From Flavisolibacter ginsenosidimutans (GTDB taxonomy: Bacteria; Bacteroidota; Bacteroidia; Chitinophagales; Chitinophagaceae): a stretch of 64,000 nucleotides of DNA. Made by a program: the position numbers and the translations under genes. Below the pieces are notes generated by a model that made no database searches, had not been told where the DNA came from, and worked only from the letters and a program-made list of their open reading frames with translations. The stretch lies in the NCBI RefSeq assembly GCF_007970805.1, contig NZ_CP042433.1:1178001-1242000 (forward strand), read 5' to 3'. Below are positions 1 to 64,000 of this stretch, in pieces; position 1 is the first letter of the stretch; each line of letters starts with the position of its first letter.

Positions 1-3000
1 TGGAGCTGGCACCGCAAAGCAAAAAATACCTATTGGATATTTCATCATTGATAAGGTACTGTTTGATCGCTTGGAAGGAGATAGACTTTTGTTTGGTAGT
101 ATCTTGCTTACTTTCAAAAGTCAACAGAAACTTTAAATACGAATCAAACCACTCATAGGAATAGTCATTGTTGGATTTAATTTCTTCAATAAGCTCATTT
201 CTTTCTTGCTTCAGGTTTTCCTCCTTGAACGCAGCTTGTAGAGCTTCCAAATGTGCGTTGTTAACTTCACCTTTTCCTGCAGCATTTAAAGTATTATAAA
301 TGCTTGCCAACATTACATTACGCCTATGTATCAAATCGTCTATAGACTCCGAAAGCTCTTCGTAATCATCACCCAAGTCTTCACGCAAATTTTCTAGCGT
401 GCTATTCTGTAAATAATGGATCTTAGAAATATCGTCTCGTTCGTCCACGTAAAATGAACCATCTGCTATTCTTGCAACTTTTACATCTTTGTCTTCAGTT
501 TCAATATACACATCATAAAGGATTTCTTTTTCCTTATATAATTCAATCTCGTGTTCTTCCTTCCATTGACGATAAAAGGGTTCGTCATGTTCTACACGAT
601 CTTCTTGTAAGACAAAACGCATTTCAAACTCTAGTTCAATACTATTTTCTACAATCTTTTCGTTGAGTGAGGGTGTCAACCGCAACAACGGGTATGCAGC
701 GTATACTTGTTCCAGATTGTTTCTTTCAAATAGTTTCAACTTGTTGTACAGGTCTTCCTTTATGTAGTAGACACTGTTCTCATGCGAGTCTAGTATCCTG
801 AAACTGTTATCGGTTTTATGAATGACTACGGGGTACTGGCCAACCTCAGAATCCACTAGCGAATTCACAATTTGCTCAAGTAATGCTAATCGTTCTTTGT
901 CATGTTCTTGGAAGATTAATGGTACAGCTTTCAAGTGTAGAAAGGACCCAGCAACCCCGTTCAAAGTGTTCAAAAGCAGTTGGTCGCTAAATTTACCAAC
1001 TTCAATTTCTTTTGGCAGTTGTTTTAGTTCCCCAATAAGGTACCTTCTTAGCTTTTGTAGCGGGCTTTCATTAACATGAATACCTATTGCTATGAAGAAA
1101 TCGTCCTTCTTCTTTTCATTGTTGTGCCAAGCAAGGAACTCCTCTGGTAATTGTTCCCCTGCTATGCAAATCCCATTCAATAAGTACTCTTGCGGCCGTA
1201 TGCCGAGGTATTCCTCCCAGTCTTGGCCTCGCTTATAGTGCCTATTCTGCGGCAATGTGTTAGCCCAACCCTTGTATAAATAAGTAAGTTTATCATGAAT
1301 ATTTGCATCACTCTCTAGCACTTCCGGATTACAACCTCCTACGAAAAGGAACCTCGGTGCCATTAAGTCATCTTCATTCTCACCATAGTTAAAAGCCTCG
1401 AAGTCATTTAACTGTAACAATGATTGAAGATCACTGTAATCATCACTTAATACATGAACGTGATCAACAAATTCACGGTTCTCTTCTGTAGGGAAAAAGA
1501 CTTGGTCCTCCAAAGTATACCATGTATTAGTAAAGGATTTGAGGCTATAATCTTTCAGATCTTCCTTCTTGAAATATCCAGATAGTAAAACAAAAAGCAG
1601 TTGGTGCGAGTTTTCAAGTTTGTTTTCTTCCAGCCTATCTTTGAACCTTTCAACCAACTCTTCGGTAATCCCTGTACTGGATAGTTTGAAAAGCTTGTCA
1701 GCGGTTGTTTGGTTAACCAAGTCCCGCTTCTTAGCCTCGTCGTGGAACGACTGTATAAGCTTTATATTATCCGCACTTTCAAGGTTCAAAACTTGTGACT
1801 GTGACAAAGTTATCATCTTGTCTACTCTTGTTACTTCTATAGAGTCATGGGCACTATCAATCTCGCCAATGATAATCTGCTGCTCACCCATGAAGATTGA
1901 AATCTTGTTATGGATCTCTTGTAATTCAGTTGGCGTAATCTCGCCCTCAATAACTGCCTTTAATAACTTGATATAAAGTTCATTTTGCCGTTCTTCGATC
2001 CAGCCAGCATCGAGGTTTGTATAGGTAAGTTTCTTAAGCAAACTTTTTTTATCCTCAAAGCGCTCTTGTAATATAATTTCAACTAAATCTAGCTCTAGCT
2101 CTAAGTTTTCACACTCCTTGAACAGGCCGATCAAGTGCTCTATCAATTTACTGCCTGTCAACTCTATATCACCCTTATAACCAGCAAAGTTTTCAGGTAT
2201 TAACACGAACTCTCCAGAGTGATACTTTTCCACGTAATTAACCACGGCTGTTTTCGTAGTTGATATCTGCTTCTTGACAGTCGATCCAATCCAATATTTA
2301 CCATTTTGAAATTGAACATAATTAGAATCGAAAAAACCAAGATCACAGGTCTTAGAGAACAGCAATAAGTTATCAACGTCCTCGAAACTGCTTTCAGCTT
2401 CTTCCAGATCTAGTTGTAGATTACAACAAGCAGATGAGAAAGGCTGCTTATCAAGGTAAGGAAGAAGGCACTTATCTGGTATGTGGACCTGGAAATACCG
2501 TAAAACTGTTGACTGGATATTTTCAAAACGTTCATCCGGGAGAGCCAGTAAGTCACTGTTATAGTATACATTTTCCGATTCGACAACACTGGAATTAAAT
2601 ATAACCAGCGTCGGTGTATTGAGAAGGAAATTATACTTTTCCGGCCAGTCGCTCTTTTCATATGCATCCACTATTGAGTCCAAGGTCTCTTTTGCCCTAC
2701 CAGGGTTATTTGCAACATAACTAGCAACTTCGCTCCAGTAGGGGTATATAATGCCTTGGTATAAACCTTCTAGCTTATCAAGGAGGTAGTTTTTATAACT
2801 AGCATGGTTCTCTACACTACTGATGCAAAATTTATGTAACCAGGGTATAGTTGATTTGGCATATAAATTTTTAAAGCAAGCGTGCACATGGTTATTATTC
2901 CTGGCAAGCTTCAGCTCGCCCATCCTTTCACCAGGGCTTTCATTGAAAGTTCGAAATGCTTCAAATATCCTGTGCTTTTCGTTAACTGTTAGCTTCCCCA

Positions 3001-5149
3001 GCTTTTCGTCAGCAACAACTTTACTAAACAGTCTCGTTAAAGTCGTGTAACTCTTTACCTGTGAATCACCAGTGAAAAAGCTGAAATATTTAGGGTTGAA
3101 ATTATAATCGTCGAAGTTTTCATTTGTGTAAAGTAATCCCAACTTACTCAGCAAGTCCCTAATCTCGTTGAGTTTGTTGAAAATAATGAAGTACCCATCT
3201 CTTTCTTTCTCTTGGAATTCTGAGATACTAATAAACTCGCCGTTAGTAAACTTCAGCAACTTCGTGTTGAAAAGGTTCTTTTTAAATACAGGGTCCTTCA
3301 CAAGTTCTCCATCTAAATTGGCTATCTCTTGCAAGATAACTTTGGCCTTTGCCGGGTCGTCTTTTATCCATTCATTCAAGTGATCACTAATCGAATCGTG
3401 AGCGGTGAGTAAATCGTAGATACCAAACTCCTCCACACCCATTTTGGAAAAAGCATTCAACCGTGTTCTTACGTCGGCTTCTTCACCCCAGTAAAACCAT
3501 CTCAGGTTGGCTAGGTCCCAGGAATCAAGATCTACATCCACCTGTGTTTTCTTGAAAAAAACATTTTCAACATCGTCAGAAACCTCAAAACCAGTAGAAT
3601 TATATGAAGATTTAACTGGTATGTATTTTGTCAATAGGTTGTCAATCTGGTCGATATAAGGCTCTTCTATCCACTTGCGATCTTGATTTAAGCTACGCTC
3701 AGAAGTTAGCAAGGCGGCATAAAAATCAAGGAACAACTCTCTTTCTTCTTCGTTAGTTGAACTCGACAACCGGGCTAACTCTCTATCAACCTTATCGACA
3801 ATGGTTTTAAATAGACGTTCATTAATTCCATCTTCTTTACTACTGCCTTTGTGCAAGAAAGTACGGGAACTTCCCTTGTAAAACGCGTTTGAATGAAGAA
3901 TATAGTTGAAATTGTGTACTTCTTCAGACAACGGGAAATACAGGTACAAATTCGGTGCACCTAGGAAATAATCACTAATTTGAAAATGCCTTCGAAACCC
4001 AAACAAGGCTTCGATATTTGACTCTTGGCTGATCTTTTTCTTTTGCTCGAGGGTTAAATCTTCATAGTCATGAACTCCAAAACGTACATACGCATAAGTA
4101 TCTCTGTCCGTTTCTTTATCTACTGTAAGCTTGATAAAACTTAAGTCGGGGTAGGTAATCGGCTCATCATCGTTCAATTGAACCGTTTGGAGAATTTTGT
4201 CTTTTCGTGTCCCTACGTCGGCCGTTTCTCGTAGAATAGCCAGTGCGAATCTTACACCACCCTTTAAATTCTTCTCGGCCAACTCGGTTTCTTTTCCTGA
4301 ACCAAGTTTAATAAAGAATAAGGCTCCCTCGTTGTATGTTTCCTTACTAAGGATATGCCGGCTTTTCCTTACCCAACGCGACAAAACCTCATACTCCGCC
4401 CTGCTAAAGGGAGACAGCTCCGCTTTTTTACCCGTTACCATTTTCGGTAAATCCACCACCTTGGAGTTTTCCGGTAAGCAGGGGAAGCAGGTGATTAATA
4501 TTTTGAATAACCAAGGATATTCATCTTTTATAACGATTTCACCTTTTTCGTTTTTAGTTACTTGGATGTCCATTGGCATTGGATCAGAACCTTTTGCCAA
4601 CCTAGCAAGCTCGTCGTTTTTCCAACTGAATAATAAGGGGCCAGAACTCTCATTGATAAGCTCTTGTAAGCCGTTGTCTTTTCCAACAAGCCTATGCGCT
4701 AACTTAAATCCAATACCAAATTTGCCAATCGTTCGGCTGTCAGCGTTTTTTGTGGACGACCCGACATTTAAAATGGATCGGATGCTGTTTGGTGTAAACA
4801 TTTCACCGTTGTTGGCAACCAATAAGTAATAATTTCCGTCAACCTCGTCTTGACCCCAAACCATGGTATAGTGAGTACTGCCGGCATCTACCGCATTTTG
4901 TAAAAACTCGTAGACAGCTTGGCCATCCTTTGCCATATCTAGAAAGCTCTGTAAAAAATTCTCGATACCAGCTTCAGGCGTACTAAACCCGTCGCGGTCT
5001 CCATGGTACATGGTAAACCATCCAAATTGTTTTTCACCGGTGGCCTCCTCGATATAATAGTTCCCGATGAAATCTTCTTGGAGTAACGGCGATACTGGGC
5101 GGGTTGTCTTATAAAAGCTACGATACTGTATTATGTTTTTAATTTCCAT
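1..5149 (-). CDS. Giant sacsin/HSP90-like GHKL ATPase protein, C-terminus beyond the window
   Basis: One open frame runs from an ATG at 5149 to the left edge (at least 1,716 residues, no stop seen), so the C-terminus is missing. The N-terminal ~200 residues carry GHKL ATPase motifs: an N box FLQNAVDAG, a G1-like VANNGEMF and a glycine lid GKFGIGFK, as in HSP90, MORC and sacsin. The remaining ~1,500 residues show no domain I recognise. They are rich in charged and aromatic residues, with no signal peptide or clear membrane segment, so the protein is probably cytoplasmic. It lies 125 bp downstream of qatD on the same strand, at the end of a BREX-Qat run, which suggests a defence role by context only. 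ATP binding is well supported by motif; any substrate is unknown. It could also be a chaperone-like stress protein. Confidence 0.85.
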   Translation of the reverse strand, partial: MEIKNIIQYRSFYKTTRPVSPLLQEDFIGNYYIEEATGEKQFGWFTMYHGDRDGFSTPEAGIENFLQSFLDMAKDGQAVYEFLQNAVDAGSTHYTMVWGQDEVDGNYYLLVANNGEMFTPNSIRSILNVGSSTKNADSRTIGKFGIGFKLAHRLVGKDNGLQELINESSGPLLFSWKNDELARLAKGSDPMPMDIQVTKNEKGEIVIKDEYPWLFKILITCFPCLPENSKVVDLPKMVTGKKAELSPFSRAEYEVLSRWVRKSRHILSKETYNEGALFFIKLGSGKETELAEKNLKGGVRFALAILRETADVGTRKDKILQTVQLNDDEPITYPDLSFIKLTVDKETDRDTYAYVRFGVHDYEDLTLEQKKKISQESNIEALFGFRRHFQISDYFLGAPNLYLYFPLSEEVHNFNYILHSNAFYKGSSRTFLHKGSSKEDGINERLFKTIVDKVDRELARLSSSTNEEERELFLDFYAALLTSERSLNQDRKWIEEPYIDQIDNLLTKYIPVKSSYNSTGFEVSDDVENVFFKKTQVDVDLDSWDLANLRWFYWGEEADVRTRLNAFSKMGVEEFGIYDLLTAHDSISDHLNEWIKDDPAKAKVILQEIANLDGELVKDPVFKKNLFNTKLLKFTNGEFISISEFQEKERDGYFIIFNKLNEIRDLLSKLGLLYTNENFDDYNFNPKYFSFFTGDSQVKSYTTLTRLFSKVVADEKLGKLTVNEKHRIFEAFRTFNESPGERMGELKLARNNNHVHACFKNLYAKSTIPWLHKFCISSVENHASYKNYLLDKLEGLYQGIIYPYWSEVASYVANNPGRAKETLDSIVDAYEKSDWPEKYNFLLNTPTLVIFNSSVVESENVYYNSDLLALPDERFENIQSTVLRYFQVHIPDKCLLPYLDKQPFSSACCNLQLDLEEAESSFEDVDNLLLFSKTCDLGFFDSNYVQFQNGKYWIGSTVKKQISTTKTAVVNYVEKYHSGEFVLIPENFAGYKGDIELTGSKLIEHLIGLFKECENLELELDLVEIILQERFEDKKSLLKKLTYTNLDAGWIEERQNELYIKLLKAVIEGEITPTELQEIHNKISIFMGEQQIIIGEIDSAHDSIEVTRVDKMITLSQSQVLNLESADNIKLIQSFHDEAKKRDLVNQTTADKLFKLSSTGITEELVERFKDRLEENKLENSHQLLFVLLSGYFKKEDLKDYSLKSFTNTWYTLEDQVFFPTEENREFVDHVHVLSDDYSDLQSLLQLNDFEAFNYGENEDDLMAPRFLFVGGCNPEVLESDANIHDKLTYLYKGWANTLPQNRHYKRGQDWEEYLGIRPQEYLLNGICIAGEQLPEEFLAWHNNEKKKDDFFIAIGIHVNESPLQKLRRYLIGELKQLPKEIEVGKFSDQLLLNTLNGVAGSFLHLKAVPLIFQEHDKERLALLEQIVNSLVDSEVGQYPVVIHKTDNSFRILDSHENSVYYIKEDLYNKLKLFERNNLEQVYAAYPLLRLTPSLNEKIVENSIELEFEMRFVLQEDRVEHDEPFYRQWKEEHEIELYKEKEILYDVYIETEDKDVKVARIADGSFYVDERDDISKIHYLQNSTLENLREDLGDDYEELSESIDDLIHRRNVMLASIYNTLNAAGKGEVNNAHLEALQAAFKEENLKQERNELIEEIKSNNDYSYEWFDSYLKFLLTFESKQDTTKQKSISFQAIKQYLINDEISNRYFLLCGASS

Positions 5150-5274
5150 TGCAGTTTTGATTTGGTCAATCCTTCTTGTCGTATCACTCGGTAAAAGAGG
5201 CCTATATTTATTAGTACATCTTTTATCTAGATATTTTATCGACGCTTATTTTGATAAAACCAATACTTGCGCAT

Positions 5275-6006
5275 TCAAGCTTGTAAAAGGTTTATTTGCT
5301 TTCTAAAGTTTTCCCTGATTATTGTACTCATTTCCGTATTTGCAATGCCATGAAGCATAGCAATAGATTTTTCCACATGATGTAAGTCCGATGGCTTGAT
5401 TGACCGATTTTGATAGTAAATGAAGGGACCATCACTTTCTGTAAGGATATGTGTCAAAGGAATTTCTTTAATAACTTCTTGTCCAACTTTCGTTTTGATC
5501 ATTGCAGAGTTTATCGAAAACAAAAAGCCTGCTTTTACGATATCCTTAATCAATTTGATTGAGCCACTATACCAATGAAAAATTGCATTTTTTATATTGT
5601 ACTCAATAAGATACTCCAATACGGTTTCTTCCGCGCCTCTAGAATGAAGGCTAAGTATCTTATTTTTTCCAGATAATTCATTCAAAACAAATTCAAAAGT
5701 GCTTATTTGTCGTGCTTTGCTGGCGATACCTTCCTTAGAAAAGTCTAACCCAACTTCCCCTATATATGATGTTTGTGCGACACACTCTGCAAACAAACTC
5801 AATTCATTTTTGTGCCTATCTGCATACAATGGGTGCATCCCTAATGCCATCCTTACTTTCTTAAATCTACTAAGATGAGGGAATCCCATTTTAAAATGAC
5901 TAGGTAAATTAGTCATACTTAAAGTGTATATTCCTAATTTTTCACATTCTTCTGCAATAGTCACAGGATTAGGGTATAAATCTAAATGGCAATGTGCATC
6001 AACCAT
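5275..6006 (-). CDS. qatD: QatD, TatD-family metal-dependent DNase
   Basis: This 243-residue protein has the TatD/amidohydrolase metal site: HCH at residues 5-7 (the HxH motif), EVGLDFS near residue 97, a histidine in LHSRGAEE, and a late ESDGPF with the conserved aspartate. TatD proteins are metal-dependent 3' to 5' exonucleases or endonucleases acting in the cytoplasm. In the Qat anti-phage system the TatD-like nuclease is the fourth component and the presumed effector. The ATG overlaps the qatC stop by one base (TAATG), so translation is probably coupled. It is slightly shorter than housekeeping TatD (about 260), as expected for the defence branch. Identification rests on both motifs and gene order. 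Confidence 0.9.
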   Translation of the reverse strand: MVDAHCHLDLYPNPVTIAEECEKLGIYTLSMTNLPSHFKMGFPHLSRFKKVRMALGMHPLYADRHKNELSLFAECVAQTSYIGEVGLDFSKEGIASKARQISTFEFVLNELSGKNKILSLHSRGAEETVLEYLIEYNIKNAIFHWYSGSIKLIKDIVKAGFLFSINSAMIKTKVGQEVIKEIPLTHILTESDGPFIYYQNRSIKPSDLHHVEKSIAMLHGIANTEMSTIIRENFRKQINLLQA

Positions 6007-7331
6007 TACAATCCTCCTTTAGACCGAACACTAGAATTACCACCCTTTTTGATCCAAGAAATTAACTCTATTCTTGTGCGTTCGATTAACTTCATGTATT
6101 CGTTTATACGCTCATAATCTTGTAAACCATTTGCGATGAGCTCAAACTTAATATTGTTTTTAGAAACGTTTTCCTTTAAAAAATCAAGCAAGGCTCCAAC
6201 ATCCTGACCTTTCTTTGTTTTCCAAATAAGCTTGTTGATGTTGTTACCATAAGAAGTATTATCAGCAATAGTTTGCAATGAAGCTTGTCTATAAATACAA
6301 GGCATACAAACACCGCAATGTGAGGCATGACCATAATCCCAGTGTGACCTATGGCCTCTTTTTCCACATGAGTTAGATGTTGGGATTATCTGTTGCAAAA
6401 AAGTCTTGTTTTTGCAATTTGCCACCATTTCGCCCTTGGTTTTGTTCCAATAAGGATTCTGAACAGTAATACCAATTCCCAATATTTTCCAGATATCCAT
6501 TAATCTTGAAAGGAATGTGGGATGTGTAGTACGGGTGCTACAAGCACTCCTGCGTGAGGGACTGAGTGGGTAGTTTACTGAAACTGTTCCATTTTCCGGA
6601 ACCAGAACGTTCCTTCGCAATGGTTCTGCAATAAGTGCTGATAAGCCTAAAAACAATAAGGATCGGCTTCTGCATGTAGTTTCTCTGTTTGAAAGGCTTG
6701 TTTGTGACAAGAATACTTTTACTGAAGGAAGGCGTACAAATAACTTTCCATATTTAGTTTCAAGCTCTGGCGCTAATGTATCTTGGTCTTTTTTCGGTCC
6801 TCCCATTGTGGGATCATAATGGGAGACAAAGAGCACTGGATCATTAGAGTTCTCTAAGCTGTCAATTAAACCAATTAAAGAGTCCAAGCCTCCAGAAAAT
6901 AAATTTATCTGTTTAAAATTTTGCTTATAAAATCCGCCCAAATCTTCTGCAGGCAATTGCAAAGAGTTTTTATAAAACTTTACTTTCCAGTAATCGCCTG
7001 TTAAAAATGAAAGTAACCCTTCAACTTGATCTACTGCACTTTTCCATACTTCAACTTTGAAAACAGGCAAGAGAACATTTATTTCTCTAGCCCATCCGTC
7101 AGTCGAATTGGGCCGCCTTGGTATAAATCTGTCAATGCCATATACAAAAGTTGAAAGCAAAAAGAAATCAACAACTTCTTCTTTTGCAGCATTTGCCCAC
7201 GGTAAAAGATCAGAAAAATCAACAGTAATTTCTGCATTAGCATTTTCTACACTAGATAAAGTTGCATTTATCTTGCTTATGAGAACTCCTTTACTTAAAG
7301 TTGGAACTTCTACTTTTAAATTATTTGCCAT
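6006..7331 (-). CDS. qatC: QatC, QueC-like PP-loop protein
   Basis: The 441-residue product has a PP-loop ATP pyrophosphatase motif, SGGLDS, at residues 146-151, and a late Cys-rich zinc site containing CGVCMPC. Both are hallmarks of QueC, which makes preQ0 (7-cyano-7-deazaguanine). At 441 residues it is about twice the length of housekeeping QueC, because of a ~140-residue N-terminal extension, and no other queuosine gene is nearby. That fits QatC, the QueC-like member of the Qat defence system, where the chemistry is thought to modify a protein or other target; this is family knowledge, not visible here. The start shares one base with the qatB stop (TAATG). Confidence 0.9.
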   Translation of the reverse strand: MANNLKVEVPTLSKGVLISKINATLSSVENANAEITVDFSDLLPWANAAKEEVVDFFLLSTFVYGIDRFIPRRPNSTDGWAREINVLLPVFKVEVWKSAVDQVEGLLSFLTGDYWKVKFYKNSLQLPAEDLGGFYKQNFKQINLFSGGLDSLIGLIDSLENSNDPVLFVSHYDPTMGGPKKDQDTLAPELETKYGKLFVRLPSVKVFLSQTSLSNRETTCRSRSLLFLGLSALIAEPLRRNVLVPENGTVSVNYPLSPSRRSACSTRTTHPTFLSRLMDIWKILGIGITVQNPYWNKTKGEMVANCKNKTFLQQIIPTSNSCGKRGHRSHWDYGHASHCGVCMPCIYRQASLQTIADNTSYGNNINKLIWKTKKGQDVGALLDFLKENVSKNNIKFELIANGLQDYERINEYMKLIERTRIELISWIKKGGNSSVRSKGGL

Positions 7332-8182
7332 TATTCAAATAATTGTATGATTGAATCAAAGATTTTTTCCTGTATGTCGCTTCCTTCTTTCCCTTTCCAA
7401 TCGATTGTTGTAACAGCTTTATCTGCATTTATAATTTTAACCTGACCTAAAATGTCTTCTTTGATCATGTTAAATGTTTCTCTACTTAATTCTTCGCCTT
7501 TGATTTGTGAGATCCTTTCTTGAAATCGTTGAGCAAGGTGTTCAAATAAATAAAAGCCATAGAAGCTGCATAGCACATCTATGAGTTTGTTGCCATCTAT
7601 CAACTCTTTCATATTCGATTCAAGTTCATTTGCTGTTTTCGCTTCGTCAGCAATCATTTCCACGACTTGACAGCTAGCCATATTCGCCGCAACATCATCC
7701 ATACCCGAACTGGAGTCTGAGAAGTACATCAATAAATAATCAATAATTTCCTCAACTGACTTGCCTTTGATATTCTCAAAGCCAATGGACTTTAATGCTT
7801 TCTCTAATCCGCCATTATAAACTGTTGTGACGAACCTATAAATACGCCCAGAAGCTCTTAAACCAGCTCTTCCCAGGGATGTTGACTTTCCAGATGTTAC
7901 AGACTTTCGCCCTCCTCCAGTTTTAATCAAATTTTTCAAAGCTGACTTGTAATGGGACGTTCTTCTGGCAGAAAGCTTTGCCTGCTGTCTGGAAATATTT
8001 TCTAGAGCTTTTATATTTCCTTCTGATGGAGAGTCCCTTTGATTTTCCTCAGCCTTTTCAGCCTGTTTTTCTAATTCTTTTTCTTTCTCAACCGTATTTA
8101 CAATTGCTGTTATTGCATTACTAAGGTTAGGCCAATTGGGTTCACCGGTAACTCCTGGAATAAGTCTCTGTGTAGTACCCAT
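7331..8182 (-). CDS. qatB: QatB, Qat defence component of unknown biochemical role
   Basis: This 283-residue soluble protein sits between QatA and QatC with one-base TAATG overlaps on both sides. Its N-terminal ~90 residues are charged and probably helical or coiled coil (a run of Lys/Glu between residues 35 and 75). Next comes a Gly/Ser-rich stretch with GGGRKSVTSGKS, then a helical C-terminal half. I see no catalytic motif. The name is assigned from position and size in a clear qatABCD order, and from the general look of the family, so it is less certain than its neighbours. Confidence 0.8.
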   Translation of the reverse strand: MGTTQRLIPGVTGEPNWPNLSNAITAIVNTVEKEKELEKQAEKAEENQRDSPSEGNIKALENISRQQAKLSARRTSHYKSALKNLIKTGGGRKSVTSGKSTSLGRAGLRASGRIYRFVTTVYNGGLEKALKSIGFENIKGKSVEEIIDYLLMYFSDSSSGMDDVAANMASCQVVEMIADEAKTANELESNMKELIDGNKLIDVLCSFYGFYLFEHLAQRFQERISQIKGEELSRETFNMIKEDILGQVKIINADKAVTTIDWKGKEGSDIQEKIFDSIIQLFE

Positions 8183-10062
8183 TATTTTTTTTGGTTTAGA
8201 GCTTTGTATATCTGTGATTTTGGATCCATTTGAGTTTTCAAATCCTCTAGTTCTGGATTTTCCTTTATTGCAAAAACAAAATCCGCACGCAAGCTGAATG
8301 GTATAGCATCATGGTCGATTCTTTTTAAAACCTTTTTGTACGTTGATAGACTATTAGGAACTCTTTGAGACATCATTTGCAGAAAAATTTTGTGTAAGTC
8401 TGAATTATTTGGTGTTTTAATTAGCTCTTTTTCGAATAGCGAAAGAAGTAAACTGAGATTAGCACCATTTTCTATTAGTACCTCGTTGGTGATTTTATCT
8501 TTAAGTAATGATGCAGAACCAAAATTTAGCAAGGATTTGAATAACGATTTTATGTGCGCAGGAATAAGGGTACTTCCACTTAATGATGAAAATAATTTAT
8601 CCCTTGCTATCCAGAAGTAGTCTCTTAAATCTATACCTGAAAGTTTTGGCTCTGCTTTCAGCCATCTAACTACTTGCTCATCTTTCCATTGAGAACTGTA
8701 TTTAATATCTAACGAAGCCATTTGGCTTTTCTCAGCTGCTTCTTCTAACTCCTTTATTTCATCTGGTTCTCCCTCCTTAACAGATTGCCATGTATATAAC
8801 TCCTTGAACAAATCCTCATAGGTGTACTCTAATACCATCAATTTTGCGAGTACATCAATTTTAAAATCTTGTATTGTAGCTATTGAAGCCAATTTATGCC
8901 TAAGAGTAAAAGTGTTTAAGAATCTCTTAATTTGTCGGGGATTACCTTTTAAACCTTCGGCAATAATTGAAGAAAGGGAAGCTATCAATGTAATGCTTGA
9001 CCTTAAAGCTTCTTTCTCTTGTTCTGATAAATGAGTTTCAATATCTGCAAACCCAAATACACCGTATCTATTCTTGATTCTAAATTCTCTGAATGACTCA
9101 AGCACTTTAGGATAGCTACTGGTTAATTGACGCTTACAAAACAATAACGTCATGTATGTTTCCACCTCATGATCTGATAGACGAGGCAGATTATATGGAA
9201 TTTGTATAAGTTTTTCAAGGTAATCGGTAATGATCCGTTGGTTCTTGTCATTGGCATCTGATGTAGCTCCGATTCTTTCTGTTCTATAGCGCTGTTCAAT
9301 TGCGTGTCTTACAATCCGAGGATCAGCTCCAATAATAAATGCTGTCTTTTCAACATTTAGAAAGAGTTTTATTGCCTCAAGGTTTTCTATGATTCTTTCG
9401 TGCGTACATCTGTCTAGGTCATCGATTATTACTACTAGCTTTTTGATCTTTGATTGATCAATCATTTTTTTGAAATCATCTCTAAACTCTCTTATCAAAG
9501 TAGTCTCATCAACTTCACCCTTTTTGTCTTTAAGCAAACTATGTAAGAAATTTTCTCCATCATCACCCTGTAATTTATCGACCAGTTCCTTTGGACTTAT
9601 TTTCTGAAGCTCACCAGATAGATATGGAATTAAAGAGAGGCCGCCAGTAAAATATGCCGATGCAGCAGGTATTGCAATCTTTTTAAAGCCAAGTCCTAAG
9701 ACCCTCATCCAATTAACGGACTTGAGCAACTTTGTAGTCTGCTCTTTAATTTGCGTACTTATCTTTTTGTTTTCCTCAAACTTTTTGATAATTGTTTCTA
9801 GCAGGGCAGCCTTTGCATCATCATAACCCTCGAACATCCATCCATTGAAGTATATAACTAATGTACCCTCATTCAATTCGTCTCCATCCCCTTTTAATTG
9901 TTCATAAATGATTTTAAGAATGCTAGATTTGCCACTTCCCCAGTCACCAAAAACACCAACACTTACGGGCAAGAGACCTTCATCCTTTATAACTTCTATG
10001 ATCAACTCTGCATGTACTTTAAATCCTAACAGATCTTCTGATGTTTCATTATCTGCCCACAT
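8182..10062 (-). CDS. qatA: QatA, KAP-family P-loop NTPase
   Basis: The 626-residue protein begins with a KAP-type NTPase domain: Walker A GDWGSGKS at residues 39-46 and Walker B VVIIDDLDRC with the aspartates at about 214-215. Between them is a hydrophobic stretch near residues 130-155, often found as membrane-associated segments inserted in KAP NTPases. In the Qat system QatA is the ATPase, thought to sense or drive the defence response. The ATG at 10062 lies about 200 bp downstream of the small ORF following brxL, leaving room for a promoter, so qat may be transcribed separately from brx. Its stop overlaps the qatB start. Confidence 0.9.
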   Translation of the reverse strand: MWADNETSEDLLGFKVHAELIIEVIKDEGLLPVSVGVFGDWGSGKSSILKIIYEQLKGDGDELNEGTLVIYFNGWMFEGYDDAKAALLETIIKKFEENKKISTQIKEQTTKLLKSVNWMRVLGLGFKKIAIPAASAYFTGGLSLIPYLSGELQKISPKELVDKLQGDDGENFLHSLLKDKKGEVDETTLIREFRDDFKKMIDQSKIKKLVVIIDDLDRCTHERIIENLEAIKLFLNVEKTAFIIGADPRIVRHAIEQRYRTERIGATSDANDKNQRIITDYLEKLIQIPYNLPRLSDHEVETYMTLLFCKRQLTSSYPKVLESFREFRIKNRYGVFGFADIETHLSEQEKEALRSSITLIASLSSIIAEGLKGNPRQIKRFLNTFTLRHKLASIATIQDFKIDVLAKLMVLEYTYEDLFKELYTWQSVKEGEPDEIKELEEAAEKSQMASLDIKYSSQWKDEQVVRWLKAEPKLSGIDLRDYFWIARDKLFSSLSGSTLIPAHIKSLFKSLLNFGSASLLKDKITNEVLIENGANLSLLLSLFEKELIKTPNNSDLHKIFLQMMSQRVPNSLSTYKKVLKRIDHDAIPFSLRADFVFAIKENPELEDLKTQMDPKSQIYKALNQKK

Positions 10063-10141
10063 AAAAATGGTTTTTTATCGTTGATTTACATAATGCCAAA
10101 TTGTGTACAAGTTATAAACCCGTCAACGCAAAGACAACGTG

Positions 10142-10159
10142 CTATGCTTAATAGCATAG
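10142..10159. promoter_or_regulatory. Perfect 7-bp inverted repeat upstream of qatA, possible operator
   Basis: The sequence CTATGCT-TAAT-AGCATAG is a perfect 7-bp inverted repeat with a 4-bp spacer, 80 bp upstream of the qatA start. It has no following T run, so it is not an obvious terminator. A regulator binding site in the qat promoter is an inference from position and symmetry. Confidence 0.3.
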
Positions 10160-10267
10160 TAAGCAGCCTTAAACTCGGTGTGTAGTTTATGGCAGTCTTC
10201 TCCACTTTTGAAATGGTGTTTGAAACAGGATATTGTAAACCTTCCGAATCGTGTATAAAATTGGAAC

Positions 10268-10354
10268 TTATAGATACACAATTGAAGCGATATTAATTAT
10301 TCCTCCTATCGCTGCAAGGCAAATAAATAGCCCTATTGTGCAAGCTAGTTGCAT
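10268..10354 (-). CDS. 28-residue hydrophobic peptide ORF after brxL
   Basis: A short ORF begins with ATG six bases after the brxL stop and ends with TAA. The 28-residue peptide is almost entirely hydrophobic, with the core IGLFICLAAIGGIIN, and would form a single membrane helix. I do not recognise it. Tight spacing to brxL argues for cotranscription. The case for a real gene is the close linkage and the clean helix; the case against is its small size, as such ORFs arise by chance. Confidence 0.35.
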   Translation of the reverse strand: MQLACTIGLFICLAAIGGIINIASIVYL

Positions 10355-10360
10355 AATCAA

Positions 10361-12376
10361 TTAGGTTTGCATATAAATCACCTCACAATTCTTGCAACTC
10401 CTCCTCTCAGGATAATACTCTGCCGGATCATACTTACCATCCCGTGGTTCAAAAATGTCCAGTCCTCTTCCTAGTTGAATTCGCCAGCCATTGTTAGCTA
10501 AAATATTGCGATCGTGAAGGTTCTGATACTCGTAAGTAAGCTTAACGCCCAAATCAGCAACGGCAGGTATCAATTCTTGAAAAGATAATTCACTATCCGG
10601 CATGCGGTCATTCACATTCCATGTAATCACATGAAGCTTTACTTCATCTTCCGGCGCTTTATTCTGTGCTAACATCACGCAGAATTCCAAAAGGTTTTTG
10701 AATTGGTATGGCAGCCTGATATATGGGTCAGTTAAGGTAATTTCCGTTGCACCTTTCAGGTAGTCAGCAAACAAGCGTTTATAGGATATTCCGGTCTGGT
10801 TGTCTCTTATTGAAATGTGCTTGGGTTGGAGAGCGATAGCTGGTTCTACTTCATGGCCGTTCGTTGCGGTTGATTGTTCCGCCGGCGCCGTTGCGTCAAG
10901 AACCTCTTCACCAAACAGGTTTATTTTTTCGAGTGTTTCAACGCCAAACTCTTTATCTGTAGTTGAAATTTTGTATTTGAATTCAGCGGGATGATCTTTA
11001 AACGTTTCATCAATAATATAGAGTTGGTCCTTTACTCGCTTTCTGCCTTCAATCGCAAAATCCAAAATCTCTTTGGCTTCTTCAATTGTCAGTTCCTGGT
11101 GTGGATAAAGCAACTTAACAAATCCTGAGAAGGTCTTGCGAATTGCCATTTTATCACGGGCCGTTAAAGAGCCGTCTAATTCAAAATATTGATCCAGCTT
11201 TCCTGTATAATCGTACTTACGTAACGACCTCAAAATCTCGGCTAAGTAGTCAACAATAAAACCATATCCTGAACTAAAAACAGCCTCTTTTAAAATCTTA
11301 ACTTCCCAACCTGGAGAGTAAAAATGCATTCGGTCAAGAAATGCCCCTTTTATGTAAGCTCCGGGAATGGATTCAAACAAGTGCGAGTGCTTGAGCATAT
11401 ACGGAACCGTATGCTTTGTATTGCCAACGAAAGCCATGGAAGCTGTTGCTTGATAAGTATCTTTCCCCCGGTTAAAGGATTGGTTAGCCATGTAGTTCTG
11501 CATAATCTTCACCAGGTCGCCATCCGCTCTTTTGCTTCCTACTTCCTGCTCAAATTCATCCAGCGCCACCACGTCCCAATAACCTACCAAGCCTATTTTA
11601 TCGCCATTATTGTTGACGAATAATCGGGCTTTGGACACATCACCGCCCGACACTAAAACACCATGTGGTGAAAGCTCTGAAAAGATGTGTGATTTACCTG
11701 TTCCTTTTGGTCCGAGTTCAATGAAATTATAGTTGTTTTCTACATGCGTTACCAACCGCGAAATTTGAATGAGCTTTCCACGCTTTGTAAAGTATTCGGG
11801 GTTCAAGCCAATAGAAAACAACAATACATCCAACCATTCTTCCAATGTGAATGCTTTTCTTGCTTCGATAAATTCATCCAAGAAAACATTAGATACCTGG
11901 ATAGGCTTTAAATCGTTGATCTCCCAACGAACATTCGCTTCGGTTGAATGATTGTAACCAACCGAAAGAATACTCCACACACCGCCGCCGCTTAACAGCT
12001 TTGGATTTTCTTTTACAATCCGGTCAGAAACCGGTACATCTTTTACACCCAGGTTGGCAAAGTCAGCTTCGTATTGATTTGCTTTATCGTTGAGCGAGAC
12101 ATTTACTTTATCAATGATTTTATAAGTGCCACTTTCCCGTATTTTAGACTTAACCACTTCAGCATCGCTTCTATGCACATAGTTCTCAGTTAGTATTTTC
12201 TTTACCCGCTCAACACCCTCTTCAATCACCTGAGGATCTTCTACGGCGCAGTACTGGCCCAAGAGGTATTCCAATACATAGGTTGGCACTACTGCATTGC
12301 CCTTTACTCTTGAAGTAAGATCCTTCCGGACCACTTTGCCTTCAAAATGTTTGATGATTTTATGTTGCAAGTCCAT
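10361..12376 (-). CDS. brxL: BrxL, Lon-like BREX AAA+ protein
   Basis: This 671-residue protein is the BrxL component of type 1 BREX. It has a Walker A GPKGTGKS at residues 222-229 and a Walker B VALDEFE about 55 residues later, followed by a C-terminal Lon-protease-like half. BrxL proteins of the family form ring-shaped AAA+ assemblies that bind DNA and are needed for phage restriction. It starts 2 bp after the pglZ stop, so the two are translationally linked. Its position at the end of the six-gene set matches the canonical type 1 order. A four-Cys zinc-like pair near the very C-terminus (CKNC) is visible. The length is normal for the family. Confidence 0.95.
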   Translation of the reverse strand: MDLQHKIIKHFEGKVVRKDLTSRVKGNAVVPTYVLEYLLGQYCAVEDPQVIEEGVERVKKILTENYVHRSDAEVVKSKIRESGTYKIIDKVNVSLNDKANQYEADFANLGVKDVPVSDRIVKENPKLLSGGGVWSILSVGYNHSTEANVRWEINDLKPIQVSNVFLDEFIEARKAFTLEEWLDVLLFSIGLNPEYFTKRGKLIQISRLVTHVENNYNFIELGPKGTGKSHIFSELSPHGVLVSGGDVSKARLFVNNNGDKIGLVGYWDVVALDEFEQEVGSKRADGDLVKIMQNYMANQSFNRGKDTYQATASMAFVGNTKHTVPYMLKHSHLFESIPGAYIKGAFLDRMHFYSPGWEVKILKEAVFSSGYGFIVDYLAEILRSLRKYDYTGKLDQYFELDGSLTARDKMAIRKTFSGFVKLLYPHQELTIEEAKEILDFAIEGRKRVKDQLYIIDETFKDHPAEFKYKISTTDKEFGVETLEKINLFGEEVLDATAPAEQSTATNGHEVEPAIALQPKHISIRDNQTGISYKRLFADYLKGATEITLTDPYIRLPYQFKNLLEFCVMLAQNKAPEDEVKLHVITWNVNDRMPDSELSFQELIPAVADLGVKLTYEYQNLHDRNILANNGWRIQLGRGLDIFEPRDGKYDPAEYYPERRSCKNCEVIYMQT

Positions 12377-12378
12377 AA

Positions 12379-14916
12379 TTAAAAATCAGTTTGTATCAGT
12401 GTTTGATTCTTCACATCCGCTTCAATCAATGGATTGAGCTTGTCGCTTTTATCAAACACTTTTAATTTATAATTGCTATCCATCTTGCCACCGCTTACCA
12501 AGTGAAGATCAAATTGAAAGATCCTGTCGGTAGCTGCTTCGCTTACTTTGTTTAATTCCAGTTCTTTTTCATTGGATACCAGTTCGCCGTCCTTGTATAA
12601 ACCTACTGTAATGGTTCGTTCCTTCAGGTTGCTTGATACCGGTTCTTCCTGAATGATGATCAGGCGCAGAATATTGGAAACAACTTTTAAGTCCTTTGAC
12701 ACCAATGTCGGAGCCACCAGCCCAGAGACTTCTTCTCGCTTACGGGTGCTTTCAATCACTGGCACAATCAACTCCTGCAAGCTGGCGCCGCCATGTACAT
12801 ACTGGTTACCGGCACCAGAGCGGCTGTAGCGGTTCACCGATTCAGGAATAACAACATACAATTCTTCACTAAACTTGGTAGTATTTTTCAAAGGAAATAC
12901 ATAGCCTAATGTCGGTGTAATCTTTTCCTTTGCAATTTCGAACCGTGAGTGAGCAACCATTGGATCATCGCTGACGCCTTTCTCCTTATCTTTTTCTTCA
13001 ATCGTAAAATCATTGTACAAAAAGCCATGATCAGCCGTGACAATGACCTTGGATACGTTGAAGCTGGCATGCAAAAGTTTTATAAATCGGGTTAGTTCTT
13101 GAAGCGCCTGCTCGACGGCGGAAAAAGTGTTGCGTTCGGAAACCACCCGGTCGCCGGTAGCGTCAATGACATCATGATAGATGTATACGACTTTCCCTTT
13201 AAAGAGGTCTCGATTTTCCACTCTTGGCTTTCCCATCACATCGCCAAACTTCACCGCTCTTGCCTCGCTGTCTTTTTTCTGAAGAATAACACTTCTCTTT
13301 TCAATCGTATCGGTAGTCCTATCATCAATCGTGATAGCACCGTTAGCAAACTTATAGTCTTTGCCCGGCAAGAGATTCGCCATGCCAACGCTTGTTTTAG
13401 AAGGCACAGACGCCAACATAAACCGTTGTTGGGCTACATTTTTCGGGTCGCTGTTTAAAGCGTTCATTAATTCCACTCCTACTTCATAACGCAAGGCATC
13501 AGAAATAATCACCGCCAGCTTTTGCTCCGAAGGCTCAACCTCTTTCTTGTAAAAATTAAATTGGGGTGTTGCCGATAATGTATCCAGTCGAAAGTCGTAA
13601 GCATTCCAGCATTTGAGCCATTCCCGGTTGAGCTTTTCCAGAAAAGTCCGGTAATGATCATTCAGCAAGGCTAACTGCGCATCCCAATTGAGTTGGATGC
13701 TTAGTTCCGCAAAATCTATTTTATAATAGTACCAGATGGCCTTGCGGTAGTTCTGGTCAATCTTGTAGTATTCCTCAGTGTATTTCTCTATGTACTGGTC
13801 GGTCTTGTCAAGTATGTACGTTTTTATTTCTTTGATAGCACCAACCGTTCTATAGGCGTATAACAAAAAGTTCAGAGTATTTTCCAACAATGGTTCATTT
13901 GAACCTACAGATAGCTTCTCTACGCCGTTTAAGATAGTAGCATGTGCTGTTTCGGGAAGTTGAAGCAGTTCCCATAATATGGCCCATTTCAAACGTGAAG
14001 TGATCAGGTAGTAATTGGCTAAGGGACCGTAGATTTCTACAATCTTTTTTTCGTGAATGTCGGAGTGACTGCTGTTCAACAACTTTAACCACTCGGCACT
14101 GTACCGGGCATTGGAGAGCAGCTTTTCGTGTAGCAGGTTGATGCTAGCAATTGCAGCCGTACCGCTATAGCTGTACGCTTTGTAGGGGTCTTCCTTATGT
14201 AGTTCACCGAAGGCCTGGACAAACAGGTTGTATTTGATGCGGTCGAAAACTTCACGGGCATACACCAGCGACCAACTGTTGATGGCAATGCCGGTCAGCT
14301 TTTTTATTTTGGCCAACAACGGCTCTTCCAGCCTTGCTTCCCTAAGTCTCTTCTGCACCTTGTTCCAGTCGCCTTCGTTAGCAGGGATGGTTAGCGTTAG
14401 CAGGCGCATTAAAATGATTTCCCAACTTTCTACTTGCGACAATTTTAAGAAATGGGAAAGCAAGCCCTGGATAATGTGTTCTTCGTTGAACTGCTGTGCA
14501 GTTAGGTAAGGCTTTAGCACCTCCTGCGCCGGACGTGCTTTTAGAAAGGGAATATATTTTTCCGCTAAGCCTCTCTGGTGCCGCTGCAAGCCATACTTTT
14601 CCATGAACTCACCAATGCTGTCTGCCGGTTGCATGCCCTTGTTGGCAAACAACAAATCAAGCAGGGGAAAAGCGTGCATTTCTTCCTTTGTTTCCGGCTG
14701 CTTCATGGGCAGGTAAAGCACTACTTTCTCCGACAACCAATCTCCATTCAGTTTTACTTTGAGGTAAAAGTCATTGGCGCCATAAATCACTTTTCTGCGC
14801 TCTGGCATTTCCATTGTTTCAAAGTCAAAGCGGTAATCTCCTTCGGCATCGAAGAGAAAGAGTACCCTTAGCTCCGGGTATTTGTTGAAATAATAATCTA
14901 CTTTTTCTGCCAGCAT
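12379..14916 (-). CDS. pglZ: PglZ, alkaline-phosphatase-superfamily BREX protein
   Basis: The 845-residue product carries the PglZ domain: the first metal motif in IISDALRYEV (Asp at about 473) and the second in VTADHGF (Asp-His at about 629-630). These are metal-binding residues of the alkaline phosphatase fold. PglZ is the most conserved BREX marker; it works with PglX and BrxC in the modification/restriction complex, though its reaction in phage defence is not settled. The N-terminal half is helical. The gene lies 9 bp downstream of pglX and 2 bp upstream of brxL in a single operon. Confidence 0.95.
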   Translation of the reverse strand: MLAEKVDYYFNKYPELRVLFLFDAEGDYRFDFETMEMPERRKVIYGANDFYLKVKLNGDWLSEKVVLYLPMKQPETKEEMHAFPLLDLLFANKGMQPADSIGEFMEKYGLQRHQRGLAEKYIPFLKARPAQEVLKPYLTAQQFNEEHIIQGLLSHFLKLSQVESWEIILMRLLTLTIPANEGDWNKVQKRLREARLEEPLLAKIKKLTGIAINSWSLVYAREVFDRIKYNLFVQAFGELHKEDPYKAYSYSGTAAIASINLLHEKLLSNARYSAEWLKLLNSSHSDIHEKKIVEIYGPLANYYLITSRLKWAILWELLQLPETAHATILNGVEKLSVGSNEPLLENTLNFLLYAYRTVGAIKEIKTYILDKTDQYIEKYTEEYYKIDQNYRKAIWYYYKIDFAELSIQLNWDAQLALLNDHYRTFLEKLNREWLKCWNAYDFRLDTLSATPQFNFYKKEVEPSEQKLAVIISDALRYEVGVELMNALNSDPKNVAQQRFMLASVPSKTSVGMANLLPGKDYKFANGAITIDDRTTDTIEKRSVILQKKDSEARAVKFGDVMGKPRVENRDLFKGKVVYIYHDVIDATGDRVVSERNTFSAVEQALQELTRFIKLLHASFNVSKVIVTADHGFLYNDFTIEEKDKEKGVSDDPMVAHSRFEIAKEKITPTLGYVFPLKNTTKFSEELYVVIPESVNRYSRSGAGNQYVHGGASLQELIVPVIESTRKREEVSGLVAPTLVSKDLKVVSNILRLIIIQEEPVSSNLKERTITVGLYKDGELVSNEKELELNKVSEAATDRIFQFDLHLVSGGKMDSNYKLKVFDKSDKLNPLIEADVKNQTLIQTDF

Positions 14917-14925
14917 CTCGTCTCG

Positions 14926-17900
14926 TTATTTTATAGGTGCCACCACGCCTTTAAACATCTCGTAATTTTTGGTAACGCCATCGTCCAAATCAAATTCTAT
15001 TTGCCGGGTCGCTACATCTTTCAACAGCAAGTCGTATTCGTTGCATTCAATCAAATCCTTTCTTAAGGTATCCAATGTTCTTTGCTCAGTTCTGGATAGA
15101 GCGGTGAGATTACGCTCCATCCGGTCTATCTCCTGTTGCAGGTATTGAATGTGTTTGATTAAATATTTGTCCCTTAATTTTTCAGCGGTAAAGCGGTTCA
15201 TGCGGTGCATATACACCAGGGCTTGGAAAGCTCCCTTCTTGCTGCTGAACAGCCAGTAAATAGGCTTTTTGCTATAGGTACGAACATGGTAGGCCCAAAA
15301 CTTTTTTACCAGGTAGTCGTCCAAATCGGCGTTAAGGCTTTCCTGTATAAAGTTGATGTTTTGCGTGAGGGTTTCTTCACCCCAAATCATCCGCAGAAAC
15401 TCCCGAACCTTATTGGCTGCATCATCAGGAAAATTGCCTTTGCTGCCCATGAGGGGAATGATGCCGTCTTCATCAATTGAGAATGTATGTGCTTCAGTTG
15501 TTGAAGGTGAGGTATAAGAGTAAGGTTTCAGTTCTTCTTCGTTTGGAGATGGATGCGCAATTTGCAAGCCCAATTTATCTAAACGATAGCGGCCCATGAA
15601 GCAGCCAATTGCATAAGAAATGAATTGCTGGATAACAACGTCTTTTTTGATAGGCAGCAATTGACTCTCGTAAGGCGGCACCAACTTTTTCAAATCTTCA
15701 TAGTCTAGTTCTTCTTGTAGGATAGTAGTGTCTTCTAAAGCAACGTCAGGCTGCAATTCATCTTCCAAACCGTAAATGTTGATAAAGGTGCGGTTGAGTT
15801 CTTCTTCATTTTTGTGAAGTTGAAAAAACTGTCGGCTTGACTGCTGAAGCCATTGTAAATAGCTTTGTTCAAGATTTGTTTGGCAGTTAACTAATGGATT
15901 AAGTTGAAAATTCCACGAGATCTCCCTACTGTTCCAGTCTTGTTTAGATATTTCAACTGAGCTTATAGATAAGACATTTATTTCCTGCAGTAAGCTTTTG
16001 CGGAGTGGAAGTTTATTCAAGTCTTCAACAAGTATGTTTACTGTTGGATTGATATTTTCTAAAATAAACAAAGCCACTTTAGAATTTAAGAATGCCAGGA
16101 TGAAAGAAGTATCTATTTGACTGTCTATGCACATGAAATTTCCAGCCTGGTCATTAATAAAACCTTGCGGATAATATCGCAACGAAACTCTACTTATAGT
16201 CAAAGACGTATAACTAATATTTTCCTTTAAGTTGTATTCTATGTTTTGAGGTCTCGACAGAAGCTTGCCCTTATCATTCTTAAGATTTTTAATTTCGTAC
16301 CCATTATTCTCCCAATTAATAACGTATTCATGATTACCGTACCATCTTCTAAATTCCCCACCCTTATTGTAAGCAAACCATTTAGGAGTGTTTGTTTTGC
16401 TTAGGAGGTTAAACTTTGAGGAGTTTATTTCTTGCCATCTCCTTAAAAATCTTTCATTGTCACTTGTACCAATTCCTCGTCTGAAGCGTCCTATTGTCGC
16501 AATAGTTAACTCTTCGAACATTTTTATTACGTGAACTGGTAAACCTGCAGATATTTGAAATTTAGGAATAAGTAAGAAGGAATTTTGAGGTTTCGACAAT
16601 GGTATACGATTAAGAAACCGTTCTCTCAATTCTGACACCGAAAAGACTTTTGAGGTCTGACCAAAATCGAACAATTTGAAATATAATCCTTGGGCTAGTT
16701 TATTTGGATTGTTTTGTAATATAAATGCAGCTGAACCGAAATCAGAACCGAATACACCTCTCCCAAACTGGATTAGTGATTTTATTGATAAATTTTCTAA
16801 AAGCCATTTCCGAAATTGAAAAAATCCGTCAATAAACATCCAAGATTGTAGAGTAATCATACCTATGTATCCATATTTGATTACCCTATCATGTGCGACC
16901 TCAACGAAAGCACTAAGTATATCTTCTTTACTTGAAGGATAAACTTGCATCAAATAATTGCTCAACTTACCATTCATGTTTGCAGATGTCATATAAGGTG
17001 GATTAGTTACTACCGATTGGTAAGTATTAGTAATAACCTCCAAAACATTCAGGTAAGGTTTTAAGTTGGTAAATACAGACTGTTCCAAAATATCCAAGTC
17101 GGTTCGTCCTTTCCAGGCATTGTACTTTTCTAAAATAAAGCTTCTGCATTCGTCGCTCCAGTCAAATTGCATAATGGAGCCAAGGTTCTGTGCACTCAAC
17201 ATTAGGTGCAGCGCCTTTTGTAAGGGCTCGCTGTATTTGGCACCTTCGTCGCCTAAAAAAAGATGGATGTCTTCTTTTGTAAAATGCACCGGAGCTGGCA
17301 TGTGGTAAATGTGCGGCAGCAGGTCGATCTTCAATACATCGGGGTGGTACTGCGCTGCTTTTATTAGCACGGCAAACTGCGCAAGTTGTGCCGCCCGCAA
17401 ATCAATATCCAGGCCCCATAAGTTTTTTTGCAGAATGCTTTCAACCGCTTCACCTGCCGGGTAATATTCTTCTACATACATTTTGTACAAAAGGTCAAAG
17501 CCTTCCACCAAAATATGTCCGCTGCCCACAGCAGGGTCTAGCAGCTTTAGCTCGGCCACTTCGCTTATGATGGATTCAGTCGCTTCATTTCCATCAGCGG
17601 CTTCCACTAAATACTCCATTTCACCCTTTATTGGTGATTGCGGACGCAGATCCAACCAAATCTTTCCAACCGTGTTCTGCACCATGTATTTCACAATCCA
17701 GTTCGGTGTAAAAATTTGCGTGGCGGCAGGAATGTCGGCTGCTTCTGCTTTTTTGCCGTCCTTGAACTTCTTAAAAACCGCATCCTTTTTTTCACTGATG
17801 TAAAACTGGTAGAGCCAGCCAATCAACTCGACCTGCTTGTAATCTTCTTCGGTTATGTAACCGCCGTTATTCAGCAGGTCTAAAAAACCGCCAGCCGATA

Positions 17901-18456
17901 AAATATCATCGGGCAGCAGAAGTTCGGTGTAATCGTCAATGGCACCAAACACCCGTTTCATTACCTGGTGCGAATGGCAATAGCCGATTAATAAAATACC
18001 AAAGGCCGTCCGCTCTTTCTCGTAATCGGTCAACACTTTTTTAAGCCGCCCGGCTTCAGCAGGCGTTAGAAACTCGTAGCTGCCTGCTCTTGCCCGCTTT
18101 AGCAATTTGGGTGTTTGCTCTTCAAGGCTCACCGGTTCCAGCAAGGGTAGGTCGTAATCGTTCTTGCCTAAAATCTGCATTGCCATCAGCCGGTTGAACC
18201 AGATGTATGCGGCCCGTTCGGCAATCTCCGTAAAACCTTCGTCGTTGAAACACTCTTTCAATTTTTGCCATTGCTTTGGCACTTCTTCATCATCAAAAAC
18301 ATCTTCCCTGAAAATATAACCACCAGCAACCGGCTGCGGTTCGTGTGTGATGGTTCCATTCGGGTGAAAGCCCCAGTAAGAGAGCTTGCGGCTAACGCCA
18401 TCTATCAGCAGTGTACGGGCTTTTTGCCCAAAAGTTTTAAGGTTGGCAGTATTCAT
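14926..18456 (-). CDS. pglX: PglX, BREX adenine-specific DNA methyltransferase
   Basis: This 1,176-residue protein has the amino-methyltransferase motifs in the expected order: SAM-binding motif I DPAVGSGH at residues 307-314 and catalytic NPPY at residues 485-488. PglX methylates adenine in a non-palindromic BREX site to mark host DNA as self. The region after the catalytic domain (roughly 600-900) is probably the target recognition part, and the C-terminal ~300 residues are helical. The gene starts 3 bp after the brxC stop. It appears intact, with no internal frameshift and the usual family length of about 1,200 residues. Confidence 0.95.
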   Translation of the reverse strand: MNTANLKTFGQKARTLLIDGVSRKLSYWGFHPNGTITHEPQPVAGGYIFREDVFDDEEVPKQWQKLKECFNDEGFTEIAERAAYIWFNRLMAMQILGKNDYDLPLLEPVSLEEQTPKLLKRARAGSYEFLTPAEAGRLKKVLTDYEKERTAFGILLIGYCHSHQVMKRVFGAIDDYTELLLPDDILSAGGFLDLLNNGGYITEEDYKQVELIGWLYQFYISEKKDAVFKKFKDGKKAEAADIPAATQIFTPNWIVKYMVQNTVGKIWLDLRPQSPIKGEMEYLVEAADGNEATESIISEVAELKLLDPAVGSGHILVEGFDLLYKMYVEEYYPAGEAVESILQKNLWGLDIDLRAAQLAQFAVLIKAAQYHPDVLKIDLLPHIYHMPAPVHFTKEDIHLFLGDEGAKYSEPLQKALHLMLSAQNLGSIMQFDWSDECRSFILEKYNAWKGRTDLDILEQSVFTNLKPYLNVLEVITNTYQSVVTNPPYMTSANMNGKLSNYLMQVYPSSKEDILSAFVEVAHDRVIKYGYIGMITLQSWMFIDGFFQFRKWLLENLSIKSLIQFGRGVFGSDFGSAAFILQNNPNKLAQGLYFKLFDFGQTSKVFSVSELRERFLNRIPLSKPQNSFLLIPKFQISAGLPVHVIKMFEELTIATIGRFRRGIGTSDNERFLRRWQEINSSKFNLLSKTNTPKWFAYNKGGEFRRWYGNHEYVINWENNGYEIKNLKNDKGKLLSRPQNIEYNLKENISYTSLTISRVSLRYYPQGFINDQAGNFMCIDSQIDTSFILAFLNSKVALFILENINPTVNILVEDLNKLPLRKSLLQEINVLSISSVEISKQDWNSREISWNFQLNPLVNCQTNLEQSYLQWLQQSSRQFFQLHKNEEELNRTFINIYGLEDELQPDVALEDTTILQEELDYEDLKKLVPPYESQLLPIKKDVVIQQFISYAIGCFMGRYRLDKLGLQIAHPSPNEEELKPYSYTSPSTTEAHTFSIDEDGIIPLMGSKGNFPDDAANKVREFLRMIWGEETLTQNINFIQESLNADLDDYLVKKFWAYHVRTYSKKPIYWLFSSKKGAFQALVYMHRMNRFTAEKLRDKYLIKHIQYLQQEIDRMERNLTALSRTEQRTLDTLRKDLIECNEYDLLLKDVATRQIEFDLDDGVTKNYEMFKGVVAPIK

Positions 18457-18459
18457 GGG

Positions 18460-21400
18460 TTACTCGATGATGATGGTTTTGTTTTGAGAGATGAGCTTTT
18501 GCATTTCGGTGGATACCTGCTTCACGAAAGCATCCAGTTCTTCCTGCGTACTGATGGTGCTTCGGATTTTGGACACTTTATACCGCTGGGTTTTTTTCTC
18601 CCGCCCGTCGGAGCCACCGTCAGCCACTTCGGCCACTTTTCTATATATAGTTTCCAGGCCTTCGGTTTTGAAATTATCAGCCTTTGAGGTTTCCAATTGA
18701 AGCTGGGTAATATCGTTCAACGTTTTGAGGCGCTGAAGGAACTGGTCTTTGTTGATGTAAGCGTTGTAATCAACTTTCAACTCTGCCGCCTTCGTTTCCA
18801 AATCGGCAAACACTTCTTCGTAAACAGTGACCACTTTTGTCCGTAAGCCATCAATGTATCCTGACAATGCGGCTTTTAACTGTTCGTACTGCTTTACGGC
18901 CACCCTAAACTCGCTTGCAGGTTCCGCATTCAACAGGAACTGCGCCAGCTTTGAAGCTACATCTTTATCGCTATCGTTCAGAGAAGCAAAGTTTGCTTCG
19001 TTACCCAGGTAAAAGTTTTTGATTTCATCATACTTGGCAATGTGCGACGTAATGAAATCTTTTGTCTTTTCCGTTTTGTCACGCAGGGCTTTTGCCGCTG
19101 CCTGTCCATCTATCAATTCCGTAAACAATCGTTTGGGGTCACGAATGTCTATCCATGCTGTTATCGTTTCTGTAATCTCCTTGAAGGTTTTGCCAAAGGG
19201 ATAGAGCTTGTCGTATTTATCCTGATAAGAGGCATAATCGTCTTTGAGCGCAGCCAACTGTTGTGTCATCTGTTCCGCCAATTTGTAGCCATCCGTAGGG
19301 AAAGAGGAAGTGGACTTATTGAAGATGGCGCCGAAAGCTTTTGTGGCATCATCAACCAGCTTAGCATCAATGCCCCCCAATGATTTTACCACGCAGCCGG
19401 GTCGCTCCGGCGTGGTGATGGCTTTTTCAATAAAAGCGGCCGCAGGAAAACGTGGCGTGTTCCGGTATTCCAGGTCACGCAACTTGCGGGCATTCAGCAT
19501 TACCACCATGTCAATGACGGCAACGTCCTTCCATCCAAAGGGAATTTTGGTAAAGTTGCGAACTAGTTCTTCCATTGTTGCTTCGTTGCCATTTGCGAGG
19601 ATAAACTCTTCCACCTTGGCTTCGCCGTTGGGCAGTTCACCGTCCATTGTTATCTGGATGGATTGTGCCACTCTTGTACGTAAGTCAGCTGCTGTTCGGG
19701 CATAGCCGGCCGCATATTTTATAAACTTGTACACTCGTTCAAGGTGGTAGCGTAAGGTATTGGCATATCGCTCCCTCGTTTGCGAACCGCTTACCGCACT
19801 GGCTTCTAAAATCTGTTGAAGGGAGATAAAACGAGCTTCCAAAAGTTTCTCCGTAAACTTCAGAAGTAGCTTGCTCTTTAATTCATCGTTGCGGCTTTTA
19901 AAATTTTGCAAGGTTTTTTCCCGTTCGCCGGTAGCCGCTGACGTGTTGTTTTTAAAGTAGATGATGTTCTTAGTGTACCATTCCAGGTCGGCACTAAAAG
20001 CAGTGTCTTTGGTAAACCATTCGTTCAGGCAGATGTAGAGGTCATTGGCAATGGTGTTCATCGCTTTTTCTTCAAGCGGCTGCTTGTCGAAGAGCACAAT
20101 GTTTACTTTAATATCACCGTTGCGGTAAATCTCCTTGTCATCAATGGCATAACCAATGCGAATGTCATTCTCTTCTAATGCGAACTTGCTTTCTATGCGC
20201 AGAAGAGGGTTGATTAAATCATTAACAATTGAAAGACGGTCATCAAAGGTTGGCTTTGTATTTTTAATCAGGTTGGTCACCTGAATTTCATCTTCCGAAT
20301 AGAAATAAAACTTACCCGTTTCCTCACGAATAATGCTCTCTTCGACCAATCGTTCCAACACATCCTTAATTTGCTTCTGAAGCTGCGCCTTGTTTTGATC
20401 CAGTTCGGTCATCAATAAAACCGTAAGGTTATCTATGTTGGGTGGGAAGGTTAAGAGCACATTGTCTTCCAGGTTAGAGATCATGAATAAGGTGCCTACC
20501 ACCCGTTGTGCAAACTCGTTGCCTCGCACATAGGTTAAGGATAAAGCTCTATCTATAACTCGCCGACCTATGTGGGTTAGGTTGTTCCGAAACAGCTTGT
20601 TGAAAAAATGGTCAAAGGCGATGAATAATCCTACCTTCTCGTCTGCATGTTCTTTCACCGTGTAGTGTGTTACGCCAATCACCGAACGTTCGTTGTTTTT
20701 TACTTCGGTAATTACATAGCCCAAATGCTGAAAAGCGGAAAACACATCGGCAATCAGGCGAAATTGGTATGGAACGAAAGGATAAGAAAGAATAAAATCG
20801 TCTGCATCGTCATAGCCTTTATACAAATCATGCGATAGCTTAAACTGGTGTTGTATGAAGTCCTTCTTTTCCGCATACAAATCATTCAACGCCTTCGTGC
20901 CTGTCGCATTTTTTTCCAGCACCCTTCTTTTCGTAATGTAAGAGGCATCGTTGCTTTCCAAAGAAATACGGGTATCGAAACGTCCCAGGATCTTTCCAAA
21001 TTCATCTGACTTGCCTGCATGATGATCAAAACGTTCTACCACATCTTCCAAGGTTTGTTGCGCGGTCAACGCAATCCACACCTGGTTTTTTAGGCCATGA
21101 CTTACTTCTTCAATAATGCTCTGAAGGTTCAGCAGAATGTCTTTGTTATGCCCGATGTATTGCGAGATTTCATCCACCAGGAATACCAGACGAAAATTAT
21201 CTCCTTTTTCCGCCACGTACTCTTTTAGCTCCGGAATTAATTTAGACGTGATGCCTATGTGATAACTGGATGGATTGGTAAGTGTGCTATGAAGTGCTTT
21301 TACATCCAGCTCTGGTAAAAGTTTTTTGGCAATATCCAGAATAGTTTCGAGTTTGTAACCAGCTAAGTCCGCGGCTTCTGCCTCCCAATTGTGCTGCAAA

Positions 21401-21993
21401 CTATCAGAGATGGCTTGTTTAAAAGCCCCAAACTTACCCGCCTTTTCCAAAGGTTTTTCTAAAAGAATGGCCAATGGAATGTTGACAGCGTTATAGCCCC
21501 TGAATTGGTTGAACATGTTCAGGAAAATACGGGTAAGCTTTTCGCCGGAATGGTCGTCGGTAACAGCTTCCACATTGAACAGAATGTCCTTGCAATGCAA
21601 GTCAGCAATGCGCTTCTGCAAAGCCTTGAATTTAGACTCTGTTATTTCCTCGTTATTACCTGGCTTAAACGGGTCATATCCCTTTACAGCGGCCAGAATC
21701 TTTTCAAACGCTTTTGCAGAAAAATGCGGGTTTAGGCAATAGTGCATGAATTTGATAAAATGCGACTTACCAGAACCGTAGTAGCCATTGATCCAAATCC
21801 CGGCTTTGCCTTCTCTTTTATTTGCAACGGCATTCAAAAACCGCCATGATTTGTCTAATAAATCATCGGTGAATACATACTCACCTATCTCAGCTTCAAT
21901 GGTAGCTGTGTCGTCGGTGCTTACAACAACGGCCGGATTAATGTTTCGGTCAATGCGTTTTTCAAAAAGTTCACGTATCAGCATGTTACTCAT
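18460..21993 (-). CDS. brxC: BrxC, large BREX P-loop ATPase
   Basis: The 1,177-residue protein has a Walker A GYYGSGKS at residues 70-77 and a Walker B-like FLVDEISQ near residue 270, as in BrxC/PglY of type 1 BREX. The C-terminal part is long and helical. BrxC is essential for BREX function and is believed to form the ATP-dependent core with PglX, PglZ and BrxB. The start overlaps the brxB end by 8 bp; an ATG three codons later (21984) is an alternative start that would leave no real difference in the domain. Gene length matches the family. Confidence 0.95.
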   Translation of the reverse strand: MSNMLIRELFEKRIDRNINPAVVVSTDDTATIEAEIGEYVFTDDLLDKSWRFLNAVANKREGKAGIWINGYYGSGKSHFIKFMHYCLNPHFSAKAFEKILAAVKGYDPFKPGNNEEITESKFKALQKRIADLHCKDILFNVEAVTDDHSGEKLTRIFLNMFNQFRGYNAVNIPLAILLEKPLEKAGKFGAFKQAISDSLQHNWEAEAADLAGYKLETILDIAKKLLPELDVKALHSTLTNPSSYHIGITSKLIPELKEYVAEKGDNFRLVFLVDEISQYIGHNKDILLNLQSIIEEVSHGLKNQVWIALTAQQTLEDVVERFDHHAGKSDEFGKILGRFDTRISLESNDASYITKRRVLEKNATGTKALNDLYAEKKDFIQHQFKLSHDLYKGYDDADDFILSYPFVPYQFRLIADVFSAFQHLGYVITEVKNNERSVIGVTHYTVKEHADEKVGLFIAFDHFFNKLFRNNLTHIGRRVIDRALSLTYVRGNEFAQRVVGTLFMISNLEDNVLLTFPPNIDNLTVLLMTELDQNKAQLQKQIKDVLERLVEESIIREETGKFYFYSEDEIQVTNLIKNTKPTFDDRLSIVNDLINPLLRIESKFALEENDIRIGYAIDDKEIYRNGDIKVNIVLFDKQPLEEKAMNTIANDLYICLNEWFTKDTAFSADLEWYTKNIIYFKNNTSAATGEREKTLQNFKSRNDELKSKLLLKFTEKLLEARFISLQQILEASAVSGSQTRERYANTLRYHLERVYKFIKYAAGYARTAADLRTRVAQSIQITMDGELPNGEAKVEEFILANGNEATMEELVRNFTKIPFGWKDVAVIDMVVMLNARKLRDLEYRNTPRFPAAAFIEKAITTPERPGCVVKSLGGIDAKLVDDATKAFGAIFNKSTSSFPTDGYKLAEQMTQQLAALKDDYASYQDKYDKLYPFGKTFKEITETITAWIDIRDPKRLFTELIDGQAAAKALRDKTEKTKDFITSHIAKYDEIKNFYLGNEANFASLNDSDKDVASKLAQFLLNAEPASEFRVAVKQYEQLKAALSGYIDGLRTKVVTVYEEVFADLETKAAELKVDYNAYINKDQFLQRLKTLNDITQLQLETSKADNFKTEGLETIYRKVAEVADGGSDGREKKTQRYKVSKIRSTISTQEELDAFVKQVSTEMQKLISQNKTIIIE

Positions 21994-22576
21994 TAATAAG
22001 TTTTATAGCACGGTAAAGATTTTCGTCGTTTAAGACTTTAAAGAGGTTGTAATTTTTCTTGGCGTCTCCTGGGTAGAATAAAATGATTTTGTATTCTTTG
22101 ATATAGCCTTCAAATAGGTTCATGAATTTGCTGGCCCGCAGGTAAGGATAGATCTGGCCGAAGCCATACACAAATACGTAGCTTTTCTTCAGATCACTTA
22201 TCTCCGAGAGATGGCTTTGTATCCGGTAATTCAGGTACTCGCAAAACTTTCGATCATTTGCCTTTTGCCGGATGGTTGTTTGAACCGTTGTGTGATTTTT
22301 TGCTTCCTCTGATAAGATAAATTCCAGCCAATTAGAGGTTCCCCATTTTTGCGTCTTTAGGTACTGGCAAAACTCATCGAAAATATTCAGTGCTAATACA
22401 TCAACGAAGTCGGTAGGTCGCACCAGCCTTTCTTTCATCGTTTGTATTTCCTGTCTAATGTGGTATTCCATCTCCGGTTCATACAAATACATATAGGCAG
22501 GAAAAAACAAGTACCCGGTGGCAGGGTCCTGAAATGATTTATCACATAAGAGATCGTATAGTTCTTTAATTGTCAT
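21986..22576 (-). CDS. brxB: BrxB, DUF1788 BREX protein
   Basis: This 196-residue soluble protein matches BrxB in size and position, and in its DUF1788-like features: YVFVYGFGQIYPYLRAS followed by a C-terminal FYPG segment. Its biochemical role is not defined, but BrxB is required for type 1 BREX activity. It overlaps brxA by 11 bp upstream and brxC by 8 bp downstream, so the three are translationally coupled. Assignment is by family resemblance plus gene order. Confidence 0.9.
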   Translation of the reverse strand: MTIKELYDLLCDKSFQDPATGYLFFPAYMYLYEPEMEYHIRQEIQTMKERLVRPTDFVDVLALNIFDEFCQYLKTQKWGTSNWLEFILSEEAKNHTTVQTTIRQKANDRKFCEYLNYRIQSHLSEISDLKKSYVFVYGFGQIYPYLRASKFMNLFEGYIKEYKIILFYPGDAKKNYNLFKVLNDENLYRAIKLINE

Positions 22577-23186
22577 TACAAAAATTAATGATTGTTTCTT
22601 TTTCCGCTTGCTTCAGAAAAAAAGCGTCTAATGTCCACAAATTGCCTTTGCTTAAAAAGTAACAAAAGATAGCTGCCGAAAAAGCTTTCTTTGTTAGCTT
22701 GTCTCTTTCGACTAGCCCCACTTTTCTTAGAATATCAATATACCTTGTTACCACCTTCCGTTTGGTTTGATCCGTCCAGCTATCCACTTCGGGATGGGAA
22801 GAAGATAGCTCCTGTAAACGCATCTCGTACCAATACGGCTCTATCTCTGATTCCAGCGACAAAAACTTTGGTATGGTAACGTTGAAATGGAAATCATAAA
22901 TCAGTTTATAGGTCTGTAAGCAGACGAAAAACAGCAATCCTTTTTTATCCAACTCAGATACCTCATCGTAAACAGCCCAAAAATCAGCATCCATGTAATC
23001 CATACGCAATCTTACTTCCTGGACTACTCTTTTTCTCGATGCCTCAGAATTAACCTTCAGCAGACGGTTTTCTTTTACATCTCTTTCTAATTGACTATTC
23101 CAGTCCGGTTGCCTTAAGATAGTTCCCAAAGCATCAATCTCATTGTATAGCAAACCGCCAGCCGTGAATGAAGTCGTATATTCCAT
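22566..23186 (-). CDS. brxA: BrxA, DUF1819 BREX protein
   Basis: The 206-residue product looks like BrxA (DUF1819): it begins YTTSFTAGGLLYNE, the conserved N-terminal pattern, and is all-helical. BrxA proteins bind DNA and head the type 1 BREX set. The ATG at 23186 is preceded by a 115-bp gap to rmuC, which may hold a promoter or internal processing site; no strong promoter match was seen there. It overlaps brxB by 11 bp. Confidence 0.9.
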   Translation of the reverse strand: MEYTTSFTAGGLLYNEIDALGTILRQPDWNSQLERDVKENRLLKVNSEASRKRVVQEVRLRMDYMDADFWAVYDEVSELDKKGLLFFVCLQTYKLIYDFHFNVTIPKFLSLESEIEPYWYEMRLQELSSSHPEVDSWTDQTKRKVVTRYIDILRKVGLVERDKLTKKAFSAAIFCYFLSKGNLWTLDAFFLKQAEKETIINFCNDN

Positions 23187-23301
23187 AATTCCGCTGCAAG
23201 AAAACGTAATTTAAACCACTTAAAAAATATTACTCTGACGGAGCTCACTATTCTATGAGCAGCACTAAATATTCAAAGAACCTATAAGTATTCGCAACAC
23301 C

Positions 23302-24816
23302 TTACTCTTCACCTAAATTACTCACCTCACCATTTAGCGTCAGCGTGTCAGCAAAGGCAGCTTCGCTTATAATTTCAGCAGGGAAAGCCTTCGTCCCGGT
23401 CTTTATTCCCAATGTTTTGATGGACTCTGCCTGATTAATAAGGTTGCCATGCCCTTTATACAGTTGCCCATAGGCATCTTTCCAGCTATCGTTCGCTTTG
23501 TTCAAGCTATCGCCTACCTTTTTCATATTGTCCACAAAACCTACCAGCTTGTCGTAAAGACGCCCTGCCTTTTCTGCAATCAACTTTGCATTTTTATTAA
23601 TGGCGTCCCGTTGCCAAAGATTGCTGATCAGCTTAATGGTAGTAATAAGGTTAGACGGACTGATAAGTACAATTCCCTTATTGTAAGCATAGCGCCATAA
23701 ATCCTGATCCAGCTGCATAGCCAATATATAGGCTGGTTCAACAGGCATGAACATGATAACTGTATCAAGCGTATTAGGAATTCCGGTATATTTTTTCCCG
23801 CTTAATCCGTCAATATGCCCCTTAATGGATAACAACAAACTTTTAGAAAAGGCTTCTTGCTCCGTCGCAACGTTAGTGGAACAATAGCCAGTGAAATGGC
23901 TCAGTGAAACTTTGGAATCAATAATTACACATCGGTTGTCAGGACAGTTGACAATAAAATCTGGCTGTATGCGAATGCCGTCTTCGTCCTTTGTGCTGTA
24001 TTGTTTGAAATAATGAATATTGTGTTGCAGGCCGCAGTGTTCCAAAATACTTTCTAAAATTTCTTCGCCCCAGTTGCCTTGCTGCTTCGACTGAAAAGTT
24101 AGAGCCTTAGTAAGGTTATTCGCTTGCTCCGACAACATCTTGTGGTTGTTCACCATTTCCTGAATGACACCTTTCAATGTATTACGTTCGGCTGCTTCTA
24201 TGCTGTGTTTCTCAGAAAACTCCTTTTTGAAATTGGCTATATCCGCCTTAAACGGCTCAAGCAAAAGCTTTAGGCTTACTTCCTGCTGTGAACCGAAAAC
24301 TTTTGACTTCTCGTCCAAGATCTTGTGAGCTAAATTGGAAAATTCTTTTTCAAACCTGCGCCCGATGTCTTCAAGCGATTTTGCTTGTTCGTCCAATTGC
24401 CGTGTTTTATATACAACCTCAGCTTCAAGTTTGGCAATTCGGTTTTGCGCAATTGATATTTCGGCCTGTGCTGTTTCCAGCTTTACTTTAAGGTTGTTGA
24501 TTTCGACGTTTCTGTCATTGACGTCGAGCATTAGGCAACCATTTTCCGTATGAGCTTTTGTATAATCAGCCCTTACCTGGATCAACTCTTCTCCTTTGGA
24601 GTGGAGCAGTGAATAGGCTCTCTCTATTTCAGTTCGAGAGCTAACCAAGGCACTGTCAACAACAGCCTTCTGCGTGATTAACTCGTTTAATTGCTTCTTC
24701 GCTGCATCCAATTCAGGAACAGACACAAAATTTTTCTCAAATAAAAGTTTGCGAATAACCCAAGCTATAGTACCACCGGCTAACAAACAAAAGATTGGAA
24801 GAAGGAAACTTTGCAT
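23302..24816 (-). CDS. rmuC: RmuC-family protein inside the BREX locus
   Basis: From the ATG at 24816 the protein has 504 residues. An N-terminal membrane helix (LLPIFCLLAGGTIAWVI) is followed by a long coiled coil (about 30-200) and the RmuC domain (about 200-430). The latter holds the nuclease-like core QGNWGEEILESILE, then PDFIVNCPDNRCVIIDSKVS, in which D-x(n)-DSK resembles the PD-(D/E)XK fold. RmuC proteins limit recombination at inverted repeats. An upstream in-frame codon at 24852 would add 12 residues, but the start used here gives a cleaner membrane anchor. It lies 58 bp after the WYL regulator gene and 115 bp before brxA on the same strand. RmuC is not a core BREX gene, so a role in this island is inferred. 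Confidence 0.88.
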   Translation of the reverse strand: MQSFLLPIFCLLAGGTIAWVIRKLLFEKNFVSVPELDAAKKQLNELITQKAVVDSALVSSRTEIERAYSLLHSKGEELIQVRADYTKAHTENGCLMLDVNDRNVEINNLKVKLETAQAEISIAQNRIAKLEAEVVYKTRQLDEQAKSLEDIGRRFEKEFSNLAHKILDEKSKVFGSQQEVSLKLLLEPFKADIANFKKEFSEKHSIEAAERNTLKGVIQEMVNNHKMLSEQANNLTKALTFQSKQQGNWGEEILESILEHCGLQHNIHYFKQYSTKDEDGIRIQPDFIVNCPDNRCVIIDSKVSLSHFTGYCSTNVATEQEAFSKSLLLSIKGHIDGLSGKKYTGIPNTLDTVIMFMPVEPAYILAMQLDQDLWRYAYNKGIVLISPSNLITTIKLISNLWQRDAINKNAKLIAEKAGRLYDKLVGFVDNMKKVGDSLNKANDSWKDAYGQLYKGHGNLINQAESIKTLGIKTGTKAFPAEIISEAAFADTLTLNGEVSNLGEE

Positions 24817-24874
24817 AAAAAATATTTTGGTTGATACAAAAGTTGGAAGCACTTGTGCAAGCTATTTGCATAGC

Positions 24875-25876
24875 TTATTCATAAATCAAATTGCCAGTTT
24901 GAAAGATCAATTTTATCTGCTCACGTAGAGATTCTGGCTCCAATACTTCTATATCGGCCCCATAGCTTAAGAGGACTGATCGCAACTCATAGTTATTAAT
25001 CAGTTTGAGCTTCACCAAAATACTTCCATCGCTAAAAGGCCCTTCTGTTTCTTGGGTAAAGTGAATGGGCTTGGATGTGATATAAGGGGCTTGTGCTTTT
25101 TTCACTTTTAAAACGATATTACTCACTGCTTCGTCTAATGGAAACGTGACGCCAATTAAATTATTGAAGTAGGTTGCAGGATCAAATAAGTCATTTTCTG
25201 TGAAGGCTCCCTTTGTAGGCTTTACACTTTTCATTCTATCCAATGCAAGATTGCAAAGCGTATTATGTTTATCGTCTCTTGCAATCAAAAACCAGCGGTT
25301 ACGATATTCTTTTAAGAGGTAGGGATGGACTAGTTGGTCGTAAGGTTCTTTTCCGAAAGGTTGATACGTAATTTTTAGAACGATCTTTTCTTTCACACCT
25401 GTGAAAAGGTCATCCATGAATTCTAAACCCGTTGCTGTTGTTTGCCTCTCAAATTGAATAATAGTTCTATCGGCTATGGGATTTTTTGCGATTGTATTTT
25501 CCAACTTAGCAATAACGGAGACCAAATCTTGCGCAATGGAAGCACTCCCTATTTGCTTGATTAATTCTACGGCATCCTTCAAAAGCACAATTTCTTCGTC
25601 AGTTAGAGGAAGTGTTTTTATGGAGTAGTTAGCATCGTCATAGAAATAGTAAACTTTTGCGCCTTGTTTGGCCTTTTTGATAGGAGCAGCCTTTTCATTG
25701 ATCAGGTAATCAAGCGCATATTGAACCGTTCTTTTGCTTACTGTGTCGTCATAGCGGTCGAGTAACTTTTGATTGACAGCCTTCAATAAAGCATCAATAC
25801 TCCATTTCTTGCCCTTTTGACGGAAGCATTCGTCAATAATTTCAATACGGTGGTAGAAGTCTTTAACCTTCGGCAT
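24875..25876 (-). CDS. brxR: WYL-domain transcriptional regulator, BrxR-like
   Basis: This 333-residue protein has an N-terminal helix-turn-helix (about 1-75), a WYL domain (about 140-220, including LKEYRNRWFLIARDD) and a C-terminal WCX-like dimerisation segment ending SLREQIKLIF. WYL regulators next to BREX loci (BrxR) bind an upstream operator and repress the operon; that is family knowledge. Here it leads the run brxR-rmuC-brxABC-pglX-pglZ-brxL. A 30-bp inverted repeat lies just upstream of its start. The name depends on locus position, since WYL proteins are common in defence islands. Confidence 0.82.
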   Translation of the reverse strand: MPKVKDFYHRIEIIDECFRQKGKKWSIDALLKAVNQKLLDRYDDTVSKRTVQYALDYLINEKAAPIKKAKQGAKVYYFYDDANYSIKTLPLTDEEIVLLKDAVELIKQIGSASIAQDLVSVIAKLENTIAKNPIADRTIIQFERQTTATGLEFMDDLFTGVKEKIVLKITYQPFGKEPYDQLVHPYLLKEYRNRWFLIARDDKHNTLCNLALDRMKSVKPTKGAFTENDLFDPATYFNNLIGVTFPLDEAVSNIVLKVKKAQAPYITSKPIHFTQETEGPFSDGSILVKLKLINNYELRSVLLSYGADIEVLEPESLREQIKLIFQTGNLIYE

Positions 25877-25913
25877 GCAGTTTTGTTCTGGAAGCCGAAA
25901 GATAAAAAACTAG

Positions 25914-25943
25914 TTGATAGGTTGCTAATTTGCTATTTATCAA
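25914..25943. promoter_or_regulatory. Inverted repeat upstream of the WYL regulator, candidate operator
   Basis: TTGATA and TATCAA flank an 18-bp centre that holds two copies of TTGCTA(A/T) on the plus strand. It ends 38 bp upstream of the WYL gene start, where an autoregulatory BrxR-type operator would be expected. No binding data are available; the assignment rests on symmetry and position. Confidence 0.4.
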
Positions 25944-25981
25944 TAGGAAAGAAGCTTTTTTGCAAGTGAGCACAAGGGCTT

Positions 25982-26410
25982 TTAAGTTAAAAAGTAGTAA
26001 AAGCCTCTTTCACCCTTTCGCTTTTCTCGTTTGATGCGTTCTGCTTTTAATGCCATGTCAAGAAATGCCGAGAAGTATTGTGCCTGGTTCCAATGGTTAC
26101 GAAGATGCTCTTCTCTTTTCGCCAGCACTTCGATGATTTCCGGGCTACGCAAAGGCTTTCCAGCTTGTTCGAGCACAAAAACTATTTTTTTAACCCACGT
26201 CCATTCTTTGCGGTAGCCATCATCTGGATTTTCATGGGTCTGTATCTTTTCTTTAAGCGCCTGGACCTCTTTTGTGAGTAACAATATATCATTATAGGCT
26301 TGTTTTAAGTCTTCACGTAGCAAGTGGATGTCACGTTCCTTGCCTTTGAGCATATCGGCTGCTTCTTTTCGGGTATAAATCTTTTCTGTAGAACGGATGC
26401 TTTCTCTCAC
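25982..26410 (-). CDS. Coiled-coil plus winged-helix-like hypothetical protein
   Basis: The 142-residue protein starts with GTG at 26410. It begins with a short segment that may be DNA-binding (YTRKEAADMLKGKERDI), then a coiled coil (about 25-60), and ends in a compact domain (about 68-142) with the look of a winged helix: PLRSPEIIEVLAKRE, then a basic GERGFYYF wing. It is divergent from the recombinase operon and separated from it by 11-bp tandem repeats. A role as a regulator of the island or of recombinase expression is plausible but inferred. Confidence 0.65.
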   Translation of the reverse strand: MRESIRSTEKIYTRKEAADMLKGKERDIHLLREDLKQAYNDILLLTKEVQALKEKIQTHENPDDGYRKEWTWVKKIVFVLEQAGKPLRSPEIIEVLAKREEHLRNHWNQAQYFSAFLDMALKAERIKREKRKGERGFYYFLT

Positions 26411-26484
26411 GATTGTTTTTGTTTCTTTATTTATTGGTTTTAAAACTTATCCACAACGGCGCTTTCACCCTGTTTCAGTTATTT

Positions 26485-26561
26485 TTTAATCGCATTCTAA
26501 TCCAATTCTAATCGTTGTCTTGGCCCGGTCTAATGCCTTTCTAATTCTGGTCTTATGCTTA
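26485..26561 (+). repeat. Seven degenerate 11-bp tandem repeats, TCTAATnnnnn
   Basis: Starting at 26485 the sequence falls into seven consecutive 11-bp units whose first six bases are TTTAAT, TCTAAT, TCTAAT, TCTTGG, TCTAAT, TCTAAT, TCTTAT. Four units are identical in the first six bases. The last five bases vary. The period of about one helical turn puts all copies on one face of DNA, as in a cooperative protein-binding array. It lies in the divergent region between the 142-residue protein gene and the recombinase operon. Confidence 0.75.
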
Positions 26562-26647
26562 TAAAATTGCCACGTTGTGCTGTGAACAAAATTAGTTGCT
26601 CGAAACTGCCAATGCTAATACTTTTAGCATTATTTATCAACAACTCT

Positions 26648-26992
26648 ATGAAAAAGCTACCCAAATCTGCTGCTCAAAAAGAACACTCCCTATCTGTAAT
26701 TCCCAAAACCCGACCGAGCTATGAAGACGTTGAGCTTATTAACCTGAAGAAAGTACCCTTAACGCCGGAAGTGCTGAGATCCTTTGAAGGCTTTGAACAC
26801 ACGTCTGACGAGGAGGCGGAAAACATTTGCCACACCTCCTCCCAATTTGCCTACATCCTGCTGGACTTCCTCTCCCGTAAAAACAACATTTTCATTGATA
26901 ATCAACAAGTTGTATCTTTGAAAGAGAACGAAACGATGGTTATAAGCATAAATGAATCACAATCTGAACCCCTTAAAAACAAAGCCGCATGA
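26648..26992 (+). CDS. Small hypothetical protein coupled to the recombinase
   Basis: The likely ATG at 26648 gives 114 residues; an in-frame start at 26555 would add a hydrophobic 31-residue leader and overlap the repeat array, so I prefer the shorter form. The protein is acidic in the middle and has no motif I recognise. Its stop overlaps the recombinase start (ATGA), so the two are probably translated together. Small partners of large serine recombinases can be directionality factors, but nothing in the sequence proves this. Confidence 0.55.
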   Translation: MKKLPKSAAQKEHSLSVIPKTRPSYEDVELINLKKVPLTPEVLRSFEGFEHTSDEEAENICHTSSQFAYILLDFLSRKNNIFIDNQQVVSLKENETMVISINESQSEPLKNKAA

Positions 26993-28695
26993 GTCTTGAC
27001 GCGTTTAAACAATTTGGACACCAGTCTTCTCTTCGGGTTGTTACGAACAGCATGAAGAACGCAGTGGTCTATACCCGCGTTTCATCAAAAGAGCAAGCTG
27101 ATACCAACCTTTCCTTGGACTTTCAGCGGCGGGTGATTGAGGAGTATGCCGCAAAGCAAGGTCTATCCATACTTAGCTACTTTGGCGGCACTTATGAATC
27201 TGCTAAAACAGACGGGCGAAAGGAGTTTCTGCGGATGCTAGAATTTATCAAAAAGCATAAAGGAAAGGTTTCTCATATCCTGGTCTATACCCTTGACCGC
27301 TTTTCCCGAACGGGTGGTGGCGCAATTAAGCTTGCCCAAGACCTGCGCGAAAAGTACGGCGTGAGTGTTTTTGCCGTTACGCAGCCAACAGATACCTCCA
27401 ACCCAAGCGGCGTACTACATCAAAACATTCAACTTCTATTCTCTGAGTTTGACAACCAGCTCCGCAAGCAACGGGCGGTTGCCGGCATGAAAGAGAAATT
27501 TCAAAAAGGAGAATGGGTGACCCGTGTACCGCAAGGCTATGATATTATTAAAATCAATGGAGTTCGGAAGATCGTAGTGAACGAAGAAGGAAAGAAGTTG
27601 CGTAAGGCATTTCATTGGCGGGCCCGTGGAATGAAAAACGAAGAGATCATTCAGCGGCTCTGTGCGATGGGTGTAAAGATGTATAAGCAGCAGTTGACCA
27701 AGCTTTTTAAAAAGCCTTTTTATTGCGGCATCATCAACCATGCAATTCTTGATGGAAAGGTTGTAGAAGGCAACCATGAAGCACTTATCTCCAAAGAGAT
27801 CTTTTTGCAGGTGAACGGCCTTCACCGTGCAGCGCACAACTACGGCGTACCGCACAAAAAAGAAGTGGAGGCTGTACCGCTGAAAGTCTTCATTAAATGT
27901 GACGACTGCGGAGAGCTATTTACAGGCTACGTGGTAAAAGCAAAAGGACTGTGGTATTACAAGTGCAGAACCAAGGGATGCGGCTGCAACCGGAGTGCCA
28001 AAAAAATGCATGAGGAATTTGAAACCTTGCTTGCATCTTACAGCGTAGAGCCAAAAATGATTAAGCCCATTGCTTACCAAATAGAATACTGGTTTGAGCA
28101 GCTCAATAAGGAATCCATCGAACAAGAAAAGACCTTGAAAGAAAAACTGATCGAGGTGACCAAGAAGATTGACACCATTGAAGAAAAGCACTATGTCTTA
28201 GAAGAAATGAACAAGGAAAGCTTTGAGAAGTTCTATGTCCGTTACAACAAAGAACGAGAAGAAATCAAGGAGGTACTGGAAAAGCTAACCCCGCAGATTT
28301 CGAACCTCAAAAAGAGTATTGAAGAAGGTGTTACCTTTTCGACCAAACTCGCTACAGTATGGACTTCCAGCACGGTTGGTAAGAAAGAAAAGCTACAAAA
28401 ACTGCTCTTTCCCGAGGGAATCATCTATTCAAAGAAAAATGCGGCATTTCGAACCGAAAAAGTAAACTCGTTTTTTGGGCTTGTTGCCCAAGCAGCAAGG
28501 GATTCATGCAAAAATAAAATGGGGACAAACAAAGCTTTGCCTTGTTTGTCCCCATCAGCGGAGAGGGAGGGATTCGAACCCTCGGTACAGTTGCCCGTAC
28601 AACGGTTTTCGAGACCGTCCCATTCGACCACTCTGGCACCTCTCCTACCTTTCTCAATAATAGAAAAATACGGTGGATGGAAGGCAAAGAAATGA
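26989..28695 (+). CDS. Large serine recombinase (integrase of the defence island)
   Basis: This protein of up to 568 residues has a resolvase-type catalytic domain with YTRVSSKEQ (nucleophilic serine), GRKEFLRML and YTLDRFSRTGGG. A recombinase domain follows (about 165-280), then a zinc ribbon (CDDCGELF and CRTKGCGC) and a long coiled coil. An alternative ATG at 27052 starts directly before the catalytic domain. Large serine recombinases integrate and excise mobile elements by recombining att sites. The last ~60 codons run antisense through the terminator and the whole tRNA-Ser gene, so this C-terminus is created by the attachment junction. It is upstream-coupled to the 114-residue ORF. Confidence 0.92.
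   Translation: MSLDAFKQFGHQSSLRVVTNSMKNAVVYTRVSSKEQADTNLSLDFQRRVIEEYAAKQGLSILSYFGGTYESAKTDGRKEFLRMLEFIKKHKGKVSHILVYTLDRFSRTGGGAIKLAQDLREKYGVSVFAVTQPTDTSNPSGVLHQNIQLLFSEFDNQLRKQRAVAGMKEKFQKGEWVTRVPQGYDIIKINGVRKIVVNEEGKKLRKAFHWRARGMKNEEIIQRLCAMGVKMYKQQLTKLFKKPFYCGIINHAILDGKVVEGNHEALISKEIFLQVNGLHRAAHNYGVPHKKEVEAVPLKVFIKCDDCGELFTGYVVKAKGLWYYKCRTKGCGCNRSAKKMHEEFETLLASYSVEPKMIKPIAYQIEYWFEQLNKESIEQEKTLKEKLIEVTKKIDTIEEKHYVLEEMNKESFEKFYVRYNKEREEIKEVLEKLTPQISNLKKSIEEGVTFSTKLATVWTSSTVGKKEKLQKLLFPEGIIYSKKNAAFRTEKVNSFFGLVAQAARDSCKNKMGTNKALPCLSPSAEREGFEPSVQLPVQRFSRPSHSTTLAPLLPFSIIEKYGGWKAKK
28521..28553 (-). terminator. Rho-independent terminator of tRNA-Ser
   Basis: A perfect 12-bp stem (GGGGACAAACAA with TTGTTTGTCCCC) and 9-nt loop lie six bases downstream of the tRNA 3' end on the minus strand, followed by the T-rich ATTTTATTTTTG. 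It lies inside the recombinase reading frame on the other strand. Confidence 0.85.
28559..28645 (-). tRNA. tRNA-Ser, anticodon CGA
   Basis: The minus strand folds into a class II tRNA of 87 nt. The acceptor arm pairs GGAGAGG with CCTCTCC, with discriminator G; CCA is not encoded. The anticodon loop CTCGAAA reads CGA for serine, and the T arm is GAGGG-TTCGAAT-CCCTC. A long variable arm, typical for serine, lies between. The 3' end faces the recombinase gene, the usual arrangement for an element integrated at a tRNA 3' end. Confidence 0.95.
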
Positions 28696-28925
28696 ATAAG
28701 GAGCCTTCTTTACCTTTTGCTATCTGCCGGGCAAAACTAAAGAATTATCTTGTTTAAGAACGGGCAAGTTGTATTTCGTTTGTACACCTAACTTATTGGA
28801 ATTGCTTTTATATAATGAAGAAGAGCCAGGATTATACAACAACGAATGATATTCGCTGCTTATGTTGTAGCGCAGGGCAAAGCAAGAACTTTCTTCCGGC
28901 GATATTTTTATCGCTTTCACATTTC

Positions 28926-29834
28926 TTACGAAAGCGATTTTGCCTGCGGTTGTATCAAAATGAATTCCACACGGTCGAATTTTTCTTTTATGGTGTTTTC
29001 GATTCTCGCAATGGAGCCGGTAATATCTTCGGTATCAAGGTTGGGCTTAAACTGTACGATGAGCATTAAGATTACTTCTTCCGGCGATTGATATGTGGAA
29101 AGGATATTGCTTACTTTCATCACGGCTTCGTCTTTCTCTACCAAAATCTTTATTTTCTTCTGTGTCTCCGGTGCAATCCCCTCACCCATCAAAAGGCTGC
29201 GGCTTTCTCTTGCTAAAATGAGCGAAACAAAAACGAGAATCAAGCCTACAAGCAAGGACGCAACCCCGTCCAAAACGGGCAAATGAAAAGCGTGGTTACA
29301 CACCATTAAAATAAAAACAACCACGAGACCGAGAACGGCAGCGCCGTCTTCAAACAATACCAAAAAGCTCGGCGGGTCTTTGCTCGTAACGATGGCCCGC
29401 CAGAAAGAAAGTTCGCCTCTTGTTTTGTTGAATTCTCTTGCCGCAATAACAAAAGACAGGCCGTCGAAGAAAAATGAAAAACCAAGCACGGCATAATTCC
29501 ATCCAATATTCGTAAGCGGCTCGGGATGAAGAATGTGAACAATGCCCTGGTAAATGGACAAGCCTCCACCCAAACCAAAAATCAAGATGCAAACAATGAA
29601 TGACCAGAAGTACAACTCTTTTCCATAACCGAACGGGCGCCGTTTGTCCGGTGGTTTTTTGCTTCTTTTCAAGCCGTATAAAAGTAGCAGTTGATTGGTC
29701 GTGTCCACCAGTGAATGAATGCCTTCGGCAATCATGGAAGAACTTTGCGTGTAAGCACCGGCAAAAAACTTTGTAACGGCAATCAGTACGTCTGCCACAA
29801 GGGCACTGTAAATGGATGCATGATTTTTAGCCAT
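28926..29834 (-). CDS. Cation diffusion facilitator (CDF) family transporter
   Basis: The 302-residue protein is a CDF/ZnT-type divalent-metal/proton antiporter. It has six predicted membrane helices in the first ~210 residues, an HSLVD metal-site motif in helix 2 (His-x3-Asp), and a second aspartate site in DGVASLL, followed by a cytoplasmic domain of about 90 residues. Substrates in the family are Zn, Fe, Co or Cd; which one applies here cannot be read from the sequence. It stands alone after the tRNA, outside the island. Confidence 0.9.
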   Translation of the reverse strand: MAKNHASIYSALVADVLIAVTKFFAGAYTQSSSMIAEGIHSLVDTTNQLLLLYGLKRSKKPPDKRRPFGYGKELYFWSFIVCILIFGLGGGLSIYQGIVHILHPEPLTNIGWNYAVLGFSFFFDGLSFVIAAREFNKTRGELSFWRAIVTSKDPPSFLVLFEDGAAVLGLVVVFILMVCNHAFHLPVLDGVASLLVGLILVFVSLILARESRSLLMGEGIAPETQKKIKILVEKDEAVMKVSNILSTYQSPEEVILMLIVQFKPNLDTEDITGSIARIENTIKEKFDRVEFILIQPQAKSLS

Positions 29835-30104
29835 TGCAATTGATTGCTTGTTTTACCGGAACCCTGAAGGAAGTAGCGAATGAAACACATTCCAATGCAG
29901 CCTTAAAAAGTCATTCCACAGTCGCTAACAAGAAGATTGCGGAGACCTTTTCTCTTCGCCAAATTTCATCCGTCGCTTTCAAACGTAAAATTTCCTGGGC
30001 GAAGACAAGGAGATTTATCTCTCAGAGTCTGCTTATTTTCGTTTAATAAGAGAAACGATGGAGGAAGAAATTGGTTCTTGTTTACAAAACCGCTGTGCAC
30101 GTCA

Positions 30105-30611
30105 ATGAAAAAAACAAAACAAACGTTTGCGATGCTCTGCCTGTTGGCCTTGTTTGCCTGCCAGGATCGCAACAAAACAAAAACCGGTTTACCCAGCAGG
30201 GTTTATCATTATGTGTCCCTTGATACCACCGCATTAGCCGACAAACACGCCGTTTACGTTCCGGTTTATTCGCACATTTATACCGAAGACGGCACAACCA
30301 CAATAAACCTGGGCGTTACCTTAAGCGTTCGCAACACCAGTTCCGTGGACAGCTTCTATGTTACCGATGTTGTTTATTACGGCTCGCAAGGCGAAATCTT
30401 AAAACATTACCTGCCTTCGCCAGTAATTGTAAAGCCAATGAGCTCTGTTGAATTTGTTGTTGAACGCGTTGAGTCGGAAGGCGGTGCAGGTGCAAATTTC
30501 GTTGTCAAATGGGGCGCAACAAAAAGCGGCATCGAGCCCCTCATTCAAACGGTCATGATTGAATCAGCCTTCGGTATTTCTTTTGTGACGAACGGCATCG
30601 AGATGAAGTGA
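30105..30611 (+). CDS. DUF3124-type lipoprotein
   Basis: From the ATG at 30105 the product has 168 residues. It has a lipoprotein signal peptide with lipobox LFAC (Cys 19), followed by a beta-rich domain of the DUF3124 type with YVPVYSHIY, LGVTLSVRNTS and ATKSGIEPLIQTVMIE. The function of the family is unknown; it is probably anchored to the membrane facing the periplasm. A longer in-frame ORF starting at 29937 lacks a signal peptide at its N-terminus and is less likely. Confidence 0.82.
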   Translation: MKKTKQTFAMLCLLALFACQDRNKTKTGLPSRVYHYVSLDTTALADKHAVYVPVYSHIYTEDGTTTINLGVTLSVRNTSSVDSFYVTDVVYYGSQGEILKHYLPSPVIVKPMSSVEFVVERVESEGGAGANFVVKWGATKSGIEPLIQTVMIESAFGISFVTNGIEMK

Positions 30612-30736
30612 GAACGTTTCTTTATTGGCTGCTTAAAATTTGAATCTTTTTGGCAACAGGAAAAGCGCAATCATCAACTGAGGTTGCGGTGCCCGGTGCA
30701 AGTGCGACAAGCGCTGCTACTTTCAAAAATCAGACG

Positions 30737-31978
30737 ATGAAGTTTTTAAAAATTTTATACGTGCAGGTGCTCGTTGGCATTTTTGCGGGAGTGCTTGTTG
30801 GCTGGGCCTTTCCACATTTTGCTCCAACGGCAAAACTCCTCAGCGAAACCTTCATTAACGCCATCAAGATGGTGATAGCGCCGGTGATTTTTTTCACCAT
30901 CGTATCGGGCATTGCCGGTGCCGGCAACTTAAAAAAAGTGGGACGCATTGGCCTGAAGTCACTCATTTATTTTGAAATCGTCACTACGCTTGCACTGCTT
31001 GTCGGATTGCTTGTTGCCAATCTTGTAAAACCCGGCGCCGGCATTGCGGCCCCTCAAACGGCCAACAAACAAATCACCGATATTTCGCAGCAGGCAAACA
31101 ATATTGATTGGGGCGAGTTCTTTTCACACATCGTTCCGGCAAACGTTATGGAAGCTTTTGCCAGGGGTGACATTTTACAGATCCTGTTCTTCAGCGTTTT
31201 GTTTGCCATCGGGTTGAAAATGCTCGGCAATGCAGGCCACGGTCTCTTGCTAATGTTTGAGAAAATCAACAAAGTACTCTTTAACGTGCTAAAAATAATC
31301 ATGCGTTTTAGCCCGTTGGGTGCGTTTGGCGGCATGGCTTACACCATCGGAAAGTTTGGTTTTGCAACCCTGCTTGTTTTGAGCAAACTCTTGCTCACTT
31401 TTTATCTCACCAGCCTCCTCTTCATCTTCATTGTGCTGAATCTTATCTGCCGCTATTATAAAATCAGTTTGTGGAAATTGCTTGGCTATATCAAGGAAGA
31501 AATTTTGCTTGTTTTGGGTGCCAGTAGCAGCGAAGCTGCCCTGCCATCGCTGATGCAAAAACTGGTGGCAGCCGGCTGCGAAAAGGAGGTGGTTGGACTG
31601 GTTGTTCCAACGGGTTACAGTTTTAATTTAGACGGCACCACGATTTACCTGAGCATGAGCGTTATTTTTTTGGCGCAGGTCTTCGGCGTTGATCTTTCAC
31701 TTGGCCAACAGCTTACCGTCATCGGTATTTTATTGCTTACAAGCAAGGGTGCTGCCGGCGTAACGGGCAGTGGTTTTATTGTTCTGGCATCAACACTGTC
31801 AGCATTAAAAGTGATTCCACTGGAAGGGCTTGCCTTGTTGATTGGCGTGGATCGGTTTATGAGCGAAGGCAGGGCCGTCATCAATTTTATGGGCAACAGC
31901 ATTGCCACCGTTATCATTGCTAAAAGCGAAAACGAAATTGATTGGACGAAGTATCGCAGCGTAGTGGAAAAATCTTAA
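30737..31978 (+). CDS. Dicarboxylate/amino acid:cation symporter (DAACS family)
   Basis: The protein (413 residues from the ATG at 30737) has the DctA/GltP signature: a re-entrant serine-rich loop GASSSEAALPSLM, then GYSFNLDGT and a late AGVTGSGF loop, in a field of eight membrane helices. It carries a C4-dicarboxylate or glutamate/aspartate in with Na+ or H+. An upstream TTG at 30650 would add 29 mostly polar residues; I prefer the ATG. It is 125 bp downstream of the DUF3124 gene, on the same strand. Confidence 0.9.
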   Translation: MKFLKILYVQVLVGIFAGVLVGWAFPHFAPTAKLLSETFINAIKMVIAPVIFFTIVSGIAGAGNLKKVGRIGLKSLIYFEIVTTLALLVGLLVANLVKPGAGIAAPQTANKQITDISQQANNIDWGEFFSHIVPANVMEAFARGDILQILFFSVLFAIGLKMLGNAGHGLLLMFEKINKVLFNVLKIIMRFSPLGAFGGMAYTIGKFGFATLLVLSKLLLTFYLTSLLFIFIVLNLICRYYKISLWKLLGYIKEEILLVLGASSSEAALPSLMQKLVAAGCEKEVVGLVVPTGYSFNLDGTTIYLSMSVIFLAQVFGVDLSLGQQLTVIGILLLTSKGAAGVTGSGFIVLASTLSALKVIPLEGLALLIGVDRFMSEGRAVINFMGNSIATVIIAKSENEIDWTKYRSVVEKS

Positions 31979-32187
31979 ACCGTTCTGAACAAACCCGTTA
32001 AACCAGAAGTGGTGTGATGTTTAAGAGTGCCTTTGATTTAAAAGCTTTACGCATTTTTTCATTCAAACAATTATTGACGGATTGAGGTTATAGCCAAACT
32101 TTTCGGATTGCGGGCACTGCTGAAAACTTTTTCTGCTCTGTTCAAGTATCGTAACCATTCCTGCCGTGGTAAATTATTATTGTTAAC

Positions 32188-32451
32188 TCATTCATGTACT
32201 GTCTTGTTAATGGTTATGCCCGTCATCTTTGCCAGTGGAATGCTGTATAATAAAGTCCGTAAGGCCAATGAGTGGCAATGATTGATAACGTATGCAAAAC
32301 ATTGTTTGATAAATTCAGCCGCTTCAAATCGCTTTTTATGCACTTGTTGAAAGAAGCGGCCGGTAAAGGAAGAAAGCTCGCCGGACTGCGTTAAAAAATC
32401 TTCCAGGTTTGCTTTTGTGTAGCCGTTTGTTGCATTACCAAATCTTGGCAT
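32188..32451 (-). CDS. Doubtful 87-residue ORF
   Basis: An ATG at 32451 opens an 87-residue frame with no motif I recognise, rich in Phe, His and Lys. It stands in an otherwise gene-free stretch (31979-32573), where nothing else is seen. It is not part of an operon and may be chance or a remnant. Confidence 0.25.
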   Translation of the reverse strand: MPRFGNATNGYTKANLEDFLTQSGELSSFTGRFFQQVHKKRFEAAEFIKQCFAYVINHCHSLALRTLLYSIPLAKMTGITINKTVHE

Positions 32452-32573
32452 TTTACGAACGGCAATCAATGAAGGCGGTCAGTAAAGCAACTGATTGGTG
32501 TCACGTAAAGAGAAATACATTGTTGGTTTGAAAAACGATTGAGACATTCTCTTTTCATTAGCATAGTGTAAGA

Positions 32574-33119
32574 TTATTCAAGCAATAAAGAGCGACGCAT
32601 CGCAGCATAATTTTCCTTCTTGCCGCGCAAAATAAATCTATGTTCGTCTATACCCACCAATGCACCGATTACAACGCCAACCATTGCGCCAGAAAGCGCT
32701 CCTGCAAACGCACCGAAACCTGCGCCACCGAACATTCCTTTTTGACCGCTACCAATGCCCGCACCAACGGCTCCGCCAACAACGAAGCCGGCTATCGAGC
32801 CAAAGAGTATGCTTCTTCCCTGTTTTCCTTTAGGAACAATGGACACCTTTCCTAACGCAGTATATGGTATGTTGTTTCCGCCCCGATAACCGTATCTATT
32901 TTTTTCAGTTGTGATCCACAATGACGAACTGTCCACATTTAATAAATATCCTTTGATTCTTTTTGCATTGGCCCCGTAGGGCTCTATTGTTATCCTGTAA
33001 GCTTTGTTTAACTGCAAAAGAGAGGAAGTTGCGACTTTTGACCCATTCTCCTGACCGAATGTCAAGGAAGCCAGAAGCGACATAGCGACGAAAACAGCAA
33101 ACCTTTTCATATAATCCAT
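32574..33119 (-). CDS. Secreted glycine-zipper protein
   Basis: The 181-residue protein has an N-terminal signal peptide (MKRFAVFVAMSLLASLTFGQ; the ATG at 33110 may be the real start). A beta-rich part of about 70 residues follows, then a long Gly/Ala-rich hydrophobic segment (FGSIAGFVVGGAVGAGIGSG and repeats). Glycine zippers of this kind insert into or span membranes. No enzyme motif is seen. It is 24 bp downstream of the phosphoesterase on the same strand, so the two may be cotranscribed. Confidence 0.75.
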   Translation of the reverse strand: MDYMKRFAVFVAMSLLASLTFGQENGSKVATSSLLQLNKAYRITIEPYGANAKRIKGYLLNVDSSSLWITTEKNRYGYRGGNNIPYTALGKVSIVPKGKQGRSILFGSIAGFVVGGAVGAGIGSGQKGMFGGAGFGAFAGALSGAMVGVVIGALVGIDEHRFILRGKKENYAAMRRSLLLE

Positions 33120-33143
33120 CTTTGATAACGACGACGATTATGA

Positions 33144-34451
33144 TTATTGCAGCTTTAACGGCAAGTCGTTGTCTTTTACCCCAAGGTCCGTCCAAAGCGT
33201 TGTTGCCATGTCGGCAAGCTGCGGCGCCATGCTTCGCAATTCATCTATTAATTTTCGTTGGTCGGGCGGCATTTTTTCATCGCCGGCAAAATGTGCCTTG
33301 ATGGCGTTTCTAAAAATTGGTGCCGCAAACGTGGCTAAATCACCCGGTACATTATACGGGCCGGTAAGCAAGTTGTAGAAATAGCCGTCAAGATGCGTGT
33401 TGATGAAAAGATCGCTGTAAGCCGGAAAGCTAAGGCCATGCGGCAACGGCACGCCAATGGATTGTACGTGTGCCGTACGAATATCCAGGTCTTTGTTCTT
33501 TACCGTTATAATTCGATAAGGGCTGGTTGGCGTTACAAGCGAACCCGTTTCAATATCGTACAATTCGTGTCCCTCGTGTACAAAAGGTGTAATGTCGTTG
33601 GCATGATAGTGTCCGGTGAAGATGACCTTTAATCCCGCATCGGCAAGTTGTGCGGCAACGGTTTGCCAATTGTCAACCACATAACCTGGATCTAATTGCG
33701 TTTGTCCTGCATAGTGCTCCACGAGGTTGTGATGCATCATGGCAAAAACCGTAATGTTTTGCTCTTTTGCCTGCGCAAGTTTTGAAAGTATCCAGGCTAA
33801 GGTTTCCGGCTTTATCCGTCCGTCGGCTATGTCGCCTTCCGGACCGTATTCTTCATACCGGCTTGCGTCAATGGCCAGAATCCATAAACCCTGTTGGGGT
33901 TGCACAAGATAGCTTAATGAATGTGCATCTCTTTCCAGTGCATCGTTGTAACCGAACTTGCCGTAAATGGAACTAAAATCAGTTGGCTGAATGTTGGCCA
34001 CCGGGTACGAAGCGTTGCCGTCAAAGCGTGCAGCTTTTGCGTTGTTGATGTCGTGGTTGCCCGGTATTACGTAAACCTTGCTCCCCGTGTTTGTTAACGT
34101 AGAAAGAAAAGACGCCATCGCCTCGTGGCTTATTCTTTCGCCGTCTTTTGTCAAGTCGCCGGGAATAAGAACAATGTCCGGTTGTTCTGCTTTCAATTGA
34201 GACAAAACCGTTCTAAAGATTGGGTCGCTAAATTCCAGCAGCTTTGGGTCTTGGTTCAGATAGTTTTGAAACGCTTCACCGGCCGTACCGTTGTTGGTGA
34301 TCAAAGTGGACGACATGTAATGAATGTCGCTCACCACGGCAATTTTCAAATGCGGCGAATTGCCTTTGAATACAAACAGACTTTCATTCTTTCTGCAGGA
34401 AGAAATCAGCACGAGCAGGACGGTTGTAATGAGCCAAATCTTTTGTTTCAT
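33144..34451 (-). CDS. Lipoprotein metallophosphoesterase
   Basis: From the ATG at 34451 the protein has 435 residues. A lipobox ISSC (Cys 19) follows a hydrophobic leader, then the calcineurin-like motifs appear in order: SDIHY (Asp 42, His 44), IPGDLTKDG, PGNHDIN, a MMHH segment and GHYHAND. These are the metal ligands of a two-metal phosphoesterase. It probably cleaves a phosphomonoester or diester outside the cytoplasm. A longer frame to 34526 has no signal peptide at its start and is rejected. Confidence 0.88.
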   Translation of the reverse strand: MKQKIWLITTVLLVLISSCRKNESLFVFKGNSPHLKIAVVSDIHYMSSTLITNNGTAGEAFQNYLNQDPKLLEFSDPIFRTVLSQLKAEQPDIVLIPGDLTKDGERISHEAMASFLSTLTNTGSKVYVIPGNHDINNAKAARFDGNASYPVANIQPTDFSSIYGKFGYNDALERDAHSLSYLVQPQQGLWILAIDASRYEEYGPEGDIADGRIKPETLAWILSKLAQAKEQNITVFAMMHHNLVEHYAGQTQLDPGYVVDNWQTVAAQLADAGLKVIFTGHYHANDITPFVHEGHELYDIETGSLVTPTSPYRIITVKNKDLDIRTAHVQSIGVPLPHGLSFPAYSDLFINTHLDGYFYNLLTGPYNVPGDLATFAAPIFRNAIKAHFAGDEKMPPDQRKLIDELRSMAPQLADMATTLWTDLGVKDNDLPLKLQ

Positions 34452-34827
34452 AAACGTTGATTTATGGTAAATGATAAACTGCGTTTGAGCGTCCTTAGAA
34501 ATTGGTTTCCCAACACAGCCTGACAACTTTTATTTTTCGAAAGCCTACTTTGCTTCCTTGGCACGAGAAATAAAGTTAGGAAGACGAAAAGGGGGGAAAT
34601 AATGATGGTCATCAGTAAAAAAGATGACAGCCATTGAACATTGATCTTAACATGACGTCCTTGATACACGCATAATTCTTTGCGGAATACACAACGCGGA
34701 ACTGCTGGCAGGAAACAGGTAAACACGGACTGGGGCGTAAGAGAAGAGAATAAACAATTGTAGGGGCGTTCGATTACACGTTGAGGTGAACAAATACCTG
34801 TTGCTTCAGTTTGTTTTTAGAAAGCAG
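34452..34827. other. Intergenic region without recognised gene
   Basis: A 376-bp stretch between the phosphoesterase start and the 3' end of the response-regulator/CRP gene. It holds a 92-codon minus frame overlapping the phosphoesterase start, with no recognisable content. I see no clear promoter or hairpin. Confidence 0.5.
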
Positions 34828-35880
34828 TTAATTCAGCATCTTTTCCAATTTTTCAGCATTCAAGATGGTGATTTTTCCGTCGGTTATCTCAATTAACTTT
34901 TCGGCCCGAAAGTCGGTCAGTGTTCGAATGAGCGATTCGGTAGCGGTGCCGGCAACTGCCGCCAGGTTTTCCCGGCTTAGGTTAATGGGTTTACCGGGAT
35001 TGTCTTTGAATGTTTTATAAACAGTCAGCAAAGCATCGGCTACTTTTTTTCGAAGCGAATTGTATGCAACGCGTATCAGTTGATCTTCTTTTTCGGCAAC
35101 GTCAGAAGCCAACAGCCGGACAAACCTGCGGGAAACCTCCGGATTTGCGTTCATGAGTTCTTCGAACTCTTTTCTCGGCAAGCCAACAATTTCGGAATCC
35201 TCAATGGCGTCCGCATTCTCCTTGTAAACCGAATTTTCAAGTAATGCAGAATAGCCAAAAAAATCACCTTCACTGGCTATGCGAACAATCAATTCTTTGC
35301 CTTCGTCGTTGGTTTTGTAATTTTTTACCTTTCCTTTCAGCACGAAATAAAGGTGAATGGGATGATTTCCTTCGTTGTAAATGCGTTGCTTTTTTTTATA
35401 TAAATCAACATGCCGGCCTTCTACAAAATTATGCAAGGCTTTTTCACCGCCTGTGATGGAAATAAGTTGATTGACGCCGTTCAATCCCGCTGAAATTCGC
35501 TCTTTAATAAGCTCCGCCTTTTTTAAACGTCCTTCAATAGCGTTGAGCAAGTCGGTGGGGTCAAACGGCTTGGTAATGTAATCATCGGCACCAAGGGACA
35601 TGCCTTTTCGCATTTCTTCTTTTTCGGTTTTGGCGGTAAGAAAAATAAACGGCGTGTTTTGCAAATCCGGGTTTTTTTGCACCATGTGCAGTACGCCGTA
35701 ACCGTCCAATTCGGGCATCATGATATCGCAAAGAATGAGGTCAGGCTTTTGCGTTAAAGCCTGCTCTACTCCTATTTTTCCGTTGGATGCCGTAGCAACT
35801 TCGTAATGCGATAGTTCAAGGATTTCAGCGGTATTCTCCAGGATTTCCCGGTTGTCTTCTATAACCAAAATCTTTTTCAT
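34828..35880 (-). CDS. Response regulator fused to CRP/FNR-type regulator
   Basis: The 350-residue protein has a receiver domain (1-125; phosphoacceptor Asp 52 in LILCDIMMP, Lys in ITKPFDP). A cyclic-nucleotide-binding-like domain (about 145-260) follows, then a Crp-type helix-turn-helix (about 270-340) with INLSRENLAAVAGTATESLIRTL. It probably receives phosphate from a nearby histidine kinase and binds DNA as a dimer. The conserved Arg-Ser of a cAMP pocket is not evident, so a nucleotide ligand is doubtful. It is divergent from the kinase gene at 36230, a likely partner. Confidence 0.9.
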   Translation of the reverse strand: MKKILVIEDNREILENTAEILELSHYEVATASNGKIGVEQALTQKPDLILCDIMMPELDGYGVLHMVQKNPDLQNTPFIFLTAKTEKEEMRKGMSLGADDYITKPFDPTDLLNAIEGRLKKAELIKERISAGLNGVNQLISITGGEKALHNFVEGRHVDLYKKKQRIYNEGNHPIHLYFVLKGKVKNYKTNDEGKELIVRIASEGDFFGYSALLENSVYKENADAIEDSEIVGLPRKEFEELMNANPEVSRRFVRLLASDVAEKEDQLIRVAYNSLRKKVADALLTVYKTFKDNPGKPINLSRENLAAVAGTATESLIRTLTDFRAEKLIEITDGKITILNAEKLEKMLN

Positions 35881-36229
35881 TTACTATTTTTTAGAAGAAT
35901 GAAAAATCTTTTTCAAAGAGGGAATTGCGGTAAAACTTTCAGAGGGATGGAGCAAGATAAAGCTACTTGTTCGGTTGTTGCATTATATGACAAAGTTCAG
36001 AAACAGCGTTGACAGTCATCAAGCCGAACAAAGCACGAAGAGCTTAGGTTCGTGATTCATCCCTCCTTTATAATTTCAAATTTCATTTTTTTGCTGGGCT
36101 GGGCAACCACGCTCCATCCTGGTTCCTATTAAACAAGAAAGAAGTGTGCAATGATGACTGATACAAATCAGTGTTTATGCCCTTCAAACTCATTTTCAAC
36201 GGTGTTGTAAAAAGGCAATTTTGAGTGCC
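35881..36229. other. Divergent promoter region of kinase and regulator
   Basis: A 349-bp gene-free stretch between the divergent regulator (minus) and sensor kinase (plus). It must hold both promoters, but I could not place a convincing -7/-33 pair. Confidence 0.45.
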
Positions 36230-38146
36230 ATGAGCAAAACAAACGTTGAACTGATAATGCAATCGGAGTATTTGCAGGCGCTGCTTGGCAGCGTTGATAC
36301 GCCGGTTGTGGCAACGGATGAAAATTTTACAGTTCAATATTGGAACCGAAAAGCCGAAGAGCTTTTCGAGGTTAACGCCAGTGATGCCGTTGGACGATTG
36401 GGTGCGGATGTTTTGCGACTGATTTATCCTGGCGAATCTGCCGAAACCGCAAGAGCAACGCTGAAAGATAGAGGCTGTTGGAAGGGACATGTGTCATTTA
36501 AAAAGAAAGGTGGCGAACTGCTTTTGCTGGATGCATCGGTAACAGCTGTAAAAAACAAAAGCGGAAAGACAATCGGCTTTGTGGGCATTCACCGCGACGT
36601 AACGACGATACACCGGACTGCAACAGCCCTCTCTACTCTCCTCTCGCTTGTTTCAAGTGTAGATGATTATTTTTTTATGGTGGACAAGAACCTGAAACTG
36701 GTTTGGGTAAACGAAAGCGCCAATAAAAAGGCAGAAGCAGACTTTGGCATTTACTACTTGCCCGGCGAAGATTTTGTTTCTAAAATGCCCGCATACAGAC
36801 AGGCACAGGTAAGGCTGGCATTGCAAAAAACATTAAACGGCGATAAGACAACTTATGAGGCAAAGATTGCATCGCTTGACGGGAAAGAAATTTGGTTGGA
36901 AGCAAATTATTTTCCTGTAAAAGACAAAAGCGGAAACACAACGCATGCTTGTGGATTGGTAAGGGACATCACAAGTAAAAAAGAAGAGGAACAATTAAAT
37001 CAATTGTCGTACAAAGGACGAATGCTGTTTGAAACTTTCATGGAAAACAGTCCCATTATGTCGTGGATCACCGACAAGAACGGCACCATCCAGTACCTGA
37101 ACCCCTCTTACCTGAAAACCTATGGCCTTTCCAAAGAAATCATTGGCACTTCGTTCAACAAAGTTTTTCCAACGGCCATGTCTTCGGCTTTTCTTCAAAA
37201 CAACAACAACCTATATCAATCGAGGCAACCGCTAACTATCATTGAGCGGGCCATCACGCCGGACGGCGTTGAACGCATCTACCAGGTCGTTAAGTTTCCG
37301 GTTGAAGCTGAAGACAAGGTTTACTTAGGCGGATGGGCCATGGACATTACGGAAGAAAGCGACTTGCGCAAAGACCTTTCGGAAAGCCTTGTCAAATTGA
37401 AAAATTCGGAAAAGAACCTAAAAGACGCTCTTGAAAAAGAACACCAGCTCAACGAACTGAAAAGCCGCTTTGTGTCCATGGCTTCGCACGAATTTCGAAC
37501 GCCGCTGAGCACCATTCTTTCCTCGATCTACCTGCTTGAACACTATACTACTACCGAGCAACAGGCAAACCGACAAAAACACGCCGGGAAAATAAAAGAA
37601 GCCATCCAGCACCTCAACAATCTGCTCGATGATTTTCTCTCGCTGGGCAAACTGGAAGAAGGAAAAGTTGCGGTTCAACGAACCGTCTTTAACCTGGAGC
37701 AACTTTGTGCTGATGTGCTGGATGAAGTGAGCCTTTTGAAAAAGGAAAAGCAAACAGTACACGTTTCTTTCACCGGTGAAAGAAACGTAGAGAGTGACAA
37801 GAAACTGTTGAAAAATATCGTAATCAACCTGCTGAGTAACGCTTTGAAGTTTACCGAAAAAGGTGCCATTTGGTTAGAGCTTGCAGCAACGGAAAAAGAA
37901 ACGATACTGACGGTAAAAGATGAAGGCATTGGCATCAGCGCCGCCGACCAACGGCACTTGTTCGAAACTTTTTTCCGCGCCAAAAATGCGCAAAACATTC
38001 AGGGCACAGGGTTGGGCTTACACATTGTGCAACGTTACGTGAATCTGCTTGGCGGCAAGCTAAAGCTGGAAAGCGAATTGGGCAAAGGCACAACGGTAAC
38101 GGTTTTTCTTCCGCTCAACAAAAACAGTGAAACGGAAAGTTTTTAG
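36230..38146 (+). CDS. PAS-domain sensor histidine kinase
   Basis: From the ATG at 36230 the protein has 638 residues with three PAS domains (about 15-125, 140-255, 265-385), a short coiled coil, a HisKA domain with SHEFRTPLSTILSS (His 420) and a C-terminal HATPase (NLLSNALKF, DEGIGIS, GTGLGL). There is no membrane segment, so it senses an internal signal. A TTG three codons upstream would make no difference. Its catalytic core closely resembles the kinase at 40261. Its partner is likely the divergent response-regulator/CRP protein. Confidence 0.92.
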   Translation: MSKTNVELIMQSEYLQALLGSVDTPVVATDENFTVQYWNRKAEELFEVNASDAVGRLGADVLRLIYPGESAETARATLKDRGCWKGHVSFKKKGGELLLLDASVTAVKNKSGKTIGFVGIHRDVTTIHRTATALSTLLSLVSSVDDYFFMVDKNLKLVWVNESANKKAEADFGIYYLPGEDFVSKMPAYRQAQVRLALQKTLNGDKTTYEAKIASLDGKEIWLEANYFPVKDKSGNTTHACGLVRDITSKKEEEQLNQLSYKGRMLFETFMENSPIMSWITDKNGTIQYLNPSYLKTYGLSKEIIGTSFNKVFPTAMSSAFLQNNNNLYQSRQPLTIIERAITPDGVERIYQVVKFPVEAEDKVYLGGWAMDITEESDLRKDLSESLVKLKNSEKNLKDALEKEHQLNELKSRFVSMASHEFRTPLSTILSSIYLLEHYTTTEQQANRQKHAGKIKEAIQHLNNLLDDFLSLGKLEEGKVAVQRTVFNLEQLCADVLDEVSLLKKEKQTVHVSFTGERNVESDKKLLKNIVINLLSNALKFTEKGAIWLELAATEKETILTVKDEGIGISAADQRHLFETFFRAKNAQNIQGTGLGLHIVQRYVNLLGGKLKLESELGKGTTVTVFLPLNKNSETESF

Positions 38147-38495
38147 CGGGTTAACGGGGTTGCAAAACTCTCATTCGTTCTATGAAAAGAACGTCGCAAT
38201 CTGAACCATTAAAACCGCTCTTCATCATCAACGACCATCATCAGATCGGACCAATCGCTTGCAATGAAGGGGTTTTGATAAGGGTTACCGGGTTCTGAAA
38301 ATTCCGGTTTGTCAATAAGGGAATGGGATGCTTTCCGGGTAGAAGTAATTTACGTAGTGGAGCGGGCACTTGGCAAAAGGCGAAGTTTTAGTGACGTGTG
38401 AAATATCTTTTTCGTGAATTTTTTGTCAATGAGTAAACGATGCAACAGCCCGGGTAAATAACAACGAAAACACTTGCACAGGAGAACCTGTATTG
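38147..38495. other. Intergenic region without recognised gene
   Basis: A 349-bp region between two convergent genes. No ORF above background, no strong hairpin with T run, and no repeat was seen. Confidence 0.45.
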
Positions 38496-38906
38496 TTAGC
38501 CGGTTTCAACCGCATAGCGTTCGTTTAGGTAGAGTGCATAACAGTTTTTTATTTCTGTAAACAGGGCTTCTGTTTTTTTTATTTCTCTTCGCAACTCGAT
38601 TTGATTCCGCACGGCTTCATGAAAAAGCTCACCGTCTACATACATATCTTTTTGCAGCAGCCCGATTTGCTTTTTTAACTCATCCGATAACCAAAAAAAG
38701 ATTCTGTCCTGCGTCAGAAATTCCTCCTGAAATTTTTCAGCAACCGACAAAACCACATTCTCTTCATTATCCGCAACTGTTTCAGCCAGTCGGTTTTTAA
38801 AATGCACGAGTTCTTCTTTGCAAAAAAACAACAGCCTTTCCCAACTTTCGGCTTCGTACATGAAATATTTTAACCTTGCGGAATAACTATGAAGATTGCT
38901 TTTCAT
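38496..38906 (-). CDS. Hypothetical helical protein
   Basis: The 136-residue protein is rich in Glu, Lys, Leu and aromatic residues and probably forms helical bundles or a coiled coil; no motif is recognised. There is no signal peptide or membrane helix. It stands in the same orientation as the CBS-domain and Hsp20 genes, which suggests stress-related context only. Confidence 0.6.
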   Translation of the reverse strand: MKSNLHSYSARLKYFMYEAESWERLLFFCKEELVHFKNRLAETVADNEENVVLSVAEKFQEEFLTQDRIFFWLSDELKKQIGLLQKDMYVDGELFHEAVRNQIELRREIKKTEALFTEIKNCYALYLNERYAVETG

Positions 38907-39004
38907 GTAACGGAATTTTAGATCAATTCAACCGGGATTTTGGCTTTTGTAAAATCCTTCTCCCGGTCTTGGTAAAAGAGTGTATTTAACCACCCGCTGA
39001 AAAT

Positions 39005-39406
39005 TTATAATACCGGCAAAGTGCCTTCTTCTCTTACCGGATATAGTTTTTCTTCGTTGGACGAAAGTTTTTCCAGCACGCCCACTGCAGGTTTATCACC
39101 GTCAAACGCCACAAAGTTGTCTTTCATAAGTGTCCCAATCCCGGCGTCGTACTGCTCATCTGTCAAGGCTTTCATTACCTCCATGCCGGCCAACGCAGCC
39201 ACCGGCAAACCGTTGTTCGTTACAATAAAATGCCGGCCGTAGTTTTGCTGTAACAGGCCGATGGCTTTGTTTACGTTTACGTTTGCATCAAGGCTATCGT
39301 AATCGCACATCACCATGTCTTTTAGTTTGTAGCCTTCCAACAGTTTCCGTAACTGCCGGTAAAGTGTAAGACCTTTTACGGTAACGAGATTGACAGACCA
39401 TTTCAT
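39005..39406 (-). CDS. CBS-domain-like protein
   Basis: From the ATG at 39406 the product has 133 residues. It resembles a CBS pair: LKDMVMCDYDSLDANVNVNKAIGLL with GRHFIVTNNGLPVAALAGMEV, then a shorter second repeat. Such pairs bind adenosyl nucleotides and regulate a partner. The N-terminal part resembles the linker that precedes CBS domains in site-2 (M50) proteases, so this may be a detached regulatory tail. The longer frame to 39430 begins with TTG. Confidence 0.6.
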   Translation of the reverse strand: MKWSVNLVTVKGLTLYRQLRKLLEGYKLKDMVMCDYDSLDANVNVNKAIGLLQQNYGRHFIVTNNGLPVAALAGMEVMKALTDEQYDAGIGTLMKDNFVAFDGDKPAVGVLEKLSSNEEKLYPVREEGTLPVL

Positions 39407-39432
39407 ACGATTGTGCTTAAGCGGCGACAAAA

Positions 39433-39458
39433 GCCCCGCCGCAGGGAAGCAACGGGGC
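39433..39458 (-). terminator. Probable terminator of hsp20
   Basis: On the minus strand GCCCCG pairs with CGGGGC across a 14-nt loop, followed by TTTTGT, 36 bp after the Hsp20 stop codon. Confidence 0.5.
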
Positions 39459-39493
39459 AGCTCACAGGGTGTTTATACCAGATGGCGGCTGCG

Positions 39494-39937
39494 TCACTTC
39501 ACGGCAATACGTTTAGTTGCCGTGGCTTTTTTAGTGTCTTCTTTACGGGGTAGCGTAATTTTTAGTTCGCCGTTTTCATAGCGGGCATCAATCGCTTCCA
39601 GCTTCACATCGCCGGGTACGGTAAAGCTGCGCGAGAACGAGCTGTAGCTATACTCCTTGCGGGTATAACGTTCGCCTTTGTCCTCGGTACTTTCTTCTTT
39701 TTCAGACGAAATGGTAAGCATGTTGCCGTCCACATCAATTTTGAAGTCTTCTTTTTTCATGGCGGGTGCAGCCAGCGATACGGTGTAATGATTGCCGTTC
39801 TCTTTGATGTTGACAGCAGGGAGATTTGATACGCGATTGATCAAACCGCCGTCATCAAACCATTGGTTCCAGGGTTTGAAGAAGTCGTCAAAAATAGACG
39901 GTACAGATGACGACCGTGTAATTGCTTTGGTTGACAT
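39494..39937 (-). CDS. Hsp20/alpha-crystallin small heat-shock protein
   Basis: This 147-residue protein has an N-terminal arm (FDDFFKPWNQWFDD) and the alpha-crystallin domain (about 45-135) ending with GELKITLPRK, close to the family C-terminal pattern. Small heat-shock proteins hold unfolding proteins until other chaperones refold them. A promoter with a good Bacteroidota -7 box lies 38-70 bp upstream. It is a single-gene unit with its own hairpin terminator. Confidence 0.95.
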   Translation of the reverse strand: MSTKAITRSSSVPSIFDDFFKPWNQWFDDGGLINRVSNLPAVNIKENGNHYTVSLAAPAMKKEDFKIDVDGNMLTISSEKEESTEDKGERYTRKEYSYSSFSRSFTVPGDVKLEAIDARYENGELKITLPRKEDTKKATATKRIAVK

Positions 39938-39974
39938 GTTTTGATTTTTAATGTTGACGTTTTTGTTGACAAGA

Positions 39975-40007
39975 CAAATTTATTTTTCGAATCACACCCT
40001 TTTCAAA
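39975..40007 (-). promoter_or_regulatory. Bacteroidota-type promoter of hsp20
   Basis: On the minus strand a TTTG (-33) is followed after 21 bp by TAAATTTG, a full match to the Bacteroidota -7 box TAnnTTTG. It would give a leader of about 30 nt before the ATG at 39937. Confidence 0.6.
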
Positions 40008-40260
40008 GACGGCCGTCAATGAAAAACCTGTTTGTGGTCAGTAGAACGTTTTGCGTAAACGACATTCTCAAATTGATTTGTACATTTCAGGCCTGTAAGA
40101 CGTTCATTACATCCTTGCCCGCAGCAATACACTGGAACATCTCAAATTTAAAATCGTGCAGCAAACAATTTTTGTGATTCAATGTATATTTAATTAACAA
40201 AGGTTCAGGTAACTCGACGTTTGTTTTTGCTGCTGTAAATTTTTACAAGAAACTTTCGAC

Positions 40261-41850
40261 ATGCCGGAAAAATTACTTCATAGAAAGCAGGAGAGCTATC
40301 GCATTTTAATAGAAAGCGTAAAAGATTACGCCATCATCATTCTTGACCCCCAAGGCCACGTCATCAGTTGGAACCAGGGTGCCGAGCAAATAAAGGGTTA
40401 TACTGCTGACGAAATCATTGGCAAGCATTTTTCCGTCTTTTATACCGACAAAGAAAAAGCCGAAGGCGAACCGGAACGAAACCTTCGGGAAGCCCTGAAG
40501 CTAGGGCGGTTTGAAGACGAAGGCTTACGGGTGCGCAAAGATGGATCGCAGTTTTGGGCAAATGTTGTTTTCTCATCGCTTATTGATGAAGAAGGACAGC
40601 TGATTGGATTTGGTAAACTAACCCGCGATCTTACAAACCGGAAAAAGGCTGAAAGCGAAATAGAGCAATTAACAACTCACCTGGAAGAACGCCTTCAAAA
40701 AAGTGAAACAGAAGTTTTTGATTACAAACAGGCACTTGACGAAGCAGCCATTGTAGCCATTACAAACCAAAAAGGCATCATTACACACGTAAACGAAAAC
40801 TTCTGCCGGATTTCAAAATACTCCAAAGAAGAATTGCTCGGACAGGATCACCGCATCATCAATTCGGGCTACCATTCAAAAGCTTTTATCCGTGAACTCT
40901 GGGTTACCATTGCCAACGGCAAAATTTGGCGGGGCGAACTGAAAAACAAAGCTAAGGACGGCAGCTATTATTGGGTGGACACCACCATAGTTCCGTTTTT
41001 GAATGAGCAAAGAAAACCTTATCAATACCTTGCCATCCGCAGCGACATCACCAAGCGAAAAGCCGTGGAAGAAGAACTCCACCGTGCAAACGAAGAGTTG
41101 GAGAACAAAGTCAAGGAACGAACCTATGAGCTGACGCAGGCATTGGAACGCGAAAAGGAATTGAATGAAATGAAAAGCCGCTTTGTGTCCTTGGCTTCGC
41201 ACGAATTTCGGACGCCGCTGAGCACCATCCTCTCAAGCATGGCACTGGTGGAACATTATACAGAACCGGAGCAAGCTGCAAAAAGAATGAAGCACATTGA
41301 CCGCATTAAGTCATCGGTAAAAAACCTAACGAATATTTTAGACGACTTTCTATCGCTGGAAAAATTGGAACACGGCAGCGTGGACGTGCGGAGCACGGAG
41401 TTTGACCTGAAAGAATTTCTGACGGATGTGACAGACGAAATAGACGGCTTGCTAAAACGAAAATGTCAAATCCTTCATCTGCACATTGAAGGCGACACAA
41501 GCCTTTGCCAGGACAAAAAAATATTGCGTAACGTATTGCTCAACCTTTTGTCAAATGCTATCAAATATTCACCCGAAGAAAAACAAATTTGGGTACGAGC
41601 CGAGGTGAAAGGCAAAGAGGTACTGTTAACCGTAAGAGATGAAGGCATAGGAATTCCGGCCGAAGCTCAACCGCATCTTTTTTCCAAATTTTACAGAGCT
41701 GGGAATGCCGTTAACATTCAAGGCACGGGACTTGGCCTGCACATCGTAAAACGCTATATGGAACTAATGAACGGCAACATCAGCTTTGAAAGCAAGGACG
41801 GCAAGGGCACAACGTTTATCCTTCAGTTCCCGAAAACAATTACCTCATAA
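40261..41850 (+). CDS. PAS-domain sensor histidine kinase
   Basis: The 529-residue kinase has two PAS domains (about 13-125 and 160-265), each followed by a coiled coil, then HisKA with SHEFRTPLSTILSS (His 314) and HATPase (NLLSNAIKY, DEGIGIP, GTGLGL). It is soluble. Its kinase core is paralogous to the protein at 36230. The single-domain response regulator that follows 94 bp downstream is its likely partner. The ATG at 40261 starts shortly before the first PAS domain. Confidence 0.92.
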   Translation: MPEKLLHRKQESYRILIESVKDYAIIILDPQGHVISWNQGAEQIKGYTADEIIGKHFSVFYTDKEKAEGEPERNLREALKLGRFEDEGLRVRKDGSQFWANVVFSSLIDEEGQLIGFGKLTRDLTNRKKAESEIEQLTTHLEERLQKSETEVFDYKQALDEAAIVAITNQKGIITHVNENFCRISKYSKEELLGQDHRIINSGYHSKAFIRELWVTIANGKIWRGELKNKAKDGSYYWVDTTIVPFLNEQRKPYQYLAIRSDITKRKAVEEELHRANEELENKVKERTYELTQALEREKELNEMKSRFVSLASHEFRTPLSTILSSMALVEHYTEPEQAAKRMKHIDRIKSSVKNLTNILDDFLSLEKLEHGSVDVRSTEFDLKEFLTDVTDEIDGLLKRKCQILHLHIEGDTSLCQDKKILRNVLLNLLSNAIKYSPEEKQIWVRAEVKGKEVLLTVRDEGIGIPAEAQPHLFSKFYRAGNAVNIQGTGLGLHIVKRYMELMNGNISFESKDGKGTTFILQFPKTITS

Positions 41851-41891
41851 AACTTTTTAAAGTATTGCTTTTTATGCGCCCAATTATCAAG

Positions 41892-41917
41892 CAGCATGAC
41901 CAGCGTCATGCTGTTTT
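41892..41917 (+). terminator. Hairpin after the kinase gene
   Basis: CAGCATGAC and GTCATGCTG form a perfect 9-bp stem with a CAGC loop, followed by TTTTC, 41 bp after the kinase stop. It could end transcription or attenuate it before the response regulator. Confidence 0.55.
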
Positions 41918-41944
41918 CGCATGCGATAAAATATGTTTGTATTC

Positions 41945-42328
41945 ATGAAGACCATCCTGGTTATTGAAGACAACGATGAGATAAGGGAAAACACGGCTGA
42001 GCTGTTGATGCTTCACCGCTACCGGGTACTGACCGCTGCAAACGGGAAAGCGGGCTTTGTGCTTGCGAAGTCGTCCACCCCTGATTTGATATTGTGTGAC
42101 ATGATGATGCCCGAAACCGATGGGCTTTATTTCATAAAACAGGCAAAGAGTGACGCAAGCCTGCAGCACACACCGATTGTATTTTTTTCGGCCGGTACAG
42201 CTTCGCTAGTTGTACAAAAAAAGTTAATAACAGAAGGGAATGCTTTTTTGCAGAAGCCTTTTTTAGAAGAAGATTTATTGAGCACCGTTGAGCAAACGTT
42301 GGCTGCCGGCCAAGCCAAAACAACATAA
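41945..42328 (+). CDS. Single-domain response regulator
   Basis: From the ATG at 41945 the protein has 127 residues and is a receiver only: IEDND, Asp 52 in LILCDMMMP, a Ser in the place of the usual Thr (FFSAG) and Lys in LQKPF. With no output domain it acts by protein contact or phosphotransfer. It resembles the receiver of the response-regulator/CRP protein at 34828. An ATG 12 bp upstream is also in frame. Confidence 0.9.
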   Translation: MKTILVIEDNDEIRENTAELLMLHRYRVLTAANGKAGFVLAKSSTPDLILCDMMMPETDGLYFIKQAKSDASLQHTPIVFFSAGTASLVVQKKLITEGNAFLQKPFLEEDLLSTVEQTLAAGQAKTT

Positions 42329-42356
42329 CAAGGGAGCGGTTGGCAAATAAAAAAAG

Positions 42357-42376
42357 AAGCCCTCAAAAGAGGGCTT
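42357..42376 (-). terminator. Terminator of the PepSY-like gene
   Basis: AAGCCCTC and GAGGGCTT form a perfect 8-bp stem with a 4-nt loop. On the minus strand it is followed by CTTTTTTTATTTG, a strong rho-independent terminator 49 bp after the stop codon of the PepSY-like gene. Confidence 0.8.
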
Positions 42377-42425
42377 GTGTATTTGAAAGGTTTTGGTTGT
42401 AGAAAAGTTAAAGGCCTTGTTTGAA

Positions 42426-42932
42426 TTAAAGGAATTCTCCTTTTTCGTTTGTTTTTACTTTCAGTCGTTTGTCGCCATTTTCTAGTAACAGTTTATAAAC
42501 TTTTGTTGCACCCGAGCCGTCATTGTAATTCACGAGGTAAACGTTTTCAGTAATACCCCATTGCGGAAACCGTTTGGCAACGGCATCTCTTACAACCGAA
42601 GGCACCATGACGTTTTTAAATTTTTCTGCGGTGCGTAAAAGTTTGCCGTCTTGGTCATAAGTAGCCAGAATCTTCCCCTCAGGGATGTAAAACGAAACAA
42701 AGTAACCGTCATAATCGTCTTCATAAAATTCTGCCTTTTTCACATCGTACTCTGCAACTTGTCGCTGAGCGACTTTAACTGGCTGTGATGCTTCTTTGTC
42801 ACCAACGGCGCTTAAATATTTATACCTTATTGCCTTAATGGTGACTTCGGGCAATATACCTTGCGCAAAGCTTTGCAGTGCAAAGGCCGTTATGCAGATA
42901 CTGCATACTATCAGCGATTTTAATTGTTTCAT
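42426..42932 (-). CDS. PepSY-like (DUF2874-type) secreted protein
   Basis: This 168-residue protein has a signal peptide (MKQLKSLIVCSICITAFALQ) with cleavage after SFAQ, and two PepSY-like repeats, each ending in a hydrophobic beta strand (FYEDDYDGYFVSFYIPEG; VYKLLLENGDKRLKVKT). Members are periplasmic; the family is loosely linked to peptidase inhibition. It has its own terminator. No partner gene is nearby. Confidence 0.85.
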   Translation of the reverse strand: MKQLKSLIVCSICITAFALQSFAQGILPEVTIKAIRYKYLSAVGDKEASQPVKVAQRQVAEYDVKKAEFYEDDYDGYFVSFYIPEGKILATYDQDGKLLRTAEKFKNVMVPSVVRDAVAKRFPQWGITENVYLVNYNDGSGATKVYKLLLENGDKRLKVKTNEKGEFL

Positions 42933-43514
42933 GTTTCAAAATATTTAATGATGAAAAATTATTCAACTAAAGCTACGGTGAGCCGGGACGGAGTGAAAAT
43001 GACGGCCATCACGAAAAGTAGTGAGGGTCATCAGGTGTGTAACATCAATGCAACCCGTCTAATGTTAGTTGATTTCGTTTGCGCATGTTCACTGCGGAAG
43101 TATGGTACGAACACCGATTTGGCTAACGCTTGTTTATTAAGTGTTAGTTGATGCGTGCCTTCAGGCATGACCATTAAAAGACGTCATAAATTTTCTTCAC
43201 TGGTCTTCATTAGTATACAGTCATAGCAGTTACAATAGAGAATTTGAAAACGATGCGCAGCAAAACTTTGATGAATTGCCGGCAAGTACACAGCATTATC
43301 TTGTAGTGATGACAATCAAAATGCAAACAATCGGTTGACGTGCACAATAATTAGAACCGGTCTCATAAATAAAAGTTGTCAGGCTGACTCATCGACAAGC
43401 GTTCGACTGCGCTCAAGCCGAAGTTTCAGGGTGACAAGGTGGCCTCTGTCATGGCCAGCCTCTCTAACCATCGTATGACAACGCACGTTCGAACTATTTA
43501 TGTACCCCTATAGC
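42933..43514. other. Intergenic region without recognised gene
   Basis: A 582-bp stretch before the truncated 2TM gene. Short frames are present but none carries a motif. Around 43,400 there is a GTTCGACTGCGCTCAAGCC stretch of the kind often dispersed in such genomes; I cannot confirm copies here. Confidence 0.4.
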
Positions 43515-43766
43515 TTAGCGATTGGCAGCCCGACTTTCTTCCATCTTTCTTTTTAATTTTTCATACTCCTCCTCTTCAGAAAGCAAACGCGTGGTACTGT
43601 ATTCAAACAGGTAGTGAAAAATCAATCCTATGCCCCACCCCGCCATTGGCCATAGAGGCCACGGGTAGCGACCGCCAGTTAAGTACCAAACCAGCCAAAG
43701 CATACCGTTGATAATTAGATATACCAGCAAATGCGTTCTGAACTCCACCCGTTTGTGAGCTTGTTT
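43515..43766 (-). pseudogene. 2TM-domain protein gene, 5' end lost to IS21
   Basis: The native part encodes 2TM-domain features: HLLVYLIINGMLWLVWYL, a glycine-rich loop, then GWGIGLIFHYLFEYSTT and a charged tail. Its normal N-terminus of perhaps 10-20 residues is missing because the IS element begins at 43767. The reading frame continues about 85 codons into the IS (up to 44024), which would give an artificial N-terminus. Function of the 2TM family is unknown; it is sometimes fused to histidine kinases. Confidence 0.75.
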
Positions 43767-43860
43767 GTAAGCGCCGGTGAAGTTGACCACTGTTCGCCGG
43801 AATAAGTTGACCGGGTCTCGCCGCTCCAAATTGACCACCTCACGCCGGAGCAAATTGACC
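43767..43860 (+). repeat. Left IS21 end with four transposase-site repeats
   Basis: Four copies of (G/A)TTGACC start at 43783, 43806, 43830 and 43854, 23-24 bp apart. IS21 elements carry such multiple terminal repeats as transposase binding sites. Confidence 0.8.
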
Positions 43861-43934
43861 ACGGAAAAGAAGAAGAAAAAGTTTCTGTGATTCGGAACCA
43901 TTCGTGCTAAGTTTTCTAATAAAACTCGGCATGC

Positions 43935-45485
43935 ATGGCAAACAATCCGGTTCGCATGAGCAAAATCAGACACATCCTGCAATTGCATCACCAAGGACGC
44001 AGCAAGCTCCAAATCGCTGCCCAAACAGGCATCGCCCGCAACACGCTAAAGAAGTACTTAAAACAGTTTACTGAGAGCAAACTAACCTTCCACGAGATCA
44101 GTGAGCTAAGTGACAAGGACCTCGAAGAACTGTTTGTAAAACCACAGGAGCAACCCATTAGCGAGAAGCTACAAACGCTGTTTTCTCTCTTTCCCTCCAT
44201 TGACAAGGAACTGAAAAAGAAAGGCATGACCAGGCAGTTGCTCTGGGAGCAGTACAAAGCCGTTCATCCCGATGGTTTTGGTGTCTCACAGTTCAAGCAT
44301 TACTACGCTCGGTGGAAGGCGCAGGTCAATCCGGTGATGCGCATGGAACACAAAGCCGGCGACAAACTCTACGTGGACTTTGCCGGCGACAAGCTCAGTG
44401 TTGTTGATCCGGTGAGCGGTGAGATAAAAGCCGTGGAAGTGTTTGTTGCTATTCTGGGTGCAAGTCAACTAACGTATGTGGAAGCGGTGGCCTCGCAAGG
44501 CAAAGAAGATTTTATCGCAGCGTGTGAGAACGCCATTCACTTTTGCGGCGGTGTGCCTCAAGCTATTGTACCGGATAATTTAAAATCAGCCGTCACAAAG
44601 AGCAGCAAGTATGAACCCACACTGAACGAGACCTTCCTTGACTTTGCCCAGCACTACAGCACAACCATTCTTCCGGCAAGGTCCTATCGTCCCAGAGACA
44701 AAGCCCTGGTGGAAAACGCCGTTAAAATCGTGTACTCACGCATCTATGCAAAGGTTCGGGCCCGTGTTTATCACAGCCTCGAACAGCTCAATGCCGCCAT
44801 CAAAGTAGCGCTGGAAGAACACAACAATGCCCATCTAAAAGGCCGCAACTACAGCCGTCGGCAGCAGTTTGAAGAAGTGGAAAGGGCAGCCCTGATGCCA
44901 TTGCCGCCACTTCGCTATGAACTGAAAAAATGCTTGTATGCCACGGTGGCCAAAAACGGTCATGTGGCCCTGAGTGCAGACAAACATTACTACAGTGTAC
45001 CCTACCGCTTTATTGGCAAAAAAGTGAAGCTGCTCTTCTCCCGTCACTCCGTGGAGATCTACTACAACTACGAACGCATTGCCCTGCACACAAGGGCACG
45101 GCTTGCCTATCACTACACCACAGACAAAGAGCACCTGGCCTCCGCCCACCGCTTTGTCGCCGAATGGACACCCCAGAAGTTCATCTCGTGGGCAGAAGCC
45201 ATCCACGAGGATGTGAAGCTGTATATTTTAAAAGTGCTTCAGCGCAAGCAACATCCCGAACAAGCCTACAAGTCCTGTGTGGGCATTTTAAGTTTTGCAA
45301 AGAAGATCGAAAAAGAACGGTTGATCAAAGCCTGTCAGCGGGCCTTGGGCTACGGCGCCTATAACTACAAAACCATCCAAACTATTTTAGAAAAAGAGCT
45401 GGACAAAAAAGACCCGTCACCAGAAACAGAACAACTCTCCATGCCTTTGCACGACAACATCCGCGGCGAACATTACTATCAATAA
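43935..45485 (+). CDS. istA: IstA transposase of IS21 element
   Basis: The 516-residue protein has an N-terminal helix-turn-helix (KLQIAAQTGIARNTLKKYL, about 20-40). A DDE/D integrase core follows, with first Asp in LYVDFAGDK, second in IVPDNLKSAV and Glu in KALVENAVKI, then a C-terminal domain. It cuts and joins the element ends. It is complete and in frame. IstB begins 24 bp after its stop. Confidence 0.95.
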   Translation: MANNPVRMSKIRHILQLHHQGRSKLQIAAQTGIARNTLKKYLKQFTESKLTFHEISELSDKDLEELFVKPQEQPISEKLQTLFSLFPSIDKELKKKGMTRQLLWEQYKAVHPDGFGVSQFKHYYARWKAQVNPVMRMEHKAGDKLYVDFAGDKLSVVDPVSGEIKAVEVFVAILGASQLTYVEAVASQGKEDFIAACENAIHFCGGVPQAIVPDNLKSAVTKSSKYEPTLNETFLDFAQHYSTTILPARSYRPRDKALVENAVKIVYSRIYAKVRARVYHSLEQLNAAIKVALEEHNNAHLKGRNYSRRQQFEEVERAALMPLPPLRYELKKCLYATVAKNGHVALSADKHYYSVPYRFIGKKVKLLFSRHSVEIYYNYERIALHTRARLAYHYTTDKEHLASAHRFVAEWTPQKFISWAEAIHEDVKLYILKVLQRKQHPEQAYKSCVGILSFAKKIEKERLIKACQRALGYGAYNYKTIQTILEKELDKKDPSPETEQLSMPLHDNIRGEHYYQ

Positions 45486-45509
45486 ATCACATCAAAAACA
45501 AACAAGAAC

Positions 45510-46259
45510 ATGAACGCAACCACACTGGAAAAAATGAAACAAATGAAGCTCTTTGGCATGCACAGGGCCTTTAAAACCGACCTTGAATCCGGAAGAGCCG
45601 ATACGTACACAGCGGATGAGATCACCGCTCACCTGATCGAAGCGGAATGGGATGAAAGACAAAACCGATCCATTGAACAAAAAATTAAAAATGCCCGCTT
45701 CCGCTACAAGGCATTGCTCGAAGACGTTTATTACCATCCCGAGCGAAACCTGGAAAAGAACCAGCTGCTGCGTTATGCAGACTGTAGCTTTATTGACAAA
45801 GCAGAAAGTATCCTCATCACCGGTCCAACCGGTAGCGGCAAAAGCTACCTTGCGTCTGCGCTTGGCCATCACGGCTGCTCGATGGGCTATCGGGTGGTTT
45901 ATTACAGCCTGCCCAAGCTACTCTCCAAATTAAAAATGAGCAAAGCCGATGGTTCTTACCTGAAAGAAGTCGCCAAAATCGAGCGGCAACATTTACTCAT
46001 CCTTGATGACTTTGGACTGCAGCCTTTTGATAGCCCGAGCAGAGCAGTTCTCATGGAACTGATTGAAGATAGGCATGGTAAAGGATCGTTGATTATTACA
46101 TCCCAACTCCCCGTAAGTAAATGGTATGAAGTCATTGGCGAGAAAACCATTGCGGATGCCATCTTAGACCGCATCGTGCACTCTGCTCACCGCCTTGAAC
46201 TCAAAGGCGAGTCACTCAGAAAGAAACGCAGCGTCGTAACAACAGAAGCAATGGCTTAA
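45510..46259 (+). CDS. istB: IstB ATPase helper of IS21 element
   Basis: The 249-residue AAA+ protein has Walker A GPTGSGKS and Walker B LLILDDFG. IstB assembles on DNA and helps choose the target and activate IstA. It is complete. The element therefore appears able to move. Confidence 0.95.
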   Translation: MNATTLEKMKQMKLFGMHRAFKTDLESGRADTYTADEITAHLIEAEWDERQNRSIEQKIKNARFRYKALLEDVYYHPERNLEKNQLLRYADCSFIDKAESILITGPTGSGKSYLASALGHHGCSMGYRVVYYSLPKLLSKLKMSKADGSYLKEVAKIERQHLLILDDFGLQPFDSPSRAVLMELIEDRHGKGSLIITSQLPVSKWYEVIGEKTIADAILDRIVHSAHRLELKGESLRKKRSVVTTEAMA

Positions 46260-46346
46260 ATTTGTAAGTAACGTACTCAATAAAATCAACGCAAATTATT
46301 TACGACCGAATCATACATGAACCGCTCTTCTTCGCCACAAAAATAG

Positions 46347-46395
46347 GTGGTCAACTTGCCACGGCCTGATGTGGTCACCTTCATCGGCGTGTACA
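46347..46395 (-). repeat. Right IS21 end
   Basis: The right end carries two copies of the repeat on the minus strand (GTTGACCAC ending at 46347 and GGTGACCAC ending at 46371, 24 bp apart), then the terminal TGTACACGCCGA read inward from 46395. Confidence 0.8.
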
Positions 46396-47676
46396 ATCAG
46401 GCTGCTCCTTGCATTTTTTAAACACCAAAATAGAGGTGGGAATACCGGTGCCGTAAAAGATGTTCGGTGGCAGGCCAATCACCACATCCAAATAGTTTTT
46501 GTCCTTCACTAAGTATTGCCGTATGTGTGCTTCGGCACCGCCACGAAAGAGCACACCGTGCGGCGCTACCACGGCCATGATGCCGTTGTCGGCCAGGTGG
46601 TGCACCATGTGTTGGATAAAAGCAAAATCGGCCGTGGTGCGTGGCGCCAGCTTTCCGTACTGGCTAAAGCGGTCGTCGGTGAGGTGAATGGCGCTGGCGT
46701 TCCAATGCGCCGAGAAAGGCGGATTGGCCACGATGGCTTCAAACTTTTTGTCGCCGTGCTGCGGACGCTCCAGGGTGTCTTCCTGCTTGATGTCGAACTG
46801 CCGGTAATGCACGCCGTGGAGGATCATGTTCATGCGGGCCAGGTTGTAGGTGGTGCGGTTCAGTTCCTGCCCGTAAAACGCACCTACTTCTTTTACTTCT
46901 CTTGCCACCCGAAGCAGCAAAGAGCCGGAACCGCAGGTAGGGTCGTACACGGAGCGCAGCTTTGTTTTGCCGGTAGTCACCAGCTTAGCCAGCACGGTGC
47001 TTACTTCCTGCGGCGTATAAAACTCGCCGGCCTTTTTACCGGCGCCGGAAGCAAATTTTCCAATGAGGTATTCGTAGGCGTCGCCCAAAATATCAAGCTC
47101 AGAATTTTGCAGGCCGAAGTCAATGTTGTTCAAGTGGCCGAGCACTTTGGCAATGACTTCGTTCTTTGCGCTTTCGGTGCGGCCAAGCTTTGTGGAAGTG
47201 AGGTCGAGGTCTTCAAAAAGGTGGTCAAAATCGTCTTCACTTTCGGTGCCCATCGTGCTTTGCTCAATGGCCGAAAGAATGCGGGCCAGGTCTTCGAGAA
47301 TGAAGCTGCTTTTTACTTCTTCCTCACTGACTTTTTTTCCGTTGACTGATGTTTCTACTGCCGCACTTCCCCGCTCGGCAATTTTGGAAAACAGTTCGGA
47401 CGGTTTTAGAAAATAACCAAGCTTGATGAGGGCTTGTTCCTTGATGGCCTCCAAAATGGCTTTGCCGTCTTCGGTGTTTTCGTCAAGGCTTTGGTAGGTG
47501 ATGCCGTCTTCTTTTAAAATTTCATCGGCATAAAGGTTCATACGTTCCGAGAGGTATTTATAAAATATGAAGCCGAGGATGTAGTCACGAAATTCGTCTG
47601 CGTTCATTTTTCCCCGCAGCGTATTGGCAATGTTCCAGAGCTGTTGCTCCAGTTGTTTCTTTTGGTCTTCTGACAT
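46381..47676 (-). pseudogene. hsdM: hsdM, type I restriction methylase subunit, 3' end lost to IS21
   Basis: The 431-residue frame is HsdM: an N-terminal helical domain, SAM motif I DPTCGSGSLL and catalytic NPPFS at residues 318-322, then GIPTSILVFKK. It stops after KEQPD-CTRR, where the last four residues and the stop codon come from the IS end. Family members are about 500 residues, so roughly 70-100 residues are gone. No hsdS or hsdR lies nearby, so the type I system is dead here. Confidence 0.92.
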
Positions 47677-47872
47677 GCTGCAAAATAGTCTAGCTAATGA
47701 ATAAACAGAAGAAGGCCTAAAAATAAAGGAAAGCGTTGAAGCCTATGAAATACAAAAACGAGGGCGAGTGTAAGCAGGAAACTTTAGGAGTTTGTCATTG
47801 AAACTTCCAACTTCTTAGCTTCGAGCTTGTTGTTGATTTTAGCGAAAAGTAAGCGGTTTTTCAATACTTGAT

Positions 47873-48187
47873 TCAATAGCGCTCCGATTGACAAAACAAT
47901 GAATACTGCTTTGTTTGTATAATAGAAACAGAATCCAAGTTGACAATACTCTGAATTAGTTGTGAAAAGCTATCCGCGTTTGCTTTTACCTTATTTGCAG
48001 ATTTTAAATAGGCAGTTCGGATATAGGGATTCTTAGCAAATTTTATCGCCGTCTCATTTAAATCAGCTTGAATTGCCCTAAGCTTACTTCATTGATTTGC
48101 TACTATCTCTGAAGTCAGTTGTGCGTTAACCATCAAGCAAGTGATTAACGCAAGAAACAAAACGATTAAAGTGTAGCACGTTCTCAT
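47873..48187 (-). pseudogene. Small secreted protein gene with in-frame TGA
   Basis: An ATG at 48187 opens a frame with a clear signal peptide (MRTCYTLIVLFLALITCLMV, cleavage after NAQ). It is broken by TGA at codon 33 (48089-48091), then continues in the same frame for 71 helical codons (AIQADLNETAIKFAKNPYIR and on) to a TGA at 47873. It is too short for a normal ORF caller. It lies at the far end of the cassette array. No family is recognised. Confidence 0.5.
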
Positions 48188-48190
48188 AAG

Positions 48191-48333
48191 TTGCGCCTAC
48201 CGAAAAAGGTTTTCCGGAATAGCAGCATCTACATCCCGCTATCTGCCTTACTTCCCAAAGCCAAAAAGCTTTTTGAAGCTGAATGTAACACGTCTGCCGC
48301 TATTTTGGGAAGCCGCTCGTAGGCGCATTGCAA
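48191..48333. repeat. Imperfect palindrome, cassette repeat 10
   Basis: TTGCGCCTAC pairs with GTAGGCGCATTGCAA, and inside it CTTCCCAAAG pairs with ATTTTGGGAAG. This is the least typical member, about 155 bp from the stop of the esterase gene and without a CGTT core. Confidence 0.5.
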
Positions 48334-48487
48334 ACATTCAACCATTTACCAACTCGCTAAATGAATTACGTTGCCCTTTGCCGTTTTCAGGTATTGGATA
48401 ACGTCTGCTCCTGTTTTTCCGTGAACGAAAAGTAAAACCAGATGCTTCATTCGTTAGCCTTCGGCTTCTTAGCGCCGGTGGCAACCG

Positions 48488-49729
48488 TCATTTTATTTTC
48501 TGGTAACGACTTATTCTATTGCGGGTGGCTAATACTTGATACTCGATTATGGCCCCTTGCGCATCTCTCGTAAAGGTTGTTTGAACGTGCAATTTTTTGT
48601 CCACAAACACGTCCGGTTTGACCGGATAAAGTTCGTGGGCGGCTTCTCCGGGCCTTTCAACCGTTAAATGATAGCCGTCCACACGGATGGTTATCACCCC
48701 GCCACCGCCTTTGTACTCACCAGCGTATTGCTCTAATACGTTTGGATTCAGGATAAGTATTTTCTCTTTTAGAATCTGTGAATCCGCATCGGCATCAACG
48801 ATGCTTACATTTGTATTGCCTTTGTTTTCCGTTTCGGTGCTGCTGCATTTACCCGCCCCAACAGCCGCTACAAACGTGCGGATGGCGCTTATCAGGTAGT
48901 CGGGCGAAAAGCCATACGCATGCGCGGCGCCCTTGATAAAGTAAAGCTGATAACAAGCGTTGTTGTTTTTAAAGCGATTGGCTATATCGCGTGAACCCTG
49001 CAGCAATTGGTTTTCCGCTACGGAATGTGCGCTGCGTTCAAAGGGTACCAACTCATCGTCTTCGCTGTGAAAGAGCAAGACGGGCATCCCTTGCGCCTCC
49101 GCCTTCGTGATTAGAGATGTATCGGCAATGCCGCCCCATAAACTGATCACCCCTTTTACGAGAAATGGACCATGCAACTCATTTCCCGCACTGTCAATGC
49201 TGCCTAAAAAGGAATGCAGCGGTGGCGCCAGTTGGTCCCACTCCCCTTGCGATACGTAAGCAGAAAAAAGCGAGGTGACACCACCGGCGCTTTCGCCCGC
49301 TAAAAATACTTCAGCCGTGTTGATGGGATAGTCGGCTGCGTGATGAATGAGGTAATGAAGGGCAGCTTTTTGGTCTTGCTGCGCACGGTAAACGGCGCTT
49401 GCCACACTGAGGCGAAAACTGTCGGGCGAGGGGTTAAAACCGGCCCGGTAATCTACGTTAGCCACGACAAATCCGCTTTCGGCCAGTCGTTTACAAAACG
49501 GTGCGGGAGCGGATTTGCTCCAGCCCTCTATAAAACCACCGCCGTGCAAAAAAACAATTAGTGGCAAGTTTTTTCGTGTGGTTGGATAAAAAAGGTCTAA
49601 CCTTAAATCTACCGGGCGGTTATGCCAATCCGGGGCTTTGCCATAAACCACATCTTTTTTCTCGACAAGCCCTTGGGAAAAAGCAACGCAACCAACCAAA
49701 AGAGCGACCAAACTAAAAGAAAGTTTCAT
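48488..49729 (-). CDS. Secreted alpha/beta hydrolase (esterase) with C-terminal domain
   Basis: The 413-residue protein has a signal peptide ending AFSQ and an alpha/beta hydrolase domain: oxyanion HGGG at 62-65, nucleophile elbow GESAG (Ser 147), an acid in HSEDDELVP and a His in GAAHAYG. After a linker a beta-rich domain of about 80 residues follows (EYKGGGGVITIRVDGYHL), like domains seen behind beta-lactamase-type enzymes. It belongs to the carboxylesterase/lipase group; substrate unknown. It is a cassette gene. Confidence 0.85.
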   Translation of the reverse strand: MKLSFSLVALLVGCVAFSQGLVEKKDVVYGKAPDWHNRPVDLRLDLFYPTTRKNLPLIVFLHGGGFIEGWSKSAPAPFCKRLAESGFVVANVDYRAGFNPSPDSFRLSVASAVYRAQQDQKAALHYLIHHAADYPINTAEVFLAGESAGGVTSLFSAYVSQGEWDQLAPPLHSFLGSIDSAGNELHGPFLVKGVISLWGGIADTSLITKAEAQGMPVLLFHSEDDELVPFERSAHSVAENQLLQGSRDIANRFKNNNACYQLYFIKGAAHAYGFSPDYLISAIRTFVAAVGAGKCSSTETENKGNTNVSIVDADADSQILKEKILILNPNVLEQYAGEYKGGGGVITIRVDGYHLTVERPGEAAHELYPVKPDVFVDKKLHVQTTFTRDAQGAIIEYQVLATRNRISRYQKIK

Positions 49730-49853
49730 AACTCTAATTTTGATAATGAAGAAATTCCTTTCGCGTTGTTTTCAGTGCTGATACGGCCACTACTTCATCG
49801 CTGAACCCAGACTTCCCCCTTTACGATATTAAACAATAGAAAGCCTTCGATAC

Positions 49854-50051
49854 TGCCGCTAACGGAACGGGCTTTCTGCTGTGCCGATATTTTATGTTCG
49901 TCAGCCCGACACCTGAAGCCGGATGAAAGCCAAACTACAAATTTTACACTATCATTCAACTGTGTTCAGTCAGCCGAAACTGCTACTGATTAACGAACAA
50001 AAGTTGACGTTGTGTTTCGTCTGCCATCATAGCAAATCGAATGTTAGCGGC
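49854..50051. repeat. attC-like imperfect palindrome, cassette repeat 9
   Basis: TGCCGCTAACGG pairs with GTTAGCGGCA at the other end (10 perfect base pairs). In gene direction the distal end reads CCGTTAGCGGCA. The centre contains CGTCAGCCCG and CTGAAGCCGG, also found in repeats 1 and 5 (CGTCAGCCCG or close). It begins 21 bp after the stop of the M13 peptidase gene. Confidence 0.75.
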
Positions 50052-50072
50052 ACTCTTCAACCCACGATTCGT

Positions 50073-52064
50073 TTACCAAATCTTCACCCGCAAGTTTTCT
50101 GACCGGTACATTTTATCACCTGGCCTTACATTGAATGCGTCATAAAACTCAGAAACATTTACAACCGTACCATTTACCCGGAACTTGTCGGGTGCGTGGC
50201 CGTTTGTTAGGAGCTGATTAAGTAGCAGTTCCTTTCTTGTGACATACGTCTGCCGAAACGCAAAGCCCAAAAAATACCGCTGCAGAGGAGTAAACCCTCC
50301 TATGATTTGATTTTCCTTATACTGCTTTGTTTGTTTCAATGCGTCTAAACCAATTAATAGTCCTGTGAGGTCCGCCATATTCTCTCGCTTTGTCATTTCA
50401 CCGTTTACATGGAACGTGTCGATGGCAACGTATTCATTAAACTGGCGCACCAGTGCACTGAGACGACTTTCATATTCCAAAGAATCTTTTGATGTCCACC
50501 AGGTGACAGGCATCCCGTTTGCATCGTACTGAACGCCGTTGCTATCGAAGCCGTGAGACATCTCATGGGCCGCAAAGGTGTAACCATACATAAAAGCATC
50601 GTCCAAATCCTCGTCCTTTTGTCTAGGAACAATAAATTGTGCGGGTTCCAAAGTCAGTCGGTTTAACTCATTGTCATAGGAGGCTTCTCGCATGGTAGCC
50701 TCCATTTTCCATTGTGATTTATCGAATGGCTTACCCAGTTGGTTAATTCCGTTTTGGATGAAATGCCTTTTGCCTTGAATGTAATTTTCAAAGTACGCGT
50801 GCGGACGCATAGATACATCCGCCATGTTGTCCCACGTATCGGGATAGCCAATCCGAAACTGCATCTTGTCAAGTTTTTCAATCGCTTTTTGTTTGGTTGG
50901 TTCTTCCATCCAGTTTAGTTTTCTAATGCGTTCTTTAAAGGCCTCCCGGAACGCTTCTGCCATTTTTGTATAGCGCAGCTTTTGCGCAGGGCTGAAGTAT
51001 TCTTTTGCTACCAAATGAGTAAGGAGGTCGCCAATAGAATTTGACTCAAAGTAAAGCACCCGCCTCCACCGGGGCAGCGTACCGGTTTGACCAGAATAAG
51101 TGCTGTTATAGTTCAAGAGATTAATGAAGGATTCGTTATTGAGAAAATTGGCGGCATACATCATTGTAAAAATGCGCAGGTAATTTTTCCAAACCTCGAT
51201 TGGCGTTTCCTTTAGCAAGGTGTTGAAGGCTTTGAAAAAATCAGGATTGCCGACTACCAAAGAGTCGATGTGCTGAATGCCATAACCCTGCAAATAAACT
51301 CGCCAATTAAAATCAGGGGTTGTTTTCTGCAAGTCTGCTACACTCATTGTTCGGCTGCCTTCTTGGTGTTGGGATGTAACAATGTTGTAATCCAACCGGT
51401 AAACTGAGGAGGCATTTTTTGAAGCGCTAACGCTGTCTTGCCCCAGTTGCTTAAACGCAAGATACATGTACCGCAGCAACGCCTCTCTTGAGCGGGCGAT
51501 AATCGGGTCGCTTGCTTTATAATACTCGGCACCACGCATAAGCATACCGCCCTGGTAGATCTGGTAACGCATGACGTTTCCGTCAACCCATATCCAATCA
51601 AGAAACCCCACGTAGTTTATTCCTATCCTGTGCAGGGACGCGAGTTGCTTGACAACATCGATTGTGGAATGAATATTTGAAATGTCTCGAAGTATTGTTC
51701 GAATCGGTCGCAGGCCATTTCTTTCTGCCGCTGCAGAGTCCATTCCTGAACGGTAGAAGTCCCCGATCTTCTGTAAAAGAGAACCCTTTAAAGATTTTGC
51801 GTTGGCAGCTTGTTGAACCATCAACTTAAATCGCTTGGCAATCTCGTCTTGTACCGTTATGCCAATCCCCCAATACCGTTGATTATCTGGCATGGGATGC
51901 TTCTTTAGCCAGCCACCAGTAGCGTATTGGAAAAAATCTTCTGATGGAGAAACGGTGCTATCAATGTTCTCTAAAAGAAAGTCCTTAAAAATTCTTTCGT
52001 TCACGTTAAACGAGAGTATAAGGAGTAAGAGAAAACTGGACAAAAGCCAAAATATACGGCGCAT
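50073..52064 (-). CDS. M13-family zinc metallopeptidase (neprilysin-like)
   Basis: The 663-residue protein has a hydrophobic leader (signal or membrane anchor), the M13 N-terminal domain and the catalytic HEMSH (500-504) followed by GFD, with the third zinc ligand in ENMADLTG. It ends in KMYRSENLRVKIW, the usual C-terminal tryptophan of the family (though a Cys is absent). It cleaves peptides outside the cytoplasm. Intact; a cassette gene. Confidence 0.92.
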   Translation of the reverse strand: MRRIFWLLSSFLLLLILSFNVNERIFKDFLLENIDSTVSPSEDFFQYATGGWLKKHPMPDNQRYWGIGITVQDEIAKRFKLMVQQAANAKSLKGSLLQKIGDFYRSGMDSAAAERNGLRPIRTILRDISNIHSTIDVVKQLASLHRIGINYVGFLDWIWVDGNVMRYQIYQGGMLMRGAEYYKASDPIIARSREALLRYMYLAFKQLGQDSVSASKNASSVYRLDYNIVTSQHQEGSRTMSVADLQKTTPDFNWRVYLQGYGIQHIDSLVVGNPDFFKAFNTLLKETPIEVWKNYLRIFTMMYAANFLNNESFINLLNYNSTYSGQTGTLPRWRRVLYFESNSIGDLLTHLVAKEYFSPAQKLRYTKMAEAFREAFKERIRKLNWMEEPTKQKAIEKLDKMQFRIGYPDTWDNMADVSMRPHAYFENYIQGKRHFIQNGINQLGKPFDKSQWKMEATMREASYDNELNRLTLEPAQFIVPRQKDEDLDDAFMYGYTFAAHEMSHGFDSNGVQYDANGMPVTWWTSKDSLEYESRLSALVRQFNEYVAIDTFHVNGEMTKRENMADLTGLLIGLDALKQTKQYKENQIIGGFTPLQRYFLGFAFRQTYVTRKELLLNQLLTNGHAPDKFRVNGTVVNVSEFYDAFNVRPGDKMYRSENLRVKIW

Positions 52065-52121
52065 ACAGCAAGATTTATTTTGGTTAATTAGCTAAGATTG
52101 CTCTCAATGTCGGTTTGGATT

Positions 52122-52262
52122 ACCGCGAACAGTCGTTCATCGGCTTGCCGAAGTGCAGGTATTTGGAAGACTTCAGCTTAGCCTTTGTATCGTTGTTCAA
52201 TTAAGTTAGTCAGCTTTAAATTTATTCGTTTGCCCATGTTTTGGTAACCCGTTGTTTGTGGT
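52122..52262. repeat. Degenerate cassette repeat 8
   Basis: ACCGCGAACAGTCG pairs loosely with CCCGTTGTTTGTGGT, with further scattered matches inward (CGGCTTGCCGAA against TTTTGGTAACCCG). It begins 16 bp after the stop of the esterase gene. Confidence 0.5.
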
Positions 52263-52278
52263 TTGTGCCTGTGTGGTC

Positions 52279-53613
52279 TTAATTTTTATGCTGTACAACC
52301 CGAAGGTCATAGTTCAATGACTGTAAAGCACGGCTTATCTCAGCAGGAAGAACCGAGAAATGCATTTCATCCGGAAAAACAGCAGATTGCACAGCAAGTC
52401 CCTTGTAGTAATGCCTGTTCAGCGAATCAATCATTTGCGAGCTGGAGTTAGTGATCGCACTCGTCTCCCGCGATCCTCTTGCAACAAATATTTGCTTATT
52501 CAGTTCGGCATGGCTTTTTGCAAAGCGTGACTCTAGGTTTAGTAAAAAGTTGGTATCGCGGAAAAAGTTGGGACTCAACATACCATAACGGCTGAAAAGT
52601 TCTGGTTCCTCAAATAAACTATACGCAACAAAACCGGCTCCAAATGAGTGGCCAATTATACCACGATCGTTTGTCGTGCGGAAATTATGCTCGACAAAAT
52701 GAATGATCTCATTTTTTACAACCTGTAAAAACTGAGGAGCGCCACCGGTAGTTAGATTGACTCCAAAGGCACTCGTTAAAACAGAATCTTCTCCTGCATC
52801 CTGCACCGGCGTATAATCACTGGTGCGGTACGGCGTCGTATTCCAATACGGAATAACCGGATAGCCAATACCCACAATAATAAAATCACGTCCTTCGGGA
52901 TTGTTCATGCCACCAAACGCCGTGCGCAGCACGCGATGGCTTTCCACAACGAGCGGCCACTCATCGTTGCCGTCTAAAACATACAAGACATTATAGCGAG
53001 TTGTGTCGTCCGATGCGGCTTTGTAATTAGGAGGAAGGGCTACAAATAGGCGGTAGCTTTTGGCATTGATGCCCGAGGTAAAATCATACTGCTGTGTATT
53101 GGTCAAGGTGTAATCCTTCTTGACGAACGTAACGCCATTCATCACCAAAGAGCTTATGTTCTGTCCCGAGGCTTGTGACCACACGGCCTGCCATTTGCCT
53201 TGTCGTTTCTCGTACAAATCAGTATGCGTAAATCTTCCATCGTTTACAAGGTTTCCGTTTACCGTTACCTGAAATATTTTATCCGTATAGCGAATAACAG
53301 CTGCATCGTCGCCATACATTTTTACGGTTATGTCTCCCGGCTCCCAATTATATTGCAGGTATTTTGATCCAATCATTCCCAAATATTGTTCTTTGCTAAG
53401 CGGGTTGCCGGTAGGAGTGATCAATTGAAAATCATCGGCGTGAAGCTGTTGGGCTATGGGCATGTTGGCCGCAACAAGTGATCTAATCCGTTCACGTTCG
53501 GTCTTAATGATCAAGGCTTTTTGCGCTGCCGTATCGGTTTTTAATCCTTTTACCTTTTGCGCACTCAGGCTGTTCCAAAGTGCTAAGAAAACAAAAAGAT
53601 AGTAAGCTTTCAT
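52279..53613 (-). CDS. Secreted SnoaL/NTF2-like domain fused to an esterase
   Basis: The 444-residue protein has a signal peptide ending SLSAQ, then an NTF2-like domain (about 40-150, DFQLITPTG, DDAAVIRYTDKIFQ) and an alpha/beta hydrolase domain of the IroE/esterase-D kind (about 165-440). The latter has YVLDGNDEWP, GHSFGAG (Ser 323) and a late His in DEMHFSVLP. Such esterases often cleave acyl or siderophore esters; the substrate here is unknown. The fusion order is clear in the sequence. Confidence 0.85.
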   Translation of the reverse strand: MKAYYLFVFLALWNSLSAQKVKGLKTDTAAQKALIIKTERERIRSLVAANMPIAQQLHADDFQLITPTGNPLSKEQYLGMIGSKYLQYNWEPGDITVKMYGDDAAVIRYTDKIFQVTVNGNLVNDGRFTHTDLYEKRQGKWQAVWSQASGQNISSLVMNGVTFVKKDYTLTNTQQYDFTSGINAKSYRLFVALPPNYKAASDDTTRYNVLYVLDGNDEWPLVVESHRVLRTAFGGMNNPEGRDFIIVGIGYPVIPYWNTTPYRTSDYTPVQDAGEDSVLTSAFGVNLTTGGAPQFLQVVKNEIIHFVEHNFRTTNDRGIIGHSFGAGFVAYSLFEEPELFSRYGMLSPNFFRDTNFLLNLESRFAKSHAELNKQIFVARGSRETSAITNSSSQMIDSLNRHYYKGLAVQSAVFPDEMHFSVLPAEISRALQSLNYDLRVVQHKN

Positions 53614-53650
53614 AACAGGAGTGTTTTGGTTAAATGAGTGAAAAAAACAT

Positions 53651-53857
53651 AACCGCTAACGTTAGGTATTTGTGCTGTTGGGGACTTCATCTATTCGTCG
53701 CCCCCGGCGACGGCTGCCGAACGAAGAACTAAAGTAAAAAACATATTCTGTTGCTTAATAGTAAAAGTCAAGCTTGGACAAAAAGCTGAACAGCGTTACT
53801 GTTATTGAACGACGCTTTACGTCGCACCCCAATAGCACAAATGCGTTTGTTGTATGC
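53651..53857. repeat. attC-like imperfect palindrome, cassette repeat 7
   Basis: ATTTGTGCTGTTGGGG pairs with CCCCAATAGCACAAAT (one mismatch); the outer cores are CCGCTAACG and TTTGTTGTATGC. It begins 19 bp after the stop of the next cassette gene. Confidence 0.8.
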
Positions 53858-53876
53858 ATTTGTTTAAAACTTCTTT

Positions 53877-54896
53877 TTATTGATATTTCAAATGAATTAA
53901 AAAACCAGTCTTGAACAGTCCTTTGTCAATAGAGAATGGTGGATTGGTGATATCCCATAATCGTCCAATACTGCCATCTTGTGCTTCAATAGTGTATTCA
54001 GATTCAGAATTGCGGGTGACTTGTACACCCGTAGTTCCTTCTCCGCCGTTACGCATTCCTTTTCCGTCCTTTTCATTACAATCACCAAGACCCCAATAGC
54101 CTAATTGCAACTTGTTAGAATTTCCATTGATATGCACAAAGATTTCAGTTCTCGGACTGATAATTGTACTTCCGATAGGCATGTCACGAAAATTGTAGAC
54201 TACCCAAGGTCTTACAGTAGTATCGAATTTATAAAACACATGAAAACTTGCTACGCTATCTTTGATTACACCTTGAGATGTTGCTCCGGAATTAATTACG
54301 GGTTGACGGAGATCGAGAATTAAGGAACGTTTTGAAAATTCACCTTTATCACTTCTTAGAATCCTGAGATTGTAGGCATGAGTGCTAACAGAGCTTACAT
54401 TATCAAAATCGTTTAAATAGTCTCCATAAGTGTCACTCTTAAAATAAATGCTTTTAGGATCGACTGTAAAGACGATTGGTATAGGAGACGGGGGATTGTA
54501 TGTATGAGTACACAATGATGGCAGGTCGAATTTTTTAATGCGATCTACAAATTCTGGCCAACGTTTGTCATTGTGTAATGAATTTAAGTTGCCACTACTA
54601 GTGAAATCAAAATCTACATATCTGCCGTTGCTGGCGACGATTTCTAATTGAGTAAAGGCACTGTCAGGAAAATTTGCTCGAGCCCAAAAGCATGCAGCAA
54701 TCATCCGATCATCATTGGTCGCTTTTGATCCAATCAAATTGAATATTTCTGAATATACCGTTGCGGCTCCTTTGTAATCCTTCCTGACGACGAAAGATTC
54801 AACCTTTTGCTTGAGTAGAAAATATTCTTTCGGATAATTTTGTCCAAAAGTGAGATGATACCCAAAGAGTAAAACCCCAAACAATTTCCACTTCAT
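53877..54896 (-). CDS. Secreted hypothetical protein with TPR-like start
   Basis: From the ATG at 54896 the product has 339 residues: a signal peptide (MKWKLFGVLLFGYHLTFGQ), a helical TPR-like N-terminal part (about 20-120) and a beta-rich C-terminal half. An in-frame start at 54971 lies inside the upstream palindrome and is rejected. No family is assigned. Cassette gene. Confidence 0.7.
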   Translation of the reverse strand: MKWKLFGVLLFGYHLTFGQNYPKEYFLLKQKVESFVVRKDYKGAATVYSEIFNLIGSKATNDDRMIAACFWARANFPDSAFTQLEIVASNGRYVDFDFTSSGNLNSLHNDKRWPEFVDRIKKFDLPSLCTHTYNPPSPIPIVFTVDPKSIYFKSDTYGDYLNDFDNVSSVSTHAYNLRILRSDKGEFSKRSLILDLRQPVINSGATSQGVIKDSVASFHVFYKFDTTVRPWVVYNFRDMPIGSTIISPRTEIFVHINGNSNKLQLGYWGLGDCNEKDGKGMRNGGEGTTGVQVTRNSESEYTIEAQDGSIGRLWDITNPPFSIDKGLFKTGFLIHLKYQ

Positions 54897-54934
54897 GTTC
54901 TTGAGCTTTTTAAAATAATACAAAGTATACAATT

Positions 54935-55146
54935 GCATACAACGGAAAAAGGCTTTGCGTTGTGGCGGCATTCCATGTTCCGTGTGTCTACAACTGAAGC
55001 CGAAAGGTTAAATTAATGTACAAGTTTTATACTGCTGCTCAATAGCGGTCTGTTAAGCTGGAACCGGTGCTGAATAGGCAAACTGCTGTTGATGCTGCGC
55101 CTATGTCTACCGGCATTGCGGCAAGCCGATGTTGGCGGTTCGTGCA
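54935..55146. repeat. attC-like imperfect palindrome, cassette repeat 6
   Basis: GGCTTTGCGTTGTGGCGG pairs with CCGGCATTGCGGCAAGCC (imperfect). In gene direction the distal core is CCGTTGTATGC. It begins 53 bp after the stop of the next gene. Confidence 0.7.
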
Positions 55147-55199
55147 TTTGCATGCTATTACTACACTTTAATTCCCTTATGCATTTCCAAGCTTATTTT

Positions 55200-57335
55200 T
55201 CATTTCGAAAGATTAAATGTTGCGGGAGAATTATACGAACTGTTTGGATAGCAGTAAGCAACTCTATTGCCATTGCCCGTCATTTTATTTCCTGAAATTG
55301 TCCAAGATTGTCCAAGTAAATCAGCGTAAGGCATTCCGCAAGAAACTCCACTAGAAATAGCTTCAGTAAATGTAATTGAAGTTCCATCTGCTGTGATTGT
55401 ACCTTTGTAAGCACCATACAAAATATTTCCAGCAGGAAACGTCATGCTAATTTGCAATAAGCTTGGGTCATTATTAAGAATATACAAATTAACATTCACA
55501 GCAGTTTGGCTCCCATCAATACTTGCGGTACAAGTGCCGGAATAAGTTCCTGCTATGCTTAATAAATTTACCGCCGCGTTTGTCGTAAAACTCACTTGAT
55601 TTCCATAAGCAGTGCCAACACTATTAGTCGCATAGGCTCTTGCATAGTAGGTGGTATTTGCAGTAAGCCCAGTTATGTTACTGGTAAAACTGCCACTTCC
55701 TAAACCATCCGACGTCTTATTGTTGGCAATTGTTGGGTTTTGAGATGTGCTCCAACAAACACCCCTTGCCGTTACCGCTGCGCCTCCATCACTTGAAACG
55801 TTTCCACCAGACGTTGCCGTTGAACTTGTAACCGACGTGACCGAGTTAGTCGTTACAGTGGCCAACGTTGCAGGATTTGCGGATGCGGCAAATTGGACCG
55901 GTGCTCCGTCTACCAACGTCCCATCGGCCTGTTTTACTTTCACATCAACCGTCTGTATAACGTTTTGCGAACTAATCTTCCACCGGGTTTGTGCATAGCC
56001 GTCTTTATCGCTTAAGATGCTTGCCGTCTCCACAGACCCGCCTCCTGCCGAGACGGCGAAATAAACGGGCACGTTTGACTCACCCACACCGTTGTTATCC
56101 ACAACGTGCACTTTCAAAGGTTGGCTTAGGTATTGGTTGGCTGTACCCGTTTGATTGTCTCCTGACGTCTTTTCAAGTTTATAAGGCGTTTGGAATTTAA
56201 CCGTGTCCGTGTTCCATTCTTTGCTGTAATCGAAGAGGGATTTGCCGAAAATGGTGGCCCGTACCCCAAGAATTGTTTGCACCCAAGCACCTGCATAAAA
56301 ATCCCAATCCAACGACGGAGAGGCAACGTTTCCTTTCACCAATTCCTTTAAGCCTACTGAAGCGTACGGACCTAAAATCCGGTACAAGCGAAAACTCACG
56401 TAAGGCACAATGGCCATTTTGACTTCTGCATTTGCGTTACCGGACCTGTCGCCGACGCTAAGGCCAGAATTGGATGCGTTGCTAAATGTGTTCTGCCATT
56501 GCCCGTTACTATACTTTATTCCGAAGTTGGCCGTGTTCGTGGTTGTTATTTGAAGATTCCGTTTGATGGTTGCAGAAATGCTGGCTGAGAAGACACAGCG
56601 CAACTCTACCTCGGTGTAAACGACGGTCGGCACACCACCTACCAAAAAGGTGTTGTACTTGGCGATTCTTCCAAGCGTGGACGTGTGTTCCGCGACCGTT
56701 GAGGCCTGTGAGGTAACGTTTAAAACGAACTGCCCGTTAAAGGTTGCGTTCTTGTTCGACAGTTCAAAGGAATCGAGTTTAGCGTTTTTAAAGTTGAAAC
56801 CGAAGTTCCAATTGCCGTCAATGTCAATCACTCCTTTATCCAACGTAATTATCGTCACCCCGTCGTTGTAAAGCGATTTGCCGCTTACGTCAAATTGATA
56901 CCCTGAAGCTATCCTTCCATTTTTCAAGCTATCCATCGTCGTACTAAAGCCAAAACGGGCATTGTTGAAGACGTCTTCCATTGTTCCTTGACTGCTCTCA
57001 ATAATGAGTTTACTTCCTTGTTGACTGACTGAAGACACTCTTTTAATGTATCCCCCGCTGGTTGCCCCAACCAGTACGTCGTTCACGTTTATTTTGGGTG
57101 CTGTACCAATAATGTTAAACTCCAAATGGCCTTGGTTCAATTGCGTTGTATCTGAGGTTAGGACAAGCCGTGTGCTATCAATGATGACAACGTTTTTATT
57201 TAAGGTGCTGTCAGAATTGGAGGGAGGGAGCGTCGTTGGCTTATTATTTTCGTCTGTTTTTTTACAATTGCTTAGAGTTAATGTAAGAAAAACAAGCGTC
57301 AAAATGAGAATAGAAGAGAAGTATTTGTTTCTCAT
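55200..57335 (-). CDS. Large lipoprotein with fibronectin-III-like and Ig-like domains
   Basis: From the ATG at 57335 the protein has 711 residues and a lipobox LSNC (Cys 24). A beta-rich body of ~400 residues is followed by an Ig/invasin-like domain (about 400-490, PLKVHVVDNNGVGESNVPVYF). A fibronectin-III-like domain comes next (about 490-590, GVCWSTSQNPT and ARAYATNSVGTAYG), then a C-terminal beta domain. It is probably displayed on the cell surface. No catalytic motif is seen. Cassette gene. Confidence 0.8.
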   Translation of the reverse strand: MRNKYFSSILILTLVFLTLTLSNCKKTDENNKPTTLPPSNSDSTLNKNVVIIDSTRLVLTSDTTQLNQGHLEFNIIGTAPKINVNDVLVGATSGGYIKRVSSVSQQGSKLIIESSQGTMEDVFNNARFGFSTTMDSLKNGRIASGYQFDVSGKSLYNDGVTIITLDKGVIDIDGNWNFGFNFKNAKLDSFELSNKNATFNGQFVLNVTSQASTVAEHTSTLGRIAKYNTFLVGGVPTVVYTEVELRCVFSASISATIKRNLQITTTNTANFGIKYSNGQWQNTFSNASNSGLSVGDRSGNANAEVKMAIVPYVSFRLYRILGPYASVGLKELVKGNVASPSLDWDFYAGAWVQTILGVRATIFGKSLFDYSKEWNTDTVKFQTPYKLEKTSGDNQTGTANQYLSQPLKVHVVDNNGVGESNVPVYFAVSAGGGSVETASILSDKDGYAQTRWKISSQNVIQTVDVKVKQADGTLVDGAPVQFAASANPATLATVTTNSVTSVTSSTATSGGNVSSDGGAAVTARGVCWSTSQNPTIANNKTSDGLGSGSFTSNITGLTANTTYYARAYATNSVGTAYGNQVSFTTNAAVNLLSIAGTYSGTCTASIDGSQTAVNVNLYILNNDPSLLQISMTFPAGNILYGAYKGTITADGTSITFTEAISSGVSCGMPYADLLGQSWTISGNKMTGNGNRVAYCYPNSSYNSPATFNLSK

Positions 57336-57418
57336 AACCAAGAGTTTTGATAATAACAAATTAATGAATTTCTCACTGTTAAAACGGTCTTTTTGTAAAG
57401 AGGAGGTTTAGCATGACC

Positions 57419-57549
57419 GCCAACGTCTTTCAGCTTTGCGAAGGTTGGGAACTTCTTATTCGTCTGCCTAACACTTGCACAAAAGTTGAATAGCGATTTA
57501 CAGATTAAATTTAGTTCGTCAGTCCAACTTTTGCAAAACTGCTGTTGGC
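57419..57549. repeat. attC-like imperfect palindrome, cassette repeat 5
   Basis: CAGCTTTGCGAAGGTTGG pairs with CCAACTTTTGCAAAACTG (three mismatches); the outer cores GCCAAC and GTTGGC are a perfect pair. In gene direction the distal end is ACGTTGGCGG. It begins 7 bp after the stop of the next gene. Best-preserved short example. Confidence 0.85.
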
Positions 57550-57556
57550 TGCTGGC

Positions 57557-58258
57557 TTAGTCAGTTAACACAACGCACTCATGATATTTTCGTGTCTCTT
57601 TTAAACTTAATACGCCTTCTGTGTTGTTTAGGATTGTGTCAATAAAGGTCACTTTCCATTTGATTGAAATAAGAACAGAGTCATTGATTGGTATGATTTT
57701 GTTCTTTGGATTTAAAATCTTTGGCATAAAGTAGGGGTTGAATGTGCCATACCATTTTTCTAAAACCCACTTACCGTTTATTTCACGTCTCATGATTTCG
57801 CCAAAAATGGCTATCAAAGCCACTAAGTCGGTGTCGGTCGTAAGTTTTTTGATTGTTCTACCCACTACTTTTTTGATGTAGGCTTGTGCGGCTTCACGTG
57901 TGAGTTCTTGAAAGTCAAATTTCAAAACAGTGTTAAGGTGATTTCTGTAAAAGTCAATCCGCTTATGAATTGTTTTTATTCTGTCAATCTCGAAGTCGTA
58001 AAGGCTTTTATCGGGGTTTTCTATCGGAAACTTGTCTGCCTTGACAATTCCATTAAAACACTCTTTGTCCCTGAAAAGTAGTCCACCGTGCCGAAAGCTA
58101 TTACCGATAAGAACCACTTGACCGTTTTTGAGTTCATAGACCCAAGCATAGTTTGTCTGTAACTGATAGTCGAAATCTTCATATGGGTCAGTTCGACCAT
58201 TGCTTTTAAGATGCTTTACTAATTCATCCGTTTTCTTTATTTCGTAACAGTCTTGCAT
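57557..58258 (-). CDS. Hypothetical protein, cassette gene
   Basis: From the ATG at 58258 the product has 233 residues, soluble, with mixed helix and strand and no motif I recognise. An in-frame start at 58288 lies inside the palindrome and is less likely. Cassette gene; function unknown. Confidence 0.65.
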   Translation of the reverse strand: MQDCYEIKKTDELVKHLKSNGRTDPYEDFDYQLQTNYAWVYELKNGQVVLIGNSFRHGGLLFRDKECFNGIVKADKFPIENPDKSLYDFEIDRIKTIHKRIDFYRNHLNTVLKFDFQELTREAAQAYIKKVVGRTIKKLTTDTDLVALIAIFGEIMRREINGKWVLEKWYGTFNPYFMPKILNPKNKIIPINDSVLISIKWKVTFIDTILNNTEGVLSLKETRKYHECVVLTD

Positions 58259-58273
58259 GGTGGAATAAAGCTT

Positions 58274-58476
58274 GCAGCCAACGGACAACGGCTTGGCGAT
58301 GTGGCGGTATTTGAAAATCGTCAGCCCGTAACCGCTGCTGAATAAAGTTACAAAAGTTCATTGTTAATTCTGTTGCTCATTAGTATTCCGTCGGCTGGAA
58401 CTGAAGCCGATTAGCGAACAAAAAGTTGAGAATATATTCGTCGCCCCGCCATATTGCCAAACCGTCTGTTGTATGC
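58274..58476. repeat. attC-like imperfect palindrome, cassette repeat 4
   Basis: GGCTTGGCGATGTGGCGG pairs with CCGCCATATTGCCAAACC (three mismatches); the distal core in gene direction is TCCGTTGGCTGC. The centre holds CGTCAGCCCGTAAC and TGAAGCCGATTAGCGAAC. It begins 5 bp after the stop of the next gene. Confidence 0.85.
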
Positions 58477-58481
58477 CGTAA

Positions 58482-59084
58482 TTATTCGTCCATAAATTCA
58501 GTTCCAAGCATAAGCGAAACTTGATACTTGTTTGTCATTGGCGATTTACCTAAGAACAGGGTAATATCTCGAACTCCTGTGTCTACTGGATTACGTGTAG
58601 AAAATTGAGCGATGTTTCCAATATCTTTGTCTTTCTCAAATTTTTTCTTAGTCGCTAAATCACCAAATAATTGCTTGAGTTTGTCAAAGTATTTTGTTGC
58701 TGATACTTTGTCGCTAAATTGAACATGCCAATTTAAATTAAGTAACTTCTTAACACTGTCTGTCTCGCCAAGTGTTACTTCAATTGTCCCCATTTCAATT
58801 TGCAAGTCAGGTAGTGGGCTTTCAGAAAAAGAAAATTGATGTCTTGAAGACCAGGCTTTGTCCGACTTCATTTCCATTGCGACATTTAAATTCCATTGTC
58901 TTACACCATTGTCGCTGTGATGAAGTTGAGGAATGGAAAGTAAACTGTCTAAAAGTGAGGCAGATTTGTTTGAAATGTCAACACCAAAAAAAAGTTCATT
59001 TACTCTCTGAGAAAAAGTTGTTGATTGAGACATAGAATGTGTCGAACTAAATAGTGTCAAAATTATGAATAGTAGACGGGTCAT
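58482..59084 (-). CDS. Secreted hypothetical protein
   Basis: The 200-residue protein has a signal peptide (MTRLLFIILTLFSSTHSMSQ) and a soluble body with no recognised domain. It starts 10 bp after repeat 3 in gene direction. Cassette gene. Confidence 0.65.
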   Translation of the reverse strand: MTRLLFIILTLFSSTHSMSQSTTFSQRVNELFFGVDISNKSASLLDSLLSIPQLHHSDNGVRQWNLNVAMEMKSDKAWSSRHQFSFSESPLPDLQIEMGTIEVTLGETDSVKKLLNLNWHVQFSDKVSATKYFDKLKQLFGDLATKKKFEKDKDIGNIAQFSTRNPVDTGVRDITLFLGKSPMTNKYQVSLMLGTEFMDE

Positions 59085-59093
59085 TTTATTATG

Positions 59094-59233
59094 GCATACA
59101 ACGGAACGGGTATTTATGCAGCGGTGGCATTCCTGTTCCGTCAGTTCAACCTAAAGATAGAAAGCCGAGTTGAAAGTCAAAGGCTGATAACATGTACTTC
59201 TGCCACTGTTGCATAAATACTTTGTTGGTGGCA
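59094..59233. repeat. attC-like imperfect palindrome, cassette repeat 3
   Basis: GGTATTTATGCAGCGGTGGC pairs with GCCACTGTTGCATAAATACT (two to three mismatches); the distal core in gene direction is CCGTTGTATGC. It begins 9 bp after the stop of the phosphatase gene. Confidence 0.85.
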
Positions 59234-59242
59234 GTTGTTCGG

Positions 59243-59560
59243 CTATAAATACGGGTCAACTGAAATTTTAATCATTTCAATAAGTTCTTCGTCCATGTAC
59301 TTATAGTCGTCTTGTATATCCAGAATAACGAGCTGTTTATTTTTTGTCTCAACGGGGAAATTGTTTACCAGCCTTTGCTTATGTTTCTTCTCCATTGTAA
59401 AAATTATATCGGCCCATAAAATGTCTTTTGAAGAAACCCTAATTCTTGCAGACGGTTCTGTTCCTGCCGACCTAACGTTATGGTCTTGTCTTTGTTTATA
59501 GATGGCTTCTGCCGTCGGGCTTCGCCAAATATTTCTACTGCAAACAAACAAAATGTTCAT
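59243..59560 (-). CDS. Low-molecular-weight protein tyrosine phosphatase-like
   Basis: The 105-residue protein starts MNILFVCSRNIWRSPTAE, the C-x5-R-S phosphatase loop (Cys 7, Arg 13) with the family's N-terminal strand. It is short for the family (about 150), and the C-terminal DP loop aspartate is uncertain (DPYL at the very end). It is the short branch known for such proteins. It overlaps the upstream 93-residue ORF by 4 bp, so the cassette is bicistronic. Confidence 0.8.
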   Translation of the reverse strand: MNILFVCSRNIWRSPTAEAIYKQRQDHNVRSAGTEPSARIRVSSKDILWADIIFTMEKKHKQRLVNNFPVETKNKQLVILDIQDDYKYMDEELIEMIKISVDPYL

Positions 59561-59838
59561 TTTTCGTCCCTGAGTTTAAGCCAAACCTGAAACCATTTTG
59601 TTTTGGGATTGTCTATTGTCAGCAATAAGGTTTTGTGATTATTGGTTACGGTAAAAACGAAGTCGTTTTCGAAAATGATTTCAGATTTTGTTCTATAGAG
59701 AATTTCATTGCTTTCTTTCCTATACAATTCTTCTCTGGTTTTCGTCCAATTCGCAAACTTTACCGATTGTCTCTCTTTCATAATGCAGTCTATGTGGAAT
59801 TGCCACCAACGTTTTAAAGCTTTCAGCAGTTGCGGCAT
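59557..59838 (-). CDS. Small hypothetical protein in a two-gene cassette
   Basis: The 93-residue product is basic, tryptophan-rich and soluble, with no motif recognised. Its 3' end overlaps the phosphatase-like gene (ATGA), so the pair is probably translated together and may act together. Start is at ATG 59838, just after repeat 2. Confidence 0.6.
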   Translation of the reverse strand: MPQLLKALKRWWQFHIDCIMKERQSVKFANWTKTREELYRKESNEILYRTKSEIIFENDFVFTVTNNHKTLLLTIDNPKTKWFQVWLKLRDEK

Positions 59839-59851
59839 TTGTTGTTATTCA

Positions 59852-59937
59852 GCCGAACCCTTGCACTAAAGCTGCCTAAAGATATTTTGCAGAGCGTTTG
59901 CGATCAAACCGCAATTGCGCAAAGCTGCTGTTGGGCG
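59852..59937. repeat. Short, weak cassette repeat 2
   Basis: AGCCGAACCCTTGCAC pairs only loosely with GCGCAAAGCTGCTGTTGGGC. The outer cores GCCGAAC and GTTGGGC (a GTTRRRY match) remain. It begins 7 bp after the stop of the next gene. Confidence 0.5.
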
Positions 59938-59944
59938 TAGCCGG

Positions 59945-60535
59945 TCAATAGTTAGGGTTATGCTGAATATAGTCTTCAATGATTTGCTCCATTGTAAAGT
60001 CTCCCTTATCCGGTATATAAGACTTAATGAAACTGTCTAAATCAGATTTAGTAAAAGCAGGGCTGGCCAATACCGCGTAATCACCGTCTTGAAGCAATCG
60101 CTCGAGAATTTGCCGGTAGCTGCCTTCTATGAGAATTGAACATTGCTCGAATCCATCATCACAATGTCGAAATTCGTAGCGCCGAACGGCACGCGCCTCT
60201 TCTGAGCGAAGAAACCAATCCTTTGCCGCAAGACTGTCATTCCAGGACGTGCTGTATTCGCGAAAGCGGTAGAGAAAGCCTCTTTTAAAGTCGGACACGT
60301 CCAAAATGCCCTCGGCAAACAGCGGTATATTCCACGCTTTGCGATATTTCTGAAACAGCCTTCCCGCGTCAAACCCACTGCATTGGTCCCGGATAAAGGC
60401 TGCTCTTCCTTTAAATTCATGACCAGGGTGGCGCTCCAGTTCTTCCGCAATCGACAGATAAAGACTTACTGGCTCAGAGAGCTGAGCGTTCCGCTCATTT
60501 AGCATGCGCTCAAAGGTGGGAATCCGTTCAAACAT
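59945..60535 (-). CDS. Hypothetical protein, cassette gene
   Basis: From the ATG at 60535 the product has 196 residues with no membrane segment. A longer in-frame form to 60673 would begin inside the palindrome and place a false membrane helix at the N-terminus, so I prefer the shorter form. No domain recognised; charged and helical. Confidence 0.6.
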   Translation of the reverse strand: MFERIPTFERMLNERNAQLSEPVSLYLSIAEELERHPGHEFKGRAAFIRDQCSGFDAGRLFQKYRKAWNIPLFAEGILDVSDFKRGFLYRFREYSTSWNDSLAAKDWFLRSEEARAVRRYEFRHCDDGFEQCSILIEGSYRQILERLLQDGDYAVLASPAFTKSDLDSFIKSYIPDKGDFTMEQIIEDYIQHNPNY

Positions 60536-60550
60536 AGGAACACTTAGGTT

Positions 60551-60753
60551 ACGCCCAACGTCTACCGGCTTGCTGCTCTGCTGATATTTTATGATAGTCA
60601 GCCCGTAACAGAAGCCGATTAAAAATACGAATGATGAATTAAAGAACAATTGATGATTAGAATTGGGTCGCACTGGACTGCTGCTGATAGCGATTTGTTG
60701 TTGAAGATTTATTCGTCAGCCAGCACAGTAGCAAACCGCTGTAAGCTGCTGTT
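60551..60753. repeat. attC-like imperfect palindrome, cassette repeat 1
   Basis: CGGCTTGCTGCTCTGCTG pairs with CAGCACAGTAGCAAACCG (three mismatches). In gene direction the distal core is ACGTTGGGC, a full GTTRRRY match. The centre has AGTCAGCCCGTAAC and GAAGCCGATTAAA. It begins 15 bp after the stop of the first cassette gene. Confidence 0.85.
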
Positions 60754-60768
60754 TTAGTCACCATGAAA

Positions 60769-61512
60769 CTATGAACCTGCCCTATTTATGACTTCAAGCA
60801 TTCTTGTCAACTGTTGTTTCCTTTTGTCTCGGTAGTCATCGTCCCAACGATTAATAAGCAAAGGAAGTAATTGCCTTTTAATTGCCGTGATGGTCAAATT
60901 TTTGATGTCGTTGTCAATGCGTCCTTCCAAAACAAATTGCGCAAAGCCAGTTCCAATTATTGCATTGTCTTGTCCCACCAGGAAATGAATGCCCATACTA
61001 TTCGATGATGAAATTATTATTTCTCTTAGCTCGTTGTCATCCAACTTCCTTGATGAAGTGTCAGCCGAATTTTTACTTACTTCCTTCATCGTTTGAATTT
61101 GTTGTTGAATTGTTGCTTCGTCAAGATCTGCTTTTCTGCCAATGTACTCTTTGATTTTTGTTGTATCCATTTCGTTGTAGTTGAAGTACGGATACTGCCA
61201 CCTTTCGATCAGGTCTTTTAAATAACTCATAGGGCTTGCAGTTTTGTTTACAAGTCTCCATTGCCTAAAGCCGTATGCCGCATCAGAACCATCGTCACTT
61301 CCGAATGGTGCAGTTTCTTCGATTGGACTCCAGAAAAATTCATCTGTCATTAAAGCTTGTGCTTTCGGGTGTGCCGATTTGAAAGTGTATTCAAAATTGT
61401 CCATAGTCTTGTTGGGTTGTGTATCAACAATAGGATTACTCTTTGTCTGCCCGTTAGAACAGCCAAAGAAAAATATGCCTGTCAAAAATGTCGTTAGGAT
61501 TTGGAGCCTCAT
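60769..61512 (-). CDS. YfeS-like lipoprotein, first cassette gene
   Basis: The 247-residue protein has a lipobox FFGC (Cys 18) and a domain with AHPKAQALMTDEFFWSPIEE and PFGSDDGSDAAYGFRQW, a pattern I associate with the YfeS-type family. A helical C-terminal half follows (to 247). Its role is unknown. It is the cassette nearest the recombinase. Confidence 0.7.
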   Translation of the reverse strand: MRLQILTTFLTGIFFFGCSNGQTKSNPIVDTQPNKTMDNFEYTFKSAHPKAQALMTDEFFWSPIEETAPFGSDDGSDAAYGFRQWRLVNKTASPMSYLKDLIERWQYPYFNYNEMDTTKIKEYIGRKADLDEATIQQQIQTMKEVSKNSADTSSRKLDDNELREIIISSSNSMGIHFLVGQDNAIIGTGFAQFVLEGRIDNDIKNLTITAIKRQLLPLLINRWDDDYRDKRKQQLTRMLEVINRAGS

Positions 61513-61533
61513 AAAAATTGCAGCTTACACTAA

Positions 61534-61624
61534 AATAGCCGGCATCCATCATTTCTACAAAGATTTTTAAAAAATTGATTGTCAAACGAATCCTTTTCGC
61601 TTTTTCAGGTTGCAATAGCCGGCA
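61534..61624. repeat. 11-bp direct repeat between recombinase and first cassette
   Basis: AATAGCCGGCA occurs at 61534-61544 and again at 61614-61624, in the 123-bp space between the recombinase stop and the first cassette, where an attI site would be expected. The match is exact, but its role is unproven. Confidence 0.45.
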
Positions 61625-61635
61625 AGCCAATTTTC

Positions 61636-62841
61636 CTACCATTCAACACCTCCGTTTTTCCAGAGGTCATCCAAGGGGGAGGGAAGGGTTACAAGTTGCT
61701 CTTTTCTTACGTGGAGGTATCGTTCGGTGGTCTTTATGCTGAAGTGGCCCAGGATGTCCTTGATGTAGCGAATATCTACACCCTTTTCCAGCATGTGGGT
61801 GGCAAAGCTGTGACGCAGGCTGTGAAAACTAACATCCTTTTTGATACCGGCTTGCTCACGCGCCAGTTGAAACACGCGTTGGGCGCTCGAATCTGAATAG
61901 GGTTGACCCGGCAAATGACCCTCAAAGACGTAAACATGGGGACGAGGCTTGCACGAGCGCACATATTCCCTGAGCACGTCAAGTAAAACAGGGCTTAGAT
62001 TGACCACGCGGTCCTTTTTTCCTTTGGCTCTTTCCACAAAGAGTTGCATACGGTGCGGGTCAACGTGCGAGAGCTTTAGATGCACCACCTCTGAAACGCG
62101 AAGACCGGCACTGTAAGCCGTAAAAAGGATGGCTTTGTGCTTCCGGTTGGTTAGAGCGTTAAAAAGCCTTCGTAGTTCTTCTTCCCCGAGTACCTTGGGC
62201 AGCTTGAGCGGCTTTTTAGGCCGTGGCAGTTCAAAGAAAAGCGGCTCCCAGCCCAGAACCTTCTCGTAATAAAACTTCAGGGCGTTGATCCGGCTGTGAA
62301 TGGTGGCCTCGGAGAGCTTTTCTGTTTCCATTAGATAAAGAAGATAGCGGCGCAATCGCTCCACCGTTAATTCGGCCACCCACTGTTTTCCCAAAATGCG
62401 CAGCAGCGAAAGAAACTCGGTGCGGTAGGTACGGATCGTGCTGGGGCTGTAGCCCTTTAAAGTAAGCCTTTCTATAAAGAGACGGTAAGCTTGAAGGTTT
62501 TCAGGACAAAGTTGTTTGTTTAACAGCAGCGACGCTTGCGTTTGGTTGACCGTGAACACGGTCGTTGTACCAGTGGCTCTTACCAGCAGTAGCGTCTTTC
62601 GCTGTTCGAGGTAGCGCTTAAGAAGGCTTGTGTCAATTTCGACGTCCGCGCCTTTTAGTTTTTCAACCAGCGATCGGTAATGAAATTTGGTGAACGGCAC
62701 GTACCAGGTGCGGTGTGTTCCGCTCCAGCGTGCCTGCGGTAGCGTACGAACAAGGCGCTCCAGTTCTCGTTCTTTAAATCTGAGGGCAATGCTTTCCTGA
62801 CGGCGGTGATAAAGGGGTGCAAGACGAACGAGGAGCAACAT
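61636..62841 (-). CDS. Tyrosine recombinase (XerC/D-like) beside the cassette array
   Basis: The 401-residue protein has an extra N-terminal region of ~110 residues, a SAM-like core-binding domain (about 115-205) and the catalytic domain with Arg in AGLRVSEV, HSLRHSFATHML, LGHFSIKTTERYLHV (Tyr 375). The segment before YVFEG lacks the ~16-20-residue insertion that marks integron integrases (IntI), so it is XerC/D-like rather than IntI. It is codirectional with the cassettes and ends 123 bp before the first one. Confidence 0.92.
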   Translation of the reverse strand: MLLLVRLAPLYHRRQESIALRFKERELERLVRTLPQARWSGTHRTWYVPFTKFHYRSLVEKLKGADVEIDTSLLKRYLEQRKTLLLVRATGTTTVFTVNQTQASLLLNKQLCPENLQAYRLFIERLTLKGYSPSTIRTYRTEFLSLLRILGKQWVAELTVERLRRYLLYLMETEKLSEATIHSRINALKFYYEKVLGWEPLFFELPRPKKPLKLPKVLGEEELRRLFNALTNRKHKAILFTAYSAGLRVSEVVHLKLSHVDPHRMQLFVERAKGKKDRVVNLSPVLLDVLREYVRSCKPRPHVYVFEGHLPGQPYSDSSAQRVFQLAREQAGIKKDVSFHSLRHSFATHMLEKGVDIRYIKDILGHFSIKTTERYLHVRKEQLVTLPSPLDDLWKNGGVEW

Positions 62842-63339
62842 AAGCAGCGGTTGTCACATAAAAATAATCCATTATTTCATTTGCACCTTGCCAATGGCAA
62901 GCAATTAACTGTCCCAATTGTAAAGGAACCGTTAGCAGTCAAGCGCCTACTTTTCATGTAACCGCCTATGCAGGGCAAATCGCTCAATGGCTTCTACATC
63001 ATCCATTCGCAGGTTCGAATTCCCCCCGGTTGTTTCCACCAAACCCGGCGAGTCTATTCAAATTAACTCACATCTGAGATCATCTTATATTGATTAGATT
63101 AATTTACCTAAGTTATTCTCCTTCACTTTGCCCGGCGGCTGCCCCCACAACAAAGAACAGGAAACGCAGAAAGAAAACACAACCGGCTATGATGGTACTG
63201 TTAGTGCGGCACTTACACAGAAGCCATCCGGAATGCCAACAGCGGCCTTAAATATTCTTTCATACAGGAATAAAAAATGAGCATCCATGAAAGCAGAATC
63301 CAGGTAAGAATTTTTAGAATTAGTTTCAAAAATCAATTC
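62842..63339. other. Intergenic region without recognised gene
   Basis: About 500 bp upstream of the recombinase. It holds a CCGTTAGCAG (62929-62938, plus strand), similar to the palindrome cores, and a GCAGGTTCGAATTCC tRNA-T-arm-like stretch near 63,010 that does not fold into a cloverleaf. No gene is seen. Confidence 0.4.
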
Positions 63340-63342
63340 TTA
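63305..63342 (-). terminator. Possible weak terminator of the Kelch gene
   Basis: TAAGAATT pairs with AATTCTTA, an AT-rich 8-bp stem overlapping the stop codon of the Kelch gene. The T run is poor, so the call is weak. Confidence 0.3.
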
Positions 63343-64000
63343 AAATTCCAGCTTCCAAACCTTGTCGGAAGGAACTCCAGTTATTGTTTCTCCCGTTACA
63401 TAAATCGTGTTGTTCACCGAAATGACGGCGATGCCTCCTAAGGCAAACGGCAATACACCAATTGACCATGTGTTGCCCGTTATGTCGTAGATGTCAAATT
63501 TGTCAGTGCCGTTGCCAAAGAAAACAATCTTATTGCCTTTGAACACGGCCTTTGACCAACCTGTTGGGCGGAACAAGTACTGAGTGGTGCTGTTGCCGGT
63601 GTTGACATCTCGTATCTCTACCGAACAAGTGCCACCTCCACCCCAATAGATTTTGTTGCTTGCTACGATCCCAGCATGGTTGTATCTTCCTTCCTGCATT
63701 GTTGCTGTTGACCAGGTGTTGGTTGCGTTGTCGTAAATCTCAATTTCATTAAAAGGACCGTCATTAAGCCATGATGTCGATCCACCGGAAATGTAAACTT
63801 TGTTGTTCGCCGTAACAGCCACATGTCCTCTAACCTTGTATTGGCTGAGTGAGGCTGTTGACCAGGTATTGGTTGCAAGGTTATAGATATCCACTCTCCC
63901 CGCGCGGGCTTCACCACCCGAAAATCCACCATCGCCCCCGACAAAAAGAACGTTGTCGCCAACGGCTGCCGCAGCTATATCATCACCACCCAGGCTTAAA
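63340..64000 (-). CDS. Kelch-repeat protein, N-terminus beyond the window
   Basis: The frame stays open to the right edge, so the start is missing. At least four Kelch-like repeats are visible, with the pattern YNLATNTWSTASL, VTANNKVYISGG, YDNATNTWSTATM, GIVASNKIYWGGG, and YDITGNTWSIGVL. Kelch repeats form a beta propeller. In Bacteroidota such proteins are often exported; the missing start prevents checking. Confidence 0.85.
   Translation of the reverse strand, partial: LSLGGDDIAAAAVGDNVLFVGGDGGFSGGEARAGRVDIYNLATNTWSTASLSQYKVRGHVAVTANNKVYISGGSTSWLNDGPFNEIEIYDNATNTWSTATMQEGRYNHAGIVASNKIYWGGGGTCSVEIRDVNTGNSTTQYLFRPTGWSKAVFKGNKIVFFGNGTDKFDIYDITGNTWSIGVLPFALGGIAVISVNNTIYVTGETITGVPSDKVWKLEF

What the first reader, a model, noticed from the sequence alone, without database searches (positions are those of the whole stretch)
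23302..24816. RmuC protein between BREX regulator and brxA
An intact RmuC with N-terminal anchor and PD-(D/E)XK-like nuclease core sits between the WYL regulator and brxA in the same direction. RmuC is not a core component of type 1 BREX. Its domain could act on phage DNA or recombination intermediates, so it may be an accessory nuclease.
Basis: partly seen in the sequence, partly recalled or inferred. Interest (0 to 1): 0.6.

Follow-up and report, generated by a model that had tools for sequence, protein, structure and literature searches.

The report
Swappable nuclease gene heading BREX operon
A bacterial anti-phage operon of the BREX type carries an extra gene for a probable membrane-anchored DNA-cutting protein, RmuC, right behind its regulator, and relatives carry the same regulator-plus-RmuC pair in front of BREX or of a quite different restriction system, so it looks like a plug-in weapon rather than a stray housekeeping gene.

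Summary
In detail: on the minus strand an intact rmuC (24816..23302) lies between a WYL regulator and brxA of a complete type 1 BREX operon. 'Accessory nuclease' gains support from surveys but is untested biochemically. RmuC was found in 0 of 96 other BREX loci. Yet the window's WYL, probed in 394 genomes of the host family, led to a second RmuC-BREX in a congener and to three type I restriction-modification operons with the same WYL-RmuC head: 5 of the 8 closest WYLs have RmuC next door, 0 of 49 more distant WYL loci. RmuC appears exchanged beneath an 89%-identical WYL. In four other Bacteroidota BREX loci the slot behind WYL holds DUF2130, also coiled-coil with a PD-(D/E)XK-like motif. Shield (ShdA, Pseudomonas) is the closest known analogue; the window's RmuC groups with Bacteroidota RmuCs, not with ShdA-like rows. 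Auxiliary BREX nucleases are a published class (PMC12839542); its main text names neither RmuC nor DUF2130. New variant of a known kind.

The parts
23302..24816 (-). rmuC: N-terminal membrane helix (predicted), coiled coil, PD-(D/E)XK (RmuC) domain; the longest ORF starts at 24852 (GTG)
24875..25876 (-). WYL/WCX regulator, BrxR-like
   Evidence: Pfam WYL 2.3e-12 and WCX 4.6e-14; same head gene in L250, L054, L251, L255
22566..23186 (-). brxA
   Evidence: Pfam BrxA 1.8e-27
21986..22576 (-). brxB
   Evidence: Pfam BrxB 9.8e-22
18460..21993 (-). brxC
   Evidence: PADLOC BrxC 2.4e-232
14926..18456 (-). pglX methyltransferase
   Evidence: PADLOC PglX E = 0, 1117.9 bits
12379..14916 (-). pglZ
   Evidence: Pfam PglZ 4.3e-42
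10361..12376 (-). brxL with C-terminal phospholipase D-like domain
   Evidence: Pfam BrxL_ATPase 5.6e-122, BrxL_N, MIT_C 9e-37

Best explanation
rmuC here is an accessory, probably membrane-tethered DNA nuclease of the defence operon, under the BrxR-like WYL regulator encoded just upstream. Shown: the gene order, the intact predicted anchor and PD-(D/E)XK motif, the recurrence of WYL-RmuC at the head of two BREX and three type I restriction-modification operons in one bacterial family, and strong divergence of RmuC beneath a conserved regulator, most simply by exchange. Inferred: WYL represses the operon until infection; RmuC, held at the inner membrane, cuts or binds phage DNA or its recombination and replication intermediates there, as is proposed for Shield ShdA, and so backs up the main system (PglZ/BREX or HsdR). 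RmuC is not needed for BREX methylation in this reading.
For: Anatomy. Of 8 WYLs at 50% identity or more to the window's (own one included) 5 have RmuC as the next large gene on the same strand; 0 of the other 49 WYL loci have RmuC within the up to 1.5 kb held. G735 (same genus): WYL, 122 aa, RmuC, weakly VWA-like protein (Pfam 0.022), DUF6642, brxA, brxB, brxC, pglX, pglZ, brxL. G068, G604 and G733: WYL-RmuC ahead of a large fusion protein, HsdM and HsdS, all by Pfam; HsdR is seen in G068. RmuC tree: window, G735-BREX and G068-R-M form one clade (97/96 and 98/95), with G735-BREX sister to G068-R-M (100/99), so the gene crosses system types; the linked state needs 3 changes, forced by well-supported branches (gains and losses cannot be told apart by that count). 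G604 and G733: WYL 89%, HsdM 90%, RmuC only 50% identical, with WYLs sister (100/99) and RmuCs in different subclades. Window vs G735: BrxB 87%, BrxL 88%, RmuC 43%. Window and G735 genomes hold no other RmuC. Slot behind WYL filled by DUF2130 (PF09903, E 1e-63 to 5e-75) in 4 Bacteroidota BREX loci. Published analogue: ShdA, membrane RmuC with in vitro DNase activity and defence, often with WYL genes; [quoted passage not shown]
Against: No RmuC in 96 other BREX loci. 3 of the 8 close WYLs have no RmuC. No assay, no expression data. No word longer than 9 bases is shared by any two of six WYL upstream regions. Structure models are poor (pLDDT 54 and 62), and sequence profiles do not join RmuC with DUF2130 (hhalign probability 1.5%). 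In 19 of 20 other family genomes whose RmuC neighbourhood I read, RmuC is not behind such a WYL and the neighbours look like ordinary chromosome by eye (L071 has a weak WYL match about 1.9 kb downstream). BrxA also differs a lot between window and G735 (49%), and so does the fusion protein between G604 and G733 (27%), so low identity need not mean a swap.
Confidence: 0.6

Rival explanations
1. RmuC in these operons is a host-protection or repair factor: it deals with chromosome breaks or stalled forks caused by the restriction system, as expected from its classical role in recombination, and is kept with the system to offset autoimmunity.
For: The nearest relatives are chromosomal RmuCs; the only functional link for ordinary RmuC is recombination (recalled; PMC10270631 passages, cite the inversion rate of short inverted repeats); it is the only RmuC of the genome.
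Against: RmuC is patchy in the family (23 of 98 genomes, own included, with E < 1e-60) and three of eight congeners searched have no RmuC match, so it is not a needed repair factor; ShdA, of the same architecture, is reported as an effector.
Confidence: 0.2
2. Chance residence: a wandering chromosomal rmuC happened to land in the island and has no part in defence.
For: 0 of 96 other BREX loci have it.
Against: Five loci of five genomes with the gene in the same place behind one group of WYLs, in two system types, and a tree that needs three changes of linkage.
Confidence: 0.08
3. RmuC is part of a separate two-gene system (regulator plus RmuC, a Bacteroidota counterpart of Shield) that merely sits next to BREX or type I R-M and works alone.
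For: ShdA alone defends in Pseudomonas and E. coli (PMC10270631, abstract and passages); the cassette goes with different systems.
Against: WYLs stand ahead of brxA (L090, L092, L100; more distant WYLs) or of R-M genes (L252, L253) without RmuC, so such WYLs serve the main system, and rmuC lies between WYL and that system.
Confidence: 0.12

Closest known systems
Shield (ShdA), Pseudomonas; PMC10270631 (abstract and passages read)
   Same: Membrane helix, coiled coil and RmuC domain; often beside WYL genes; also found inside DISARM operons, and in Pseudomonas type I R-M operons according to PMC11090510 (passage read)
   Different: Reported only from Pseudomonas; the window's RmuC nests among Bacteroidota RmuCs and not with two ShdA-like rows or an R-M-embedded row from a Stutzerimonas genus search; BREX is not among the partners named in the passages read; ShdB was not searched for
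Auxiliary and backup nuclease effectors of BREX; PMC12839542 (passages and section 35 part 1 of 2 read)
   Same: A PD-(D/E)XK-type nuclease gene immediately next to core BREX genes
   Different: The main text holds no 'RmuC' and no 'DUF2130'; membrane anchoring, a WYL-RmuC cassette and its sharing with type I R-M are not in the parts I read; its supplementary tables could not be checked
BrxR-family WYL regulators; PMC9122601 (passages read)
   Same: WYL regulator co-localised with BREX, type IV and type I systems
   Different: 'RmuC' and words beginning 'nuclease' have 0 hits in that text
RTasRmuC of DRT (PADLOC PDLC03812)
   Same: RmuC domain; hit at 4.8e-91
   Different: No reverse transcriptase among the ten window proteins scanned; the model also hits the Stutzerimonas RmuCs L315 and L319 at least as well, so it is not specific

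Membership tests
Type 1 BREX | brxA, brxB, brxC, pglX, pglZ, brxL in order | tested here: met
RmuC (PF02646) | domain over curated cut-off | tested here: met
   312.7 bits, cut-off 26
RmuC (PF02646) | PD-(D/E)XK motif | tested here: met
   PD...D-x-K in 32 of 32 rows, window included; the preceding W-G-E in 31 of 32
Shield (ShdA) | membrane anchor, coiled coil, RmuC domain | tested here: met
   (prediction from sequence)
Shield (ShdA) | belongs to the ShdA clade | tested here: not met
   the ShdA-like rows were named by me from context (orphan RmuC beside a WYL gene, Pfam WYL 1.2e-14 for L315), not by accession
Shield (ShdA) | defence by ShdA alone | not testable with these tools
   needs a phage assay
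DRT with RmuC | reverse transcriptase beside RmuC | tested here: not met
   none among the ten window proteins scanned
BREX auxiliary nuclease (PMC12839542) | nuclease gene adjacent to or inside core BREX genes | tested here: met
   (window)
BREX auxiliary nuclease (PMC12839542) | adds to or backs up phage restriction | not testable with these tools
   none
BrxR-type WYL regulator | represses its own operon | not testable with these tools
   WYL and WCX domains only; no common operator found

The most novel reading that the evidence does not exclude
There is a 'socket' between a WYL regulator and the first core gene of methylation-based defence operons in Bacteroidota, into which coiled-coil PD-(D/E)XK proteins from the chromosomal stock are plugged again and again: RmuC in one family (BREX and type I R-M), DUF2130 in flavobacteria and relatives (BREX). 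Regulator and core genes stay, the nuclease is swapped, and the regulator-nuclease cassette moves between unrelated systems. DUF2130, a family of unknown function, would then be a defence nuclease.
Probability: 0.4. Interest if true: 0.62.

Novelty: new variant of a known kind. Interest (0 to 1): 0.48.

Why it matters
How BREX stops phage DNA replication is still unsettled, and resistance that survives inhibition of PglZ has been reported (as told in PMC12839542, section 35). A defined extra nuclease in a fixed slot gives a direct knockout test. It also extends RmuC-in-defence beyond Pseudomonas, shows the same regulator-nuclease head on BREX and on type I R-M, and gives a first functional lead for DUF2130.

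Tried and rejected
Homology of RmuC and DUF2130 by sequence: hhalign of A3 and A4 gave probability 1.5%, so I claim a shared slot and a similar motif, not common descent. Structure: DUF2130 model pLDDT 62.1, best Foldseek match EcoT38I restriction endonuclease, probability 0.90 but E 8.2e-3 and TM below 0.2; further down come some nucleases and many RNA polymerase subunits; only a hint. RmuC model pLDDT 54.1, matches mostly coiled coils; its strand-helix order fits a PD-(D/E)XK core but proves nothing. Solved-structure search by sequence found coiled-coil type matches for RmuC and nothing of use for DUF2130.

Operator search: no word over 9 bases shared by any two of six WYL upstream regions, and only weak inverted repeats. 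Att repeat for the tRNA-Ser beside the recombinase: none of 14 bases or more elsewhere in the window. Viral contigs: no close relative of the window RmuC or WYL; the RmuC profile found 3 loci, two of them near-identical; no DUF2130. Plasmids: 59 records with RmuC, all under 60% identity; of the four I opened, three (L280, L282, L283) show chromosome-like neighbours and one (L281) carries no annotation.

My DUF2130 profile was built from four sequences and left 10 of 30 Pfam-detected DUF2130 loci unlabelled, so 4 of 96 is a lower bound. The RmuC profile also detects the Stutzerimonas rows; its reach to the second RmuC type of L268-L272 was not checked. Of 34 non-own RmuC matches I fetched 20 neighbourhoods; 14 (two strong, twelve weaker) were not read. 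Neighbour genes there were judged by eye from ORF starts and a few profiles. The five second-type RmuCs are in the first tree and were left out of the second. DUF2130 outside BREX: 30 of 69 listed matches were read with 1.5-kb flanks and none shows WYL or brx genes; but one that was not among the 30 (G568, L351) lies behind a WYL on the same strand with three genes between, beside two genes that look like McrB/McrC by eye, so DUF2130 behind WYL may not be confined to BREX. 'Not in print' rests in an open-licence library only.

Full report
What is there. The gene named in the finding is real and intact, on the minus strand (24816..23302; longest ORF from 24852). It carries a hydrophobic N-terminal segment, a long predicted coiled coil and an RmuC domain (PF02646, 2.7e-93) with the PD...D-S-K motif. 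It sits 58 bp behind a WYL/WCX regulator and 115 bp before brxA in a complete type 1 BREX operon: WYL, rmuC, brxA, brxB, brxC, pglX, pglZ, brxL. Behind brxL follow genes scoring as QatA, QatB (weakly), QatC and QatD. The host is a genome of unnamed family f1; the nearest named BrxC relatives are Bacteroidota. It has no other RmuC match.

Is RmuC a usual BREX partner? No. I gathered 80 BREX loci from named genomes with a BrxC alignment and 16 more from a phylum sample; 95 of the 96 are distinct. None of the 96 holds RmuC; 87 have BrxA and 70 have at least 1.5 kb upstream of it.

Is it then a stray? Also no. I probed 394 genomes of the family with the window's WYL (180 matched at E 1e-3 or better) and looked at the neighbourhoods of the best ones. 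The eight WYLs at 50% identity or more are the window, G735 (70%), G068 (63%), G604 (54%), G176 and G089 (53%), G733 (52%) and G651 (50%). Five of the eight have RmuC as the next large gene on the same strand: the window, G735, G068, G604, G733. Among the 57 WYL loci given, with up to 1.5 kb on each side, those same five have RmuC and the other 52 (3 of the eight and 49 more distant ones) do not. G735, of the same genus, is a second RmuC-BREX: WYL, 122 aa, RmuC, a weakly VWA-like protein, DUF6642, brxA to brxL. The other three are type I restriction-modification operons: WYL, RmuC, a large fusion protein (methyltransferase and/or specificity domains plus HATPase), a protein that starts like a receiver domain by eye but has no family match, HsdM, HsdS; HsdR is seen in G068. 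Small or medium ORFs stand between some of these genes (91 aa before RmuC in G068; 279 aa and 145 aa after it in G604 and G733). G176 and G089 have WYL and HsdM without RmuC beside them; G651 has two large proteins instead.

How did RmuC get there? In a tree of 29 RmuCs and one of 32 with gammaproteobacterial and phage rows, the window, G735 and G068 proteins form one clade (97/96; 98/95), in which the BREX-linked G735 protein is sister to the R-M-linked G068 protein (100/99). The G604 and G733 proteins lie elsewhere, each nearer to RmuCs of other genomes that are not behind this WYL. The linked state needs three changes, which well-supported branches force; the count does not tell gains from losses. 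The WYL tree pairs G604 with G733 (100/99). Pairwise: WYL 89%, HsdM 90%, RmuC only 50%. The simplest reading is that RmuC was exchanged under a conserved regulator. The fusion protein is even more different there (27%). Window against G735: BrxB 87%, BrxL 88%, WYL 70%, BrxC 69%, PglX 60%, BrxA 49%, RmuC 43%. The VWA-like protein and the small gene behind WYL are shared between G735-BREX and G068-R-M (71%; 52% over 91 residues). This looks like a cassette that moves between system types and whose nuclease is replaced.

The same slot elsewhere. In four Bacteroidota BREX loci (L075 Bacteroidia MAG, L076 Wenyingzhuangia marina, L085 Maribacter arcticus, L098 Winogradskyella) the gene behind WYL is DUF2130 (PF09903, 1.1e-63 to 4.9e-75). 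It ends 11 bp before brxA in L085 and overlaps it in L098; it is 186 bp away in L076; in L075 a 217-aa ORF lies between. Their WYLs are only 25-31% identical to the window's. DUF2130 starts with a C-P-x-C pair, and has a long predicted helix and a conserved D...E-S-K motif. Counting the window and G735, 12 BREX loci are headed by a WYL within 3.5 kb on the same strand (10 of 96, plus these two), and 6 of the 12 have RmuC or DUF2130 in the slot; in the other six (L090, L092, L096, L100, L103, L107) WYL is the nearest gene over 100 aa to brxA. In Rufibacter (L074) an McrBC-family gene lies in front of brxA and no WYL was found. DUF2130 matches occur in 65 of 395 phylum genomes; of 30 loci read none has WYL or brx genes within 1.5 kb by my profiles, but in one further genome (G568) DUF2130 lies behind a WYL, with three genes between, outside BREX. 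Profile comparison does not unite RmuC and DUF2130, and the fold evidence is weak, so their likeness may be convergence.

Mechanism. The best model: WYL represses the operon; on infection RmuC, fixed in the inner membrane by its helix, cuts or holds incoming or replicating phage DNA, next to the BREX or R-M machinery that tells self from foreign. Shown here: order, intactness, recurrence, divergence under a conserved regulator. Inferred: repression, nuclease activity, membrane location, role in defence. The closest experimental support is Shield: ShdA is a membrane-bound RmuC protein; ShdA homologues degrade DNA in vitro and ShdA defends; [quoted passage not shown] abstract and passages). PMC11090510 states that Pseudomonas type I R-M systems often contain such a gene (passage); I saw one (HsdR, RmuC, HsdM) in a genome of the Stutzerimonas search (L319). 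A membrane nuclease that cuts phage DNA at injection is known in SNIPE (PMC13190303, abstract); the analogy is mine.

Known or new. PMC12839542 (passages and section 35, part 1 of 2) describes a large set of auxiliary nucleases next to BREX genes, PD-(D/E)XK types most often; its main text has 0 hits for RmuC and DUF2130, and its supplement could not be read. Twelve papers hold both 'RmuC' and 'BREX', eleven of them listed; in the five whose passages I read I saw no report of RmuC in a BREX locus; the rest I know from the listing. DUF2130 occurs in 3 papers, by title none on defence. So the kind is known; the RmuC and DUF2130 variants, and the sharing of one cassette by BREX and type I R-M, I did not find in print.

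Verdict. Observation confirmed; interpretation partly supported and widened. New variant of a known kind; interest 0.48.

Noticed in passing
window 5275-10062 (-): Genes scoring as QatA (1.3e-106), QatB (5.1e-07), QatC (2.4e-94) and QatD (1.7e-64) follow brxL: a Qat system next to BREX.
   Followed up: partly
L054:10718-14307, L251:7479-11193, L255:5572-9116: In the RmuC-linked type I R-M operons a large protein joins methyltransferase and/or specificity domains to a histidine-kinase-like HATPase and is followed by a protein that looks like a receiver by eye (no family match). The fusion is 27-29% identical between the pairs compared although HsdM is 78-90%. An unusual signalling-like part in an R-M operon.
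   Followed up: partly
window 26989-28695 (+) and 28558-28645 (-): A serine recombinase ORF runs into a tRNA-Ser(cga) gene just upstream of the BREX operon, as in an island; no second att copy in the window.
   Followed up: partly
L277:7770-9059, L278:1007-2296: Two contigs of IMG/VR encode an RmuC 38% identical to the window's over the matched part; could be phage recombination or counter-defence.
   Followed up: no
L268-L272: Four congeners (G004, G175, G711, G757) and G089 of another genus carry a second, deeply separate RmuC type (429-578 aa) that the window and G735 genomes lack; three of eight congeners searched have no RmuC match.
   Followed up: partly
L351:236-6114 (-): Outside BREX, a WYL gene, three other genes (310, 674 and 208 aa, not identified) and DUF2130 lie in a row on one strand, opposite two genes that look like McrB/McrC by eye.
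   Followed up: no
window 10361-12376 (-): BrxL carries a C-terminal phospholipase D-like domain (MIT_C, 9e-37), in line with the HKD nuclease of BrxL described in PMC12839542.
   Followed up: no
window 25982-26410 (-): A 142-aa ORF upstream of WYL has no family match in Pfam, PADLOC or NCBIfam.
   Followed up: no
G000:C1:2089670-2090365 (outside the window): The host genome holds a DUF2130 gene elsewhere on the chromosome.
   Followed up: no
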